Shown piece after piece: positions 1 through 64,000 of a stretch of 64,000 nucleotides of DNA. A program made the position numbers and the translations under genes. Each line of letters opens with the position of its first letter. Within the stretch, counting starts at the first letter, position 1. Origin of the DNA: Microbulbifer sp. MI-G (lineage in GTDB: Bacteria > Pseudomonadota > Gammaproteobacteria > Pseudomonadales > Cellvibrionaceae). The stretch covers positions 4,054,001-4,118,000 of the forward strand of contig NZ_CP098023.1 in the NCBI RefSeq assembly GCF_030440425.1. Reading direction: 5' to 3'. The notes under the pieces were generated by a model. It was not told the DNA's origin and did not search any database. It was given only the letters and a program-made list of their open reading frames with translations.

Positions 1-1611
1 CTCGTGCAGCACCAGTGCGCTTTCCACTTCCGCCGTGCCGAGCCTGTGGCCGGAAACATTCAGCACATCATCGATACGCCCGGTAATCCAGTAGTAACCA
101 TCCCCGTCTCGGCGCGCTCCGTCACCGGTAAAATAATAACCGGGATAGGTGGAAAAATAGGTATCAATCATACGCTGGCGATCACCGTAAATACCGCGAA
201 TCATCGAAGGCCAGCTGCGTTTGATCACCAGTGAGCCCTCGCCCTGTCCCTCGATCTCTTTGCCATCACCATCCAGCAGGGCGGGCTGGACACCGAAAAA
301 GGGCCTGGCAGCGGAACCGGGCTTGAGCGCCATGGCGCCTGGCAGCGGAGAAATCATATGGGCACCGGTTTCCGTTTGCCACCAGGTATCCACAATTGGA
401 CAGCGCGCGTCACCGACCACCGTGTAATACCACTCCCAGGCCTCCGGATTGATGGGCTCACCCACGGTACCCAGCAGCCGGAGAGAACTGCGGTCTGTCT
501 TCGTGACAAAGTCGTCACCAGCGCCCATCAGGGCACGAATGGCCGTAGGCGCCGTATAAAATGCATTGACCTTGTGCTTATCCACAACCTGCCAGAACCG
601 CGAAGCATCCGGGTAAGTGGGCACGCCCTCAAACATCAGGGTGGAGGCACCAGCACAGAGCGGTCCGTAGACGATGTAGCTATGGCCGGTAATCCAACCG
701 ACATCGGCCGTACACCAGAAAACCTCCCCCTCTTTGTAATCGAACACATATTTGAAGGTCATGGTAGCCATCAGCAGATATCCGGCTGTCGTGTGCATCA
801 CGCCCTTGGGTTTGCCGGTGGAACCTGAGGTATAGAGGATAAACAGCGGGTCTTCGGCATGCACAATTTCCGGCGCGCACTCGCTGTCCATTCCGGCAAC
901 GGACTCCGCATACCAGATATCGCGCTTGCTGTCCCAGTCCACCGGGACACCGGTGCGTTTCACAACGATCACCCTGCGCACCTCGGGGCAATCGGTCAGG
1001 GCGCGATCCACATTGGCCTTGAGGGGAATGTGTTTCCCCCCCCGGACCCCTTCATCCGCCGTTATCACCAGACGGCAATCGGCATCCAGAATACGGTCTT
1101 TCAGAGAAGCCGGCGAGAAACCGCCAAACACCACAGAGTGCACCGCACCGATACGGGCACAGGCGAGCATCGCATAGGCGGCCTCCGGGATCATCGGCAT
1201 ATAGATACAGACGCGGTCACCCTTCTTAACCCCCTGCGCCTTCAGCAGGTTGGCCAGCCGGCACACCTTTTCGTACAGGGTGCGATAGCTGATCGCCTGG
1301 TTATCCGCCGGATCGTCCCCCTCCCACAGGATTGCTGTCTGGTCCGCGCGGTTGGCCAGGTGTCGGTCAATGCAATTGACAGTGACGTTCAGGGCTCCAT
1401 CCGCAAACCAGGCGGTATCGCCGCGTGACAAATCCTCATGGAATACCCGGGTAAAGGGCTGGTCCCAATGCAGGAAATCCTTGGCCTGCTGGGCCCAGAA
1501 AGCCTCCGGATTCTCCACCGACTGACGGTACATCCTCTCATAGTCATCGGCACCAATCAGCGCATTTTCAATAAATGCTGCGGGTATGGGACGGGTGTGG
1601 ACTTCTGACAT
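1..1611 (-). CDS. acs: Acetyl-CoA synthetase, C-terminus beyond window edge
   Basis: AMP-forming acetate:CoA ligase that activates acetate to acetyl-CoA in the cytoplasm. The minus-strand translation starts [20 protein letters not shown] and runs 537 codons with no stop before the window edge. The family is about 650 residues, so roughly 115 are missing, including the region of the acetylatable lysine. Visible hallmarks are the P-loop-like [11 protein letters not shown], the TWWQTETG motif and the [14 protein letters not shown] hinge. The start ATG (1609-1611) follows AGGAG at good spacing. The 5' side faces a 959-bp gene-free stretch, so the gene has its own promoter, which I could not place. 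Identity is very secure. Confidence 0.97.
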
Positions 1612-2570
1612 TATCTTCTCCTTTATTATGGGCGCGGCGCTTGTTGTGTCGGTGAGCCTGAATTTTACAGAACCTTTTTCATCTCTCTTGATAGTATTAC
1701 AGCCCTAAAGTCATCACCTTTACATGACCCGAAACCTATGGGCACAGTATCCATTATATGGCGAGTGTAAGTCCTGGCAGGCTGTCCGGCAAGCGATGCC
1801 AGGTCTTTAGCACGCCTGGAGTAATTATGCTTGAAGTATTCCAATCACCGCGATTTAGAATCAATAAATGTTGAATAAACCCGACTGTAGCTTATTGGGA
1901 AATTCTGGTTTTTGTGCAGTAAATGCCAGGACGGAAAAAACCGGGCATAGTCAGCAGCTCACCCACCGCCGACGCCTTTTATTGTTCCCCAACCAGTGCA
2001 ACAGAAACATGCATAGAGTCCCAACGTATCGCTTGTGCCCGTTACGACTGGAGGCTTTATATACACTGTTCTACCCCGATACTGTCCGCCATCACAAAAC
2101 GCTCTTTCCACACACCTGGAGATCCCAGTAAAAACCTTTTCGGTATCCCGCTAGCCAGGACAAGTGCACTCTCCCAGCTTTTCCAAACTTAAACCGGCAG
2201 TCCGCAATCTCTGCAATTACTTTGCGAGACCAACGGCCAAAAACCCGATCGACCTTGTGGTGAATACTCTGTTGTAGATAGTGTTGAAGCATTAACTGCA
2301 TGTTGATATCAACTTTTCACCTATACCCAGTCTGTAACCTGCGTCTTTCTAGCAGGAACACACCCCTCCGGCCAAACGCATGGTATCGGTTGTACTTTTC
2401 AGCGGCCAGACGTTATGATCGTCACAAGGTGGCAGTCAATCTATTCCTGGGGAATCTGCAGCTCCTTCCTTCTCGCTCAGGCTGAGTACAGGAAGAACCC
2501 TTTCATAAAATAATACCTACAAGCCCCTAATTTATCATTAGGCACGGCATGATCTCATTGAGGAAAACCG
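1612..2570. other. Gene-free stretch upstream of acs
   Basis: About 960 bases separate divergent acs and the ybjQ-like gene. Only short, mutually overlapping open frames occur, with no recognisable domain or convincing ribosome binding site. The sequence presumably includes the acs promoter region. No RNA gene was recognised. Confidence 0.5.
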
Positions 2571-2888
2571 ATGATTTATACCACAACCCAGACTGTTCCC
2601 AATCGTGAAATCACAGAAATTCTGGAAGTCGTTAGCGGTAATGTCGTTCAATCGAAACATGTTGGTCGAGATATTATGGCTGGGCTTAAGGGAATTGTGG
2701 GCGGGGAATTAAAAGGGTATACAGAAATGCTGACCGAGGCCAGGAGTGTTGCAATAAAACGCTTGTTATCAAAAGCGCAGGAATTGAGAGCCGATGCTGT
2801 GGTAGGCATTCGATTTACCACAAGTTCAATCACGGAAGGATCATCAGAAATATTGGCTTTTGGTACAGCGGTTAAGCTTTCCAGATAA
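2571..2888 (+). CDS. YbjQ/UPF0145 family protein
   Basis: A 105-residue protein matching the YbjQ (UPF0145) family in full length. Typical features are the N-terminal MIYTTTQTVPNREI strand, the central GLKGIVGGELKGYTEML segment, and the C-terminal ADAVVGIRFTTSSI...SEILAFGTAV block. The family forms small symmetric oligomers and has no established biochemical function. The start ATG follows TGAGGAAAACC, a good Shine-Dalgarno. It stands alone between the acs upstream region and a transposase relic, so context gives no hint of role. The family call is confident; function is unknown. Confidence 0.9.
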   Translation: MIYTTTQTVPNREITEILEVVSGNVVQSKHVGRDIMAGLKGIVGGELKGYTEMLTEARSVAIKRLLSKAQELRADAVVGIRFTTSSITEGSSEILAFGTAVKLSR

Positions 2889-2940
2889 TTGAATACACTG
2901 GAGCCAGAACCCCTCCCCGCATTGCCGTCTGTGAGCAGAG

Positions 2941-3250
2941 CATATCAATCCTTTTCCCGGGCTGAAGCCGGATACTGCCCGCTCGATTGTAGATTAGGGT
3001 TGTGCAGTATCTGAGGCAGCCCCTTCCCAGGATATGGGCACCACCACCATCCGCCGCTGGGTCAAATAGTTTGAGGGCGAACGCAGCGGTGAGATACCAG
3101 CCAGTTAGGGGTTTTTCCTGAGCGGCAAAAGCTCCAAAAGCTTGGGGCCGGATTCAACCAATTGGAAGGGGAGAAAGAGAGAAGATATAGACTGCTGTTC
3201 CCTCAGTCTCCGGCAGGATATCCCGGGTATGGAGAAGCCGATTAAGGGAG
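2941..3250 (+). pseudogene. Decayed IS3-family OrfA (transposase helix-turn-helix) relic
   Basis: Reading the plus strand in the frame of 2941 gives LKPDTARSIVD, stop, GCAVSEAA, then MGTTTIRRWVK, stop, FEGERSGEIPAS, stop. This is the order of blocks in IS3-type OrfA (the EFK.EAARLVVDQGY, VSEAA, TTMRRWVKQ.EGERSG pattern). All three stops are TAG where the family has Gln or another residue. After about 3118 the similarity continues in another frame as ERQKLQKLGAGFNQLEGEKERR, matching the OrfA leucine-zipper region (EQQKIQELE..INRLE.EKEIL), so there is also a frameshift. No OrfB or terminal inverted repeats were found. The element is long dead. Confidence 0.65.
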
Positions 3251-3393
3251 CAGGAGGTCGTGGAAGCAGCTGAGAAGCGTTTGATGTGCTTCGATTATGC
3301 GACTACGAATACAGGAGCACAAAGATCTCACTTGACGCGCCCAGTATGCATTCGCTTCGGGGTTCACGTGATCTTTAAGCGCAATCGTAAAAC

Positions 3394-3780
3394 TCAGACC
3401 TCAGCGAGCTGCACCGGGATTGTGTTGGTGCTACGCGCCACCTGATTTTTTTCATCCAGGTAAACCAGACTGGGCTTGAAATTATCGGCTTCTGCTTCAG
3501 ACACCTGTGCATAAGAGGCGATAATGACTCGATCACCCACCTGCACGCGGCGCGCCGCGGCGCCGTTCATGGAAATAACGCCGGAACCGCGCTCGGCCAG
3601 GATCACGTAGGTGTGGAAGCGTTCGCCATTACTCACATTGTAGATATCAATCTTTTCGAACTCACGCAGACCGGCCAGCTCCACCAGATCCTGATCAATT
3701 GCACAGGAGCCGTCGTACCAGAGTTCAGCCTGGGTGACTGTGGCCATATGCAGTTTGCCTTTCAACATTTCGAATTGCAT
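3394..3780 (-). CDS. panD: Aspartate 1-decarboxylase precursor
   Basis: Pyruvoyl-dependent enzyme making beta-alanine from L-aspartate for pantothenate synthesis. The 128-residue product has the family's usual length. The self-cleavage site is intact: Gly24-Ser25 within [10 protein letters not shown], where Ser25 becomes the pyruvoyl group. The NGAAAR segment and the conserved [13 protein letters not shown] block are also present. The start [11 protein letters not shown] mirrors the E. coli N-terminus in length and is preceded by a GAGGGG-type Shine-Dalgarno. It lies 14 bp downstream of panC on the same strand, so the two are almost certainly cotranscribed. panB is not in the window. An early maturation factor (PanZ) was not seen either. 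Confidence 0.97.
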
Positions 3781-3794
3781 GCTCAGGTGCCCCC

Positions 3795-4643
3795 TCAGAG
3801 TTCCAGAGATAGATTGTCAATCAAACGCGCTGCGCTGGTGTACATCGCACCCAGGATCGTAATCTGTTTGTCGTCATCTGCAGCCGGCTGCAAGTCCCTG
3901 CTGTGGCAGATGGAAAAGTAGTCGGCACGGAAACCACTGTTTTCCACACGCCTGCGCGCCTCGGCCTCCAGGGCGGCAAAATCCCTGCGTCCCGCCAGTA
4001 TCTCATTCCTGACCCAGTTCAGCGACTGATTCAACACCGCCACCTTGGGCCGCTCTTTCGCGGTGATGTACACATTGCGGGAACTCATCGCCAGGCCATC
4101 CGCCTCGCGGTGCACCGGAGCCGCGAGGATGTCCACGGGCAGGCACAGGTCCTCCACCATGCGGCGAACAACGGCCAGCTGCTGGAAGTCCTTGATGCCA
4201 AACACCGCCTTGTCCGGCTGCACAATATTGAACAGTTTGGCCACCACAGTGGTAACCCCTTCAAAGTGACCGGGTCGGCTGGCACCACACAGTACACCGG
4301 TCATGGCCGGACAGACCACGCGGGTCTGCTGGTCCATACCATTGGGGTAGATTTCGCCCTCATCCGGGTGGAACAGGAAATCGCACGCGGCATCGCGCAG
4401 CCTGGCCATATCCCGCTCCATGGTGCGCGGATACTTGTCCCAGTCCTCGTTCAGACCAAATTGCAGTCGGTTGACAAAAATAGAAACCACTACCCGATCG
4501 CAGTGCTGTCGGGCCATTCGCACCAGTTCGATATGGGCATCGTGCAGATTGCCCATTGTGGGTACGAAACCAATGGTTTTGCCGTCCCTGCGGGCCTTGG
4601 CCAGTGCCTCGCGCAGGCTTGCTACGTGGTGGAAGACTTGCAT
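3795..4643 (-). CDS. panC: Pantothenate synthetase (pantoate--beta-alanine ligase)
   Basis: ATP-dependent ligase condensing pantoate with the beta-alanine made by PanD. I place the start at ATG 4641-4643 ([14 protein letters not shown]) because AGGAG lies just upstream and the 282-residue product matches the family. The open frame extends 44 codons further upstream, but that extension has no similarity to PanC. Conserved blocks include [45 protein letters not shown] and the KMSKS-like MSSRN loop. Two signature positions differ from most family members: the HxGH motif reads HDAH (residues 34-37), and the usual NPxQF reads NRLQF. The enzyme may still work, but these changes are noted in the findings. 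Confidence 0.93.
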
Positions 4644-4929
4644 CGCTCTCCTGCTCACTGGGGATCTGCGTGGCATCATACTCGCCGCAGTCAGGTGTCT
4701 CAACAGGGCAAAACTGGCGCTATTCCCGGGTTTTCCCAGGGTACAGTTCCAAGCCTCGCACAGGGAAAGTGTCACTGGCTGGATTACCAGTCATCCCTTT
4801 GTTCCACTCCCTGAGTGACAATCAAAGCAGTTCAGGAAGTGTTCAGATGCGTCAAGGCAAACTACCCGCCATGATACACAAAAGACCGCAAACAACATAA
4901 AAGAGCCATCCGGGCTCGGGAGTGCCGCC

Positions 4930-5634
4930 ATGAGACATCTTGCGACCGCCATCGTCACCGCGGGCCTGCTGCTGATAGCAAACCCCGCACTGTCCGAAGT
5001 TTCCCGGGGACTCCAGCGCGCACTGGACCTCGATCACCACGGGCAGGGAAAGGCCCATCGCGAGCAGCGCCATGTGAAGCGCAGCCACGACAAATACCAT
5101 GACAAAAAGCACCAAAACCGCAAGCAGGAAAAGAAACGCCGCAAGCAGGAGCGCAAGAAGGAAAAGCGCAAGCAAAGACGCAAGGAAAAGCGCCAACACC
5201 GCCGTGAAGTGCGCCACGCCTACAAATCGGGTTACAACAAAGGCTACCGGCAGGGACATCGAAAAGGGCACAGGCACGCCTTTCGCGCCGCCTACAGACC
5301 CTACTACCGTCACGGCTACCGCGGACATCGCCCCCACTGGCGCCCGGTGCACTATGGTTACGGATATCGCTGGCGCCACCTGCCACACAGCTTCGTTGGC
5401 CTCAGCCTAGGTGCCGCAAGCTTCTTCTATAGCGATGGTATCTTTTACCGCCCGGCATCCCGCGGATATGTGGTCACCCATGCGCCCCAGGGAGCCATAG
5501 TGCACAGCCTGCCAGCCTCTGCCCTCACTGTGGTTGTCGGCGGCCGCCACTATTACGTCGCTTACGACACCTACTACCTGTGGGATGACGTGCGACGCGG
5601 CTACCGGGTGGTCCCCAATCCCGGCCTGTTTTAA
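4930..5634 (+). CDS. Exported Lys/Arg/His-rich DUF6515-type protein
   Basis: A 234-residue protein with a clear signal peptide (MRHLATAIVTAGLLLIANPALS). A very basic stretch of about 75 residues follows, rich in KRKQRRKEKR-like runs. Next comes a His/Tyr/Gly-rich linker, and then a C-terminal domain with the pattern GYVVTHAPQGA..HSLPASAL.VVVGGRHYYVAYDTYYLWD. That C-terminal pattern recurs in the gene at 11360 and matches what I recall as DUF6515. The function is unknown; a periplasmic or envelope location is inferred. It is divergent from panC and ends in a strong terminator, so it is monocistronic. The basic tract could bind polyanions, which is speculation. Confidence 0.8.
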   Translation: MRHLATAIVTAGLLLIANPALSEVSRGLQRALDLDHHGQGKAHREQRHVKRSHDKYHDKKHQNRKQEKKRRKQERKKEKRKQRRKEKRQHRREVRHAYKSGYNKGYRQGHRKGHRHAFRAAYRPYYRHGYRGHRPHWRPVHYGYGYRWRHLPHSFVGLSLGAASFFYSDGIFYRPASRGYVVTHAPQGAIVHSLPASALTVVVGGRHYYVAYDTYYLWDDVRRGYRVVPNPGLF

Positions 5635-5656
5635 CCCCGATTCCATCCCCCCACCT

Positions 5657-5682
5657 CTGCGGCCTCCGGGCCGCCTTTTTAC
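5657..5682 (+). terminator. Rho-independent terminator after DUF6515 gene
   Basis: GCGGCC-TCCG-GGCCGC stem-loop (5659-5674) followed by C and five T residues, 23 bp after the stop codon. It is a textbook intrinsic terminator separating this gene from speA. Confidence 0.85.
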
Positions 5683-5734
5683 TTTTCGGCTTCCCTCATA
5701 CCCGCCAAATTTGCACAATACCCCGGCGGTGTCA

Positions 5735-5775
5735 CAGCGCTAAAACAGCACCCGGGCACCCCGGGTGTAGCGCTG
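5735..5775 (+). promoter_or_regulatory. Two-tier stem-loop upstream of speA
   Basis: Inner arms CACCCGGG (5749-5756) and CCCGGGTG (5760-5767) enclose a 3-nt loop. Outer arms CAGCGCTA (5735-5742) and TAGCGCTG (5768-5775) are also perfect, leaving only a 6-nt bulge on one side. No T-tract follows directly, and the upstream gene already has its own terminator. It sits about 100 nt before the speA start and could be a leader hairpin or a DNA operator. Confidence 0.55.
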
Positions 5776-5878
5776 CTTCTGCGCCGGACAAAAATACCGT
5801 CTTTTTATCTATAGTTATTGCTTTCCAGCGCTGCTGGGCCCAAGATTCGCGCCCGCCGAGGCTCAACAGACAAGTGCC

Positions 5879-7801
5879 ATGAAACAGCAACAAATTCAGG
5901 ATTGGACCTGCGAGGATTCAGCCGATCTCTACGGTATCCGCAACTGGGGCGCCGGTTATTTTGATCTGAATGCAAAAGGAGAGATTTCGGTTCAGGTGGA
6001 GGGCCCCAGTGGCAAAGCCCACAGCGTCTCCCTGATGGATATCGCCCGCGGTGCCACCGAGCGCGGACTCGGCATGCCGCTGTTGCTGCGTATCGAAAAC
6101 CTGCTCGATGCCCAGATCGCCCGCATCAATACCTCCTTTGCCCGCGCCATCGTCCGCTGCGGCTATGGCAATGTTTACCGCGGCGTCTTCCCCATCAAGG
6201 TCAACCAGCAGTGCCAGGTGATCGAGGAAATCGCCAGTGCCGGCCATCCCTTCAACCATGGCCTGGAGGCCGGCAGCAAAGCGGAGCTGATTGCAGCACT
6301 GTCGATCCTGGACAACACCGAGTCCCTGATTGTTTGCAACGGCTACAAGGATGAGGAATTTATCAATCTGGGTCTGCAGGCGCAGCGCCTGGGGGTACAG
6401 GTTTTCTTTGTGGTGGAAACCCCCTCGGAGGTGCAGACCATTATCCGCTGTGCCGAGCGGGAGCAGGTGCGCCCCAATATCGGCGCGCGGGTCAAACTCG
6501 CCTCCAAAGTGGGCGGCTACTGGAATGCCACCAGTGGTGATCGCAGTATTTTCGGCCTCGGCAGCAACGACCTGATCGCTATGGTCGACCAGCTGCGCAA
6601 GCACGGGATGCTCGACTGCCTCAAGCTGCTGCACTACCACCTGGGCTCGCAGGTACCGAATATCCGCGATATCCGCACCGGTGTACTGGAGGCCTGCCGC
6701 TATTACGCCGATCTGGTGGAAGAGGGGGCACCCATGGGCTATCTGGACCTGGGCGGCGGCCTGGCCGTAGACTACGACGGCACCAAAACCAACCACATCC
6801 ACTCCAAAAATTACTCCCTCGATGAATATTGCGTGGATGTGGTGGAGGCCATTATGGGCACCCTCGACAGTGAGGGTGTGGCCCACCCGGTGATTATCAC
6901 CGAGTCCGGCCGCGCCACGGTGGCCTACTCCTCGGTGCTGTTGTTCGATATTCTCGACACCACCCGCTTCGAGCCGGTGGAACTGGAGCACACCAGAATC
7001 AACGAGGGGGATCACCCGATGCTGATGAACCTGCAGGACGCGGTGCGCAATATCACCCCCAGAAATCTGCAGGAAAGCTATAACGACACACTCTATTATC
7101 GCGATGAGGTGCGCTCTCTCTACCTGCACGGCCAGGTGAGCCTGCGCGAGCGCGCCAATGCGGAAAACCTGTTCCTTCAGGGCGCCTGGGAAATTCGCCA
7201 GCTGCTGGACGAAGCCGAGGAGATCCCGGCGGACCTGCAGGCACTGCCCGAGGTATTGTCGGATATCTACTACGCGAATATGAGCGTATTCCAGTCGCTG
7301 CCGGATATCTGGGCCATCAACCAGATATTTCCGCTGCTGCCGATCCACCGCCTGGACGAGGCACCGACGCGCTCGGCCATCCTCGCCGATATCACCTGCG
7401 ACTGTGACGGCAAGATCGACCGCTTTATCGGCCGGGAGAAAGCGCAGAAAACCCTGCCCCTGCACGAACTCAAAGAAGACGAGGACTATATTCTCGGCAC
7501 CTTCTTAATCGGCGCCTACCAGGAAACCCTTGGCGACCTGCACAACCTGTTCGGTGATACCCATGTGGTGAGTGTGCGCTTCCAGGAAGACGGCAGCATT
7601 GATTTCAGCCGCGAAATTCACGGCGACAGTATTGCCGATGTGCTCAGCTACGTGGAGTACCAGCCCAAGGCGCTGTTCGAGCGCTTTCGCCGCCTGGCGG
7701 AACGCGCGGTGAAAAAGGGCTTGATTACCGCCGCCCAGCGCAAGCAGATTCTGCATACCTACACCGCCAGCATGAGCGGTTACACCTACTTTGAGAAATA
7801 A
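5879..7801 (+). CDS. speA: Biosynthetic arginine decarboxylase
   Basis: PLP enzyme converting L-arginine to agmatine, the entry step of this polyamine pathway. It has 640 residues, close to E. coli SpeA (658). The PLP lysine is Lys107 in GVFPIKVNQQ. The barrel contains the Gly-rich LDLGGGLAVDYDG phosphate-binding loop, and the ITESGRATVAYSSVLLFD block is typical of this fold-III decarboxylase. The start ATG is the only one giving the conserved N-terminus. It is the first of four plus-strand polyamine genes; the next gene begins 55 bp later. A two-tier hairpin lies in its leader. The product feeds SpeB, encoded at 10377. Confidence 0.97.
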   Translation: MKQQQIQDWTCEDSADLYGIRNWGAGYFDLNAKGEISVQVEGPSGKAHSVSLMDIARGATERGLGMPLLLRIENLLDAQIARINTSFARAIVRCGYGNVYRGVFPIKVNQQCQVIEEIASAGHPFNHGLEAGSKAELIAALSILDNTESLIVCNGYKDEEFINLGLQAQRLGVQVFFVVETPSEVQTIIRCAEREQVRPNIGARVKLASKVGGYWNATSGDRSIFGLGSNDLIAMVDQLRKHGMLDCLKLLHYHLGSQVPNIRDIRTGVLEACRYYADLVEEGAPMGYLDLGGGLAVDYDGTKTNHIHSKNYSLDEYCVDVVEAIMGTLDSEGVAHPVIITESGRATVAYSSVLLFDILDTTRFEPVELEHTRINEGDHPMLMNLQDAVRNITPRNLQESYNDTLYYRDEVRSLYLHGQVSLRERANAENLFLQGAWEIRQLLDEAEEIPADLQALPEVLSDIYYANMSVFQSLPDIWAINQIFPLLPIHRLDEAPTRSAILADITCDCDGKIDRFIGREKAQKTLPLHELKEDEDYILGTFLIGAYQETLGDLHNLFGDTHVVSVRFQEDGSIDFSREIHGDSIADVLSYVEYQPKALFERFRRLAERAVKKGLITAAQRKQILHTYTASMSGYTYFEK

Positions 7802-7856
7802 GGCCCAGCGCCAGAGAAGACAGCGGCGAGAAAAGCTGCAGATTAAGGAGATCCTT

Positions 7857-9050
7857 ATGGCCAACATACTGATCATCGGCGCCGGCGGCGTCGGCCAGGT
7901 GGTTGCACACAAGTGCGCCCAGGTTGCGGAAGTGTTTGAGCACATCACGTTAGCCAGCCGCACCAGGAGCAAGTGCGACAAGATTGCAGCGATGCTGCCG
8001 CGCAAAATTGATACTGCCGAAGTGGATGCGGACAATGTGCCGGAACTGGTCAAACTGATCGAGAGTGTGCAGCCGGACATGATCATCAACGTGGCCCTGC
8101 CCTACCAGGACCTGCACATCATGGATGCCTGCCTGGAGACCGGCGTGCACTACCTGGACACCGCCAACTACGAACCGCCGGAAGAGGCCAAGTTCGAGTA
8201 CAAATGGCAGTGGGCCTACCAGGACCGATTCGAGAAAGCCGGTTTGATGGCACTGCTGGGCAGCGGTTTCGATCCCGGCGTTACCAGCGTATTTACCGCC
8301 TACGCCAAAAAACACCACTTCGACCGTATCCATACCCTGGATATTCTCGACTGCAACGCCGGCGATCACGGCCTGCCGTTTGCCACCAACTTCAATCCGG
8401 AAATCAATATCCGCGAAATCACCGCCAACGGCCGCTACTGGGAAAACAGCCAGTGGGTCACCACCGAGCCAATGGCAGAGAAGCGCGTGTTCCATTTCCC
8501 CGAGGGCATCGGCGACAAGGATATTTACCTGCTGTATCACGAGGAGTTGGAGTCCCTCTGCAAGCACTTCCCGGAAATCGAGCGCGCGCGCTTCTGGATG
8601 ACTTTTGGCGAGAGCTACCTGAAGCACCTGGAAGTCCTGCAGAATGTGGGTATGACCGGTATTGAACCGGTGGAATTCCAGGGGCACAGCATCGTACCCA
8701 TCCAGTTCCTCAAGGCGATGCTGCCGGACCCCGCCAGCCTGGGCCCGCTGACCAAAGGCAAAACCTGCATCGGCAATATTATCCGCGGCACCAAGGACGG
8801 CGAGGAAAAGATCTACTACCTCTACAACACCTGCGATCACCAGGATTGCTACAAAGAAGTGCAATCCCAGGCCATTTCCTACACCACCGGTGTTCCCGCC
8901 ATGATCGGCGCCAAGATGATGCTGGAAGGCAAGTGGATGAAGCCGGGCGTATGGAATTTGGAGCAGCTGGACCCGGACCCCTTTATGCACGACCTGAACA
9001 AGTACGGCCTGCCCTGGCAGGAAACCTGGCTGGACAGGCCCTTCCAGTAA
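7857..9050 (+). CDS. Carboxynorspermidine/carboxyspermidine dehydrogenase
   Basis: Saccharopine-dehydrogenase-family enzyme that reductively condenses putrescine (or diaminopropane) with aspartate semialdehyde using NADPH. The start is ATG 7857, preceded by AAGGAG; the frame is open further upstream, but that part is not conserved. The 397-residue product opens MANILIIGAGGVGQ, a Rossmann dinucleotide motif (Gly8, Gly10-Gly11, Gly13). Further conserved blocks are VALPYQDLHIMDACLETG, LLGSGFDPGVTSVF and DHQDCYKEVQSQAISYTTGVPA. The next gene is its partner decarboxylase, which distinguishes it from lysine-pathway saccharopine dehydrogenases. Activity on putrescine versus diaminopropane cannot be told from sequence. 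Confidence 0.93.
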   Translation: MANILIIGAGGVGQVVAHKCAQVAEVFEHITLASRTRSKCDKIAAMLPRKIDTAEVDADNVPELVKLIESVQPDMIINVALPYQDLHIMDACLETGVHYLDTANYEPPEEAKFEYKWQWAYQDRFEKAGLMALLGSGFDPGVTSVFTAYAKKHHFDRIHTLDILDCNAGDHGLPFATNFNPEINIREITANGRYWENSQWVTTEPMAEKRVFHFPEGIGDKDIYLLYHEELESLCKHFPEIERARFWMTFGESYLKHLEVLQNVGMTGIEPVEFQGHSIVPIQFLKAMLPDPASLGPLTKGKTCIGNIIRGTKDGEEKIYYLYNTCDHQDCYKEVQSQAISYTTGVPAMIGAKMMLEGKWMKPGVWNLEQLDPDPFMHDLNKYGLPWQETWLDRPFQ

Positions 9051-9075
9051 ACCCGCACCCCCCATAAATCCCCAG

Positions 9076-9098
9076 GGCGGGCCAGGGGCCTGCCCGCC
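9076..9098 (+). other. GC-rich hairpin between dehydrogenase and nspC
   Basis: GGCGGG plus CAGG pair with CCTG plus CCCGCC (one bulged C) in the 69-bp gap inside the polyamine operon. There is no T-tract, so it is more likely an mRNA-stability or partial-termination element than a terminator. Confidence 0.4.
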
Positions 9099-9119
9099 AC
9101 ACCAGGATACAGTGCCCCC

Positions 9120-10313
9120 ATGGACCTCACCCCTCGCGTAGACTACTTCGGCAGTTTTGATCCCGGTCGTGTACCCTCCCCCTGTTTTGTGATCGACGAG
9201 ATTGCCCTGCGTGATAATTTGTCGGTACTCGCCGATGTACAGGCCCGCAGCGGCGCCAAGGTGCTCGCCGCCCTCAAGGCCTTCGCCATGTTCAGCACCG
9301 GCCATATCGTGGCCGAATACCTGTCCGGCACCTGCGCCAGCGGGCTGTATGAGGCCAAGCTGGGATTTGAGGCGTACGGCGGTCACGACCAGGGCAGGGA
9401 AGTGCATGTGTTCAGTGCCGGTTACAAGGAGGGGGAACTGCGCGAGATTCTCACATTCGCCCACCATGTGATTTTCAACTCCTTCTCCCAGTGGCAGCGC
9501 TACCGGGCACTGTGCCTGGAAATGCAACAGCAGCGCCCGGAATTGCGCTTCGGCCTGCGCATCAATCCCGAGCATTCCGAAGGGCACACCGAGCGTTACG
9601 ATCCCTGCGCACCCCGTTCGCGCCTGGGCATTGTGCGCGCGCTGTTTGACGGCGAATCGCTCGAAGGTATCAGCGGCCTGCACTTCCACACCCTGTGCGA
9701 ACAGGACTTCAAACCCCTGGAACGCACCATTGCCGCCGTGAAAGAGAAATTCGGTCACCTGATTCCGCAGATGGAGTGGATCAACTTCGGCGGCGGCCAC
9801 CATATCACCCGCAGCGACTACCAGGTGGACGCACTGGTGGCAGCGGTACGCGCCTTCTCGGCAAAATACGCCGTACAGGTGTACCTGGAACCCGGCGAAG
9901 CCATCGCTCTGTTTTCCGGCATCCTGGTATCCGAGGTGGTGGACACCAGCTGGAACGGCCAGAACCAGGCCATCCTCGACGTCTCCGCCACCTGCCATAT
10001 GCCCGATACCCTGGAGATGCCCTATCGCCCGGAGATCACCGGCGCGGCGCGGCCCGGCGAACTCCCCCACACTTACTGCCTGGGGGGGCAGAGCTGCCTG
10101 GCCGGTGACAGTATTGGCGAGTACAGTTTTCAGGACCCCCTGAAAGCTGGCGATCGCCTGGTATTTGAGGAGATGGCCTATTACACCATGGTAAAAACCA
10201 ATACCTTTAACGGTATTCCCCTGCCGGCCATCGCCCTGTGGAACTCCGCTAGCGACGAGCTGCAAATCATCAAGGAATTCAGTTACCGGGACTTTAAGGA
10301 ACGGCTCTCCTGA
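9120..10313 (+). CDS. nspC: Carboxynorspermidine decarboxylase
   Basis: PLP-dependent fold-III decarboxylase that removes the carboxyl group from carboxynorspermidine or carboxyspermidine, giving norspermidine or spermidine. The 397-residue protein carries the PLP lysine at Lys53 in ALKAFA. It also has the substrate motif GLHFHTLCEQDF, the phosphate-binding FGGGHHITRSDY and the YLEPGEAIAL block. These are characteristic of NspC rather than diaminopimelate decarboxylase, as is the upstream carboxynorspermidine dehydrogenase. The start ATG at 9120 has an upstream AGGA. It is the third gene of the polyamine cluster, 63 bp before speB. Confidence 0.94.
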   Translation: MDLTPRVDYFGSFDPGRVPSPCFVIDEIALRDNLSVLADVQARSGAKVLAALKAFAMFSTGHIVAEYLSGTCASGLYEAKLGFEAYGGHDQGREVHVFSAGYKEGELREILTFAHHVIFNSFSQWQRYRALCLEMQQQRPELRFGLRINPEHSEGHTERYDPCAPRSRLGIVRALFDGESLEGISGLHFHTLCEQDFKPLERTIAAVKEKFGHLIPQMEWINFGGGHHITRSDYQVDALVAAVRAFSAKYAVQVYLEPGEAIALFSGILVSEVVDTSWNGQNQAILDVSATCHMPDTLEMPYRPEITGAARPGELPHTYCLGGQSCLAGDSIGEYSFQDPLKAGDRLVFEEMAYYTMVKTNTFNGIPLPAIALWNSASDELQIIKEFSYRDFKERLS

Positions 10314-10376
10314 GTGCATTCCACAGTGCAATAAACAGCCCCAGCAGAAGCGCATCCGCCGCCAGAGGAACCACAC

Positions 10377-11285
10377 ATGCTGTCTGAAAATGATTACCCC
10401 ATTTTTCTCGGCTCCGAAATCGAACAGCCAAAGCCGGAAGAGGCCTTTTTCCATATCATACCCATTCCCTACGAGGAAACCGTTTCCTATGGCGGCGGTA
10501 CCGGCAGGGGCCCCGCCGCCATTCTGGCAGCCTCCTGGCAGCTGGAGACGTTCGACAACTTCTCCTCCCCCTGTGAAATGGGCATCTACACCCGCTCACC
10601 GGTATCGGTGTCCGGTAGCGCGGAACAGGTGATGGGCCATATCGCCGCGGCCACCCAGGCGGTGCGGGCACTGGGCAAGATGCCGGTGGGTATCGGCGGC
10701 GAGCACTCGGTGACCTGGGGCCTCATCCAGGGCCTGCTGGACGCCGGCGAGACCGACTTTGGCGTGGTGCAGATCGACGCCCACGCGGACCTGCGCGACC
10801 GCTACGAAGGCCACAAGCACAGTCATGCCAGTGTGATGCGCCTGGTGGTGGAGGCCGGCGTGCCGCTGTTCCAGTTGGGTATTCGCGCCTACTGCGAAGA
10901 GGAAATGCAGGCGCGCAGGGACTACCAGGTAGGCTACCTGGACGCCCACCAGCTGGTACCCAACCAGGTGCAGGAATTTCAGCTCCCGGAGCATTTCCCC
11001 GGAAAAGTCTTCTTTACCCTGGATGTGGACGGCCTGGACCCCTCGGTATTCCCCGCCACCGGCACCCCGGTGCCGGGCGGCCTGGGCTGGTACCAGACCC
11101 TCAACCTGTTCGAGTCCGTCGCACGGCAAAGGGAAATCATAGGCTTCGATCTACTGGAATTTGCGCCGATCAAAGGCTTCCATGCCTATGATTTCGCCGC
11201 TGCGCAGCTGTTGTACCGGCTGATGGGGATCATCCAGCGCAATCGCCCCCAGGCACCCACTCATGGGAAGGTTGACAATTCTTAA
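10377..11285 (+). CDS. speB: Agmatinase
   Basis: Binuclear manganese ureohydrolase splitting agmatine into putrescine and urea, completing the SpeA-SpeB route. It has 302 residues (E. coli 306). All six metal ligands are visible: His110 in GGEHS, Asp134/His136/Asp138 in DAHAD, and Asp216/Asp218 in LDVDGLDP. The ATGTPVPGG motif closes the site. The start ATG follows AGAGG. Its putrescine would be the substrate for the dehydrogenase at 7857, so the four genes encode arginine-to-spermidine synthesis without S-adenosylmethionine decarboxylase. A closely related arginase or guanidinobutyrase is less likely in this context. Confidence 0.95.
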   Translation: MLSENDYPIFLGSEIEQPKPEEAFFHIIPIPYEETVSYGGGTGRGPAAILAASWQLETFDNFSSPCEMGIYTRSPVSVSGSAEQVMGHIAAATQAVRALGKMPVGIGGEHSVTWGLIQGLLDAGETDFGVVQIDAHADLRDRYEGHKHSHASVMRLVVEAGVPLFQLGIRAYCEEEMQARRDYQVGYLDAHQLVPNQVQEFQLPEHFPGKVFFTLDVDGLDPSVFPATGTPVPGGLGWYQTLNLFESVARQREIIGFDLLEFAPIKGFHAYDFAAAQLLYRLMGIIQRNRPQAPTHGKVDNS

Positions 11286-11359
11286 CCGAATAACCTGTCT
11301 TTACTGCCACGATACGGGGTAGCATCCGGGATGTGAGTGACCACTTCGCTGGAGAAACC

Positions 11360-11992
11360 GTGAAACTGCTGAAGAGTATACTTGGCGCCAGTGCGTGCAT
11401 TGCGCTGGCCGCATTCGCCTTTAGCCCGTCTGCCGATGCGCGGGGCTATGAGCGCAGGGGAGACCATCACCATCACCGCGGCGGCTACTACCGCGGCCCC
11501 CGCGTTTCCATCGGCTTTATCGCACCGGCATTACCCCTGGGGCACGTGCGTGTTGCCGTCGGCGGGCGCCCCTATTATTACCATGGCGGTCACTTCTACC
11601 GCCACAGCCCCAGAGGCTATGTGGTGGTTGCCGCGCCCCTGGGCGCCTCTGTGGTGACCCTGCCGGCCAGCGCCGTGCGGGTACAGCTGGGCGGCGTGAC
11701 TTACTACCAGTATGGCGACGCCTATTACCAGTGGTACCCGGCCACCCGTACCTATGTGGTGGTGGCACCGCCGGCACCGGCTCCCGCACCGGTAGCGGTC
11801 GTGCCGGCACCTGCGCCCGCTAGCCCGAACCCCGGCCCCAATGGTTTCCTGCCCGGCCAGGTGGTTGAAACCCTCCCCAACGGCTACGCCGCCGAAGTGA
11901 TCAACGGCATCCAGTATTACCGTTACGGAGGCAACTACTTTTTACCCACCCAGCGCGACGGCCGCGAAGTCTATGTAGTGGTCAAGCTGTAA
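11360..11992 (+). CDS. Exported DUF6515-type protein
   Basis: I place the start at GTG 11360, because GGAG lies just upstream and the product then opens with a good signal peptide (VKLLKSILGASACIALAAFAF...ADA). A GTG at 11333 would add nine residues. The protein is Gly/Tyr/His/Pro-rich. Its GYVVVAAPLGASVVTLPASA..VQLGGVTYYQYGDAYYQW domain parallels the C-terminus of the gene at 4930. An Ala-Pro linker then leads to a second similar YYRYGGNYF repeat near the C-terminus. The function is unknown. Its 3' end overlaps the convergent YcaQ-like gene by 11 bp. Confidence 0.78.
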   Translation: MKLLKSILGASACIALAAFAFSPSADARGYERRGDHHHHRGGYYRGPRVSIGFIAPALPLGHVRVAVGGRPYYYHGGHFYRHSPRGYVVVAAPLGASVVTLPASAVRVQLGGVTYYQYGDAYYQWYPATRTYVVVAPPAPAPAPVAVVPAPAPASPNPGPNGFLPGQVVETLPNGYAAEVINGIQYYRYGGNYFLPTQRDGREVYVVVKL

Positions 11993-13073
11993 GCGCCGCC
12001 CCGGCTTCCAACCCCTGGAAGCGGGCAAACTGACCCAGAGCCCGGTGAAAACCTGCTTCGAGTGTGACACCGGGCTTTTTCACCCAATGCAGCGCCTCTG
12101 TACGCAGCACCCCCGCTTCCCTGTCCGCTTTCAAGTCCACCAGTCCCACAAACTGATCACCGTACAGGATCGGCAGGCAGAAGTAGCCAAAGCGACGCCT
12201 GGCCGCCGGCACATAGCACTCCAGTTGGTATTCAAAGCCGAACAGGCGGCGCAGGCGCTTGCGCTGCAGTACCAGGGGATCGAAAGGCGATAACAGGCGC
12301 ACCTTGCGCGGTGCCCGTTCGGGGTGCCGCGCAAGGTGTTCTGCGAGTACCAGTTCCCTCCCCAGCGGCACCAGCTCGCCGCTTGCCAGCATAGCCTCTG
12401 CCGCTTGCTGTACCAGGGGCTTGTCTTCCCGGCGCAGGTAGGCAACCTCTTCGGCGCGACCAATACCCTGGCACCCCAGGAAGGTGCGCACCAGATGGCA
12501 GCCGTATTCCAGTTCTGAGGCGGCACGGGTTGGCACCTTGGCCGGCAGTAGGCGTTCGGGCAGGTCAAAGACTTTCTGGAAGCCGTCGCGGTGGCTGACC
12601 ATCAGCTCACCCTCGTGAAACAGTTGCTCCAGGGCCTTTTTCTCTGCCGACCAGTCCCACCAGCCACTCTTGGTGCGCACAAAATCGCTGGCGCGCAGCG
12701 GCCCCTCCGCACGCACCCGATCCAGCACATAGCGGCACAGCCTGGCATTTTTCTCAAACCAGTGGCGCTGGCCAGCGCGGATACGGTCCATGCGCACGCG
12801 GGCATAGGGATAGTGTGCCATGGGCAGGTAGGCGGCGGCGTGGGACCAGTACTCAAAGATCTCGCGGCGCTGTTCGGCCCCGGCCAGTTGCGCTTCCCGG
12901 TAGCGGGGCAGGCGGTTGTAGAGCTGGTGGTGGTGGGCGCGGGTAATGCGCTGGATGGCGTCCAGCTGCAGCGCACCCAGGTGTGTCAGCAGGGCGGAGA
13001 GATCCCCTGGCCAGGGCTTGTGGATAAACTGGCGCTCCAGCACCAGGGCTCGCATCTGTTGGTCGGATAACAC
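11982..13073 (-). CDS. YcaQ/AlkX-type winged-helix DNA glycosylase
   Basis: A 363-residue protein of the HTH_42 (YcaQ/AlkZ) superfamily, whose members excise alkylated or cross-linked bases. Near residues 36-38, LQLDAIQR supplies the Q-hydrophobic-D motif. As I recall, this marks the YcaQ/AlkX branch, while antibiotic-cluster AlkZ proteins carry QxQ. Other family blocks are WSHAAAYLPMAHYPY, KSGWWDWS.EKKALEQLF and LLSPFDPLVLQRKRLRRLFGFEYQLECYVP. The gene follows dnaB by 47 bp on the same strand and may be read from the same transcript. A role in interstrand cross-link or bulky lesion repair is inferred from the family. Confidence 0.88.
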   Translation of the reverse strand: MLSDQQMRALVLERQFIHKPWPGDLSALLTHLGALQLDAIQRITRAHHHQLYNRLPRYREAQLAGAEQRREIFEYWSHAAAYLPMAHYPYARVRMDRIRAGQRHWFEKNARLCRYVLDRVRAEGPLRASDFVRTKSGWWDWSAEKKALEQLFHEGELMVSHRDGFQKVFDLPERLLPAKVPTRAASELEYGCHLVRTFLGCQGIGRAEEVAYLRREDKPLVQQAAEAMLASGELVPLGRELVLAEHLARHPERAPRKVRLLSPFDPLVLQRKRLRRLFGFEYQLECYVPAARRRFGYFCLPILYGDQFVGLVDLKADREAGVLRTEALHWVKKPGVTLEAGFHRALGQFARFQGLEAGAALTA

Positions 13074-13120
13074 ACTGTGACTCCCTCAAGCCCGGCTGGC
13101 AGGAAGCTGCCGGGGCGGGC

Positions 13121-14563
13121 TTATTCGCCCTGGTAGTATTCCGGTGCCAGGTTATCGAAGCGGGTGAATTTGCCCACAAAAGCCGCCCGGCAGGTACCGG
13201 TCTCCCCATTTCTCTGCTTGCCGATAATCAGTTCCGCCATGCCCTTGTCGGGGCTGTCCTCGTTGTAGTACTCATCGCGGTAGATAAACAGGATCACGTC
13301 CGCATCCTGTTCGATGGCCCCGGATTCCCGCAGATCCGAATTCATCGGGCGCTTGTTGGGGCGCTGCTCCACGCTGCGGTTGAGCTGCGACAGAGCGATT
13401 ACCGGGCAATCGTATTCCTTCGCCAGGGCCTTCAGGGCACGGGAGATTTCGGAAATCTCCTGGGTGCGCCCCTCGCTGGCCCCCTGCACCTGCATCAACT
13501 GCAGGTAGTCCACCATAATCACCGCCGGCAGGCTGCGGACCTCGGCCTCCTCGCGGCTCAGCTCGGGATGTGCGAGCATCAGCTTGTTGACGTGATCGCG
13601 CACTGTGCGCTTGGTGCGCGCGCGCACCTCACTGGGGCTGAGCGCCGGGGTATCGTCGATATACAGGGCTTTGCCCTTCATCTTCTGCACAGCGCTGGAG
13701 AGCTTGGGCCAGTCTTCCTCCTGCAACTTGCCGTTCCTGATCCTGCCCTGGTCGATGCGGCCGATGGACGACAGCATCCGCATCACCAGGCTGTCCGAGG
13801 GCATCTCCATACTGAAGACCAGTGCCGGGCGCTCCTGGCTGAGCATGGCGCTCTCAATAAAATTCAGTGCCAGCGCGGTTTTGCCCATGGAGGGGCGCGC
13901 GGCGAGGACAATCAGTTCGCCGGGCTGCCAGCCGGAAGTGCGCTGGTCCAGCTCGGTAAGGCCGGTGCTCAGGCCGGTGATATCCCCCTCGGTCTTGAAC
14001 AGCTCATCAATGCGCTCCACTGTCTTTTTCAGCAGTGCGTCCACAGCGACGAAACCGCCCTCTTTGGCGCGCCCCTCGGCGATCTCCGCCACGCGGCGCT
14101 CCGCCATCTGCAGCAGATCGGCAGAGGCCAGCCCGCCGGGATTGAAGCTGGTGCGGCTGATTTCGCCGGCGGCAGCGATCAGCTGGCGCAACATGGCGCG
14201 CTCGCGCACAATCCTGGCGTAGGCAACGATATTCGCTGCGGAGGGGGTGTTCTCGGCCAGCTCCGCCAGGTAAGCGGGGCCACCCACATCGCCGAGCAGG
14301 TCGCGGCTGGTGAGCGCCTCGGCGAGGGTGACAATATCCAGGGGCTGCCCGCCTTCGGTCAGCTCGCGCATCACCGCAAAGATCCTGCGGTGACTGGCGG
14401 TGAAGAAATCCTCCTCCCCCAGCTGCTCGGAAACGGCATCGATGCGGCCCGGATCCAGCATCAGGCCGCCGAGCACGGACTGTTCGGCCTCTACCGAATG
14501 GGGCAGTGGCGAATGCGCATCGCTGTGCATCTCCTGTTCCGGCGTGGCGTATTCGTCGTTCAT
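13121..14563 (-). CDS. dnaB: Replicative DNA helicase
   Basis: Hexameric 5'-3' helicase driving the replication fork. It has 480 residues against 471 in E. coli. The N-terminal DnaB domain (about 20-125) is followed by the RecA-like motor. That motor carries Walker A ARPSMGKTA (222-230), Walker B IMVDYLQLMQV, the KALAKEYDCPVIALSQLNR block, and the arginine-finger region SGAIEQDADVILFIYRDEYY. No intein is present. It lies downstream of rplI with a hairpin between them, the usual gammaproteobacterial arrangement. Confidence 0.98.
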   Translation of the reverse strand: MNDEYATPEQEMHSDAHSPLPHSVEAEQSVLGGLMLDPGRIDAVSEQLGEEDFFTASHRRIFAVMRELTEGGQPLDIVTLAEALTSRDLLGDVGGPAYLAELAENTPSAANIVAYARIVRERAMLRQLIAAAGEISRTSFNPGGLASADLLQMAERRVAEIAEGRAKEGGFVAVDALLKKTVERIDELFKTEGDITGLSTGLTELDQRTSGWQPGELIVLAARPSMGKTALALNFIESAMLSQERPALVFSMEMPSDSLVMRMLSSIGRIDQGRIRNGKLQEEDWPKLSSAVQKMKGKALYIDDTPALSPSEVRARTKRTVRDHVNKLMLAHPELSREEAEVRSLPAVIMVDYLQLMQVQGASEGRTQEISEISRALKALAKEYDCPVIALSQLNRSVEQRPNKRPMNSDLRESGAIEQDADVILFIYRDEYYNEDSPDKGMAELIIGKQRNGETGTCRAAFVGKFTRFDNLAPEYYQGE

Positions 14564-14584
14564 TGAAACCTGTTGGATAGCAGA

Positions 14585-14623
14585 AACAAAACGGGCGCTG
14601 ACCCCACAAAGGGTGCAGCGCCC
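14585..14623 (-). terminator. Terminator-like hairpin between rplI and dnaB
   Basis: On the minus strand GGGCGCTG and CAGCGCCC (8 bp) enclose an inner ACCC/GGGT pairing, followed by GTTTTGTTTC. It would end most ribosomal-protein transcription and let dnaB be expressed at a lower level. Confidence 0.7.
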
Positions 14624-14672
14624 GATTGTAGCGCGGCTGGTATCCCAGGCACCAACCGCTGACCGGAAAAGC

Positions 14673-15119
14673 CTACTCGGCTTCGATCACCACTTTTACC
14701 ACCGCCGTCACATCGGAGTGCAGCTGCACGTCCACTTCGTACTCGCCCACTTCGCGCAGGGTACCCTGTGGCAGCCGCACTTCCGACTTGGCGACCGCAA
14801 CGCCGCTGGCGGTAATCGCTTCGGCGATATCACGGGTGCCGATTGAGCCGAACAGCTTGCCTTCGTCGCCGGCGTTGGCGGCAATGGTGACAGCCAGGTC
14901 GGCCAGCTTGGTGGCGCGGCTTTCGGCTGCTGTCAGCTTGGCTCCGGCAGCGGCCTCCAGTTCAGCGCGCTTGGCCTCGAACTCGGCAATATTGGCGGCG
15001 GTAGCGGCAATGGCCTTACCCGTCGGCAGCAGGAAGTTGCGGCCAAAACCGGCTTTCACCTCAACGCGATCACCCACGTTGCCCAGCTTGCCTACTTTAT
15101 CGAGCAGAATAACTTCCAT
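14673..15119 (-). CDS. rplI: 50S ribosomal protein L9
   Basis: Large-subunit protein binding 23S rRNA. I chose ATG 15117-15119 ([17 protein letters not shown]) because it has GAGGA upstream and gives the standard 148 residues; the frame is open 15 codons further with no conservation. The N-terminal domain ends in [10 protein letters not shown], the long connecting helix ([18 protein letters not shown]) follows, and the C-terminal domain includes [14 protein letters not shown]. It is the last ribosomal gene of the rpsF-rpsR-DUF2232-rplI operon. Confidence 0.97.
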
Positions 15120-15153
15120 CTCGGTTTCCTCAATTTCTCTATTGTGCGGTGCG

Positions 15154-15996
15154 CTACTTGGCAAAGCGCCCGCGAATATCTATCCAGCTATCTACCAGGG
15201 CCAGGCCGCACAGGAACCCGGCCAGAGGCAGCCCACCAATTACCAGCAGCACATACATCGCCACCAAAGGGCCAATGCCCCAGCCGCGGCTGGCAACCAG
15301 CCAGTGGATCAGGGCGATGCCCGCCACCACCATGGGAAAGGCGATCACTGCCCCCCAGAAGGCGTAGCCCGGTGTAACCAGGCCCGACACCCACAGCAGC
15401 ATGCACACCGCTGCCAGCCACAATGGCAGGCGCAACTGGTGAAACTCCTGGCGGAATCCGCCAGGATTGTACAGCAGCGCCTGCCAGTAGCGTCCCAGTA
15501 CCAGGGCCAGGGTGGCACTCATTGCCAATATCAGGCTGAAGTATCCGGTGATCTGCAACTCACCCGAAAAGACCTGCCTGAGCTCCTCCATGGGAACGCT
15601 GTCGGGCTGTTCCGCGGCCCGCTCCACCGCCTGCAGGAAGCCCTGCAGGAGGCCGCCGCTGAAATAGGACGTGAGCCCTATGCTTACCGCCGAGGCCGCA
15701 ATCACGGCCAGCAGGGCGGCAACCCATGAGCGGCGGCTGCGCAGCGCCAGGGCACCGCAGAGCACCGAGACAAAATAGCCGGCGGATATGCCCGCCACCA
15801 AAAGTGGCACATGGCCGCTCATACCAGCGACAACGATCGGCAGCAGCGCCCAGGCCAATACCATCAGGCCGTCACTGCTGCCGCGGCGCAAACTCACCAG
15901 GGCGAGAATCGCCGGGCTGACGAGCGGTATCCCCAGCATGGTGAGAATGACCGCGCGCACGCGTCCGCGCATAATAAATTCAGCTACGGCGCGCAT
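15154..15996 (-). CDS. DUF2232 integral membrane protein
   Basis: A 280-residue polytopic protein with about eight hydrophobic segments, for example [20 protein letters not shown] and [16 protein letters not shown]. It lies between rpsR and rplI, exactly where Pseudomonas and related gammaproteobacteria carry a conserved DUF2232 (YybS-like) membrane protein. The role is unknown. The start at ATG 15996 has only a weak GGA upstream, and an internal ATG eight codons on is possible. The gene ends 34 bp before rplI. Confidence 0.85.
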
Positions 15997-16039
15997 TTCC
16001 AGATAGCTTCTCTATTAATCAGACTAAGCAAACTGCGGC

Positions 16040-16270
16040 TTAGGCTTCGTGACTGTCCGTATACGGCAGCAGGGCCAGGTAGCGGGCGCGCTTGACCGCG
16101 GTGGCCAGCTGGCGCTGGTACTTGGCTTTGGTACCGGTAATACGGCTGGGAACAATCTTGCCGGTCTCGGAGACGTAGGCTTTCAGGGTATCGAGGTCTT
16201 TGTAGTCGATACGCTTGACACCTTCAGCGGTGAAACGGCAGAACTTGCGACGACGGAAAAAACGTGCCAT
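16040..16270 (-). CDS. rpsR: 30S ribosomal protein S18
   Basis: A 76-residue small-subunit protein that binds S6 on the 30S platform. The sequence [26 protein letters not shown] and the C-terminal [29 protein letters not shown] are diagnostic. It lies 12 bp downstream of rpsF and is translationally linked to it. As an S6 partner it probably takes part in autoregulation at the rpsF leader. Confidence 0.98.
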
Positions 16271-16282
16271 CAGATAATCCCC

Positions 16283-16738
16283 TTACTCTTCGCTTTCAGT
16301 GTTATCGGAAGCGGTTTCTTCCACAGCATCGGAGGAGGCTTTGCTTTCCTCTGCCCGCTCGCGGCGTTCGCGGCGCTCACTGCGCTCACTGCGTGCCGCT
16401 TTGCGCTCGCGGCTCTCTTTTTCCGCCTTCATGATCGGGCTCTCTTCAGTGATCGCCCCATCTTCCCGCATCACCAGGTTGCGGATGACCGCATCGTTGT
16501 AGCGGAAGTTGGTGGTCAGTTCCTGCAGGGCCTCTTCGGTGCACTCAACGTTCATAAGCACGTAGTGGGCCTTGTGGATCTTGTTGATCGGGTATGCCAG
16601 GCGGCGGCGGCCCCAGTCTTCCAGGCGGTGGACCTGTCCACCGGTCTCGGTGATGGCAGCGGTATAGCGCTCCACCATGCCGGGCACCTGCTCACTCTGG
16701 TCCGGGTGAACCAGGAATACAATTTCGTAATGACGCAT
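16283..16738 (-). CDS. rpsF: 30S ribosomal protein S6
   Basis: First gene of the ribosomal operon. The globular domain (about residues 1-100) has [37 protein letters not shown] and HYVLMNVEC. The 151-residue product carries an unusually long tail of alternating Arg/Glu/Ser ([15 protein letters not shown]) that ends in SEE. A terminal Glu pair fits the site where RimK adds glutamates in E. coli, although no rimK is in the window. E. coli S6 is about 131-135 residues. Confidence 0.97.
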
Positions 16739-16792
16739 TTTTGCTCCTTACGGGTTAATCAGCCTCCCGGATTTCCGGTAAGGCAAGGAGTA
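16739..16792 (-). promoter_or_regulatory. Candidate S6:S18 leader hairpin upstream of rpsF
   Basis: Read on the minus strand, CCTTAC (16778-16783) pairs with GTAAGG (16746-16751), which overlaps the AAGGAG Shine-Dalgarno of rpsF. Inside is a CCGG-AAAT-CCGG hairpin. A second AAGGAG-complementary CTCCTT (16785-16790) is also available. An RBS-occluding stem with CCG near the loop resembles the known S6:S18 autoregulatory leader. The family assignment is inferred. Confidence 0.5.
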
Positions 16793-16996
16793 ACAACGGG
16801 CGCGGAAATATCGGGCCCATCGCGGGCGGCGTATTCTAGGCACTCGCGCCCCCGCTTGCAAGCTCGCCGAATTGCGTCAGGGCGGCATCCAGCGGCGCGG
16901 TGTCTTGGCGGATTGGGCCAGCAGAGTGCGCAGTCTGGTCATGGGCCGTGGGCGGGCGCTGGCCTATAGTGCCCGCCGGTTGAAGCGAGAAGTACC

Positions 16997-17827
16997 ATGC
17001 CCCAGGAAATCCACGCACTGGCCTTTGGCCCCTTTCGGGTCCCCGTGACTATCACCCGCAACCGTGCAGAAAGCCCCCTGGCGCTGGTGATCCCCGCCAT
17101 GGGCGTGCCCGCCGATCGCTACCGGCTGCTGCAGAAGGAACTGCAGTGCCTGGGCTACAGCACCGCCATCACCGAGCTGCCAGGCACCGGTGAAAGCCGC
17201 CCGCGCCCGCACCGCGGCGCAGACTACGGCTATAACGCGCTGGTGTTTTCATTTATCCCGCAGTTGTTGCAATTGCTGCAGCAACAGTGCGCACAGGAAC
17301 CGGCGCTGATTCTCGGCCACAGTATCGGCGGGCAGACCGGAACCCTGGCAGCCAGGGCCGGCCTGACCGGCGATGCCAGGGTTGTGAGCATTGCCTCGGG
17401 CCATATCCACTACCGCTGCTGGCGCGGCCCCCAGCGCTACGCCCTGCTCGCCTTTGCCCCGATCGCCAGCCTCACCGCCAGCCTGCTGGGCTACTTCCCC
17501 GGCGCACACATGGGCTTTGGCTGGCGCGAGGCGCGCGGGTTAATGAAGGATTGGGCCAGGGCTATCTACACCGGCCGTTTCGCCCCGGAAAAGTGCTTTG
17601 GCGATCGTCGGCAAACGGTGCAGCCCACCCTGCATATTGCCCTCGCCGGCGATACTTTCGCCCCGGTACAGGCCGCACGCAAACTGGCCGCCATTGTCGG
17701 TGGCGAAACACAGGAAATGGCGGCCACCTACCCCAGTGGCAATCCACACCTGAGCTGGATCAAAAACCCGCGCCCGGTGGTTGCCGCCGTAGACCAATGG
17801 CTGGCCCGGCAACCCGTTTCGCGCTAA
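16997..17827 (+). CDS. Alpha/beta hydrolase (serine-aminopeptidase-like lid type)
   Basis: A 276-residue cytoplasmic alpha/beta hydrolase. The nucleophile elbow is LILGHSIGGQTG (Ser109). An oxyanion-type turn is seen at PAMGVPADRY, a strand-acid region at LHIALAGDTFAP, and a likely catalytic His at GNPHLSW. There is no signal peptide. The closest description I can give is the predicted hydrolase group COG4757; the substrate is unknown. It is divergent from rpsF and convergent with rlmB, so it is transcribed alone. Confidence 0.8.
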   Translation: MPQEIHALAFGPFRVPVTITRNRAESPLALVIPAMGVPADRYRLLQKELQCLGYSTAITELPGTGESRPRPHRGADYGYNALVFSFIPQLLQLLQQQCAQEPALILGHSIGGQTGTLAARAGLTGDARVVSIASGHIHYRCWRGPQRYALLAFAPIASLTASLLGYFPGAHMGFGWREARGLMKDWARAIYTGRFAPEKCFGDRRQTVQPTLHIALAGDTFAPVQAARKLAAIVGGETQEMAATYPSGNPHLSWIKNPRPVVAAVDQWLARQPVSR

Positions 17828-17913
17828 ATATGGACAGGGGACTGCAACCGCGGCAAACCGCTCCACGGCAAAGACAGTGCAGGCGCCGCCCGCCGCGCGT
17901 GATCAGGTCTGTA

Positions 17914-18693
17914 TCAGTTTTGAAAATCGTCCGGAGTGAGAGCGCTGCGTTGGCGCACCGCCTCAAACAGGCACACAGCAGCGGCGACCGACACGTTCAA
18001 ACTGCTGACTTCCCCCGCCATGGGGATTTTCACCAGGTGATCACAGTGCTCGCGGGTGAGCCGGCGCAAACCGCCACCCTCGGCCCCCAGTACCAGTGCC
18101 AGCGGACCCGTGAGCTGGCTCTGGTAGAGGCCCTGTGCGGCCTCCCCCGCCGCCCCAAAGATCCAGACACCCGCCTGCTGCAACTGGCGCAAGGTGCGGG
18201 CAAGGTTGGTCACGGTAACCAATGGCAGTATCTCTGCCGCACCGCAGGCCACTTTCCTGGCGGTAGGGGTGAGGCCGGCAGACTTATCCTTGGGGGCAAT
18301 CACCGCGTGGACACCGGCAGCCTCTGCTGAGCGCAGGCAGGCCCCCAGGTTGTGCGGGTCGGTCACCCCATCCAGGACCAGCAGGAAAGGCGCCTCACCT
18401 TTGCGGGCGAGTTGCTCCAGCATTTCCTGCAGGTACTTTTCATCATGGACCCGGGTTTCCCCGGCACAGAGCGCAATAACGCCCTGGTGATTGGCATTGT
18501 CCCCGCTTTTTTCATCCAGCGTACGGCGGTCGACAAACTGCAGTGCAATCGCATTTTTTTCTGCCTGCCGGATAATTTTCTGCAGGCGCTGGTCATTGCG
18601 CCCGCGCAGCAACAACAGTGCCTGCACATTTTGCGGGGCACTTTTCAGCAGCGCCTGTACCGCGTGCAGGCCGTATACCACTTCCTGTTTCAA
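17914..18693 (-). CDS. rlmB: 23S rRNA (guanosine-2251-2'-O) methyltransferase
   Basis: SPOUT-family enzyme that methylates G2251 in the P-loop of 23S rRNA. It has 259 residues with an N-terminal substrate-binding domain starting [15 protein letters not shown]. The catalytic part holds the three SpoU motifs: [32 protein letters not shown] and [18 protein letters not shown]. The start codon is TTG (18691-18693), preceded by GGGGGAT, 12 bp after the rnr stop. This is the conserved rnr-rlmB operon. Confidence 0.96.
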
Positions 18694-18705
18694 TTTATCC
18701 CCCGG

Positions 18706-21447
18706 TCATTTTTTCTTTTTGCTGCTGGAAGTAGTCTTCCTCTTCTTTGCCTTGACGGTGCCTGCCTTGCCCTTGCCTGTTTTCTGCGCCGCTTTGCGCG
18801 CGACCACGGCGGGGCGTTTCCCGCCCTTGCGCGGCGGAGTGCGCCTGGCACTGCGGCGCTTGGGTGCCGTATCTTCCTCTGGCTTTTCTGCAGGGGCTTC
18901 GCCCGCCGCCTTTTTACGGGCGGGCTGTTCCCCAGAGGCGGCTACCGGCACTGCCTCGCTGCTGCCGACTTTGCGCTTGCGGAAAGGGGGCACTTGCGCG
19001 GCGGTTTTTGCAGATCCACTCCAGGGACTGTCGCCGGCTGTGCGCTGTGTGCTCTTCTTCTGTTTGCCGCGGCGCTCGCGATCCCGCTGGTGGTCCACCG
19101 CCATTTCCATAGCGCGCGCACTGACTTTGGTGGCTCCGGCCTCGCTGGTCCCGCCCCCGGCCCGGTTTTTCCGTGTGCGCGATACCAACTGCTGCAGGAT
19201 AAAATCGACCTTGCGCTCTTCCAGGTCAACCCGCGCCACCTGCACCGTGACAGAATCGCCCAAATGGTAGCGCTTGCCGCTGCGCTCGCCGATCAGGCGC
19301 TGGTGTGCCTGCTCGAAACGATAGTAATCCCTGGGCAGTGCCGTGACGTGAATCAGCCCTTCCACATACAGGTCATCCAGTTCGACAAACAGACCAAAAC
19401 CTGTCACCGCGCTGACCACCCCGGAATAGACATCCCCGACATGGTCCTGCAAATACTCGCATTTGAGCCAGCTGACCACATCCCGGGTGGCATCATCGGC
19501 GCGGCGCTCGGTCATGGAACACTGTTCACCCAGCTGCACCATGGCCGGCAGATCGTAGGGCAGGATATCCCCGCGATCGATGGGCCCGACACCGGGTTCC
19601 GCATGGACCTTTTGCGCCACGGCACGCTGGTTGGCCTTGCCATTGTGGATCAGCCAGCGCAGGGCACGGTGCAGGAGCAGATCCGGGTAGCGGCGAATCG
19701 GGGAGGTGAAGTGCGCATAAGCGCGGTAATCCAGGCCGAAGTGCCCGCGGTTTTCCGGCTGGTACACCGCCTGGTTCATGGAGCGCAACAGCATCATCTG
19801 GATAATGTGGGCGTCGGCACGCCCCTCGACCTGCGCCAGCAGTGCCTGGAAGTCCCTGGGCTGGGGCTCAGCACCCCCGGGCAGGCGCAGGCCCAGCTCA
19901 CCCAGGTACTCGCGCAGGTTACTGAGCTTTTCCTCCTTCGGCACATCGTGCACACGGTAGAGCGACGGCAGCCCCGACAGCGCCATCAGGTCTGCAGCAC
20001 AGACATTCGCCGCCAGCATGCACTCTTCGATCAGCTTGTGGGCATCGTTGCGCACAACGGGCACTATGCGCTCAATCTTGCGATTGCTGTCAAAAACGAT
20101 GCGGGTCTCGGTGGTTTCAAAATCGATGGCACCGCGGCGATCACGGGCACCGCGCAGTGCCAGGTAGAGGTCGTGCAGCCTGTCCAGGTGCGGCGTCAGC
20201 GCCGCAAACTGTTTGCGCAGGCCGTTGTTGCGCTTGTCGTCGCGCGCCGCCAGTAACTCGCCCACCTGGGTATAGGTGAGGCGCGCGTGGCTGCGCATCA
20301 CACCCTCAAAAAAGCGGTAGTCGAGAATGTCACCGGCACGATCAATCTGCATCTCGCACACCATACACAACCGGTCCACCTCGGGGTTGAGGGAACAGAG
20401 CCCGTTGGACAGCTTTTCCGGCAACATGGGGACAACAAAATCGGGGAAGTAGACCGAATTACCACGCTTGTGTGCCTCTTCATCCAGGGCACTGCCCGGG
20501 CGCACATAGTGGGAGACATCCGCAATGGCCACCAGCAGCTTCCAGGTATCGTCCGGCAACAGTTCGCAGAACACCGCATCATCGAAATCCCGCGCATCCT
20601 CACCGTCGATAGTCACCAGGGGCAACTGGCGCAGGTCAACCCGTGCGCGCTTGTCTTCTTCAAGGACCTCTTCAGAGATCGCTGCCGCCTCAGCCTCCAG
20701 CGCGCTGGGCCAGCTGTGGGGAACACCGTAGTTGCGGATCGCAACCTCGATTTCCATGCCCGGTGCCAGGTGATCACCCAGCACCTCGACCACTTCCCCC
20801 TGGGGCACCCGGTCGCGCCCGGGCTGGGTGACAATCCTCACCACCACATACTGGCCGTGCCCGGCACCCGCGCTGTCTTCCGCAGCCACCATAATGTCGA
20901 GATTGATGCGCGGGTTGTCCGGGCGCACAAAACAGATACCATTCTCCCGGAACAGGCGCCCGGCCAGCTGCTCGGTGTTGTGTTTGATCACCCGTAACAC
21001 CGCGCCTTCGCGCTTGCCGCGAAAACCGCCCGGGGTTTCCCGCACCAGCACCTCATCACCGTCGAACACCCTGCGCATCTGGCGGTGGGAAAGGAACAGG
21101 TCCTCACCGCCATCACCGGGAATGACAAAACCAAAGCCATCGCGATGACCGATAACGCGCCCGCGAATCAGGCTCATTTTGTCCAGCACACCGAAGTCCC
21201 CGGAGCGATTGCTGGCGATCTGCCCATCGCGGGACATGGCAATCAGGCGCCGACGCACCCCCTCGCGGCGATCCTCATCCTGCAGCCCCAGCAGTTCCGC
21301 CACATCCTCCCAGGACACAGGGCCGGCCTGCTGCTCCAGCAGCTGCAGCAGGAACTCACGGCTGGGTACCGGTTTTTCGTATTTCTCCGCCTCGCGCTGG
21401 GCATGGGGGTCTGTACTGAAGGGGTCTGGGGTATTTCTGTGAGTCAA
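18706..21447 (-). CDS. rnr: Ribonuclease R
   Basis: Processive 3'-5' exoribonuclease for structured RNA. The catalytic block TIDGEDARDFDDAVF, the RNB segments (YAHFTSPIRRYPDLLLHRAL) and an S1 domain (GDVYSGVVSAVTGFGLFVELD) are clear. The conserved N-terminus is REAEKYEKPVPSREFLLQLL. No ATG lies at the right place; I choose TTG 21445-21447, giving about 913 residues. The frame is open to 21675, but that part is not conserved. The protein ends in an unusually long Lys/Arg/Ala/Pro-rich tail of about 170 residues. Such tails help RNase R unwind RNA; this one is longer than in E. coli (813 residues in total). The start is uncertain, the identity secure. Confidence 0.95.
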   Translation of the reverse strand: MTHRNTPDPFSTDPHAQREAEKYEKPVPSREFLLQLLEQQAGPVSWEDVAELLGLQDEDRREGVRRRLIAMSRDGQIASNRSGDFGVLDKMSLIRGRVIGHRDGFGFVIPGDGGEDLFLSHRQMRRVFDGDEVLVRETPGGFRGKREGAVLRVIKHNTEQLAGRLFRENGICFVRPDNPRINLDIMVAAEDSAGAGHGQYVVVRIVTQPGRDRVPQGEVVEVLGDHLAPGMEIEVAIRNYGVPHSWPSALEAEAAAISEEVLEEDKRARVDLRQLPLVTIDGEDARDFDDAVFCELLPDDTWKLLVAIADVSHYVRPGSALDEEAHKRGNSVYFPDFVVPMLPEKLSNGLCSLNPEVDRLCMVCEMQIDRAGDILDYRFFEGVMRSHARLTYTQVGELLAARDDKRNNGLRKQFAALTPHLDRLHDLYLALRGARDRRGAIDFETTETRIVFDSNRKIERIVPVVRNDAHKLIEECMLAANVCAADLMALSGLPSLYRVHDVPKEEKLSNLREYLGELGLRLPGGAEPQPRDFQALLAQVEGRADAHIIQMMLLRSMNQAVYQPENRGHFGLDYRAYAHFTSPIRRYPDLLLHRALRWLIHNGKANQRAVAQKVHAEPGVGPIDRGDILPYDLPAMVQLGEQCSMTERRADDATRDVVSWLKCEYLQDHVGDVYSGVVSAVTGFGLFVELDDLYVEGLIHVTALPRDYYRFEQAHQRLIGERSGKRYHLGDSVTVQVARVDLEERKVDFILQQLVSRTRKNRAGGGTSEAGATKVSARAMEMAVDHQRDRERRGKQKKSTQRTAGDSPWSGSAKTAAQVPPFRKRKVGSSEAVPVAASGEQPARKKAAGEAPAEKPEEDTAPKRRSARRTPPRKGGKRPAVVARKAAQKTGKGKAGTVKAKKRKTTSSSKKKK

Positions 21448-21628
21448 AACAGCATCCGTTGTTGAAAGGCGGCAGCCATGGCCACATCCGGGGATCATCC
21501 GGCCAAAGGCAGGCAGTGGAAACGTAAGGAATAGTTCACTAATTTTCGTGGCAATTGCACGCAGTATAAGCGATTTTACAGCGTTTCCCGACCTTAACAG
21601 AAAGTGTAGAAAAAAGCGCAGGGAGCCG

Positions 21629-21657
21629 TTGACACCCCCCCGCCGGAACTCTATAGT
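21629..21657 (+). promoter_or_regulatory. Promoter of tRNA-Leu
   Basis: Consensus -35 TTGACA (21629-21634), a 17-bp spacer and -10 TATAGT (21652-21657). A GC-rich discriminator (TCGCG) follows, as is typical of stringently controlled stable-RNA promoters. The tRNA starts 29 nt downstream of the -10. Confidence 0.85.
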
Positions 21658-21685
21658 TCGCGTCCTCAACGACACACGTTGAATG

Positions 21686-21772
21686 GCCCAGGTGGCGGAA
21701 TTGGTAGACGCGCTAGCTTCAGGTGCTAGTGACCTTACGGTCGTGGAGGTTCAAGTCCTCTCCTGGGCACCA
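21686..21772 (+). tRNA. tRNA-Leu (anticodon CAG)
   Basis: An 87-nt class II tRNA with acceptor GCCCAGG pairing with CCTGGGC, followed by encoded ACCA. The D-arm is GGCGGAATTGGTAGACGC, and the anticodon stem CTAGC/GCTAG encloses TTCAGGT (anticodon CAG). There is a long variable arm (GACCTTACGGTC) and a TTCAAGT T-loop. It matches E. coli tRNA-Leu(CAG) nearly throughout. tRNA-Leu genes are frequent integration sites, and the DNA downstream is accessory in character. Confidence 0.97.
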
Positions 21773-22357
21773 TATCCTTTCTATAAATCCAAAAACTTAT
21801 GTGTGGCTTTGTGCAACAATAACAATGATGCACTGCGCATGAACTCTTGCCTCTTACCCTTTCTGATCCTCTCCCATCCCGTAAAGTTCGCCTCAATCTA
21901 CCTTCATCTAAAATATCCTGGGATGGCCCGATATAGCCGAGAGGTGTATTCCGGCAAGAGGGAAGTAATCAACACTCCGTAGATGCGTGACAAGTGCCAA
22001 GCTGAAAAGGAACTGGTCCGCAGAGCCAGGTAATTCAACGCAGCCCTACTTCCCTGCGCCAGGGCAATACGCATTGAGAAAGTAGAAACAGACCAGATTC
22101 AACAACTGGCCGAAGTTTGAGCGGATGGAATACGATTGGATCAACCGCTTATCGATGCCAGATTCGGTCACGAAGGTCATGAGGGTAGGAAGCGAAACTT
22201 GTGTTGCAACTGCCAACCGATCAGAATCAGCCCTCATTCCAAATGAAACAACATCTCAGCCTGGCGAATTATTTGACTGACGCAAGGCGTTGAATGTTCC
22301 TTAAATGAAAGATAGCCTTTGCGATTATGGAAGGCGTCACAAAGATAATCCCTGAGA
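21773..22357 (+). other. Gene-free stretch after tRNA-Leu
   Basis: 585 bases without a supportable gene, T-rich terminator or tRNA. Base composition falls towards the AT-rich exonuclease gene. I looked for a repeat of the tRNA 3' end that would mark an integration site and saw none. Confidence 0.45.
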
Positions 22358-22972
22358 ATGAAAAAAAATAATGCAGATACCGTAGTGGTACTAGACTTTG
22401 AAACCTCTGGCTTATCCCCGGATATGGGCGATAGAGCAATAGAAATTGGGGCTGTTTTAATAGAAGAAGGAAAAATAACTGATCGCTTTCAGCAGCTGAT
22501 GAATCCAGGATTTAAAATTAATTCTTTTATCCAGCAGTATACGGGTATTACCAACTCGATGTTGCATAATGCTGATATTGGATCGGTAGTAATAAAAAAA
22601 TTTGCCAAGTTTATCGGTAAGAATAACCTTGTGGCTCACAATGCCGCATTTGATCGGCGATTTCTCGATAGTGAGATGGCTATAGCCCAAAAAGCATATA
22701 GTGGGCAATTCAATTGTTCTATGCTTCTGGCAAGAAGAATATATCAAAATGCCCAAGATCATAAGTTGGAAACACTGGTTCGACTCAAGAAACTACCGAT
22801 TAGCGGCACTTTTCATAGGGCTCTTGCTGATACAGAAATGACAGCTCACCTGTGGCTTAAAATGCTGGAGGATCTTGAGGTTGAGTATGGCGTTATGAAA
22901 CCGTCATTTGAATATATTAATAAACTGTCTAAAACCCCCAAGCATAAAGTTGCAATTTTATTGCGACCATAG
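22358..22972 (+). CDS. DnaQ-like DEDDh 3'-5' exonuclease
   Basis: A 204-residue protein of the DNA polymerase III epsilon/RNase T fold. All DEDDh catalytic residues are present: Asp13 and Glu15 in LDFETSG, Asp99 in HNAAFD, and His153 with Asp158 in HRALADTE. No extra domain is attached, so it is not a replicative epsilon subunit. Its base composition is clearly more AT-rich than the neighbouring core genes, which suggests acquisition by transfer beside the tRNA-Leu gene. No polymerase or partner is next to it. Substrate (DNA or RNA) is unknown. Confidence 0.88.
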   Translation: MKKNNADTVVVLDFETSGLSPDMGDRAIEIGAVLIEEGKITDRFQQLMNPGFKINSFIQQYTGITNSMLHNADIGSVVIKKFAKFIGKNNLVAHNAAFDRRFLDSEMAIAQKAYSGQFNCSMLLARRIYQNAQDHKLETLVRLKKLPISGTFHRALADTEMTAHLWLKMLEDLEVEYGVMKPSFEYINKLSKTPKHKVAILLRP

Positions 22973-23493
22973 CTATTCATTACCCACCAGCAGAAAATCT
23001 ACCCTCCATCAAAACACAACGCTCTCAGCTGCAGTGTTTAACCTGGAGAATGCATGTCATACCTGCTCCTATAAGTTAGAGCCACTTTAAACGAATTAAC
23101 ACACTGATCATTCCAAAACCACCACTTCCGGATCATATCTGTGAGAGTAATTCAAGAGATCGCAAACGGTACCTTAGTACAGGTTGGGAATGGCCGATAA
23201 ATTTTAAATAGTGCCCTGAGGAAATAACACCAATTTACTTCTGAGAATGTAATCGGGATAATCTGTCCATCATGCTCACCATTTAGATAGTTTCCTGAAA
23301 TAGGAAAAAACATATTAAGGTTGCTATATAGAGAGAATATATATGGATGCAGTTCTCCAGTTTAAATGCCTGACGGATTTGAGGGAAATAATCATCCAGT
23401 TGGATGGCTATTTTGCAAGGCCAACTCCTCGCAGCACCCATCCTACAATATATGCCGATAGAGATGATGGACCTTATCGGACAGTCATGGGCA
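22973..23493. other. AT-rich gene-free stretch
   Basis: 521 bases between the exonuclease and an IS3 relic. One 59-codon frame starts at 23343 but has no good ribosome binding site and runs into the IS end. Nothing else was recognised. Confidence 0.4.
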
Positions 23494-23810
23494 TGAATCA
23501 CCCCGGGTTTCTCGGAGGCTAACTTTCTTGAGAGAATTAGCCAATGAGCAAACGACCTGGATACTCTCCCGAAGTACGGGAACGCGCAGTTCGCATGGTG
23601 TTGACCGGCGAGCACGAGCACCAATCACGCTGGGCAGCGATCACATCTATCGCTTCCAAGATCGGCTGCACACCCGAGACCCTACGATCATGGGCCAACA
23701 AGATGGAAGTCGACAATGGTACTAAACCCGGCACCACCAGCAGCGACACGGCCCGTCTCAAAGAGCTGGAGCGCGAAGTCCGCGAGCTGAAGCGCACACT
23801 GCGGTATACA
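23494..23810 (+). mobile_element. IS3-family element, left end with truncated OrfA
   Basis: The element begins near 23494 with a sequence (TGAATCACCCCGGGTTT) resembling IS3-family terminal inverted repeats. A start at 23544 follows, reading MSKRPGYSPEVRERAVRMVL, then WAAITSIASKIGCTPETLRSW and KELEREVRELKR. These are the OrfA helix-turn-helix and zipper of an IS3-family transposase. After ELKR (about 23800) the usual ANEILRKASAYF is replaced by unrelated sequence, and no OrfB or right end is seen. The element is therefore a 5' remnant. Confidence 0.7.
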
Positions 23811-23951
23811 AAGGACTTGTGCTTGAGGCACCGACTCAGGATAGTCTTCAACTGCATCTGTTGGGTTGGTGTTTTGGCGATCTTTTTTGATGAAACAGAT
23901 CTTATTCAAAACACACCAACAGATGCACCTTCCTCATTTCTGTCTGGATAG
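23544..23951 (+). pseudogene. Truncated IS3-family OrfA fused to unrelated sequence
   Basis: The 135-codon frame has a genuine OrfA N-terminal part of about 85 residues. The last 50 or so residues (from TLRYTKDL) are not transposase-like and read through a hairpin at 23854-23926. The programmed frameshift region and OrfB are missing, so no active transposase can be made. The DNA-binding part might still be expressed, but I regard it as decayed. Confidence 0.7.
23854..23926. repeat. Imperfect inverted repeat at IS breakpoint
   Basis: GCATCTGTTGGGTTGGTGTTTTG (23854-23876, in two near-identical parts) is the near-complement of CAAAACACACCAACAGATGC (23907-23926), with a spacer of about 30 nt containing GATC steps. 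It lies just past the point where OrfA similarity stops. It could be a MITE-like unit or a recombination scar. Confidence 0.45.
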
Positions 23952-24121
23952 GTGGCCAAGGAAGAACGCGGACGCTTGCGTCGAGTAGTCCTTGACTGCC
24001 TATACCGGATAATACTCACTTGCGTCCCGGTGAGGGTGGGGCAAGCCCTAGGCGGCGGAGCCCCTATTCAGCGGGTTTCAGACCCACAGATTCCGCTGAG
24101 GACCCCAAAACAAAGGATTAA

Positions 24122-24229
24122 ATGAAAATGCGTAAAATGATAGCCTTCCTGATTACTGCATTTATCTCTCTTTTGGCGACAGCAGAAAATGTCTTGCAAG
24201 AAAACACCAGGAATTTATTGATTCTATAA
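24122..24229 (+). CDS. Possible 35-residue exported peptide
   Basis: ATG with AAAGGA at good spacing opens a short frame: MKMRKMIAFLITAFISLLA, then TAENVLQENTRN and a short tail. The first 21 residues form a convincing signal peptide (basic n-region, hydrophobic core, ATA cleavage site). The mature part would be only about 14 residues. It may be a real small secreted peptide or the 5' stub of a gene that lost its remainder next to the IS relic. Confidence 0.35.
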   Translation: MKMRKMIAFLITAFISLLATAENVLQENTRNLLIL

Positions 24230-24256
24230 TGATAAGCAAACACTCGGGATTTGAAT

Positions 24257-24745
24257 ATGAAATATACGGGCTCCTGCCATTGCCAGTCGGTGCGCTTCAG
24301 TTTAAATATGAAACAACCGTATCCCTTTAACCGCTGTTACTGCTCAATATGCAGAAAAACCGCCGGGGGCGGGGGATATGCCATTAATCTGGGAGGTGAT
24401 TTCAACTCGTTGCAGATTGAAGGTAAGGCGTTTTTATCGATCTACCAGGCAGAAATCAGGGATTCTGCTACAGGAGAAAACAATAAGAGCCCTGCGCAGC
24501 GTTCCTTCTGTTCCAGATGTGGCAGTGCCCTTTGGGTTTGGGACCCGCGCTGGCCGGATCTGGTGCATCCTTTTGCCTCGGCCATAGATACCGAACTGCC
24601 CGTACCGCCCCAGCGCACCCATATGATGCTAAAGTATGCCAGGCCCTGGATTGAGCCTGATATCCGCAATAGCGATGAAACCTTTGATACATACCCCCAG
24701 GAATCCCTGGCGCAATGGCATAAACGCCATCAGCCCGGTGTATAG
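24257..24745 (+). CDS. GFA family (CENP-V/GFA fold) protein
   Basis: A 162-residue protein of the glutathione-dependent formaldehyde-activating enzyme-like family. Zinc ligands are visible as CHCQSV (N-terminal), CYCSIC and CSRCGSALW. The start is taken at ATG 24257; a TTG six bases upstream is in frame. Members are mostly of unknown substrate, and formaldehyde activity is not a safe inference. It converges with the LysR gene. Confidence 0.85.
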   Translation: MKYTGSCHCQSVRFSLNMKQPYPFNRCYCSICRKTAGGGGYAINLGGDFNSLQIEGKAFLSIYQAEIRDSATGENNKSPAQRSFCSRCGSALWVWDPRWPDLVHPFASAIDTELPVPPQRTHMMLKYARPWIEPDIRNSDETFDTYPQESLAQWHKRHQPGV

Positions 24746-24803
24746 TTCTGATCCGGCATTAACCGTCTCCCCGTATTAAAAGATGGAGAGGGGGCCAGTG
24801 TTG

Positions 24804-24819
24804 ATTCCCGTTCGGGAAT
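24804..24819. terminator. Short hairpin between convergent genes
   Basis: ATTCCC-GTTC-GGGAAT, perfect but without a T-tract on either strand. It lies between the GFA gene and lysR 3' ends and is only a weak candidate terminator. Confidence 0.3.
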
Positions 24820-24871
24820 AACCAACCCAGGATTTTCACTGATCGCAAAAACTGCGGAATCACTTCAGCTT

Positions 24872-25750
24872 CTACAGTGGATTAATCTCCCAATCGGTTT
24901 GTTGCTTCAGGAGGTCAATAAATGTCCTGATCTTGGGCATATTGATCATATCCCGATGCACCAGTGTCCAGAGAGATAGTTTCCAGTCTTCACCCACAGG
25001 AATTTCAACCAGTTCCCGGTTCGCTGTTACCAGGGTCTTTGGCATGCCGCCAATACCAATGCCAGAAAAAAGCGCGTGGCTCAGGATCTGGGTTGCCGAT
25101 GTGGTTAAAATAATGCGTTCTTCATCTACGTTGCTGTAAATCCAGTCATTCCATGGCAAGTGTATCGGGCGCTCATTCAAAGCGATAAACCTGTGCTTTT
25201 GCAGATTAGCCTTTGCCGGGTGGCCGTGCTTTTTTATATAGCTTTTATGGGCACATAACACAATCTCAACAGTGGTTAATGGTAAAACAATATTGTCCGG
25301 GGTTTCGGGCTTCGGGCCGCCACGGATTGCAATGTCTGCCTCCCCGTATTCAAGCTTGAAATTGCGCAAATCCCCAATGATATTCATCCGCATGCCTGGG
25401 TGTTGGGCCTGGTATTGATTGATGGTGGGCATCAATACACTGGCCACTTCATTGACCATGGTGATGGTCAATGTGCCCTGCAGGGGTTTCTCCCTGCTTT
25501 GCAGCCGGTCAGACAGATTGTTGAACTGATTATCGGTCACCTCCCCAAGGCGCATGATCTCCAGGCCCGCTTCGGTTGGGAGGTACCCCTTATCGTTGCG
25601 TTGAAAAAGCACGATACCAAGGCTCTCTTCCAGGGCATCAATATGGCGCATCACCGTTGACCTGTGCACGCCGATTGCCTGGGCGGTGGCGCTTAAGGTA
25701 CCGAGTTTGGCCAGTTTGTAGGCCGTGCGCAGCTCAGTCCACTTTTCCAT
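24872..25750 (-). CDS. LysR-family transcriptional regulator
   Basis: A 292-residue LTTR. The N-terminal winged helix (about residues 1-60) reads AYKLAKLGTLSATAQAIGVHRSTVMRHIDALEESLGIVLFQR. A co-inducer domain follows with LQGTLTITMVNEVASVLMPTI and the RGGPKPE and LPWNDWI segments typical of the group acting near quinone or stress genes. The start ATG has AGGTGA upstream. It is divergent from the FAD oxidoreductase gene across 156 bp containing a 24-bp perfect palindrome, so it most likely controls that gene and itself. The ligand is unknown. Confidence 0.92.
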   Translation of the reverse strand: MEKWTELRTAYKLAKLGTLSATAQAIGVHRSTVMRHIDALEESLGIVLFQRNDKGYLPTEAGLEIMRLGEVTDNQFNNLSDRLQSREKPLQGTLTITMVNEVASVLMPTINQYQAQHPGMRMNIIGDLRNFKLEYGEADIAIRGGPKPETPDNIVLPLTTVEIVLCAHKSYIKKHGHPAKANLQKHRFIALNERPIHLPWNDWIYSNVDEERIILTTSATQILSHALFSGIGIGGMPKTLVTANRELVEIPVGEDWKLSLWTLVHRDMINMPKIRTFIDLLKQQTDWEINPL

Positions 25751-25796
25751 ACATCACCTGGCTCACCCTTCTTTTGGCACTGGTATTCCCTGGCAC

Positions 25797-25820
25797 CTAA
25801 TGTGCATATATGCACATTAG
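25797..25820. promoter_or_regulatory. 24-bp perfect palindrome, probable LysR operator
   Basis: Half-site CTAATGTGCATA is followed at once by its exact complement in inverted order. It contains several T-N11-A arrangements, the LTTR recognition pattern. It lies 46 bp from the lysR start and 87 bp from the oxidoreductase start. A TATATT-like -10 follows at about 25826. Confidence 0.7.
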
Positions 25821-25906
25821 TGTCTTATATTTGCGCATTTACCACATAAATGCAACGGCCTATTCTAGGGCTTCCAAAGTAGGATTGCAGGTTCAGGTGC
25901 AGTGAA

Positions 25907-26986
25907 ATGACGATTCAAACCGATGTATTGATTGTGGGTGGTGGCTTTGCCGGGGTCTCTGTGGCCCAGGCTTTGGAGAAACAGGGCATTCACACCACCC
26001 TGGTGGACCAAAAAGAGTACTTTGAGGTGACGTTCGCTACCCTCAGGAATCTGGCTGATCCCGGTGCAACCGGTAACCGGGCCCGCAAGCATTACAAGGA
26101 TTTCCTGAAAGGGCGTTTTATTCAAAGCCGCGTTCAAACCCTCGGCCCTCAGCGTGCGGTATTGTCCGATGGCGCAGAGATCCGGTTCAAGCACGGCATT
26201 ATAGCCTCGGGCACCCGCTATCCCGGTTTGCCGATTGCCAAAACAGACGAGTCCATGGGTTTTCAGGCGCGCAATAATGAATTGATGACAGCCCATACCC
26301 GGCTTAAAAAAGCGCGAAAAGTGATGATCATTGGCGGTGGCGTTGTGGGTGTCGAGTTGGCCGGGGAAATTGCCCATGCGCACCCTCATATCCAACTCAT
26401 CCTGGCGCACAACAGCGATGTGTTGCTGAATGGCTTCAAACAAAAGGCACAAGCCAGGGCACAACAGCAATTAAAAAGCCTGGGGGTTGAGATTGAATTC
26501 AATCGCCGGTACCAGAAGCAGGATGACCGGTACATTGACCAGAATACAGGCCATATCAGTGATGCCGACCTGGTGTATGAAGCAACCGGCGTATTGCCCA
26601 ATAATGATTTCCTTAAAGCGGAACTTGCCCAAATCCTGAATGCAAAAGGCTTTGTAAAAATCGATAAACAGCTACAGGTTGAGGGCATCAGTCATTTATA
26701 TGCGCTGGGCGATATTGCCGAGGTCGGCGAGGCCAGGCTGGGCTATCTTGCCGTAGAGCAGGGTAAACACCTTGCCAGGGTGATCGCCAACAAGCTCGAA
26801 GGCAAGGCTGTAAAAGCCTATAAGCGCAATCCGCTTATGGCGCTGATTCCCGTGGGCCAAAAGCAGGGAGTGGTGCAATTTCCCTTTGCTGTGACTACTG
26901 CGGGATTTTTAGTGGGGTTAAAGCAGAAAGACCTGTTTATCAATAAGATCTACAAGGGGTTTGGGACAACACCCAATGCCAGCTAG
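25907..26986 (+). CDS. FAD-dependent NAD(P)H oxidoreductase (NDH-2/FSP1-like)
   Basis: A 359-residue two-dinucleotide-binding flavoprotein. The FAD motif is IVGGGFAGVSVAQAL (Gly11-13, Gly16) and the NAD(P) motif is MIIGGGVVGVELAGEI. The second FAD-contact block LYALGDIAEVGE is near residue 270. It lacks the CxxC of disulfide reductases, so a type II NADH dehydrogenase or FSP1-like quinone reductase is the best guess. The divergent LysR gene and palindrome suggest inducible expression, for example by a quinone or oxidant. The start ATG is preceded by AGGTGCAGTGAA. Confidence 0.85.
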   Translation: MTIQTDVLIVGGGFAGVSVAQALEKQGIHTTLVDQKEYFEVTFATLRNLADPGATGNRARKHYKDFLKGRFIQSRVQTLGPQRAVLSDGAEIRFKHGIIASGTRYPGLPIAKTDESMGFQARNNELMTAHTRLKKARKVMIIGGGVVGVELAGEIAHAHPHIQLILAHNSDVLLNGFKQKAQARAQQQLKSLGVEIEFNRRYQKQDDRYIDQNTGHISDADLVYEATGVLPNNDFLKAELAQILNAKGFVKIDKQLQVEGISHLYALGDIAEVGEARLGYLAVEQGKHLARVIANKLEGKAVKAYKRNPLMALIPVGQKQGVVQFPFAVTTAGFLVGLKQKDLFINKIYKGFGTTPNAS

Positions 26987-27906
26987 CCCCTGGCGGCTAC
27001 TGAGAACCCGCCAGCAACCCAGCCAAATGCACCCTTATGCCGTTCGTTATCAAGGCGTCCCTGCAACCTGGCCAGCAGCAGTACTGCCAATTGCCCCATT
27101 AAATGCCCCCCTGTGCCCATACTTGGCGCGGCCATAGCGGGCGGCGCCGGGCCCGCTGGTTACAGTGTTCAGCACACGAAATAATTGCTATCTGGCGTAT
27201 TTGAGAGATCAGCGCTCGCCAGGGATAAAGCCCAGGCTTGCATCACAGATAAAAGCGTTGGACTCCAGGGCAGTTTCGGCACCCGAAAAATGGCCATGTT
27301 GTCCAGTGATCTTCTGGCGTAAGCGGCGGTAGTGCGTACCCCTGTAACCAGTACTTTTAAAAAGGGAATGGCAGTTTTCCCGAGCCCCTGGGGTTATAAA
27401 TATAGGCATCCAAATGATCTTATTGGATTGCATTCCGTTTTCTTTCGTGTCAAAGCGGCGTAGAATCCAAAGGTTTCTATCAGTATTTGGGCCGGTTTTT
27501 GCGAGCCAGCAGCGCAAGGGGCCCAAAAAGCCCGGGCAGTTTCCAACCCGGGCATTTTCTCAAAGAGCCTTCCCTACAACAGGAGAACGGTACGTGACCT
27601 AAGCGTAAGTAAAAGGCGCTGACCCAAGGTGCACCAACACCAAAGGGCCAGCTAACCAAATTGATAACTAACCTATCAAAATGGCTCTATGGATCATACG
27701 CTAGAAGCCCGCTCGTCTTCAATAAAGTGGGACATTATCAGGCGCCAGGGGTGGTTGCCCAGGCTCTGGAAGCGTTGCACGCGCCTGTTTTGCTTTACCG
27801 CCTACCGTTCCCGCGCACCTCCCTGTAGTGCCTTCACAGGTTACTTTCCCAGTATTCCCATCATAAAAAAGTCATCCCGGGATTTGCAACCCGGAAGGAA
27901 AGGCTT
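26987..27906. other. Gene-poor stretch before csrA
   Basis: 920 bases holding only short overlapping frames without domains, on either strand. Codon use in them looks random. The last 40 bases form the csrA leader, described separately. Confidence 0.45.
27877..27906 (+). promoter_or_regulatory. csrA leader hairpin with GGA sites
   Basis: CCGGG-ATTTGCAA-CCCGG stem-loop (27877-27894) is followed directly by AAGGAAAGG and the start codon. Three GGA triplets fall in or next to the hairpin and Shine-Dalgarno, as expected for CsrA repressing its own translation. This is an inference from the pattern. Confidence 0.5.
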
Positions 27907-28095
27907 ATGTTGGTTGTAAAACGCCGGCCCGGCGAGAACCTCAGAATCGGAACCAATGTTTCCGTCACCGTATTGAGTATCACCGGTAACCAGGTCAGGG
28001 TGGGCATCGCGGCCCCCAAATCCCTGCCGGTACACCGGGAAGAAGTGTATCTGCGTATCCAGAAGGAACAAATGCAGAACCCGGAAACACGTTGA
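27907..28095 (+). CDS. csrA: CsrA/RsmA-family RNA-binding regulator
   Basis: A 62-residue post-transcriptional regulator that binds GGA motifs in mRNA leaders as a dimer. [15 protein letters not shown] retains Arg6 and Arg7, [12 protein letters not shown] is the central strand, and VHREEVY contains the essential Arg44. Residue 4 is Val rather than the usual Leu, and residue 5 is Lys. It stands alone, not beside alaS as the housekeeping csrA usually does, so it is probably an accessory paralogue. Confidence 0.9.
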
Positions 28096-28284
28096 ACTGC
28101 GGATTTCGGCACCGCTGCTGCCCAAAGTGTGCGGTGGCGGGTATTATTCTGGCCGAGATATACGCTGTGGCGCGGCGCTAATTGCCATTAGACACGCATA
28201 CACTACAGGCATTCTGCCAGGCTCGAAAGTCCCACGCTGGAATGGGATTTTCCCAGCAGCCCGCCTGGGTGGCCAGTGCCCGGG

Positions 28285-28737
28285 TTACGGCCAACCATCA
28301 CCCCTTTCCCAGCCTTCATATCCCGGCGTATCACGGGTATGAAGCCCTTCGATAAAACAAAACCTTGACTCAATGTTCCCTTTATAGCCCCAGGCGCCAT
28401 TGGTAGATATACCTTTCGGGGGGCCATTATGGCCATTATCGCCCTGTAATGTTCCCGAAAAAAATATGCCATCCTTTGTGAAGTGCGGGCATCTTACTCT
28501 CACTGTAAAAGTTGTATTCAGTGCACTTCCCACAATGATCTTCATGCGCCCCTTTTGGCCTGCAAGAGTGCTATCCCATAAAAATACATGCAGGTGGTGC
28601 TCCAGCTTAATGGAACCCGCTGCCAGTTGATAGCCACTGGCTTCAGCCGTTAATATACCGCGCTCCCTGATCCGCTGCCTGAGTACATCCAGGCCAACGT
28701 TATTTTTATCTATCACAACATGCGTATATTCGTCCAT
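28285..28737 (-). CDS. Hypothetical protein
   Basis: A 150-codon frame starting MDEYTHVVIDKNNVGLDV with GGGA upstream. I do not recognise a family. The first 90 residues look protein-like, with alternating hydrophobic strands such as LEHHLHVFLWDS and MKIIVGSALNTTFTVRV. The rest is Gly/Asn-rich. No signal peptide or membrane segment is present. It could be a small soluble accessory protein. Its reality rests on length, ribosome site and composition only. Confidence 0.42.
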   Translation of the reverse strand: MDEYTHVVIDKNNVGLDVLRQRIRERGILTAEASGYQLAAGSIKLEHHLHVFLWDSTLAGQKGRMKIIVGSALNTTFTVRVRCPHFTKDGIFFSGTLQGDNGHNGPPKGISTNGAWGYKGNIESRFCFIEGLHTRDTPGYEGWERGDGWP

Positions 28738-29285
28738 TTTTATTCCCGGTTTTTAAGAGAGAACACCACCAGTAAGCACGGTTGAGCAACTGAAGTTTTT
28801 GGAAACCTTGCTGTGGTTTCTACCGGCTTTGACACCTATTGTCAATTTATGTTGCCCTCCCGACTTACTCGATGCAAAGCCCTCAATCCCTGCCCCATTA
28901 CTCTGGCCAGGACTACACGGTTGTTGCCAGTCAATGCGGGCAGTGCTGCCGGGTGATTGATCATTTTCCGGCCGCTAGAGCCATGGCAATTGAGCAGGCC
29001 ATCGCTTGGATATGACAGGGTGATCCTTCCAAAACCAGATGCTTGAAATGCACTGGTATCCATATTGCCGCGCAACGCCTCACGGGCGATCAGCAGCGGG
29101 TTTTCCCATACTCAAGGATTAATTGAAAACTCACTGGCAGCTTTTATGAATTAAAATCGAATATAGGAGTATTATTTAAGGGCTGTTTTATCATCGTGGA
29201 ATGCATCAACAGCCTTAACCTGCCAACTGGCGGCTCTACCCACACTCCAGTGCTTGCCAGCTTTTCGGATTCTTGCGAAGCCTGT
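28738..29285. other. Gene-free stretch
   Basis: 548 bases; a 77-codon minus-strand frame (28842-29075) lacks a ribosome site and recognisable features. Nothing else was seen. Confidence 0.4.
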
Positions 29286-29807
29286 CTATAGTGCGTGGGA
29301 TAAAGCCGCAACCCGCTTCGTCATGGCATCATCGGCCATCGAGTATCCGCTGCCACTGCGCGCACGCACCGGATAGTGACAGAGCCAGCGCGTGACCGAC
29401 AGCGGGTTGAGTAGCATCACGTCATCTACTTTTTCCAGGGGGCCATCCAGCATCAAGCGCATCCGGTTCAGGCTGCCCTGCACCGAACGATTGGTGTTGG
29501 TATCAAATTGCACCGCCCCCAAAGCCAGTTCTGCGCGGCTCACCTGATTGTCTGGCAGGCCCATATAGGCCAGGGATGCGGTAAAGGCCTCCCTGAACCA
29601 GCGGCCCAAGTTAGCCAATTCCCGTTTCGGAAGCAGTGGCAAGAAGACGGTATAGCGGGTTTCATCATGGCAGAACAACAAGCAATGACGACGGTGAACT
29701 GCATAAATGTGCCCATGCCAGCTACCTAGTGGGCTGGTTTCCGCCAGTGATTCAGTGGAGACTGCCGGGAGTATGGATGCCAGTTTTTTGGTACAATGAA
29801 TAATCAT
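29286..29807 (-). CDS. DUF6933-type protein
   Basis: I start it at ATG 29805-29807 (MIIHCTKKLASILP), where the family N-terminus lies, rather than 13 codons upstream; it is then 173 residues. The block LGSWHGHIYAVHRRHCLLFCHDETRYTVFLPLL resembles what I recall as DUF6933. That family consists of small proteins of unknown role, often found in toxin-antitoxin or accessory settings. There is no signal peptide. Its surroundings are gene-poor accessory DNA. Confidence 0.72.
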   Translation of the reverse strand: MIIHCTKKLASILPAVSTESLAETSPLGSWHGHIYAVHRRHCLLFCHDETRYTVFLPLLPKRELANLGRWFREAFTASLAYMGLPDNQVSRAELALGAVQFDTNTNRSVQGSLNRMRLMLDGPLEKVDDVMLLNPLSVTRWLCHYPVRARSGSGYSMADDAMTKRVAALSHAL

Positions 29808-29930
29808 TTGTATTGATGTTGAAAGACTTATTGGTTCACAATACAAATAGTTTGACTTATAAAGCCGGCAATCTCCACACCTTTGTTCTGTTGGCTCGTA
29901 TATGAATTGTTCGGCTCAATCTGCGTTCCC

Positions 29931-31025
29931 TCACGCAGTCTCTTTGATCTGTAACTCACTCAGGGCAACGGTATGTGCAATTTTGGCATCGCCATTGATG
30001 TCACAAATTTGCAGGGTAATTTCTGTGTCGCTACCCTGCCAGTCTATAGTAATTTGGCCGAAGTTTCTTTCAGCAAAATAAGCATCATCCTTACGGTGTT
30101 GATTGGGGCTGACTTGTGACCAGGTATTCGTTAAACCACTGGAAGTCAAATCATAGAGTGGATAGGGTACGCCCTCTGTTTGTCTGGACAGCTCCGCCCA
30201 GTGTGTATCACCACTCACAAAGATAATTCCGTTAGCCTGAGTTTTCTTGATTAAACTGAGCATCCTGTTTTTATCCGCCGGATAGTTTGCCCAGGCTTCC
30301 CAGCCGGTAAAATCTGCCAGGAACTGAATGCTGGAGCCAATGATTCTCAGGTCGGCAGGTTGTTTCAACTGCTTTTCAAGCCACTGCCATTGTTGTTCAG
30401 ACATCATACTGCGATTGTCTTCTGCCGGTCTGTAAGGCCCCATGTTTTTTATATGCCTGCCGGCTTCTGCCAGCATGCCCACCTTATGAATTGCAGCTCT
30501 TTCATAGCGAAGATCAAGCAGAATCACCTGCACGCGAGCATCGGCGGGCCCGTAGTAGTAGCTGTGATAAATGCCGTCATCCCGACGCCTGGGGCTGTCC
30601 AGTTCACCCCAGAATGTTAGGAAAAGATCTCTGGATTCCTGCCTCTTTGGGTACTCAATGCCAGCATCGTTCATGCCATAATCATGATCATCCCAGGTAG
30701 CAATAACATTGCACTGGTTACGTATGGCTGCAAAGTTTTTGCCTTGCTGCTCATAAATATTTGCCATAACCTCCATATCTTCCGTGTCTGCATAAATATT
30801 GTCACCCAGAAAAATAAACAATTCCGGGTTCTTTGCTATCACACTGTTCCATATTAATTGGGGTTTGTTTTGATCGCAGCAAGATCCAAATGCAATACGG
30901 CGCAAGGCAGGCGAATCCGTCAGATCCAGAGAAAGGCCAAGATTTGCCAGGGAATTCTGAGCAAGCGAGAGCCCTGCTGCAGAAAACATGCCCTTTAGTA
31001 CAGTTCTGCGATTAATTTTTTTCAT
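29931..31025 (-). CDS. PhoD-like phosphatase with Tat signal
   Basis: A 364-residue metallophosphatase exported by the Tat pathway. The start ATG 31023-31025 follows AAGGG. The N-terminus KKINRRTVLKGMFSAAG is a twin-arginine signal with its cleavage site near NSLA. Metal-site motifs are FGSCCDQN, LGDNIYAD, WDDHDYGMND and SGDTHWAE, matching the PhoD fold. It is shorter than classical PhoD alkaline phosphatases and lacks their N-terminal domain, so the substrate may be a phosphodiester or phospholipid. No neighbouring phosphate genes are present. Confidence 0.88.
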   Translation of the reverse strand: MKKINRRTVLKGMFSAAGLSLAQNSLANLGLSLDLTDSPALRRIAFGSCCDQNKPQLIWNSVIAKNPELFIFLGDNIYADTEDMEVMANIYEQQGKNFAAIRNQCNVIATWDDHDYGMNDAGIEYPKRQESRDLFLTFWGELDSPRRRDDGIYHSYYYGPADARVQVILLDLRYERAAIHKVGMLAEAGRHIKNMGPYRPAEDNRSMMSEQQWQWLEKQLKQPADLRIIGSSIQFLADFTGWEAWANYPADKNRMLSLIKKTQANGIIFVSGDTHWAELSRQTEGVPYPLYDLTSSGLTNTWSQVSPNQHRKDDAYFAERNFGQITIDWQGSDTEITLQICDINGDAKIAHTVALSELQIKETA

Positions 31026-31046
31026 TGCCCTTATCAGATAATCCAA

Positions 31047-31654
31047 TCGGGAGGTTATTCAATATATAAGTTTTGTATTAAAATTTTATGACGCCTGACA
31101 CGGTGATTGCAATTTTACTGCCCCTTGCGTCGCTGCCACACCACTTTGCCCATTTTCCCATTCTCAATACGCTCAAAAGTGGCCTGCAGGATTTCCCTTG
31201 CCGCAGCTTGCCAAAGGTGCCAAAAACATTCATTGGTTGTCGGGAGAATGACAGGGATAGGTACAGCGAGAACAACGGGAGCGACAACCCATCGCTTACC
31301 CGGGCCGCTATGGCGCTGTTTATTCTACTGCTGACGCCACACTACGACCGGCACAAGTCAACTAAAACGCACAGAGAGGGGCTATATTTTGGGAGTGGCT
31401 GGTGCTGTGCCGTCTGCAGGGCAAATATTGAATACCCCACACTGCCGCGTTTTTGTGGCACACTTGCGATCAAAATATTCTGATAATGGGTTGTATACAC
31501 TCATTTTGGTAATGGTGTAAGCATAACTTGAGATGCAGCACCGCATTGCCAATACTTCCATGCCTTGCCGAACAAGGTGTCACGCAGAGAGCATGGCACC
31601 TGCGATCATTCACCCCGGTCACTCTTCACCATCCCTGCTCTCAATTCGCCCGGA
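31047..31654. other. Gene-free stretch downstream of the giant exoprotein
   Basis: About 600 bases. A plus-strand frame of 131 codons (31088-31483) has no recognisable family and no strong ribosome site. No clear terminator for the exoprotein gene was found. Confidence 0.4.
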
Positions 31655-34600
31655 TCAATTTATGGGGGTTAATTCACCAGATTTGAGGCGCATTTCTGGT
31701 GAATTGACAGCATCTACGCCACTACTATAGGGATTTACTGCAGTGAATATTGCCGGATCAATTTGTGTAAAGTCTTCCACCTCATTTTGTACAGCAGATT
31801 TCAATCCCTGGGCAGCCTGTGCACCGGCTATTGACTGGAGTTCGTCACCGGTACTGGTAAAAACAGGAACCTGGCCAATAAAATCCGGTTCATAATAGGT
31901 TATTGAAACAATCTCAACCCGGTTTGTGGCGTCCATACGCAGAGGATTAATGGCACTGCCAATTAAAGCCCATGGCTGAGTCTCAACCCCCAGCTTTACC
32001 ACACCTGCCGTGATATGGGTATCGCCATAGGTTTCAGCCGTCAGGTTTCCAAAACTGGCACTGGCCAGTGTGACAGTGCCGCGCCCTGCATTGATTTCAT
32101 CGATCACAAGATCCCCCTGGGCCAGGATGCTGATATCAATATCTCTCCCCGAAGTAGAAACGCCCAAAGTATTGACTGCTGTCTCAATATCAAGGTCCCC
32201 AGCAACAGTCAAATCCGCCCGGTCAGCCTTGAGGCGCCCTCCGATCGTGTCCAGTGAACTGCTGACAATCCTGATATCTCCTTCGCCATCATAGCCCAGA
32301 TACATGCCGCTCCTGGTAAATACCACACCTGCGCCACTCTGGTTCAAGATACCGGGACCTGTACTTTCAGTGGTGAAATCAAAGCCTAAATCCGTCTCCA
32401 GGGTAAAGTTGTTTGCAGTGTTCTTCAGCAATTCAAAGCCGTCAAATCGTATATTGCCCACTGAATTCCCTGTTGAGAATATTTGCCAGATACCATCAGC
32501 AGGGGTGTACTGGAATGCATCATTTCCACCGCCTCCAAATAGCGCTATTCCCTGGTTGCCTGCGGTATTCACCTGCACGTAATCATCCCCCTGGCCCAGG
32601 GAAATAGTGTCAATAACCGTACCAGAGAGCATGACCGAGTCATTACCCGCTCCCGCATTAATTTCCGTAAGTTGACCACCGCCCAGGGTGAACTGATCAA
32701 TACCGCTACCGGCAAATATCGATTCAACACCACTAAATATCAGGGACCTGCCATCGCTACTGACACGCTGCTGTGAATCATTGATATCCCAGTTAGCATC
32801 AATATCCGCACCGTGTATCACGTCTTTTCCGCTGCCCGAGATTAAGCGACTGAGATCGGCAAAGGCTATACCCCCGATGGTCATCGTATTCAAACTGCTG
32901 AATACATACTCGCTATCAATATCTTGGCCGGTGTAGGTTCCAGTGCCTTCCACCCCTGCAAGGTTTTCAAACAAAACAGAAATATTATTGATCGTGGCTT
33001 CAGCACTGCCGTCGACTAAAGCCCCCCCTTTCATGGTTGAAGTCCAGATAGCACCTTGCGCTGTTACGATATTATTGCCGCCTGCGCCGTCAACGTGATT
33101 CAAACCCGCAAAGCGAATGCCGGCTGCGCTGATATCTCCATTAGTAGCGAGCCCAAAGTGGTCGTCTCCACTGGTTCCCAATAATATACTGTCACGCCCG
33201 ATATTATTGACGCTCTCCAGCCCGTCAATGCGGATTCCGGCGGTTTCAAGGGTATTGTGGCCTGCCAGTTTGAGGATGGCTTGGTCAATCGGGTTTACAA
33301 GGTTTCGTGTTGTCGCACTTTGAATACCAGCAAAAGTAAGCGCGCCCGCGGCAAACGCATTATTGCTGCCGGTCAAAGTCAAACCATCGCTATAGGCAAG
33401 CGCGTTAAGGCTGTCGCTGCCACCCCGGCCCTGCACTGCAGTCAGGCCGGTAAAGGTCATTTGATAGGCTTCCACCCCACCACTGGCGTTCAGGGCAAAG
33501 GCGTCATCGTTCGCGGTGCCCAACAGGTTGGCACTGGTGGCGGTGAGGGTTTCCACATCGGAAAACAGGATACCGCTGTTGCGCGCTTCTTTATTATTGC
33601 CGGTCAGTAACCAGTCGGCAGCACCAATCCCATTCACTGTATCGATACCTCCAGCGGCATCTACGCTGCTGATACTGCTGAAAGCGATATCGTTGGCAAT
33701 CAGGGTATTTAAACCGGTTACTGAAAACGTATCCGCGTTATCCGAACCCGCCAGGCTACTGCCTGTCACCCTGTCGATCTCGCTAAAATGGATAGCACTG
33801 GTTACCACTTCCTGGCTGTTGCCAGTCAGGCTTACCAGATCCAATGCCACCAGGCTGTTACTGCCCAAACCTGCATTGACGTTATTCAACCCGCTAAAGT
33901 CGATATTTGCGGCATTCAGGGAATTTGTGCCGGTGATGGTAAACTGGTCATCCCCACTGCTGCCGGTTAAAAGCGCTGTGGTTGCACTGAAAATACCCTC
34001 GAAAGTCAGCCCACCCGCGGCAAGCGCATTATCTCTGCCAGCTAAAGTCAAACCATCGCTATAGGCAAGCGCGTTAAGGCTGTCGATACCGCCCCGGCCC
34101 TGCACTGCAGACAGGCCGGTAAAGGTCATTTCATAGGTTGCCACCTCACCGCCGGCACCCAGGGTAAAGGTATCGCTGTTGGCAGTACCCAGCAGATTGG
34201 CATTTATAGCAGTCAGGGTTTCCACATCGGAGAACAGGATGCCGCTGTTGCTGGCTTCTTTAGTATTGCCGGTCAGTAACCAGTCGGCGCTATCGGCTCC
34301 GTTGACCGTGTCGATACCGCCAAGGGCATTTACACTGCTGATACCATTAAAGACAATATCATTGGCCATCAGCGCATTCAGGCCAGTGATCTCGAACCTG
34401 TCCGCGTTATCCGAGCCCGCCAGGCTGCTGCCTGTCACCCTGTCGATCTCGCTAAAACGGATAGCACTGGTTACCACTTCCTGGCTGTTGCCAGTCAGGC
34501 TTACCAGATCCAGTGCCACCAGGCTGTCACTGCCCAAACCCGCATTGACGGTATCCACTTCGCTGAAGTTGATGTTTGCGGCATTCAGGGTATTGGTGCC

Positions 34601-37600
34601 AGTGATGGTAAACTGATCATCCCCACTACTGCCGGTTAAAAGCGCTGTGATTGCACTGAAAATACCCTCGAAAGTCAGCCCACCCGCGAGCAACTGGTTA
34701 TCGCTGCCAGTCAATTCCAGGCCATCAATGTAGGCAAGCGCGTTAAGGCTGTCGCTGCCGCCCCGGCCCTGCACTGCAGTCAGGCCGGTAAAGGTCATTT
34801 CATAGGTTGCCACCTCACCGCCGGCACCCAGGGTAAAGGTATCACTGTCGGGAGTACCCAACAGGTTGGCACTGGTGGCGGTAAGGGTTTCCACCTCGGA
34901 GAACAGGATACCGCTGTTGCGCGCTTCTTTATTATTGCCAGTCAGTAACCAGTCGGCAGCACCAATCCCATTCACTGTATCGATACCTCCAGCGGCATCT
35001 ACGCTGCTGATACCATTAAAGGCAATATCATTGGCCATCAGTGCATTTAAACCGGTTACTGAGAAAATATCCGCATCATCCGAGCCCGCCAGGCTGTCGC
35101 CTGTAACACTGTCGATCTCATTAAAACGGATTCCACTGGTTACCACTTCCTGGCTATTGCCAGTCAGGGTTACCAGATCCAGTGCCACCAGGCTGTCACT
35201 GCCCAAACCCGCATTGACGGTATTCAACCCGCTAAAGTCGATATTCGCGGTATTCAGGGCATTTGTGCCGGTGATGGTAAACAGGTCATCCCCACTGCTG
35301 CCGGTTAAAAGCACTGTGGTTGCACTGAAAATACCCTCGAAAGTCAGCCCACCCGCGAGCAACTGGTTATCGCTGCCAGTCAATTCCAGGCCATCAATGT
35401 AGGCAAGCGCGTTAAGGCTGTCGCTGCCGCCCCGGCCCTGCACTGCAGTCAGGCCGGTAAAGGTCATTTCATAGGTTGCCACCTCACCGCCGGCACCCAG
35501 GGTAAAGGTATCGCTGTCGGCAGTACCCAACAGGTTGGCACTGGTGGCGGTAAGGGTTTCCACATCGGAAAACAGGATGCCGCTGTTGCTGGCTTCTTTA
35601 TTATTGCCAGTCAGTAACCAGTCGGCACCACCAATCCCATTCACTGTATCGATACCTCCAGCGGCATCTACGCTGCTGATATTGCTGAAAGCGATATCGT
35701 TGGCCATCAGTGCATTTAAACCGGTTACTGAGAAAATATCCGCATCATCCGAGCCCGCCAGGCTGTTACTGCCCAAACCCGCATTGACGGTACCCACTTC
35801 GCTGAAGTTGATGTTTGCGGCATTCAGGGTATTGGTGCCAGTGATGGTAAACTGGTCATCTCCACTGCTGCCGGTTAAAAGCGCTGTGATTGCACTGAAA
35901 ATACCCTCGAAAGTCAGCCCACCCGCGGCAAGCGCATTATCTCTGCCAGCCAAAGTCAAACCATCGCTATAGGCAAGCGCGTTAAGGCTGTCGCTGCCAC
36001 CCCGGCCCTGCACTGCAGTCAGGCCGGTAAAGGTCATTTGATAGGCTTCCACCCCACCACTGGCGTTCAGGGCAAAGGCGTCATCGTTCGCGGTGCCCAA
36101 CAGGTTGGCACTGGTGGCGGTGAGGGTTTCCACATCGGAAAACAGGATACCGCTGTTGCGCGCTTCTTTATTATTGCCGGTCAGTAACCAGTCGGCAGCA
36201 CCAATCCCATTCACTGTATCGATACCTCCAGCGGCATCTACGCTGCTGATACTGCTGAAAGCGATATCGTTGGCAATCAGGGTATTTAAACCGGTTACTG
36301 AAAACGTATCCGCGTTATCCGAACCCGCCAGGCTACTGCCTGTCACCCTGTCGATCTCGCTAAAATGGATAGCACTGGTTACCACTTCCTGGCTGTTGCC
36401 AGTCAGGCTTACCAGATCCAATGCCACCAGGCTGTTACTGCCCAAACCTGCATTGACGTTATTCAACCCGCTAAAGTCGATATTTGCGGCATTCAGGGAA
36501 TTTGTGCCGGTGATGGTAAACTGGTCATCCTCACTGCTGCCGGTTAAAAGCGCTGTGGTTGCACTGAAAATACCCTCGAAAGTCAGCCCACCCGCGGCAA
36601 GCGCATTATCTCTGCCAGCTAAAGTCAAACCATCGCTATAGGCAAGCGCGTTAAGGCTGTCGATACCGCCCCGGCCCTGCACTGCAGACAGGCCGGTAAA
36701 GGTCATTTCATAGGTTGCCACCTCACCGCCGGCACCCAGGGTAAAGGTATCGCTGTTGGCAGTACCCAGCAGATTGGCATTTATAGCAGTCAGGGTTTCC
36801 ACATCGGAAAACAGGATGCCGCTGTTGCTGGCTTCTTTAGTATTGCCGGTCAGTAACCAGTCGGCGCTATCGGCTCCGTTGACCGTGTCGATACCGCCAA
36901 GGGCATTTACACTGCTGATACCATTAAAGGCAATATCATTGGCCATCAGCGCATTCAGGTCGGTAATCTCGAACCTGTCCGCGTTATCCGAACCCGCCAG
37001 GCTACTGCCTGTAACACTGTCGATCTCGCTAAAACGGATAGCACTGGTTACCACTTCCTGGCTGTTGCCAGTCAGGCTTACCAGATCCAGTGCCACCAGG
37101 CTGTCACTGCCCAAACCCGCATTGACGGTATCCACTTCGCTGAAGTTGATGTTTGCGGCATTCAGGGTATTGGTGCCAGTGATGGTAAACAGGTCATCCC
37201 CACTGCTGCCGGTTAAAAGCGCTGTGGTTGCACTGAAAATACCCTCGAAAGTCAGCCCACCCGCTAGCAACTGGTTATCGCTGCCAGTCAATTCCAGGCC
37301 AGCACTGTAGGCAAGGGCATCAAGACTGTCGCTGCCACCCCGGCCCTGCACTGCAGTCAGGCCGGTAAAGGTCATTTCATAGGTTGTCACCTCACCGCCG
37401 GCACCCAGGGTAAAAGTATCGCTGTCGGCAGTACCCAACAGGTTGGCACTGGTGGCGGTAAGGGTTTCCACCTCGGAGAACAGGATACCGCTGTTGCTGG
37501 CTTCTTTATTATTGCCGGTCAGTAACCAGTCGGCACCACCAATCCCATTCACTGTATCGATACCTCCAGCGGCATCTACGCTGCTGATATTGCTGAAAGC

Positions 37601-40600
37601 GATATCGTTGGCAATCAGTGCATTTAAACCGGTTACTGAGAAAATATCCGCATCATCCGAGCCCACCAGGCTGCCGCCTGTAACACTGTTAATCTCGCTA
37701 AAACGGATTCCACTGGTTACTGCTTCCTGACTGTTACCAGTCAGGCTTACCAGATCCAATACCACCAGGCTGTCACTGCCCAAACCCGCATTGACGGTAT
37801 TCACTTCGCTGAAGTTGATGTTCGCTGTATTCAGGGAATTTGTGCCGGTGATGGTAAACAGGTCATCCCCACTGCTGCCGGTTAAAAGCACTGTGGTTGC
37901 ACTGAAAATACCCTCGAAAGTCAGCCCACCCGCGAGCAACTGGTTATCGCTGCCAGTCAATTCCAGGCCATCAATGTAGGCAAGCGCGTTAAGGCTGTCG
38001 CTGCCGCCCCGGCCCTGCACTGCAGTCAGGCCGGTAAAGGTCATTTCATAGGTTGCCACCTCACCGCCGGCACCCAGGGTAAAGGTATCGCTGTCGGCAG
38101 TACCCAACAGGTTGGCACTGGTGGCGGTAAGGGTTTCCACATCGGAAAACAGGATGCCGCTGTTGCTGGCTTCTTTATTATTGCCAGTCAGTAACCAGTC
38201 GGCACCACCAATCCCATTCACTGTATCGATACCTCCAGCGGCATCTACGCTGCTGATATTGCTGAAAGCGATATCGTTGGCCATCAGTGCATTTAAACCG
38301 GTTACTGAGAAAATATCCGCATCATCCGAGCCCGCCAGGCTGTTACTGCCCAAACCCGCATTGACGGTACCCACTTCGCTGAAGTTGATGTTTGCGGCAT
38401 TCAGGGTATTGGTGCCAGTGATGGTAAACTGGTCATCTCCACTGCTGCCGGTTAAAAGCGCTGTGATTGCACTGAAAATACCCTCGAAAGTCAGCCCACC
38501 CGCGGCAAGCGCATTATCTCTGCCAGCCAAAGTCAAACCATCGCTATAGGCAAGCGCGTTAAGGCTGTCGCTGCCACCCCGGCCCTGCACTGCAGTCAGG
38601 CCGGTAAAGGTCATTTGATAGGCTTCCACCCCACCACTGGCGTTCAGGGCAAAGGCGTCATCGTTCGCGGTGCCCAACAGGTTGGCACTGGTGGCGGTGA
38701 GGGTTTCCACATCGGAAAACAGGATACCGCTGTTGCGCGCTTCTTTATTATTGCCGGTCAGTAACCAGTCGGCAGCACCAATCCCATTCACTGTATCGAT
38801 ACCTCCAGCGGCATCTACGCTGCTGATACTGCTGAAAGCGATATCGTTGGCAATCAGGGTATTTAAACCGGTTACTGAAAACGTATCCGCGTTATCCGAA
38901 CCCGCCAGGCTACTGCCTGTCACCCTGTCGATCTCGCTAAAATGGATAGCACTGGTTACCACTTCCTGGCTGTTGCCAGTCAGGCTTACCAGATCCAATG
39001 CCACCAGGCTGTTACTGCCCAAACCTGCATTGACGTTATTCAACCCGCTAAAGTCGATATTTGCGGCATTCAGGGAATTTGTGCCGGTGATGGTAAACTG
39101 GTCATCCCCACTGCTGCCGGTTAAAAGCGCTGTGGTTGCACTGAAAATACCCTCGAAAGTCAGCCCACCCGCGAGCAACTGGTTATCGCTGCCAGTCAAT
39201 TCCAGACCATCAATGTAGGCAAGCGCGTTAAGGCTGTCGCTGCCGCCCCGGCCCTGCACTGCAGTCAGGCCGCTAAAGGTCATTTCGTAAACTTCCACCC
39301 CACCACCGGCGTTCAGGGCAAAGGCGTCATCGTTCGCGGTGCCCAACAGGTTGGCACTGGTGGCGGTAAGGGTTTCCACATCGGAGAACAGGATGCCGCT
39401 GTTGCGCGCTTCTTTATTATTGCCAGTCAGTAACCAGTCGGCACCACCAATCCCATTCACTGTATCGATACCTCCAGCGGCATCTACGCTGCTGATATTG
39501 CTGAAAGCGATATCGTTGGCAATCAGTGCATTTAAACCGGTTACTGAGAAAATATCCGCATCATCCGAGCCCACCAGGCTGCCGCCTGTAACACTGTCGA
39601 TCTCACTAAAATGGATTCCACTGGTTACTGCTTCCTGACTGTTACCAGTCAGGCTTACCAGATCCAATACCACCAGGCTGTCACTGCCCAAACCCGCATT
39701 GACGGTATTCAACCCGCTAAAGTCGATATTCGCGGTATTCAGGGCATTTGTGCCGGTGATGGTAAACAGGTCATCCCCACTGCTGCCGGTTAAAAGCACT
39801 GTGGTTGCACTGAAAATACCCTCGAAAGTCAGCCCACCCGCGAGCAACTGGTTATCGCTGCCAGTCAATTCCAGGCCAGCACTGTAGGCAAGGGCATCAA
39901 GACTGTCGCTGCCACCCCGGCCCTGCACTGCAGTCAGGCCGGTAAAGGTCATTTCATAGGTTGTCACCTCACCGCCGGCACCCAGGGTAAAAGTATCGCT
40001 GTCGGCAGTACCCAACAGGTTGGCACTGGTGGCGGTAAGGGTTTCCACCTCGGAGAACAGGATACCGCTGTTGCTGGCTTCTTTATTATTGCCGGTCAGT
40101 AACCAGTCGGCACCACCAATCCCATTCACTGTATCGATACCTCCAGCGGCATCTACGCTGCTGATATTGCTGAAAGCGATATCGTTGGCAATCAGTGCAT
40201 TTAAACCGGTTACTGAGAAAATATCCGCATCATCCGAGCCCACCAGGCTGCCGCCTGTAACACTGTTAATCTCGCTAAAACGGATTCCACTGGTTACTGC
40301 TTCCTGACTGTTACCAGTCAGGCTTACCAGATCCAATACCACCAGGCTGTCACTGCCCAAACCCGCATTGACGGTATCCACTTCGCTGAAGTTGATGTTT
40401 GCGGCATTCAGGGTATTGGTGCCAGTGATGGTAAACAGGTCATCCCCACTGCTGCCGGTTAAAAGCGCTGTGGTTGCACTGAAAATACCCTCGAAAGTCA
40501 GCCCACCCGCTAGCAACTGGTTATCGCTGCCAGTCAATTCCAGGCCAGCACTGTAGGCAAGGGCATCAAGACTGTCGCTGCCACCCCGGCCCTGCACTGC

Positions 40601-43600
40601 AGTCAGGCCGCTAAAGGTCATTTGATAGGCTTCCACCCCACCACCGGCGTTCAGGGCAAAGGCGTCATCGTTCGCGGTGCCCAACAGGTTGGCACTGGTG
40701 GCGGTAAGGGTTTCCACCTCGGAGAACAGGATACCGCTGTTGCTGGCTTCTTTATTATTGCCGGTCAGTAACCAGTCGGCACCACCAATCCCATTCACTG
40801 TATCGATACCTCCAGCGGCATCTACGCTGCTGATATTGCTGAAAGCGATATCGTTGGCAATCAGTGCATTTAAACCGGTTACTGAGAAAATATCCGCATC
40901 ATCCGAGCCCACCAGGCTGCCGCCTGTAACACTGTTAATCTCGCTAAAACGGATTCCACTGGTTACTGCTTCCTGACTGTTACCAGTCAGGCTTACCAGA
41001 TCCAATACCACCAGGCTGTCACTGCCCAAACCCGCATTGACGGTATTCACTTCGCTGAAGTTGATGTTCGCTGTATTCAGGGAATTTGTGCCGGTGATGG
41101 TAAACAGGTCATCCCCACTGCTGCCGGTTAAAAGCGCTGTGGTTGCACTGAAAATACCCTCGAAAGTCAGCCCACCCGCGAGCAACTGGTTATCGCTGCC
41201 AGTCAATTCCAGACCATCAATGTAGGCAAGCGCGTTAAGGCTGTCGCTGCCGCCCCGGCCCTGCACTGCAGTCAGGCCGCTAAAGGTCATTTCGTAAACT
41301 TCCACCCCACCACCGGCGTTCAGGGCAAAGGCGTCATCGTTCGCGGTGCCCAACAGGTTGGCACTGGTGGCGGTAAGGGTTTCCACATCGGAGAACAGGA
41401 TGCCGCTGTTGCGCGCTTCTTTATTATTGCCAGTCAGTAACCAGTCGGCACCACCAATCCCATTCACTGTATCGATACCTCCAGCGGCATCTACGCTGCT
41501 GATATTGCTGAAAGCGATATCGTTGGCAATCAGTGCATTTAAACCGGTTACTGAGAAAATATCCGCATCATCCGAGCCCACCAGGCTGCCGCCTGTAACA
41601 CTGTCGATCTCACTAAAATGGATTCCACTGGTTACTGCTTCCTGACTGTTACCAGTCAGGCTTACCAGATCCAATACCACCAGGCTGTCACTGCCCAAAC
41701 CCGCATTGACGGTATTCAACCCGCTAAAGTCGATATTCGCGGTATTCAGGGCATTTGTGCCGGTGATGGTAAACAGGTCATCCCCACTGCTGCCGGTTAA
41801 AAGCGCTGTGGTTGCACTGAAAATACCCTCGAAAGTCAGCCCACCCGCGAGCAACTGGTTATCGCTGCCAGTCAATTCCAGGCCAGCACTGTAGGCAAGG
41901 GCATCAAGACTGTCGCTGCCACCCCGGCCCTGCACTGCAGTCAGGTCGGTAAAGGTCATTTCATAGGTTGTCACCTCACCGCCGGCACCCAGGGTAAAAG
42001 TATCGCTGTCGGCAGTACCCAACAGGTTGGCACTGGTGGCGGTAAGGGTTTCCACATCGGAGAACAGGATACCGCTGTTGTGGGCTTCTTTATTATTGCC
42101 GGTCAGTAACCAGTCGGCACCATCGGCGCCGATTACGCTGTCGCTGCCACCTCGGCCCTGCACTGCAGTCAGGCCGCTAAAGGTCATTTGATAGGCTTCC
42201 ACCCCACCACCGGCGTTCAGGGCAAAGGCGTCATCGTTCGCGGTGCCCAACAGGTTGGCACTGGTGGCGGTAAGGGTTTCCACCTCGGAGAACAGGATGC
42301 CGCTGTTGCGCGCTTCTTTATTATTGCCGGTCAGTAACCAGCTGGTCCCATCGATACCAGTAACAATATCCTCTCCGCCCCCGAGATCCAGTGCCTCAAT
42401 ACCGGTAAAGGCAATATTATTGGTGGTAAAAGCATAATCACCATCCACCCAAACACTGTCGGCATCTGCCGACAACGTAAACTTGTCTGATCCGCTTCCC
42501 GCTGTGACACTACCAGCATTGGAAACAAGAATATTGCCCAGCACATTATTTGTGCCTGAAATCTGGGATGTATCAAATGGATTAATCCCTACAGTTAGGG
42601 AGAAATCGGCAACATTGATGCTGCCTAGATTAACAAATGATCCCCCGGAGTTTGCAACCAGAATTCCATTGCCTGCAGAGATGGACCCAGTTTCAGAGAT
42701 CTGTATACCGCTAAAGGAAGATAAAGTCAGGGTATTGGCAGAACTCCACGCCAGGGAACCAGAGACAAGAATACCTTCGGAGAAATCTGCCCCAGAGCCG
42801 GGGGATACATCCCCATCAGGACCACTGGCCGTATTCGCGTCGGTTACACTTATTTCAATGTTAGTGTTCTCTAAATAAGTGCTAATACTCGCGTTTGAAA
42901 TACAATTTACAGAACAGGCTTCAGCAATTTCCATCCAGCCCGGGTCCAACAGCCAGTCGCCAGTATCTCCGCTGCCATGGCTTATGGTGGAAATAAATAA
43001 TGCGTCCTCATCAAGGTAGAGATACTGCTTTCCGGAGGTTTCTATTAAACCTCCATCGCCGCCAGATTCACCGGATTCAGCGCGGATACTGCCGGCAATA
43101 TAAGTGCTGCTGTCAGCCCAGACAATAACTTCACCACCGTTTCCATTTCCTCTACCACTGACATTAATTTCAGCCTCAGCAGTTAGCCTGGTTGTTTGTG
43201 CATTGCGGACATCGGGGTTGTCACCATGAAAATCGCCACCGACCAGAACTTTACCTCCAGAGACAAATCCCCTCGCATCTATGGTCCCACTGACAAGAAC
43301 CTCATCACCAAGCACCATTACCTGGCCGCCGTTACCACTTTGACCCTGAACAGTAATGATGCCACTGTGCTCTGCAGTGTTGCCCTCCATGACTACCTCA
43401 CCACCAGTGGTGCCAGATGCCTCTAAACTGCCACTATTGACAACACCGGAACCAGAGCCGAATAGACGAATCTTCCCTCCACTATTGTCAATTCCACGAG
43501 CATGTATGCTCCCTTCATTATTAACTGCCGCGGTGAACAGCCCCTCAGAGACACTGGCTTCCATCAGAACCTGGGCACCATTTATTGTGCCGGTATTCAA

Positions 43601-44302
43601 CACCGCACTATCTACCCCAAGTTCGTTTTCCATTACCTCTTTAGTTACTTTCAGTCCAATCAAGCCGTCAGTATCAAAAGTAAGGAAAGCTTCATCAGCT
43701 GCTGCCAGACTGACCAAGTCAGCTTGAATTAATCCCGTAGAGGTGTTTGTCACCTGTTTGCCAACCAGTACCGCACTGGCTGCATTAATGACCCCTTTGT
43801 TGATCACATATCCGGCAGAGCCACTTTCACCTTTAAATGTAAAGTCGCCATTTATAAAATCTTCAGGAGCCATATCAAGTCCGGATGCGGTAAGAGCGCC
43901 CACATTCACTGTGGCGCTCTCTGTAAATAACACACCCCGAGGATTCACCAGAATCACATGCCCGTTCGATTCGAGGGCTCCACGAATCGTACTTGGGTTT
44001 TGATCCAGAATACGATTAAGCACAATGGAAGAAGCATTGGGCTGTAGAAATTTAACCAACTCCTCCTCGCTCAAATTGAAAGAATCCCAGTCAATTGACA
44101 GTAAATCTGTCACCTGATCAATCGTCGTTGTAGTGCCGTTCACATCAATAGTGCCACTGCCACCGGTTACAACACCGCCTTCAGGGCCAGCATGGAGCAG
44201 CGGGCTTACCAAACTGGCCAGGATCCCAGCACAGGCCACACGTGACAGCTTAATTCCTCGAGATATTTTTTTTAATTCGGGCTTGTTTATTTTGATATTC
44301 AT
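31655..44302 (-). CDS. Giant TpsA-type exoprotein with tandem 223-residue repeats
   Basis: A 4215-residue secreted protein of the filamentous-haemagglutinin/two-partner secretion class. An extended signal peptide ends near Ala38 (ILASLVSPLLHA). The TPS domain (about 40-300) has QNPSTIRGALESNGHV, and NPRG at 120-123 takes the place of the usual NPNG. Beta-helix strands continue to about 620. Residues about 620-3660 are tandem units of 223 residues, each built of three related modules of about 74. The module pattern is LTGN..EA..SGI.FS, then LLG(S/T)..DD.F, then GG.D.(L/V), faintly reminiscent of calcium-binding repeats. The last 550 residues are a non-repeated beta-helix tail without an anchor. 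Its transporter is the next gene upstream, 55 bp away. An adhesin, contact-dependent toxin carrier or biofilm protein are all possible; no toxin domain was recognised. Confidence 0.93.
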   Translation of the reverse strand: MNIKINKPELKKISRGIKLSRVACAGILASLVSPLLHAGPEGGVVTGGSGTIDVNGTTTTIDQVTDLLSIDWDSFNLSEEELVKFLQPNASSIVLNRILDQNPSTIRGALESNGHVILVNPRGVLFTESATVNVGALTASGLDMAPEDFINGDFTFKGESGSAGYVINKGVINAASAVLVGKQVTNTSTGLIQADLVSLAAADEAFLTFDTDGLIGLKVTKEVMENELGVDSAVLNTGTINGAQVLMEASVSEGLFTAAVNNEGSIHARGIDNSGGKIRLFGSGSGVVNSGSLEASGTTGGEVVMEGNTAEHSGIITVQGQSGNGGQVMVLGDEVLVSGTIDARGFVSGGKVLVGGDFHGDNPDVRNAQTTRLTAEAEINVSGRGNGNGGEVIVWADSSTYIAGSIRAESGESGGDGGLIETSGKQYLYLDEDALFISTISHGSGDTGDWLLDPGWMEIAEACSVNCISNASISTYLENTNIEISVTDANTASGPDGDVSPGSGADFSEGILVSGSLAWSSANTLTLSSFSGIQISETGSISAGNGILVANSGGSFVNLGSINVADFSLTVGINPFDTSQISGTNNVLGNILVSNAGSVTAGSGSDKFTLSADADSVWVDGDYAFTTNNIAFTGIEALDLGGGEDIVTGIDGTSWLLTGNNKEARNSGILFSEVETLTATSANLLGTANDDAFALNAGGGVEAYQMTFSGLTAVQGRGGSDSVIGADGADWLLTGNNKEAHNSGILFSDVETLTATSANLLGTADSDTFTLGAGGEVTTYEMTFTDLTAVQGRGGSDSLDALAYSAGLELTGSDNQLLAGGLTFEGIFSATTALLTGSSGDDLFTITGTNALNTANIDFSGLNTVNAGLGSDSLVVLDLVSLTGNSQEAVTSGIHFSEIDSVTGGSLVGSDDADIFSVTGLNALIANDIAFSNISSVDAAGGIDTVNGIGGADWLLTGNNKEARNSGILFSDVETLTATSANLLGTANDDAFALNAGGGVEVYEMTFSGLTAVQGRGGSDSLNALAYIDGLELTGSDNQLLAGGLTFEGIFSATTALLTGSSGDDLFTITGTNSLNTANINFSEVNTVNAGLGSDSLVVLDLVSLTGNSQEAVTSGIRFSEINSVTGGSLVGSDDADIFSVTGLNALIANDIAFSNISSVDAAGGIDTVNGIGGADWLLTGNNKEASNSGILFSEVETLTATSANLLGTANDDAFALNAGGGVEAYQMTFSGLTAVQGRGGSDSLDALAYSAGLELTGSDNQLLAGGLTFEGIFSATTALLTGSSGDDLFTITGTNTLNAANINFSEVDTVNAGLGSDSLVVLDLVSLTGNSQEAVTSGIRFSEINSVTGGSLVGSDDADIFSVTGLNALIANDIAFSNISSVDAAGGIDTVNGIGGADWLLTGNNKEASNSGILFSEVETLTATSANLLGTADSDTFTLGAGGEVTTYEMTFTGLTAVQGRGGSDSLDALAYSAGLELTGSDNQLLAGGLTFEGIFSATTVLLTGSSGDDLFTITGTNALNTANIDFSGLNTVNAGLGSDSLVVLDLVSLTGNSQEAVTSGIHFSEIDSVTGGSLVGSDDADIFSVTGLNALIANDIAFSNISSVDAAGGIDTVNGIGGADWLLTGNNKEARNSGILFSDVETLTATSANLLGTANDDAFALNAGGGVEVYEMTFSGLTAVQGRGGSDSLNALAYIDGLELTGSDNQLLAGGLTFEGIFSATTALLTGSSGDDQFTITGTNSLNAANIDFSGLNNVNAGLGSNSLVALDLVSLTGNSQEVVTSAIHFSEIDRVTGSSLAGSDNADTFSVTGLNTLIANDIAFSSISSVDAAGGIDTVNGIGAADWLLTGNNKEARNSGILFSDVETLTATSANLLGTANDDAFALNASGGVEAYQMTFTGLTAVQGRGGSDSLNALAYSDGLTLAGRDNALAAGGLTFEGIFSAITALLTGSSGDDQFTITGTNTLNAANINFSEVGTVNAGLGSNSLAGSDDADIFSVTGLNALMANDIAFSNISSVDAAGGIDTVNGIGGADWLLTGNNKEASNSGILFSDVETLTATSANLLGTADSDTFTLGAGGEVATYEMTFTGLTAVQGRGGSDSLNALAYIDGLELTGSDNQLLAGGLTFEGIFSATTVLLTGSSGDDLFTITGTNSLNTANINFSEVNTVNAGLGSDSLVVLDLVSLTGNSQEAVTSGIRFSEINSVTGGSLVGSDDADIFSVTGLNALIANDIAFSNISSVDAAGGIDTVNGIGGADWLLTGNNKEASNSGILFSEVETLTATSANLLGTADSDTFTLGAGGEVTTYEMTFTGLTAVQGRGGSDSLDALAYSAGLELTGSDNQLLAGGLTFEGIFSATTALLTGSSGDDLFTITGTNTLNAANINFSEVDTVNAGLGSDSLVALDLVSLTGNSQEVVTSAIRFSEIDSVTGSSLAGSDNADRFEITDLNALMANDIAFNGISSVNALGGIDTVNGADSADWLLTGNTKEASNSGILFSDVETLTAINANLLGTANSDTFTLGAGGEVATYEMTFTGLSAVQGRGGIDSLNALAYSDGLTLAGRDNALAAGGLTFEGIFSATTALLTGSSEDDQFTITGTNSLNAANIDFSGLNNVNAGLGSNSLVALDLVSLTGNSQEVVTSAIHFSEIDRVTGSSLAGSDNADTFSVTGLNTLIANDIAFSSISSVDAAGGIDTVNGIGAADWLLTGNNKEARNSGILFSDVETLTATSANLLGTANDDAFALNASGGVEAYQMTFTGLTAVQGRGGSDSLNALAYSDGLTLAGRDNALAAGGLTFEGIFSAITALLTGSSGDDQFTITGTNTLNAANINFSEVGTVNAGLGSNSLAGSDDADIFSVTGLNALMANDIAFSNISSVDAAGGIDTVNGIGGADWLLTGNNKEASNSGILFSDVETLTATSANLLGTADSDTFTLGAGGEVATYEMTFTGLTAVQGRGGSDSLNALAYIDGLELTGSDNQLLAGGLTFEGIFSATTVLLTGSSGDDLFTITGTNALNTANIDFSGLNTVNAGLGSDSLVALDLVTLTGNSQEVVTSGIRFNEIDSVTGDSLAGSDDADIFSVTGLNALMANDIAFNGISSVDAAGGIDTVNGIGAADWLLTGNNKEARNSGILFSEVETLTATSANLLGTPDSDTFTLGAGGEVATYEMTFTGLTAVQGRGGSDSLNALAYIDGLELTGSDNQLLAGGLTFEGIFSAITALLTGSSGDDQFTITGTNTLNAANINFSEVDTVNAGLGSDSLVALDLVSLTGNSQEVVTSAIRFSEIDRVTGSSLAGSDNADRFEITGLNALMANDIVFNGISSVNALGGIDTVNGADSADWLLTGNTKEASNSGILFSDVETLTAINANLLGTANSDTFTLGAGGEVATYEMTFTGLSAVQGRGGIDSLNALAYSDGLTLAGRDNALAAGGLTFEGIFSATTALLTGSSGDDQFTITGTNSLNAANIDFSGLNNVNAGLGSNSLVALDLVSLTGNSQEVVTSAIHFSEIDRVTGSSLAGSDNADTFSVTGLNTLIANDIAFSSISSVDAAGGIDTVNGIGAADWLLTGNNKEARNSGILFSDVETLTATSANLLGTANDDAFALNASGGVEAYQMTFTGLTAVQGRGGSDSLNALAYSDGLTLTGSNNAFAAGALTFAGIQSATTRNLVNPIDQAILKLAGHNTLETAGIRIDGLESVNNIGRDSILLGTSGDDHFGLATNGDISAAGIRFAGLNHVDGAGGNNIVTAQGAIWTSTMKGGALVDGSAEATINNISVLFENLAGVEGTGTYTGQDIDSEYVFSSLNTMTIGGIAFADLSRLISGSGKDVIHGADIDANWDINDSQQRVSSDGRSLIFSGVESIFAGSGIDQFTLGGGQLTEINAGAGNDSVMLSGTVIDTISLGQGDDYVQVNTAGNQGIALFGGGGNDAFQYTPADGIWQIFSTGNSVGNIRFDGFELLKNTANNFTLETDLGFDFTTESTGPGILNQSGAGVVFTRSGMYLGYDGEGDIRIVSSSLDTIGGRLKADRADLTVAGDLDIETAVNTLGVSTSGRDIDISILAQGDLVIDEINAGRGTVTLASASFGNLTAETYGDTHITAGVVKLGVETQPWALIGSAINPLRMDATNRVEIVSITYYEPDFIGQVPVFTSTGDELQSIAGAQAAQGLKSAVQNEVEDFTQIDPAIFTAVNPYSSGVDAVNSPEMRLKSGELTPIN
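33528..36104 (-). repeat. Higher-order 2577-bp repeat, copy 1
   Basis: Three 669-bp units plus one 570-bp unit. The same order recurs in the next 2577 bp, with a nearly identical block around the short unit and its flanks. Confidence 0.85.
35535..36104 (-). repeat. Shortened 570-bp unit, copy 1
   Basis: It lacks 99 bp (33 codons), joining GLGSNSL straight to AGSDDADIF and skipping the LDLVSLTGNSQE module start. The join is at a short GS(N/D)SL-like homology and keeps the frame. Confidence 0.8.
36105..38681 (-). repeat. Higher-order 2577-bp repeat, copy 2
   Basis: Same unit order as 33528-36104. The second and third units have diverged more than the first and fourth, which implies patchwork exchange between copies rather than simple duplication. 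Confidence 0.82.
38112..38681 (-). repeat. Shortened 570-bp unit, copy 2
   Basis: Translation appears identical to the 570-bp unit at 35535, including the same 99-bp deletion. The deletion therefore predates the duplication. Confidence 0.8.
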
Positions 44303-44357
44303 ACCGGCACCTGTGAAGATCCGCCAAATGTGTTTAACCTTGGATGGGCCTTATAAG

Positions 44358-46337
44358 TCAATTGTAAAATACAGAGAAATCGGTATAGACCGTTGGCTGA
44401 TCTTCGCCAACGGTTAGATTAGGTATAGAGGAACCTGAATCCAGTGGCCAAGCAACAGAAACCTTGCTGGAGAACCTGTCGTTCCAGTTAAATTTAAACA
44501 ACATGCCGGCTCCTGAGAACCGGGCCCAGTCATCCTTCAGCCCGGCTTCATAATTGTTCACATATCCATACCCGATATCTGCAATAAGAGCCACTTGAAA
44601 CATATCATTCAGGCGCTGCCCGAAAAGCTCCGGATCAATGGCGTCAGGAAAACTCATATACCATTCAGCAGATAAAACGCCACCCCGGTCTGCGGAAAAG
44701 TCCCTCACAGAAAAAGCCCGGACACTATTGGCCCCGCCCAGGGAAAACTGCTCAAATCCAGGCAAATTACTGTCGCTATATTGCGCCCGGCTTTTTAATA
44801 TCAGCCTGGAGTGATCATCAGAAAACGGCATTGGCAGAAAGATCAATGAGTTGGTATTTAAAGATAGCTTTGTGAATCTATCCCCTCTGCCTTTCTCAAC
44901 TGTATTTTTGTGTTCACCATATTGCAGTGTGGTATTCACTATATTCAGCATCGAAAGAAAACCATTTGAAAGGCTGTCTATATAGAAACCCACCTCACCA
45001 CCATACACATGGTCGTTTGTGAAACTTAGAATTCTATCAAGCCCTGGAATTCCACCAATATCGGATTCTTTGTCAGTCAGTGCAAGGGAACCGGTAACAT
45101 TGAAATCCCGTGATCTTATGAATTTATGATCTATCGAAAAAGTATAGCGCTTGTTGAGACCATTAATATCCAGCACGTTAATGATATTGTTTTCATTTTC
45201 TTCGTCATATAGGCTGAAATCATTATAGTCAGCAGACAGCTGCACTCTGGTACGAGGGCTGATCAACGGAAAACTGTATTTCAACTGCGCCAGTTCCGAG
45301 CCCACAAAATCATTTGAGCCAGGATTGGATTTCAGATAGCCGACAGTCAAGGCATCGCCAATCCCCAACGGGTTGAGCCAGTCTATGGTGGCGTATGCTC
45401 GCTGATCACCAGTATACAATGAGCCATGATTATCCACCCTGAAAGAGGCTTTCCAGCGATTCGTATCGCGTACTTTTAAATTGAGCTTGGTCTCCCCGGG
45501 ATTTTCGCCCGCACTGAAATAGCCCGTGACATTCAGAGCAGGCAGATCATTCAGCAGGTATAATCCCGCCTCAATATCTGCATGATTGACCAGATTTCCA
45601 CGCTGATCCTCAAAAGGAGCAACCAATTTCCCCTGTGCATATTGATCGTTATCATCGGCAACAATCTGGCCCAGCAAACCCTCTTGTACGGTGAGCGTTA
45701 CCACTCCGTTTTCCACATCCTGCGCAGGGATTTGAACCTGAGCCAGAAAAAGCCCCTGGCGCCGGTAAAAACCGGTGAGTTCTGCCGCAATCTCTTCAAG
45801 ATCCGCATAGCTGAGCCCGCGATCCTCATTTTGTCTTTCAATCACACTGACGAGTTTTATTAATTCTGCAGGACCCAGCCCTTGCGGGTTAAGCTGGGCC
45901 TTCATACTATCGAGCAAGCCAGCAAGCTCTTCCAGTTCCTCAAGGGTAAACCCGCTGGCAAGGCGTTTATCTTCCTTCATAAATTGTATCCGCAATGATT
46001 CAGCTAATTGCTCAATGATTTCGCGATCAATACCAAGCTCTGGATATTCCTCCAATCTGTGAAACCGGAACTTTTTTACGGCAATCCTCGGCCCTTCATT
46101 ACGCCGGGAAATCTCGGGAATCCGGGTATTGAGATTTGGAGCTTCCGCTTCATAGGTGCGCTGTAAAAAATCTTTGGTGATATCCGGTTCGTTAACCGTA
46201 GGCGTATTCTGGTCGAATGCATCCCTTACGCGACTGCGAAAACCGGCATTATCTTCCTGGGCCTGACCTGGCGTTATGGGCAGTACAAACGTGATACTTA
46301 CCAAAAGTGCCAATTTGATTTTTTGAAATCCAGGCAT
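44358..46337 (-). CDS. TpsB outer-membrane transporter (ShlB/FhaC/HecB family)
   Basis: Exports the adjacent TpsA. The start at ATG 46335-46337 follows GGAGG; a second ATG four codons upstream is less well placed. A signal peptide (LALLVSITFVLPITPGQAQ) precedes a helical linker. The POTRA region follows, with ELTGFYRRQGLFLAQVQIPAQDVENGVVTLTVQEG, then the 16-strand barrel ending in TDFSVFYN with a C-terminal aromatic. It has 659 residues, longer than FhaC, because of an extra N-terminal insertion between the signal and POTRA (about 30-160). The conserved VRGY loop-6 motif appears as VRAF in LGGANSVRAFSVRDF. It lies 83 bp downstream of the kinase gene. Confidence 0.93.
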   Translation of the reverse strand: MPGFQKIKLALLVSITFVLPITPGQAQEDNAGFRSRVRDAFDQNTPTVNEPDITKDFLQRTYEAEAPNLNTRIPEISRRNEGPRIAVKKFRFHRLEEYPELGIDREIIEQLAESLRIQFMKEDKRLASGFTLEELEELAGLLDSMKAQLNPQGLGPAELIKLVSVIERQNEDRGLSYADLEEIAAELTGFYRRQGLFLAQVQIPAQDVENGVVTLTVQEGLLGQIVADDNDQYAQGKLVAPFEDQRGNLVNHADIEAGLYLLNDLPALNVTGYFSAGENPGETKLNLKVRDTNRWKASFRVDNHGSLYTGDQRAYATIDWLNPLGIGDALTVGYLKSNPGSNDFVGSELAQLKYSFPLISPRTRVQLSADYNDFSLYDEENENNIINVLDINGLNKRYTFSIDHKFIRSRDFNVTGSLALTDKESDIGGIPGLDRILSFTNDHVYGGEVGFYIDSLSNGFLSMLNIVNTTLQYGEHKNTVEKGRGDRFTKLSLNTNSLIFLPMPFSDDHSRLILKSRAQYSDSNLPGFEQFSLGGANSVRAFSVRDFSADRGGVLSAEWYMSFPDAIDPELFGQRLNDMFQVALIADIGYGYVNNYEAGLKDDWARFSGAGMLFKFNWNDRFSSKVSVAWPLDSGSSIPNLTVGEDQPTVYTDFSVFYN

Positions 46338-46420
46338 CTCCCCCTCCATGCAATTATTGATTCAACCATCGGCTGTATCGGCACGATTTCCTTTCGCCAT
46401 AAAATGCTAACAGGAACGGA

Positions 46421-49039
46421 CTAATTCACATCCCTGACAAGACGGAAACCCGTCAATGCATCGGCCTGCCCACTGTGAAGCTGCTTGGTTGTCGCCAGAC
46501 AGCGGCTCATGGGATCTTTGCGGCTACCCCCCAGTACCAGTAGCTCACCACTGGTAGCGCGCGCCCACTCCTGAACATTGCCAACAGCATTCACCAGCCC
46601 AAATGCGTTGGGGGAACCTGCCCGGGCGGGCACCAGCTCGGCACCCTTTTCAATGCCGCCGTATTTCAGGTGACAATTGCGATCGGCAACTTCTGCCTGG
46701 CCTTTCGCGCTGGCAGCAGCAAACCATTCCTGCTCGGAGGGCAACCGGTAGGTGTAGCCAGTCTCATCGCTCAACCAGTTGAGGTACGCTTCAACATTTG
46801 CCAGAGCCAGGGTAGTTGCCGGAAGATTTCCGGCTCCCAGATCCAGTGCCCCGCACTGGTCGGTGGCCCGGCAGAAAGGCTCAAGATCGCTGTTGCTGAT
46901 CTCATATTTACCAACGGCCAGGGCCCTGCCACCTGCTCCCTTAACCACCACCATGGCGGGACTCAAACTGCCATCGGCGAGACGGTCATGGCAGCTGTAG
47001 CGATCCCCCCTGCCGCCACTGCCGGGGGACAGGTGCCCGCAATAGTCCAGCCTGAAATCCCTGAGAGGCTGATAACCAGGTAACAGCGCCCTGAACTGAT
47101 CTAGCAGGGGCTCTGTGCGCACCGGGTCCTCTCTACCAAGGCGGGCTGCGCAGTTGCTCAATTCTTCCCCCACAACCGGGCGTATTTGCCGGGCTTTAAC
47201 GCTATCCAGCTTTGCCAATTGCGACAGTTGTGCCCCCACACCGGCCACATTCATGCCGAAGTCACAGGTCAGCGCACCTTCCATATCATCCAGTACGGCA
47301 TCAATCCGCCTCTGTTTCCTGGCCGCTTCCTGCCGGAGCTGGGCGAGCAGCTCTTGCTGGTGCAAACGCTCAGCTTCGCGTTCGGCCTGTAAGCGTTCCG
47401 CCTCAAGACGTGCTCGCAGGCTCTCTCTATCCCTGGCAAGCTGTGACTGGATCGCGGCGGCCTGGCTTGACACTCCGTACCAGTTAGATGCACTGTTAAG
47501 CATGGCATCGGCCTGATCCAGGTTACCCAGATTCAACTGGCCAGTGGCTGCTGCCAAAAATAGCTCAGATACCTCGCGTCGCGAGGCATCCGGGTAAGTC
47601 TCATCCCCCGGATTCAGCTCGGCGTATTCTTGAAGCTCCAGTTGAAGATCCTTCTCCCAGGCTGGTGTCAGGATGCTGAGGCCAATGAGTCTTGCTATCG
47701 CCTCTTTCTTATCGGCGATACGCCGTTGCACAAGCTCCTCTTGCAACTTTCGCTCCAGTTCAGCCTTCACTTTCGCCTGCTCAACGGAATTCTGTTGCTG
47801 CAAATGGCTGTAGCCTGCTCCTGCACCCACCAGCATCACAGCGAAAATGCCACCGAGCACCCATTTCCAGGTATTGCTGACAAAAAAAGCCTGAACAAAT
47901 TTCTCTACAGTATCTGTGCGATCCTCACGCCTGAGTTCAAGAGCCAACTGCAGCGCACGCCACTGCCGCCGGCTCAGACCCTTGATGCGGCTGGGTCGCA
48001 GCTTTTGTTCAAAAGCCTTATCCGCTGGCACCTTGTCGTAGGGATGGCGCCCGCAGAACAGCTCATAGGCAACACACCCCAGGGCAAAAACATCATCACT
48101 GGGCGCTGGTTCACCCCCTTTTAGCATCTCTAGACTGGCATAGGCCGGGGTCAGGGCGCCCAGACTGCCAGCGTCAAATACGGTCGTCTCACCGCTCTTG
48201 CCAGCCAGCCCCCCTTCGGATACAGCTCGGGCAATACCAAAGTCGAAGACTTTGGCTCCTTTCTTGCTGGTAACAAAAATATTGCCCGGTTTAAAATCTG
48301 AATGGACAATCTTGTGGGAGTGGGCATAGATCAGGGCCTGGGAGATATCCCAAAACACCTTGCGGGCCTTTTCAGGCTCAAGACCAGAATCAGCATGCTG
48401 GCGCAGTAACTTGTCCAATGGAGCACCTTCAAGGTATTCCATGGTCATAAACACACGCTCCCCATCGCGATCAAAATCATAGACCGTTACGATATTGGGG
48501 TGGGCCAGGGTCTGCGACTTTCGCGCTTCGCGCTGCAGGGAGATAAAAGCATCCGGATGTTGCTGAAAGTCATCATTCAACAACTTGATTGCTACATAGG
48601 GTTCGCTGTCACTGGCTTCCAATTTGCGATGATCAAGGGCTTTGTATACAGCCCCCATACCACCAACACCAAGCAACTTATCCAGTTCGAAGCGCCCCTT
48701 GATAACAGTCCTGGTTATTGCATCAGCGGGAGGGGCTTCAGCTACTCCGGTTGTCTCTGTAAGATTTACCGATACGCCACCTGCCAATCGGGTCGCTTTT
48801 ACCCGTGGGCCAGCGCCTTGTTTTGGGGTCGAACTCAGGACAGTGTCATCAATTCCAGATTCTAAACCCTCAGAAGGTGTTAATAACTTTGCGCCCCGTA
48901 CAGGCGGGTGATCATTGGCCCCGGTAAACTCCTGTTGAACAACAACAGTGGCATCGCCATCCCCTGCGAGCGTATCCGCAGCTTGCTCGAGACCGGGCCC
49001 AGGGCCACCTGGTCGAACAATACGCGTCTTATCGTTCAA
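46421..49039 (-). CDS. Membrane Ser/Thr kinase fused to FGE-sulfatase-like domain
   Basis: An 872-residue Hanks-type kinase. The order is: an N-terminal tail of about 115 residues with three D-x-T-like sites (DKTRIV, DATVVV, DDTVL), then the kinase domain (117-385). The kinase carries the GVGGMG loop, Lys152, HSDFKPGN with catalytic Asp248, and DFG 266-268. A transmembrane helix (391-410), coiled coils rich in Glu/Arg/Gln, and a C-terminal FGE/SUMF1-like domain (about 710-872) follow. That last domain includes RLPSEQEWFAAA, GLVNAVGNVQEW and TGFRLVRD. The HRD motif is HSD, so it is a non-RD kinase. Similar kinase-FGE proteins (PpkA type) occur in T6SS loci. It sits between hcp (divergent) and tpsB (same strand). 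Confidence 0.92.
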   Translation of the reverse strand: MNDKTRIVRPGGPGPGLEQAADTLAGDGDATVVVQQEFTGANDHPPVRGAKLLTPSEGLESGIDDTVLSSTPKQGAGPRVKATRLAGGVSVNLTETTGVAEAPPADAITRTVIKGRFELDKLLGVGGMGAVYKALDHRKLEASDSEPYVAIKLLNDDFQQHPDAFISLQREARKSQTLAHPNIVTVYDFDRDGERVFMTMEYLEGAPLDKLLRQHADSGLEPEKARKVFWDISQALIYAHSHKIVHSDFKPGNIFVTSKKGAKVFDFGIARAVSEGGLAGKSGETTVFDAGSLGALTPAYASLEMLKGGEPAPSDDVFALGCVAYELFCGRHPYDKVPADKAFEQKLRPSRIKGLSRRQWRALQLALELRREDRTDTVEKFVQAFFVSNTWKWVLGGIFAVMLVGAGAGYSHLQQQNSVEQAKVKAELERKLQEELVQRRIADKKEAIARLIGLSILTPAWEKDLQLELQEYAELNPGDETYPDASRREVSELFLAAATGQLNLGNLDQADAMLNSASNWYGVSSQAAAIQSQLARDRESLRARLEAERLQAEREAERLHQQELLAQLRQEAARKQRRIDAVLDDMEGALTCDFGMNVAGVGAQLSQLAKLDSVKARQIRPVVGEELSNCAARLGREDPVRTEPLLDQFRALLPGYQPLRDFRLDYCGHLSPGSGGRGDRYSCHDRLADGSLSPAMVVVKGAGGRALAVGKYEISNSDLEPFCRATDQCGALDLGAGNLPATTLALANVEAYLNWLSDETGYTYRLPSEQEWFAAASAKGQAEVADRNCHLKYGGIEKGAELVPARAGSPNAFGLVNAVGNVQEWARATSGELLVLGGSRKDPMSRCLATTKQLHSGQADALTGFRLVRDVN

Positions 49040-49649
49040 TTCCGTCTCCGTGGAAAAACACTATCGCGCTTCCAAATGGCATAACAGTGGATGGCTAAAA
49101 GCTGATCCGGCAAGGCAAAAATAAGGCCCGAAGTATATCGAACTGCTCAATAGGCAACAATAAATCAATATTCAAATATATTTGCATACGACCGTTTCGC
49201 ACAACAACCATAAGGACCATTGTTCACCTGTCTGCTGTTGCAAGCAATTACGCAGCATTACATAGTGATAATCGCTGTTCGATTTTTTTCACTTAAAACA
49301 TTCCTGGTAAAGCTTGCCAATACCCAAGCTGTCTTTTTGGTATTATCATTCCCGCAATATATCCCTGCTTTTCATTCCACAGTCAATCCTCTGGCAGGAG
49401 AAACCGTCATCCCGATAATTGGGGTCGGAGTCGAATACGGGAAACAGGCGTAATCCCGACAGGCATTGAATGGTTGTAATTAATTGGTGCCAGAGTTGAT
49501 TTAATAAAAAAAAATAAGGTTTTTTTTTGCTGCGCCCTCTGCTTAAATCCCCCCAGTTGCCACTGTGATGCTGATCCAGTAAAAGCGCGATTGCAGGGGT
49601 AAAGGATTAACCACCAACACCATCAGCCAAATACAAAGAGGGACTCCCC
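49040..49649. other. Divergent control region between kinase and hcp
   Basis: 610 AT-rich bases with runs of A and T around 49500-49525. It must hold promoters for both the kinase-tps operon and hcp. A TGGTATTAT extended -10 lies at about 49338-49346 without a good -35. No gene was found. Confidence 0.45.
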
Positions 49650-50138
49650 ATGGCTATCTATATGAACTTCAACAACAAATCTCATAAAGGCAACGTTACC
49701 GCACAAGGGTACGAAGACTGGATCGAGGTAGACAGCTTCAACTTTGGTGTTGGTCGTGGAATCACCATGGAGGCCGGAGCCACCTCCAACCGCGAAGCCT
49801 CTCGCCCCAGCCTGAGCGAGGTGACGCTCACCAAGCGTATCGATGCCGCTTCAGGCGGTTTGTTCAAAGCCTCTGTGACCGGTGACGAAGGTGTACCCGT
49901 GGAGATCCATGTAGTGCAAACCGGTGCCAACTCTGTAGAAAAATACGCAGTTTACAAGTTGGAGAACGTCCTGATTTCTTCTTACAGTATTGGCGCCTCA
50001 GCAGGCGGTGCACCGCAAGAGTCCATATCCTTGAGTTTTGCCAAAATTGAGGCCGACCTCAACCATGCGGACAAGACCAACAAGAATCCGAAAAATATGC
50101 GGGTTGGATACGACCTCACCACGGCTACCCCACTGTAA
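49650..50138 (+). CDS. hcp: Hcp family T6SS tube protein
   Basis: A 162-residue hexameric ring protein forming the inner tube expelled by type VI secretion. The N-terminus AIYMNFNNKSHKGNVTAQGYEDWIEVDSF, TSNREASRPSLSEVTLTKRID and the C-terminal KIEADLNHADKTNKNPKNMRVGYDL are typical of the Hcp1 group. AGAGGG lies before the ATG. It is the first gene of the plus-strand island, and a hairpin separates it from vgrG, which would let it be made in excess. Confidence 0.95.
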   Translation: MAIYMNFNNKSHKGNVTAQGYEDWIEVDSFNFGVGRGITMEAGATSNREASRPSLSEVTLTKRIDAASGGLFKASVTGDEGVPVEIHVVQTGANSVEKYAVYKLENVLISSYSIGASAGGAPQESISLSFAKIEADLNHADKTNKNPKNMRVGYDLTTATPL

Positions 50139-50169
50139 GCGATTCGGTTTCTTTCGAGTACTGGGCGCT

Positions 50170-50200
50170 GGCCTGCAGAATCTCCTGCGGGCCTCGCTTT
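50170..50200 (+). terminator. Attenuator-like hairpin between hcp and vgrG
   Basis: GGCCTGCAG and CTGCGGGCC (9 bp, one G-T pair) with loop AATCTC, followed by TCGCTTT. It is probably a partial terminator lowering vgrG expression relative to hcp. Confidence 0.55.
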
Positions 50201-50304
50201 ACGGGTCTTTAGCTGAGCGCTTTACGAGCCCTCACCCAAGGATCCGCTGGTCCACAGTAATTTTTCTATTCCCTAAGGCACCGTCGGGATAGTTGGGGCT
50301 GCCC

Positions 50305-52212
50305 ATGGCAACACTAAATCAAGATAAAAGAATGCTAAAAGTCGACAGTCCTGTCGGCACCGATGCACTGGTTGCAACCACGTTACAAGGGGAAGAGCAT
50401 ATATCCAAGCTCTTTCACTACGAAGTTCACCTTATTTCAGACAACCACGCCATTGCGCAGAACGAAATCGTTGGCAAACCCATCACTGTTTCTATTCATC
50501 ACTCTGAAACACCTCGCTATATTAACGGCTTTGTCACCCAGTTTTCATTACACGATGTCAACTCTGAAGGCATACGTTGCTATAGCGCTATTATCCAGCC
50601 GGGACTGTGGTTCACAAGCCTCGGCAGCTGTAACAGGATTTTTGAAAAAAAAAGTGCCAAACAAATTCTGGAAGAGGTGCTGGGTGAATACAATCGTGTT
50701 ATTCGGCTGACACTGAAATTAAACGCTGAATACATTACTCGTGAATACTGTGTACAATTTGATGAGACCGACTTCGAGTTTGTCAATCGTCTTATGGCAG
50801 AAGAGGGGATATCCTACTATTTTAAACACTCCGACGGACAGCATGAACTTATTTTATGCGATGACCCCCAGGATTTTTACGATTGTAACAGCGAACAGAT
50901 AGAATATGCCGGCGGGGGCAGCCATCCCACCAAAAATTCTATCAACAGCTGGAGGCATAATTTCAATTATCACAGTGGAGGCTTTGAACTTAAGGACTAC
51001 AGCGAGTTCACTGCAACAAAAGATAACAAGCAGCAGGTAAAAACAACCAGCAAGCTCAATGATGCCGCAAGTTATCTGCGTGGATTATACGGCCTGAATC
51101 ATTTCCAGGCCGATGGTGAGCATAAACATAAATTTACCGACAACTACCACAAGGCGCTGGCCGAGCGTGCTATGGAATCCCAGGAAGCCCTATTCGATGT
51201 GAGCCATGGGCGCAGTGATTGTCCGTGTCTTGGTGCTGGAGGGCGCTTCCTTTTCGATCACCCCCTGTCCACAGAAAAGGGCAAATACCTGGTTACCGCT
51301 GTACATATCTCCGCCGCTGATGGCAATAACAGCGAAACACACTTTCACAACACTTTCAGTTGTGTACCCGCATCCGTATTACCGCGTCCGGCACCCAATA
51401 TCTGCGCCAAGAAAATCCACTCCCCCCAGGTGGCCCATGTACTGGAGGTAAAAGCGACAGCCTCCGATAGCTCTCAAGACCCCTATACCCAGCTCAAGGT
51501 AAAGTTCCCATGGAACTCCCGCCAAAACAGCTGCTGGGTTCGGGTTATGCAGTCCTTTGCCGGTAAAAACTGGGGGGCCAACTTTGTACCCAGAATCAAC
51601 CAGGAGGTTGTCGTCAATTATATCAACGGCGACCCGGATCGCCCCTTGATCACTGGTGCAGTCTACAACGGCGATAATCCCGGCCCCAATTACACCGCTA
51701 CCCAAAGCGGCTGGAAAACGGAGCACGAAGGCAGCACCTTCAATGAACTCAGGTTTGATGACAAGAGTGGCAGTGAAGAAATTTATATGGAGGCCGGCAG
51801 GGATCACACCTTTGTGATTCACAACGACCAGAGCGGAAAAATAGAAAACAAGCAGACTCTGGAAGTAAAACAGGATCGCACTATTACCGTTACCGATGGC
51901 AGTGAAGTAGTCACTATTGCCAAGGGGGACCAGAAGCTGAATGTCGACAAAGGCAATCAGGTGGTCACAATTGGCTCGGGAAATCATACCCTGAAAATAA
52001 GCAAGGGATCTCAAACAACGGACGCCATGGGTGCCATAAAGATATCTTCAAAAGCTTCTATTGAATTAAAGGTGGGAGGCAGCAGTATTAAACTGACTCC
52101 GGCAGGAATCACCATTAAAGGCACAATGCTCTCCTGTAAGGGAGATGCCTCCGCTGAGGTAAAAGGGGGCGGGATGCTCACCCTGAAAGGCGGCGTCACT
52201 ATGATCAACTGA
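50305..52212 (+). CDS. vgrG: VgrG (TssI) spike protein
   Basis: A 635-residue trimeric T6SS spike. I use ATG 50305; a TTG at 50293 is in frame. The gp27-like part (about 1-370) includes FHYEVHLISDNHAI, YCVQFDETDFEFVNRLMAEEGISYYFKH and a GRSDCPCLGAGGRF segment. The gp5/OB region has SPQVAHVLEV, KVKFPW and WVRVMQSFAGKNWG...PRINQEVVVNYINGDPDRPLI. A needle of beta repeats (EVKQDRTITVTDG to the end) closes the protein. There is no extra C-terminal effector domain, so cargo must bind via PAAR or adaptor. It is followed by DUF6931, PAAR and a lipase. Confidence 0.96.
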   Translation: MATLNQDKRMLKVDSPVGTDALVATTLQGEEHISKLFHYEVHLISDNHAIAQNEIVGKPITVSIHHSETPRYINGFVTQFSLHDVNSEGIRCYSAIIQPGLWFTSLGSCNRIFEKKSAKQILEEVLGEYNRVIRLTLKLNAEYITREYCVQFDETDFEFVNRLMAEEGISYYFKHSDGQHELILCDDPQDFYDCNSEQIEYAGGGSHPTKNSINSWRHNFNYHSGGFELKDYSEFTATKDNKQQVKTTSKLNDAASYLRGLYGLNHFQADGEHKHKFTDNYHKALAERAMESQEALFDVSHGRSDCPCLGAGGRFLFDHPLSTEKGKYLVTAVHISAADGNNSETHFHNTFSCVPASVLPRPAPNICAKKIHSPQVAHVLEVKATASDSSQDPYTQLKVKFPWNSRQNSCWVRVMQSFAGKNWGANFVPRINQEVVVNYINGDPDRPLITGAVYNGDNPGPNYTATQSGWKTEHEGSTFNELRFDDKSGSEEIYMEAGRDHTFVIHNDQSGKIENKQTLEVKQDRTITVTDGSEVVTIAKGDQKLNVDKGNQVVTIGSGNHTLKISKGSQTTDAMGAIKISSKASIELKVGGSSIKLTPAGITIKGTMLSCKGDASAEVKGGGMLTLKGGVTMIN

Positions 52213-52228
52213 CGGGAATCGAGACTCA

Positions 52229-52807
52229 ATGACCGATTTGATCAAAGTACAAGAACTTACAGCGGCAGAACTTCTCAAGAACTTCGATGTAAGCGAGGAA
52301 GCTGAAGAATACCTGGTGCCGGATACGGCACCAGAAGTCAGCATCAATCAACTAATCAATGCCGGCCTATATCCGGATGCGATCAAATTACTGGCCCATG
52401 GCCTGCCCAAGCGTGAAGCGGTATGGTGGGCTTGTCTCGCGGCTCGGGATATCCAAAGCCCGGCAACCGACGAGGACAATGTCAATGCCCTGATCGCTGC
52501 GGAGAGCTGGGCCAAGAAACCCAGCGAGGAGGCCCGCCTGAAGTGCAAGGTTCTTGGGGAAAAAACCAAACACAAAACACCGGCGAGTTGGGCGGCAACT
52601 GCCGCCAGTTGGTGCCACGGAAGCCTGGCAGCGGTGGGGGAGCCCGTGATTGAGCCTCCGCAATACCTGTATGCACACGCCGTAGCCGGCAGCGTAACAC
52701 TGGCAGCTGTATTATCCGATCCCGTTGATCCCGGTAAAATCTTTGTTCGCTATATGGCGCAGGGACTGGATTTGGCCCGTGGCGGCGACGGCAGAGTGGA
52801 GGACTGA
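52229..52807 (+). CDS. DUF6931-type T6SS-associated protein
   Basis: A 192-residue soluble protein beginning MTDLIKVQELTAAELLKNFDVSEEA. It contains LPKREAVWWACLAAR and KTPASWAATAASWCHGSLA, patterns I associate with DUF6931, a family found between vgrG and PAAR genes. There is no signal peptide. The position, 16 bp after vgrG and 3 bp before PAAR, suggests a chaperone or adaptor for loading PAAR or effector onto VgrG. This is inferred from context only. Confidence 0.72.
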   Translation: MTDLIKVQELTAAELLKNFDVSEEAEEYLVPDTAPEVSINQLINAGLYPDAIKLLAHGLPKREAVWWACLAARDIQSPATDEDNVNALIAAESWAKKPSEEARLKCKVLGEKTKHKTPASWAATAASWCHGSLAAVGEPVIEPPQYLYAHAVAGSVTLAAVLSDPVDPGKIFVRYMAQGLDLARGGDGRVED

Positions 52808-52810
52808 TGC

Positions 52811-53104
52811 ATGGGCAAACCCGCCTCACGTATCACCGATATGCACGTTTGTCCAATGGTCACAGGCACTGTGCCACATGTCGGGGGGCCGGTCCTGAGT
52901 CCCGGGGCACCCACCGTCATCATCGGTGGTATGCCTTCAGCTACGGTCGGCAGCATGTGTACCTGTGTGGGGCCACCGGATACGGTTGCCATGGGCAGTA
53001 CCACCGTGATGCTGCAAGGCAAACCGGCTGCACGGATGGGTGACACTACAGGACATGGAGGCAAACTCGTTGTTGGCTGCCCCACAGTACTCATTGGTGG
53101 CTGA
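52811..53104 (+). CDS. PAAR-domain spike-tip protein
   Basis: A 97-residue PAAR protein that sharpens the VgrG tip. PAAR-type repeats read KPASRITDMHVCPM, PAARMGDTTGHGG and GAPTVIIGGMPSATVG. His and Cys residues for the tip zinc are present (DMHVCP, CTCVG, GHGG, VGCP). There is no fused toxin. It starts 3 bp after the preceding stop and ends the tightly spaced vgrG-DUF6931-PAAR block. Confidence 0.93.
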   Translation: MGKPASRITDMHVCPMVTGTVPHVGGPVLSPGAPTVIIGGMPSATVGSMCTCVGPPDTVAMGSTTVMLQGKPAARMGDTTGHGGKLVVGCPTVLIGG

Positions 53105-53665
53105 TATCAGTAAACGTTACACATGCCTATTTGCTCTATCACATTCAGGTACACCTTAGAGCAGATCCCATTGCAAAACCTCAAAGGGCAGCTATTTTCA
53201 TACACTCATTGCCATTCAACTGGCAAAACCGGGATGAAGACAATGATTGCGCAACATTCACTCAGCGCCTGGAAATATGCAGGGAAGCACAAAAGGGCCG
53301 CTCACTGACAACAGAGTGTTAAACCCGGTCAGAAATCACACTAGCGAACGATCCGGAAAATGACTTAATTGCTTATAATAAAAATAAAAAATGAGACAGC
53401 CTCAAGAAAATAATTTTTGTATCACCATAAGATAATAAATTATTTGCAGAAAACTGATAGCGAACCAGAAAAATAATATATAACTGAATTATTAGACGTA
53501 CAGCGTGGAAGAAATTGAAGAAATTTTCCACTTTGCTGGAACGCAATGTCACAGAAGTTTGTGTTGCAGAGTATTTTCCTTACCGGGAAGTATTTTTTCT
53601 TTCAATTACCCGGCAAACGACAATGAAGTGTACTGTGAGAGCAACCAGGCAGGAAAGTGATATCT
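53105..53665. other. AT-rich gap before the lipase pair
   Basis: 561 bases with AT-rich tracts and no supportable gene. Two overlapping frames of about 60 codons just after PAAR lack any family resemblance. Base composition drops, which suggests that the downstream effector pair was added separately and may have its own promoter. Confidence 0.45.
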
Positions 53666-54148
53666 ATGAGTAAAAAGAGATGTACTGTAATTTTTCTGTC
53701 ATTGATTTGGCTTAGTTTCTCTTTTTCGGAGGCGTCTTACGCAATGACTTTTTCAAATCCCTTAAAAGCCTGTACTTTTTCTGAAATGAATCTCAGGATC
53801 ACCCTAAATGGACAACCGGCAGCAGGAGCAAAAGTTATTCGACTGGTGGACTGGAAGAAGGAATCTATCGACACCTTTATGGTTGATGATAGTGGCAAGG
53901 TCCATCTTCCGGCCAAATTTGAAAGCTCTATTACACAGGCTTTACCAGTAGAATTTGTGTCTTCCCAGGTGATCAATGTGCAATATATGGATCAAGTTTA
54001 CAAAATATGGGTATATGCAAAAAGAAATCCAAAAGAGAACTCTGAACTTGAAGGAGAGCCACTAAACCTTAGCTGTGAACTGCTGGATGATCCAAAAACA
54101 GAGAGAGTATTTAATTCGCTGCTTAAAACTTCATGCAAATTTATTTGA
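53666..54148 (+). CDS. Exported DUF6795-type protein, candidate immunity or accessory protein
   Basis: A 160-residue protein. The start ATG 53666 has AGGAAAG upstream; GTG 53657 is in frame. The signal peptide (RCTVIFLSLIWLSFSFSEASYA) targets it to the periplasm. The mature part has NGQPAAGAKVIRLVD, DDSGKVHLPAKF and VYKIWVYAKRNP, a beta-sandwich pattern I associate with DUF6795. It lies 28 bp before the lipase gene. A periplasmic protein paired with a lipase effector would fit an immunity role, but DUF6795 members also occur as T6SS accessory genes, so this is an inference. Confidence 0.7.
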   Translation: MSKKRCTVIFLSLIWLSFSFSEASYAMTFSNPLKACTFSEMNLRITLNGQPAAGAKVIRLVDWKKESIDTFMVDDSGKVHLPAKFESSITQALPVEFVSSQVINVQYMDQVYKIWVYAKRNPKENSELEGEPLNLSCELLDDPKTERVFNSLLKTSCKFI

Positions 54149-54176
54149 TCATTAACAAAACAGGGGTGATAACAGT

Positions 54177-55337
54177 ATGCTTATGCTTACTCCAAAATAT
54201 AGTGCCCAACTCGCTGCGGATATCTATCTGGTACAAAAACCCGGCACGCAGGAATTGTTTTATGATGTCTATAAATCTGATCTTGAGGTTAACAACAAAA
54301 AAAACAACAACCTAAGCGGAAAAACAGGAGCCTTTTTCCTGCTTAAGAATATCCATACCATGGGTATAGCGGCCTGTGGTACTGGCCGATTCAAAGGCCA
54401 GGCTTTTATCGCATTAAAAGGGACTTCAAGCGGTTATGATGCGCTCACCGATATCAATGCAGGCATCAAGCGGTTCCATACTGGTAGCGCCGTACACCAG
54501 GGTTTTTATTACACTTTTGAATCCCTCCTGCCGCAACTGGAACAATTTGCACACGAGTTGCCCAAGGAGATCCATACCATTCATTGCGTCGGTCACAGCC
54601 TCGGGGGCGCTCTGGCCACTCTGGTCGCAGACTGGCTGTCTTTGAACAGTGGAAAAACTGTCAAACTCTATACATTTGGCAGCCCGAGGGTTGGTTTGGA
54701 TCACTTTTCCAGAAATTGTAAACGCAGGCTTACACCCGGTAACATTTATCGGGTTTACCATCGCAATGACCCGGTGCCCATGGTGCCCACCTGGCCGTTT
54801 GTACATGTACCCAATGGTGGTGTGGGGGATTTTCAATTACCAACTCCCACCCACAGCCCTATTACAAGCCACAGCAGCCAGACGTATATAGCCTCGGTTT
54901 CCCCGAATGACTCCAGCCTTGATTGGGATGCCATCAAAAACAGGAAACCCAAAGAAAACCTGGAGAAAAGTATTGAGGCCTGGCTGAGATCCGATGGTGT
55001 GCTGTCACTGACAATGAATACCGCCTGGATCGCCGGAGAGGCACTGCTTTGGGTATTAAAGAAAATTGGTAACTTGGCCGGTATTTCCCTGGTTGTTGCT
55101 GGCAGCACAACCTTTACCCTGTTGGACAGGCTGGCAATCTTCCTCCATAAGGCCTATCACATCAGCAAGGATATTTCCTTCTGGGTCATACGCCTGATAC
55201 GCAGGCTGGCCCAGTTAATCGGAATGGCTGTGGTCACCGGGGCAGATATCACCGCTTCATTTATTCGCATGGTGTTTTTGCGTTTACACCATGCTATCTC
55301 CGATCTGGTGATGCGCGCCGGGCGTACGATTCACTAA
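54177..55337 (+). CDS. Class 3 lipase, probable T6SS lipase effector
   Basis: A 386-residue alpha/beta lipase of the Lipase_3 family. The elbow GHSLGGALATLVADW holds Ser141. FGSPRVG follows, with Asp198 in YHRNDPVPMVP and a likely catalytic His232 in SHSSQTYI. After about residue 270 the protein changes to several amphipathic or hydrophobic helices (LVVAGSTTFTLLDRLAIFL, LIRRLAQLIGMAVVTG). These suggest membrane insertion in the target cell. There is no signal peptide, as expected for delivery by T6SS. Placement after vgrG/PAAR supports a Tle-type phospholipase effector. The target lipid is unknown. Confidence 0.88.
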   Translation: MLMLTPKYSAQLAADIYLVQKPGTQELFYDVYKSDLEVNNKKNNNLSGKTGAFFLLKNIHTMGIAACGTGRFKGQAFIALKGTSSGYDALTDINAGIKRFHTGSAVHQGFYYTFESLLPQLEQFAHELPKEIHTIHCVGHSLGGALATLVADWLSLNSGKTVKLYTFGSPRVGLDHFSRNCKRRLTPGNIYRVYHRNDPVPMVPTWPFVHVPNGGVGDFQLPTPTHSPITSHSSQTYIASVSPNDSSLDWDAIKNRKPKENLEKSIEAWLRSDGVLSLTMNTAWIAGEALLWVLKKIGNLAGISLVVAGSTTFTLLDRLAIFLHKAYHISKDISFWVIRLIRRLAQLIGMAVVTGADITASFIRMVFLRLHHAISDLVMRAGRTIH

Positions 55338-55619
55338 TCCTGATTCGCAAACGGTGTATGCAGGGAGCCCCCTGACCGTGATAGCTTCATGTTGTGAAGG
55401 TGTATTGCTTTTACCTCGGAAAATATTCCCGCGGTTCTATGATCAGCGTGATTTTAACTTTTATGTGATCGGGGGCTTTCACAGGGAGACCGTATTGGCA
55501 TAACCCGGTTTTGCACAACACTTTTACACTTGCTCTTGAATCCTCTGCAGGTGGATGCCCGGCAAGCTATATAACCGGGCAAAAATGCCTTGACGTAGCT
55601 GGATGACGCCCTTGCATAC

Positions 55620-57125
55620 CTATTGTAAGGATTTGGGTTTGCCCTGAAATTCCGCCAACCGCATTTTAATTTGCTGACTCTCAAATTCATCGGGAATTTC
55701 AAATATCAGGGGTTTGGCAACCCGCACGTAGTATTCCGCATCCTTTTGCTGGTAGAGCTCTTCCGCCAGCCACTGGGCGATATGTAACTCACGCGGTGCC
55801 CGCTGATAAGCCTGTTCCAGCATCTCCAGGTATTTTTCCCTCGGGTAGTCCAGCATCTCCATTGTCATGGCCAGACCAAACCAGTGGGAGGCTTTCTGGG
55901 GTTCTTTATCTACCAGATACGCAAATTCATCAGAGGCCCGTTTCAAACTGCGCAAATCCCGTCCCTTATTGGGGATCGTGGCCTGCTGGTTCACCGTCAG
56001 CCAGGCATGTGCACTCAGGTACCAGGGCTGTCGGCGATCATTGCCCGGTACGCTCGCCAGCAGATGGCTGGCTTGGGGGAAGTCGCCCATACGCAGGTCG
56101 GCACTCGCCTTGATGGAAACCAGCTCGGTATTGTAGATACCCGTTTGCAGGGCGTAGGCCATCAAGTCTTCCAGCGCCTGCAGGTTGTAACCGGACTGGG
56201 CGATAAAACCCGCCAGTACATTCACCGCTTCCCTGTTTGTCAGGCGCTTAACCTCGGGGGTCGCCTCGAGAAAGTCGGCGGGAATTTCTCCGGTCACTGT
56301 GTCAAATTCGCCCAACTCGTAGGCAGCAACGTAGGCCTTTTCAATTTCCGCCAGTGTCATGTCGAGGGCCTCTTCCAGCGCCAGCACCGGGTCCGCACCA
56401 TCGTTGTACGCCTTGACAAACTGATCAAATTCCTCTGTCTTGCCACTTGTCATCTTCAGCCAGTGCGACAGCAGCCAGCCACTGGCATAGACATTGGCTT
56501 TGGCTTCCGCATCCGTGTTGTATACCGTGGCGCGCAACAGCGGCTCCAGGGGCATCAGGCCAGCGTACATCAGTGTCATGGCACGTTCATGCGGAATGTC
56601 CCCGAGTTCATAGCGGCCCTTCTTTGGGAAAGACATTGTCGCCATAAATTCGGCAAAGCCTTCGCTATACCAGTAGGGGAAGTGGGTGGTGTTGCCGTTA
56701 TAACTGAGAAAATGAGTGTACTCGTGGAAGAGAAACTCACGGGCCTTGAGCTGGCGCTCGGCACTGCGGCCATCCAGATTGACCAGGGCATAGCTGCCTT
56801 CCGCCGAGGTGTCGAACAGTCCATTGGTCATTTCTGCCAGTTCAGCACCCACCAGGCCGGCATAGGTATCGCGGTCTCCGGCAGCATAGATGGTGAGCTT
56901 CGGGATATCGGGTGTCGCATCGAGTAATTCAATCGCCACAGCACGGTAGCGCTCCAGATCGGCCACCAGGCGCTTTACGGTCTGGGGGTCACCATCGGTA
57001 ATTACCCGGAAGTTGTCACTATCCACGGCATACCAGATTTCCTCCCCCAGATAGCGTGGAGCGGCAACGGCAGTCAGCACAAAACCGAAACAAAATACTA
57101 AACAAACAGCTGCGCGGGAAACCAT
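55620..57125 (-). CDS. Exported gluzincin-like peptidase with helical repeat tail
   Basis: A 501-residue secreted protein, signal peptide MVSRAAVCLVFCFGFVLTAVAA. The zinc motif HEYTH (His134, Glu135, His138) and a third ligand Glu155 in YWYSEGFAEF make a gluzincin (DUF1570-like) arrangement. The C-terminal half reads as alpha-helical repeats (ASHLLASVPG, ASHWFGLAMTMEMLDYPREKYLEMLEQAYQ), like TPR. The substrate is unknown. The adjacent divergent gene encodes another secreted hydrolase. Confidence 0.82.
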   Translation of the reverse strand: MVSRAAVCLVFCFGFVLTAVAAPRYLGEEIWYAVDSDNFRVITDGDPQTVKRLVADLERYRAVAIELLDATPDIPKLTIYAAGDRDTYAGLVGAELAEMTNGLFDTSAEGSYALVNLDGRSAERQLKAREFLFHEYTHFLSYNGNTTHFPYWYSEGFAEFMATMSFPKKGRYELGDIPHERAMTLMYAGLMPLEPLLRATVYNTDAEAKANVYASGWLLSHWLKMTSGKTEEFDQFVKAYNDGADPVLALEEALDMTLAEIEKAYVAAYELGEFDTVTGEIPADFLEATPEVKRLTNREAVNVLAGFIAQSGYNLQALEDLMAYALQTGIYNTELVSIKASADLRMGDFPQASHLLASVPGNDRRQPWYLSAHAWLTVNQQATIPNKGRDLRSLKRASDEFAYLVDKEPQKASHWFGLAMTMEMLDYPREKYLEMLEQAYQRAPRELHIAQWLAEELYQQKDAEYYVRVAKPLIFEIPDEFESQQIKMRLAEFQGKPKSLQ

Positions 57126-57449
57126 AGTTCAAGTCACCGAGTCATTATTGCCGGAAGCCTCCCTGGCACGCCCAAAGAGCCTCCACACTACCGGTTTTTA
57201 TTGGTTAAAAAAAGATCATTTCGATCATAAATTATCTAATTCGTGAATTTTATATGACTGAATATTCATAAATATATCGAACAAATCAAAAGCCATAGCG
57301 GATGCCAGCAGCGACAAGCAACGAGACAGATCTCTCAATTTTGCCCTGATCCACCTACCAAAAGCGGTCAAGGCTCTATATTTTCCTGTTGACCAGATAC
57401 CAGTCGTTGGTCAAAAAATAAAAATGATTCAAACAGATGAGAGATAACA
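57126..57449. other. Divergent intergenic region
   Basis: 324 AT-rich bases between two divergent exported hydrolases. TTGACCA (57389-57395) and TGGTCAA (57408-57414) form a 7-bp inverted repeat 36 bp before the plus-strand gene; it may be a protein-binding site. No gene was found. Confidence 0.4.
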
Positions 57450-59000
57450 ATGAAAATAAGTCGATTACTGGCGTTGCTTGGCAGCGCCCTGATCTCAATC
57501 CACGCCTGGTCGGCACCGGAGTATATTGCAGACCTGGATATCACTTCCTTTGACGGCACCCTGCTGGATGCCAATCTCTTTGTACCGGAATCACCCCCAC
57601 CGGCAGAGGGCTTCCCCACGGTGATTTTTACCAATAGCTGGGCCCTGGATAAGCACCAGTACTATTTCCAGGCCCGGGCACTGGCGGAAAAGGGCTATCT
57701 GGTACTGAGCTACTCGACCCGCGGTTTCGGCCAATCCGGCGGCCTGGTGGATGTGGCCGGAGAAAATAGTATCGCCGACGTCAGTGTGCTGATCGACTGG
57801 CTCGAAGCCAACTATCCCGTGGGCAGACTGGGCATGGCGGGCATTTCCTACGGTGGCGGTATCTCATTGCTGGGTGCCGCCCAAGACGCCCGCGTGAAGG
57901 CCGTGGCCTGCCTGTCCGGCTGGGCCGATGTGGTAGAGGCGCTCTACCCCAATGAAACCGTCAATCTGGTTTGGGGCGGTCTATTGGTCAACACCGCCCT
58001 GCGCAAGGAACCGGAGCTGAACCAACTCTGGGCCGATCTGCGCAGCGGCCAGAATTTGGAGCAAGTGATTCGTTTTGCCGCGCAACGCTCGGCCATTAGC
58101 TATATCGATGGGTTAAACGAGCACGGCACTGCCGTACTGCTCTCGAATAATTTCGCCGACTATCTGTTCAAACCCAACAGCATGGTCCACCTCTATTCTC
58201 TTCTGGAAGGTCCCAAAAAGCTGTTGCTGAATCCGGGTACCCATGCCATTACCGAAATCCTCGCGGGCAGCGACGGTCGTATCTGGTCCACCAGTTTCCG
58301 CTGGTTCGATCATCACCTCAAGGGTGAGGACAACGGTATTGACAGCGAACCCAAAGTGGATATGGCGGTGCGTATCAGCAACAAACTGGAGCAGTACGAG
58401 GACTACCCGGTAACGGGCGAAAGCACCACCTGGTACCTGCGGCCGCGCTTTACCCTGTTCAACAATGGAGGCATGCACGGCGAACGCTATGATGGCTGGC
58501 GCTGGACCAATACATTCCACGGAGGTTCCGACACCTTCGCAGGTACCGGTATCCCGCTGTTATCCGACGCCCTGGAAGGCTTCGGTATCCCGGTTTACAC
58601 CCCCATGCTAGCCATTAACGGATACTACGCGATTGAGTATCAATCCCCAATCCAGTGGCAAACCCTCAGGATTCGCGGGGAGCCGAGACTGGCAATGTGG
58701 ATTGAACCCAGCCGGGAAACCGTACAGCTGCAGGCGCACCTCTACGATGTCGGCCCCCTGGGGCTGGGCCGGCTGATCACCCATGCGCCCATCACCCTGC
58801 GCGGTGGCAGGGCGGGAGAGCCGCAGAGGGTCGATGTGGAGCTGTTCACCACCAGCTACGATGTCCCCGCCGGTCACCGGGTGGTGCTGGCCATTGATAC
58901 CCAGGGCCTGATCTACCAGAAACCCCAGGACACCGATTACCGTATCCGCGTGCCCTACAGCCGCAGCGAGGCCTCCAGCCTGACGATCCCGCACCTCTGA
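57450..59000 (+). CDS. Exported CocE/S15-type alpha/beta hydrolase
   Basis: A 516-residue secreted hydrolase, signal peptide KISRLLALLGSALISIHAWSAP. The nucleophile is Ser133 in MAGISYGGGISL, with STRGFGQSGG upstream and a C-terminal jelly-roll (LGRLITHAPITLRGG, VELFTTSYDVPAGHRVVLAID) typical of the X-Pro dipeptidyl-peptidase/CocE family. A role in peptide or ester breakdown is inferred. Start ATG with a GAGAGATAAC leader. It is followed by the M1 peptidase on the same strand. Confidence 0.87.
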   Translation: MKISRLLALLGSALISIHAWSAPEYIADLDITSFDGTLLDANLFVPESPPPAEGFPTVIFTNSWALDKHQYYFQARALAEKGYLVLSYSTRGFGQSGGLVDVAGENSIADVSVLIDWLEANYPVGRLGMAGISYGGGISLLGAAQDARVKAVACLSGWADVVEALYPNETVNLVWGGLLVNTALRKEPELNQLWADLRSGQNLEQVIRFAAQRSAISYIDGLNEHGTAVLLSNNFADYLFKPNSMVHLYSLLEGPKKLLLNPGTHAITEILAGSDGRIWSTSFRWFDHHLKGEDNGIDSEPKVDMAVRISNKLEQYEDYPVTGESTTWYLRPRFTLFNNGGMHGERYDGWRWTNTFHGGSDTFAGTGIPLLSDALEGFGIPVYTPMLAINGYYAIEYQSPIQWQTLRIRGEPRLAMWIEPSRETVQLQAHLYDVGPLGLGRLITHAPITLRGGRAGEPQRVDVELFTTSYDVPAGHRVVLAIDTQGLIYQKPQDTDYRIRVPYSRSEASSLTIPHL

Positions 59001-59137
59001 GAATACGCCAGCTTGCCCTTTCCCCGGCGGTGGCCTGCCGGGGGACTGAACCGCCCCGCTGATCAACTCGTCTCAGCACAGCGCGTATTTTCTCACCGAA
59101 CCGTTACAATGCGCTTTTCGACTGAATACCCACACTT

Positions 59138-61873
59138 ATGAATAAGAAGATTCCTTTTGCCCTGCTGGCCACTGCGCTGCTGTTTGCAGCTGCTCGCGCC
59201 CCGGCAGAAAAAACCCCGGAGCATCAACAACAAACCGCCGCGGAAACAGCGGCAGCGGACTACAGTGATGTCCCGGGAGGCAAACTGCCCGAGGGCGTGC
59301 ACCCTTTGGCCTATCGCCTCGATTTGCTGCTGGATCCGCGCCAGGCGTCCTTTGACGGCAGTGTTGCCATCGATATCCGCCTGGACGAGAGCACAGACCA
59401 CATTTGGCTGCACGGCAAGAATCTCACCGTGGAAAAAATCCATGCTCAGCGCAAAGACGGCCAGACCGTTGCGGCCTCTTACCGCCAGGTTCTCGACAGC
59501 GGCGTGGCCGTAATTGCTTTCGCCGAGTCTCTGCCCGCCGGCGACTTCACCCTGCACATCGACTATAGCGCGGCCTTCGATCGCAACCTCGCCGGCCTGT
59601 TCAAGGTAGAGGAGCAGGGCAATGCCTATGCCCTGGCCAAGTCCGAATCCATCCAGGCGCGCAAATACCTGCCTGGTTTCGACGAACCCGGCCTCAAGGC
59701 GCCCTTCTCTATCAGTCTCACCGTGCCCGAGGGCTACGCCGCCATCAGCAATGGTCCGGAGCTGGCACGGGAGCCGGCCGGTGCGGGTCTTGAGAAAGTC
59801 ACCTTTGCCACCACGCCCCCCATGCCCACTTACCTGCTGTCTTTGTCAGTGGGCCCCTTCGATATGGTGGAACGCCCGGCCATCCCGCCAAATAAATACC
59901 GCAGGGAAGCCATCCCATTAAGAGGTTTTGCGCGCCATGGTCGCGGCGGGGATATGCACTATATCCTCGATATCACACCGAAAATGGTGGAAACCTTTGA
60001 GACCCAGCTACAACGCCCCTACCCTTTCAAAAAGCTGGATATTATTGCTGCCCCCCAGTGGCCCAGCGGCGCAACAGAGTTGTCTGCCGCCATTACCTAC
60101 CGCGAACAGCGTATTCTGGTGGGAGACAACCCGGCACCCGGTACCCGCCTGGCCCTGGTGGAGGTGCACGCCCACGAGATCGCACACATGTGGTTTGGCA
60201 ATCAGGTCACCCCACCCTGGTGGGATGACCTGTGGCTGAAAGAGGGCTTTGCCACCTGGGGTGAACCCCTGGCTCTCACCATTATGGAGCCCGAGGGCGG
60301 TCACGACCTCAATGCCACCACCTCCGCCATCAGCGCCATGCAGCTGGACTCCCTCGCCAGCACCCGCGCTATCCGCGAGCCGGTGACAAACAACAACACT
60401 ATCCGCAACGCCTACGATGCCATCACCTATTCAAAAAGCCTCGGCGTCATCAATATGGTGGACAGCTACTTCGGCGCCGAACGGTTTCGCCCGGCCCTGG
60501 GCCGCTACCTGGAAACTTTCAGCGGTGGCAAAGCGGATTCCCCGTCCTTTTACCGTGTGATCGGTGAAGAAACCGATACCCCGGAATTGACGGAAACCTT
60601 TCGCAGCTTTGTGGAGCAGAAGGGGGTCCCCCAACTGGATCTGTCACTGGAGTGTGCCGATTCTGGCCGTGCCAAACTGCACGTACACCAGAGCCGCTAC
60701 AAGCCGTTGGGCTCTCCCATTGCCGATGCCCGGCAACAGTGGAACATTCCCTTCTGCTACAAAAGCGATACCGCTGTGCAACACTGCCAGATGCTCACGC
60801 AGGTCGATACGACCCTGAATGTGCCCGGCGAGGCCTGCCCCGGTTGGATCATGCCCAATGTGCAGGGTAGTGGTTACTATCGCTGGAACCTGCCCACAGC
60901 CCAGTGGCAGGCGCTGGTCAAGCGTTTTGACCAGTTTGCCCCCACCGAACAGCTGTCGATTATCGACAGCGCTTTTGCAGCCTTCGAAGCCGGCAAGCTG
61001 CCGGACACCCTGCTGCTTGACGTAGTGCGACAATCTGCCGGGGCAGGCAAGCGCCAGGTAATCACCATGCCGCTGCGCTACCTGCGCAAGTACCGCAACA
61101 ATTATCTCGGTCAAGCACAGCGCTCTGCATTTTTGCAGTTTACCCGCAATCTCTACCTGCCGCTCCTCAACAGCAGCGCCGACAGTCACGAGGCCGACCG
61201 GCAGATACTGCACAGTACCCTGCTCAGTTTTATGGCCCTGGTGGCTGAAGACCCGCAAGCGCGCAGGCAATTACTGGACAGGGCCAGGGCCTTTACCGGC
61301 TTTCAAGTCCCGCGCGATCCACAGGCACTGGACTCAGACCTCTACACTGCCGCCCTGACAGTTGCCGTGCAGGATGCCGGCGAGGCATTTCTGACACACC
61401 TGGTGAATCTGCGCGGTGCACTGGATGATCCGCGTTTTGAAAACGCCAGCGCCAATGCCATCGGCAGCAGCGACAGCCCGCGGCAGGTGGAAACCATCCA
61501 CAGGCTGGCCCTCAGCGAGGATATGGGCCCGCGCGAGGCCTTTGGCCTGATCCAGTACGCTATGGCACAGCCCCGGGTACAGGCGCAGCACTGGGCCTGG
61601 CTACAGCAGAATTTCGAACAGGTGGTGGATAAAATCCCCGCACAAATCCGCCGCCGCACCCCCGCATTCGCCAACACGTTCTGCGATCGAAAGCATCTGG
61701 GAGAATTGCAGCAGCTGTTCGCAAAGCACGGGCATTTAACCCCCGGTTATGAGCGCAGTCTGGCCCAGACCGAGGAGCGTATTGCACTGTGCATGGCACT
61801 GCGGGAACAAGGCCGCTCTCTGATGGAGGCACTGCCCGGGGCGGAAGGTAAGGCGGCAGACAGCCCTTCCTGA
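59138..61873 (+). CDS. Exported M1-family zinc aminopeptidase
   Basis: A 911-residue gluzincin with signal peptide NKKIPFALLATALLFAAARA. The fold follows aminopeptidase N: a beta N-domain (PEGVHPLAYRLDLLLDPRQ), SIQARKYLPGFDEPGLKAPFS, the zinc site HEIAH (346-350) and Glu369 in LKEGFATW. An ERAP1-like C-terminal helical domain follows (about 560-911). The exopeptidase motif usually reading GAMEN is GATEL (311-315); the amine-binding Glu314 is kept. It is downstream of another secreted hydrolase, which suggests use of extracellular peptides. The 5' gap of 137 bp probably carries its own promoter. Confidence 0.9.
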   Translation: MNKKIPFALLATALLFAAARAPAEKTPEHQQQTAAETAAADYSDVPGGKLPEGVHPLAYRLDLLLDPRQASFDGSVAIDIRLDESTDHIWLHGKNLTVEKIHAQRKDGQTVAASYRQVLDSGVAVIAFAESLPAGDFTLHIDYSAAFDRNLAGLFKVEEQGNAYALAKSESIQARKYLPGFDEPGLKAPFSISLTVPEGYAAISNGPELAREPAGAGLEKVTFATTPPMPTYLLSLSVGPFDMVERPAIPPNKYRREAIPLRGFARHGRGGDMHYILDITPKMVETFETQLQRPYPFKKLDIIAAPQWPSGATELSAAITYREQRILVGDNPAPGTRLALVEVHAHEIAHMWFGNQVTPPWWDDLWLKEGFATWGEPLALTIMEPEGGHDLNATTSAISAMQLDSLASTRAIREPVTNNNTIRNAYDAITYSKSLGVINMVDSYFGAERFRPALGRYLETFSGGKADSPSFYRVIGEETDTPELTETFRSFVEQKGVPQLDLSLECADSGRAKLHVHQSRYKPLGSPIADARQQWNIPFCYKSDTAVQHCQMLTQVDTTLNVPGEACPGWIMPNVQGSGYYRWNLPTAQWQALVKRFDQFAPTEQLSIIDSAFAAFEAGKLPDTLLLDVVRQSAGAGKRQVITMPLRYLRKYRNNYLGQAQRSAFLQFTRNLYLPLLNSSADSHEADRQILHSTLLSFMALVAEDPQARRQLLDRARAFTGFQVPRDPQALDSDLYTAALTVAVQDAGEAFLTHLVNLRGALDDPRFENASANAIGSSDSPRQVETIHRLALSEDMGPREAFGLIQYAMAQPRVQAQHWAWLQQNFEQVVDKIPAQIRRRTPAFANTFCDRKHLGELQQLFAKHGHLTPGYERSLAQTEERIALCMALREQGRSLMEALPGAEGKAADSPS

Positions 61874-62036
61874 GCCCACTCGGTCAGACCCAAATTGTAA
61901 TGCCCCCCCGGTCCCTCAGGGAAGCCTGGGCGGGGCGCAATGGGCACACCCAATCCGCCTGCAGCGTGACACTGCGCGGGTGATTGCGATCGCAGGGCTT
62001 GCTCTGATTTGTCTCTGAACCGGGTCAAGGCCCGGA

Positions 62037-62423
62037 TCAACCCTCGGACTCCGCACGGTAAGCATCGGCGTCCAGCATATTGTCCAACTCACCCGCATCC
62101 GCAGGCTTGACACGGTAAAACCAGCCATCGTCATAGGGCGAGGCATTCACGGTTTCCGGCGCATCTTCCAGGGTTTCGTTCACCGCCACCACTTCGCCGG
62201 ATACCGGGGAGTAGATATCGCTGGCGGCCTTTACAGACTCAACCACACCGGCCTCATCACCCGCGGCCAGGGTACTGCCCACTTCCGGGGTTTCAACGTA
62301 CACCACATCCCCGAGGGCATCCTGGGCATGGTCGCTGATGCCAACGGTGATGGTGCCGTCCTCTTCCAGGCGCGCCCACTCGTGGCTGGGCAGGTATTTC
62401 AGTTCATTGCGGATTTCACTCAT
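62037..62423 (-). CDS. gcvH: Glycine cleavage system H protein
   Basis: Lipoyl carrier of the glycine cleavage complex, shuttling the aminomethyl group between GcvP and GcvT. The 128-residue protein has the lipoylated Lys65 in [50 protein letters not shown] and the usual acidic C-terminus. It is 67 bp downstream of gcvT. A short CCGGG/CCCGG hairpin (62020-62035) follows the stop. No gcvP is present in the window. Confidence 0.97.
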
Positions 62424-62490
62424 GCTGTGATTCCTTGATTAAGCCTTTGAATAGATGTTCTTTTCCACGCATCCACCTGCGGTGCAATGC

Positions 62491-63579
62491 TCAGATGACC
62501 GATTTGCCGTTGCGCACAAAGCAGGGCTTAACCACCTTGACCGGCTGCAGTTGCCTGCGGATTTCCACCTGGGCACTGTTACCGACACTCGCAGGCACCC
62601 GCGCCAGGGCAACGGAATGCCCAAGAGTCGGTGAGAAGGTGCCGCTGGTAATGATACCGCGGTCCTCCGTGCCGTCTACCACCACGGGCTGGCCCGCGCG
62701 CAAAACACCGCGCTCCTCCAGTACCAGGCCCACCAGCTTCTGCCGGCCCCCCTGCGCGCGCTCCTGCACCAGCGTTGCGCGGCCGATAAAATCGCGATCC
62801 TCCGGCGCCCAGGCGATGGTCCAGGCCATGTTGGCCTGCAGTGGTGAGATGTCCTCGTCCATTTCGTGGCCGTAGAGATTCATACCCGCTTCCAGACGCA
62901 GGGTGTCGCGGGCGCCGAGGCCGCAGGGCGCGACGCCCGCGTCGGTCAGTGCACACCAGAAGCCACTGGCCTCTTCACCGGGCAGCATGATTTCCAGGCC
63001 GTCTTCACCGGTATAGCCGGTGCGCGCCACAAACCAGTCGCCGCGGGCGGCACTCTGAAAAACCTTCAAGGCGTCGATGGCCGCGGCCCAGTCGTTACCC
63101 AGGGCCACCTTGGCCCGATGGATGGCGCTGGGTCCCTGGATGGCGATCATCGCCAGTTGCGGGCGCTCGGCCAGCTCCACATCGAAGGGCTTCGCCTGTT
63201 GTCTCATCCAGGCGAGATCTTTTTCCCGGGTCGCACAGTTCACCACCAGGCGATAGCCGGGATCGCGCAGATAGACAATCAGGTCGTCAATGACACCGCC
63301 CTTGTCATTCAGCATGCCCGTGTACAGGGCCTTACCGGGGTTGCCATCCAGTTTCGCCACATCGTTGGCCAGCAGATAGCGCAGGTAGTCGCGGGCACCG
63401 CTGCCCTCGATATCGATCACCGTCATATGGGAGACATCGAACATCCCCGCCTCAGTGCGTACTTTGTTGTGCTCCTCCAGCTGAGACCCGTAGTGCAATG
63501 GCATATCCCATCCACCAAAATCCACCATCTTGCCACCGGCGGCGACATGTGCGTCATAGAGAGGCGTTCTGTTTCCCAT
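62491..63579 (-). CDS. gcvT: Glycine cleavage system T protein (aminomethyltransferase)
   Basis: Transfers the methylene group from H protein to tetrahydrofolate, releasing ammonia. It has 362 residues; the start is ATG 63577-63579 ([33 protein letters not shown]). A TTG two codons upstream is not needed. The folate-binding [14 protein letters not shown], the [14 protein letters not shown] block and C-terminal [17 protein letters not shown] are diagnostic. No glycine riboswitch was recognised in the 237 bp upstream. Confidence 0.97.
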
Positions 63580-63816
63580 TGTCAAATCCCAGTCTGCCAG
63601 GTTGCGAAGCGGCGTATTCTAGCGGCTTGGGTAGTGGCGTTTCCAGCAGACGCGGCTGCGCGGCAGATCTGCTCGGTTAGCCCTGCGGCCACCGGGACTT
63701 AACCCTGCCCAGATCATTGTTCACCGCCAAAGATTCCGCCGGGGCGCTTGCGAAGACAGAGGGGAAGTCCGGATCGGGCAGGTCCCCCAGGGAGAGCCGG
63801 GACTGACTGGGGAAAA

Positions 63817-64000
63817 TCATTTGTCGGAATGATTCCGCCCATCGCCGGTGTCCTCGGTGTCTTTCTCCTGCTGGGCTGATTCATCCACCTTGAGACCATA
63901 CCTCTTCGAGCGCCAGCGCCACAGCCGCTTGGCCAGTTCCTGTCGGTCCGGCGTTTTGTCGGCCTCATCGACGATTTCCTCGCCGAGTAGCGTCTCCAGC
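63817..64000 (-). CDS. C-terminal end of a CNNM/CorB-like membrane protein
   Basis: The minus-strand frame enters at the window edge as LETLLGEEIVDEADKTPD, then RQELAKRLWRWRSKRYGLKVDES and an acidic tail before TGA (63817-63819). LETLLG.EIVDE followed by an RW-rich segment is the end of CNNM-type (DUF21/CBS) transporters. Only 61 codons are visible, so function rests on this short motif. It is upstream of and in the same direction as gcvT, with a 237-bp gap. Confidence 0.7.
   Translation of the reverse strand, partial: LETLLGEEIVDEADKTPDRQELAKRLWRWRSKRYGLKVDESAQQEKDTEDTGDGRNHSDK

Follow-up and report, generated by a model that had tools for sequence, protein, structure and literature searches.

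A giant two-partner-secretion exoprotein of Microbulbifer sp. MI-G whose repeat units form a mosaic of one another

CdrA of Pseudomonas aeruginosa is an exoprotein of a two-partner secretion (TPS) system, and TPS adhesins of its type carry a C-terminal cysteine hook together with a LapG cleavage motif. CdiA proteins have variable C-terminal toxin ends. TPS systems are described in a passage of PMC5422565 as including CDI systems. In passages of PMC8201768, CdrA, with its MBG_2 repeats, is called a Periscope Protein, the repeat number of Periscope-type stalks is said to vary between strains, and the high DNA identity of such repeats is thought to drive intragenic recombination. The probable adhesin with self-shuffling repeats described here is a fresh example of this already known kind of system. 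It is a giant secreted surface protein of a marine bacterium, probably a long adhesive rod, and it is best explained, with a high degree of confidence, as a giant TpsA stalk whose array changes by recombination among its own near-identical units. The gene lies in a 64,000-nucleotide stretch of the Microbulbifer sp. MI-G genome (the window), and the operon is laid out as follows:

31655..44302, minus strand: tpsA, two-partner-secretion exoprotein of 4215 aa, which carries all the repeats
43424..44185, minus strand: TPS secretion domain, aa 40-293 (PF05860, E 6.6e-25)
31655..32947, minus strand: C-terminal region of TpsA, aa 3786-4215
44358..46349, minus strand: tpsB, outer-membrane exporter (ShlB, PF03865, and POTRA_2, PF08479)
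46421..49039, minus strand: Ser/Thr kinase, one candidate membrane span, FGE-sulfatase-like domain at the C-terminus

Judged by its sequence, the repeat gene is that of a TPS exoprotein with its partner adjoining, because the product carries an N-terminal TPS domain and tpsB lies immediately upstream, at 55 bp. PF05860 scored 88.9 bits in the N-terminal piece against a Pfam cut-off of 33.5, and adhes_NPXG (TIGR01901) scored 71.8 bits at aa 70-142 against an NCBIfam cut-off of 29.1; despite the strong PF05860 match of the N-terminal piece scanned alone, a Pfam scan of the entire 4215-aa protein returned zero matches. Towards the other end, five RTX-like G.G.D motifs are found at aa 3823-3930. 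The only cysteines are at positions 24, 463 and 467, and neither a LapG-like [TPA]AAG motif nor a cysteine close to the C-terminus was found in TpsA.

Between the two ends, about 44 modules of 72-77 residues are arranged in units of 223 residues:

42350..42490, minus strand: incomplete module (aa 605-651), N-terminal border of the array
42125..42340, minus strand: single complete module (aa 655-726) preceding U1 (the 228-bp module of the first-pass annotation)
33617..42115, minus strand: tandem array of 13 units, U1-U13 (aa 730-3562), with a length of 669 bp in eleven and 570 bp in two
38201..38770, minus strand: U6, short unit, identical to U10
35624..36193, minus strand: U10, short unit, identical to U6
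37838..39107, minus strand: 1270-bp exact repeat, copy 1, offset 2577
35261..36530, minus strand: 1270-bp exact repeat, copy 2, offset 2577
41107..41804, minus strand: 698-bp exact repeat, partner 39100-39797, offset 2007
39843..40377, minus strand: 535-bp exact repeat, partner 37266-37800, offset 2577
32948..33616, minus strand: U14, first third unit-like and the remainder degenerate, exit from the array

Successive DWLLTGN anchors are 223, 223, 223, 223, 223, 190, 223, 223, 223, 190, 223, 223 and 223 residues apart, i.e. 669 bp with two 570-bp units. The first-pass annotation, made from the letters alone, had read this architecture accurately: the 669-bp spacing holds except at the two 190-residue units, the order 669-669-669-570 does occur twice in succession (its register being 89 bp off ours), and the long blocks that it saw as identical around both short units are exact over 1270 bp. 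Likewise, its pairs 39351/41358 (offset 2007) and 37443/40020 (offset 2577) fall within the exact 698-bp and 535-bp repeats, each full unit has three modules, spaced by about 77, 72 and 74 residues where 74-76 had been given, and the lone 228-bp module at the N-terminal edge is accompanied by a partial one. DNA identity among U1-U13 ranges from 83.7 to 100%, with exact repeats of 1270, 698, 646, 580 and 535 bp, and U6 carries an in-frame 99-bp deletion at a CAGCCTGG direct repeat. All 17 unit matches in the strain's own genome lie inside tpsA; a protein search with two units returned three proteins, including at least one labelled partial, and the repeats alone gave no match above cut-off in Pfam, NCBIfam or PDB sequences. 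A 37-residue half-module was considered as the basic unit and rejected, the self-alignment of module halves being non-significant (z -0.2 to 2.4, 8 modules).

The mosaic identity proposed in the first-pass annotation is borne out by several statistics, of which the run and PHI-type tests cover the 11 full units and leave aside both short ones (U6 and U10). The PHI-type statistic (window 5) came to 0.069, whereas permutations averaged 0.285 and none of 1000 was as low; the permutation tests presuppose exchangeable sites. Over-long shared runs were found in 41 of 55 pairs with all sites and in 23 of the 55 when the comparison was confined to third codon positions, and an incompatibility test requires at least 17 exchanges. 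Painting each unit with the others reconstructs U2 as U5(1-340)+U7(341-669) and U7 as U11(1-363)+U2(364-669), in both cases without any private site. Taken statistically, these data show the array units to be a mosaic of one another. A competing explanation, simple tandem duplication followed by ordinary divergence, would ascribe similarity to duplication age and selection on the protein with no exchange among older copies. It would fit the predominance of offsets 669 and 2577 and the fact that a few large duplications account for much of the identity (e.g. U9/U13 and U6/U10), but it is quite improbable: inside a unit the best-matching partner changes abruptly, incompatible sites show strong clustering and call for those 17 or more exchanges, the exchange signal persists at third codon positions, and dS values near zero (0 for U6/U10 and U1/U4, 0.006 for U9/U13) are not expected from protein-level selection alone. 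Turnover of the array through in-frame unequal crossover and gene conversion is thus the supported reading of these sequences. Exchange, as first proposed, finds support in the painting, the dS values, the runs and the relatives, whereas the accompanying idea that it keeps copies alike holds in patches: the unit copies are not all kept alike, since dS across the 78 unit pairs has a median of 0.23 and reaches 0.43. For comparison, dS to the nearest species compared is 0.37 for the TpsA N-terminus and 0.51 for TpsB.

Relatives display the same behavior to different degrees. In 12 of the 17 other Microbulbifer genomes read, the gene contains exact self-repeats of 200 bp or more whose super-repeat lengths differ from that in the window, and 355 of 509 modules from 18 genus genes find their best match within the same gene. 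However, turnover is not universal in the family, because five of the 17 genes have no exact repeat of at least 100 bp and in four of the 18 no module finds its best match at home. Three M. thermotolerans proteins of 3248, 3568 and 3904 aa, all from draft contigs in which repeats may collapse, differ by gaps that approximate whole modules (374, 302, 223, 151, 151, 76 and 75 residues) and also by small ones of 1-20 residues. P0008 and P0010, which come from chromosome-size contigs (up to 4.96 and 4.81 Mb), are separated by one gap of 218 aa and six of 1-2 aa. P0010 and P0011 are of equal length, and 28 of their 29 differences lie inside the repeats; in 25 of these 29 cases the residue seen in the other strain already occurs at an equivalent P0010 position, the remaining four having no explanation from sister copies. 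On these alignments, close relatives are shown to gain or lose near-whole modules. The variable repeat number predicted from the window is therefore seen in relatives, partly on draft contigs, and array length may vary in the same way within the window's own species.

An assembly artefact, in which the assembler collapsed or duplicated near-identical repeats and left the number or order of units wrong, must also be weighed. Exact repeats of 1270 bp are prone to misassembly, the contigs of the nearest relative stop inside the array (G006/L058), and the unit copy number of this strain rests on its assembly. Such an error is nevertheless most improbable, considering that the genome is in two contigs and 99.99% complete, that the reading frame stays open across 12.6 kb, that most units have distinct site combinations, and that single-contig relatives (such as G010, G044 and G028) carry internal super-repeats of other lengths.

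Concerning the fold, a first model of 446 repeat residues from a 13-row alignment was poor (pLDDT 52.7) and was left out of fold searches. A longer model (aa 1-955), whose alignment has repeats interrupted by long gaps, is mostly beta, with predicted strands at pLDDT 87-95 through aa 661-910; within the TPS domain, stretches of aa 97-219 fall below 50. The fold search covered mostly aa 123-642. Matches to the TPS domain took up its output and the repeats were barely probed, so that a fold missing from the output carries no weight as evidence. By homology, the exoprotein would fold outside the cell into an extended beta-helix, each module contributing about three turns, and the product is likely a surface stalk of beta-helical type and variable length, comparable to CdrA and EtpA. 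Its export would depend on TpsB, which, as homology suggests, would thread TpsA across the outer membrane, and the resulting rod would display or project adhesive surfaces. In-frame unequal crossover may then add or remove whole modules or blocks, such as a block of 859 residues (three long units and one short), and gene conversion may transfer patches between unit copies. Because each recombination step would preserve the reading frame, the length and surface of the stalk could vary, possibly to the benefit of the cell, while the protein is retained. That the repeats are instead the filament of a CdiA-like delivery arm for a contact-dependent toxin is highly unlikely, despite the inclusion of CDI among TPS systems and a nearby hcp-vgrG-lipase cluster, as the last 581 residues match no toxin family at cut-off (Pfam, NCBIfam) and the last 330 are 58-69% identical to the window protein in 23 of 26 homologues, the outliers being P0009 (22%, interrupted gene), P0026 (22%, named partial) and P0027 (42%, other genus).

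Of the 37 Microbulbifer genomes having this tpsB, 36 have the kinase gene immediately upstream of it and in the same orientation (counting in G043, where the kinase frame is split in two, the piece adjoining tpsB), and homologues of both (E <= 1e-60) are jointly absent from the remaining 11 of 48. The link is not strict, because elsewhere in the family, in 39 genomes from other genera with a TpsB (E <= 1e-60), the two genes adjoin in ten and share a contig at a distance of 13-49 kb in thirteen. No description of a kinase gene adjoining a TPS system was found in the literature searched (titles and abstract openings). The kinase may have a role beside tpsAB. We offer as a speculative and rather doubtful proposal a three-gene system in which this membrane kinase, with its FGE-like C-terminal sensor domain, controls export or display of the recombination-retuned stalk, which would make a kinase-gated, length-variable two-partner adhesin. 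The kinase may also belong to a type VI system, as hcp and vgrG adjoin its gene; in this genome the VipB genes sit a long way from the window, at 205-220 kb on the chromosome, and the literature searched offered nothing on this connection. An hcp-vgrG-lipase cluster is situated near the tpsA operon, and no glycosyltransferase was found among the neighboring ORFs scanned.

To conclude, this locus extends the idea of a variable-length surface stalk to an environmental genus and draws attention to a conserved kinase gene adjoining a two-partner secretion system. Besides, it offers within one genus a natural series for the growth, shrinkage and in-frame maintenance of giant repeat proteins, from arrays having 10 kb of exact self-match to genes without an exact repeat of 100 bp. 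Compared with known systems, it differs from CdiA by a C-terminus that is conserved in those 23 homologues and free of toxin families above cut-off, and from HMW1/HMW2 of Haemophilus influenzae (hmwABC), where the accessory gene is a glycosyltransferase, by its kinase. EtpA of enterotoxigenic E. coli has four repeats versus 13 units in the window TpsA, and no similarity between their repeat sequences was detected. Unlike CdrA, the window protein has a nested order of 223 and 859 residues and a kinase gene adjoining its operon, and it has neither the [TPA]AAG motif nor the C-terminus-proximal cysteine of CdrA-type adhesins; its repeats are not MBG_2, because they match no Pfam family above cut-off. 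Like CdrA, as far as the passages of PMC8201768 describe it, it is a likely surface protein built on long repeats that are almost identical; variation in their number is here seen in relatives, partly on draft contigs, and by homology its rod would project a functional domain from the cell surface in the manner of a Periscope Protein.

All repeats are carried by a single open reading frame, tpsA, encoding the exoprotein of a two-partner secretion (TPS) system, and a kinase gene lies upstream of tpsB, the gene of its exporter TpsB:

31655-44302, minus strand: tpsA, 4215 codons
46421-49039, same strand as tpsB: gene of a Ser/Thr kinase with an FGE-like domain; among Microbulbifer genomes that encode TpsB, it adjoins tpsB in 36 of 37

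The TpsA N-terminus contains the TPS secretion domain (PF05860, residues 40-293, 88.9 bits versus a cut-off of 33.5) and is also matched by TIGR01901 (NCBIfam), while tpsB, ending 55 bp upstream of tpsA, encodes a ShlB barrel and POTRA_2.

A profile made from one unit revealed 44 modules of 72-77 residues, four of them partial, between residues 605 and 3748. Three modules, spaced by about 77, 72 and 74 residues, make up a 223-residue unit, and thirteen units (U1 to U13) are arranged in tandem: U6 and U10 measure 570 bp and the other eleven 669 bp. The 669-bp repeats nested in 2577-bp super-repeats that were proposed in the first-pass annotation are thus real, and unit spacing together with exact-repeat analysis confirmed all its coordinates and offsets; the longest exact repeat reaches 1270 bp at an offset of 2577. 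U6 and U10 lack 99 bp which in the longer units are flanked at both ends by CAGCCTGG, suggesting a deletion by slippage or recombination that would later have been duplicated together with its surroundings. RTX-like G.G.D motifs are present in the C-terminal region (32513-32836) and GLGSDSL in eight units; both are candidate calcium sites.

Homogenisation of the unit copies is not uniform. U6 and U10 are identical, U9/U13 and U1/U4 share 99.7% and 99.3% identity, and the least similar pair 83.7%. The same annotation regarded this identity as a mosaic resulting from unequal crossover or gene conversion, an interpretation that holds, and simple tandem divergence does not fit. When each full unit was covered by its best exact matches among the units, U2 was painted by U5 (bases 1-340) and U7 (341-669), U5 by U2 and then U9/U13, and U7 by U11 (1-363) and then U2, with zero private bases in these three units. 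Across the 11 full units (140 biallelic informative sites), 2771 of 9730 site pairs failed the four-gamete test, and incompatibility between neighbouring sites was far below expectation (0.069 versus 0.285 with a window of 5; none of 1000 permutations reached so low a value), with a Hudson-Kaplan minimum of 17 events. Shared runs were over-long in 41 of 55 unit pairs, and in 23 of 55 with third positions only. At synonymous sites, U6/U10 and U1/U4 show zero divergence and U9/U13 0.006; over 78 unit pairs the median is 0.23 and the highest value 0.43. Relative to the nearest species compared, the TpsA N-terminus has diverged by 0.37 and TpsB by 0.51. Exchanges like those behind the three near-zero pairs are therefore younger than the split from that species. 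As all 17 unit matches in the genome lie inside tpsA, the sequence donor is either the same gene or another cell.

Named homologues place the organism in Microbulbifer. Unit matches are present in 38 of 48 genomes from this genus, 37 of which also encode a TpsB with an identity of 56% or more; the sole genome with repeats in which no TpsB was found is 88% complete. Among the exoprotein genes of 17 further genomes, exact internal repeats reach at least 500 bp in eight and 200-499 bp in four; none of at least 100 bp was found in the other five. The leading offset varies by genome (2082 bp in G014, 3624 in G010, 2931 in G044, 1587 in G028), and the exact self-match at that offset in G014, whose ORF extends past the locus examined, totals 9980 bp, equivalent to nearly six identical super-repeats. 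Over the 18 genes, 355 of 509 full modules find their best match within their own gene, with 39 of 41 in the window tpsA and zero in four genes without long repeats, indicating that concerted change is confined to part of the family.

The 27 closest proteins in the collection, including the window's own, range from 2934 (named partial) to 7270 residues. Three M. thermotolerans proteins of 3248, 3568 and 3904 residues, 97.6-99.3% identical at the N-terminus, differ chiefly through gaps of 374, 302, 223, 151, 151, 76 and 75 residues, plus smaller ones of 1-20; the main gaps are near whole-module multiples. The contigs encoding these proteins are drafts in which assembly collapse is possible, and gap placement within repeats is uncertain. 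Two other homologues, P0008 and P0010 (N-terminus 98.3% identical), whose contigs measure up to 4.96 and 4.81 Mb, are separated by a single gap of 218 residues plus six short gaps of 1-2. P0010 and a third homologue, P0011, are equally long and differ at 29 positions, 28 of them within repeats; for 25 of these 29, the P0011 residue exists at an equivalent place in another P0010 copy. Three clustered differences (4493-4496) unexplained by sister copies resemble a local paired shift, and the fourth, at position 634, has no sister copy. These length and residue differences suggest that exchange is still under way; the chief caveat is sequencing error within repeats. In the locus of one relative, which encodes P0009, the exoprotein ORF ends at ~15.7 kb and the conserved C-terminus is found at 18840-19829, reflecting either an interrupted gene or an assembly error.

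In the 36 Microbulbifer genomes mentioned above, the kinase gene directly precedes tpsB in the same orientation, 67-230 bp away, counting G043, where the kinase frame is split and one piece adjoins tpsB; in the exception, G007, 15 kb separates them. Kinase and TpsB homologues (E <= 1e-60) are co-present in 37 and co-absent in 11 of the 48 genus genomes. At the same threshold, 39 genomes from other genera of the family have TpsB; by manual count, the two genes are adjacent in ten (G128, G129, G145, G150, G154, G162, G164-G167), and 13-49 kb apart on one contig in thirteen; in the remaining sixteen they are more distant, sit on different contigs or have no neighbour listed. The most hydrophobic stretch of the kinase begins near residue 393; its kinase domain is predicted to be cytoplasmic and the C-terminal FGE-sulfatase-like domain periplasmic. 

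Divergent from the kinase gene, hcp (PF05638), vgrG, DUF6931, DUF6795 and class 3 lipase genes (49650-55337, plus strand) resemble an orphan type VI effector cluster, with VipB genes located elsewhere in the genome. On the other side, a short ORF carrying a transposase HTH (HTH_Tnp_1; 23544-23951) lies inside a lower-G+C stretch beginning past tRNA-Leu (21686-21772), which may mark an old island edge.

HMW-type systems have a third gene beside the TPS pair (PMC5422565), and by analogy the kinase encoded beside tpsB may modify or regulate the TPS system. Among open-access titles, none was found on this protein (Microbulbifer with two-partner secretion or filamentous hemagglutinin) or describing a TPS system whose operon includes a kinase, which is weak evidence of absence. 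Long-repeat TpsA proteins are well known (PMC5422565), and Periscope Proteins, CdrA included, have been defined as stalks of variable length which near-identical DNA repeats maintain (PMC8201768). The kind is itself unsurprising; the window tpsA is attractive as a system and probably joins these variable-length-stalk proteins as a new member, with an unusually clear nested repeat order.
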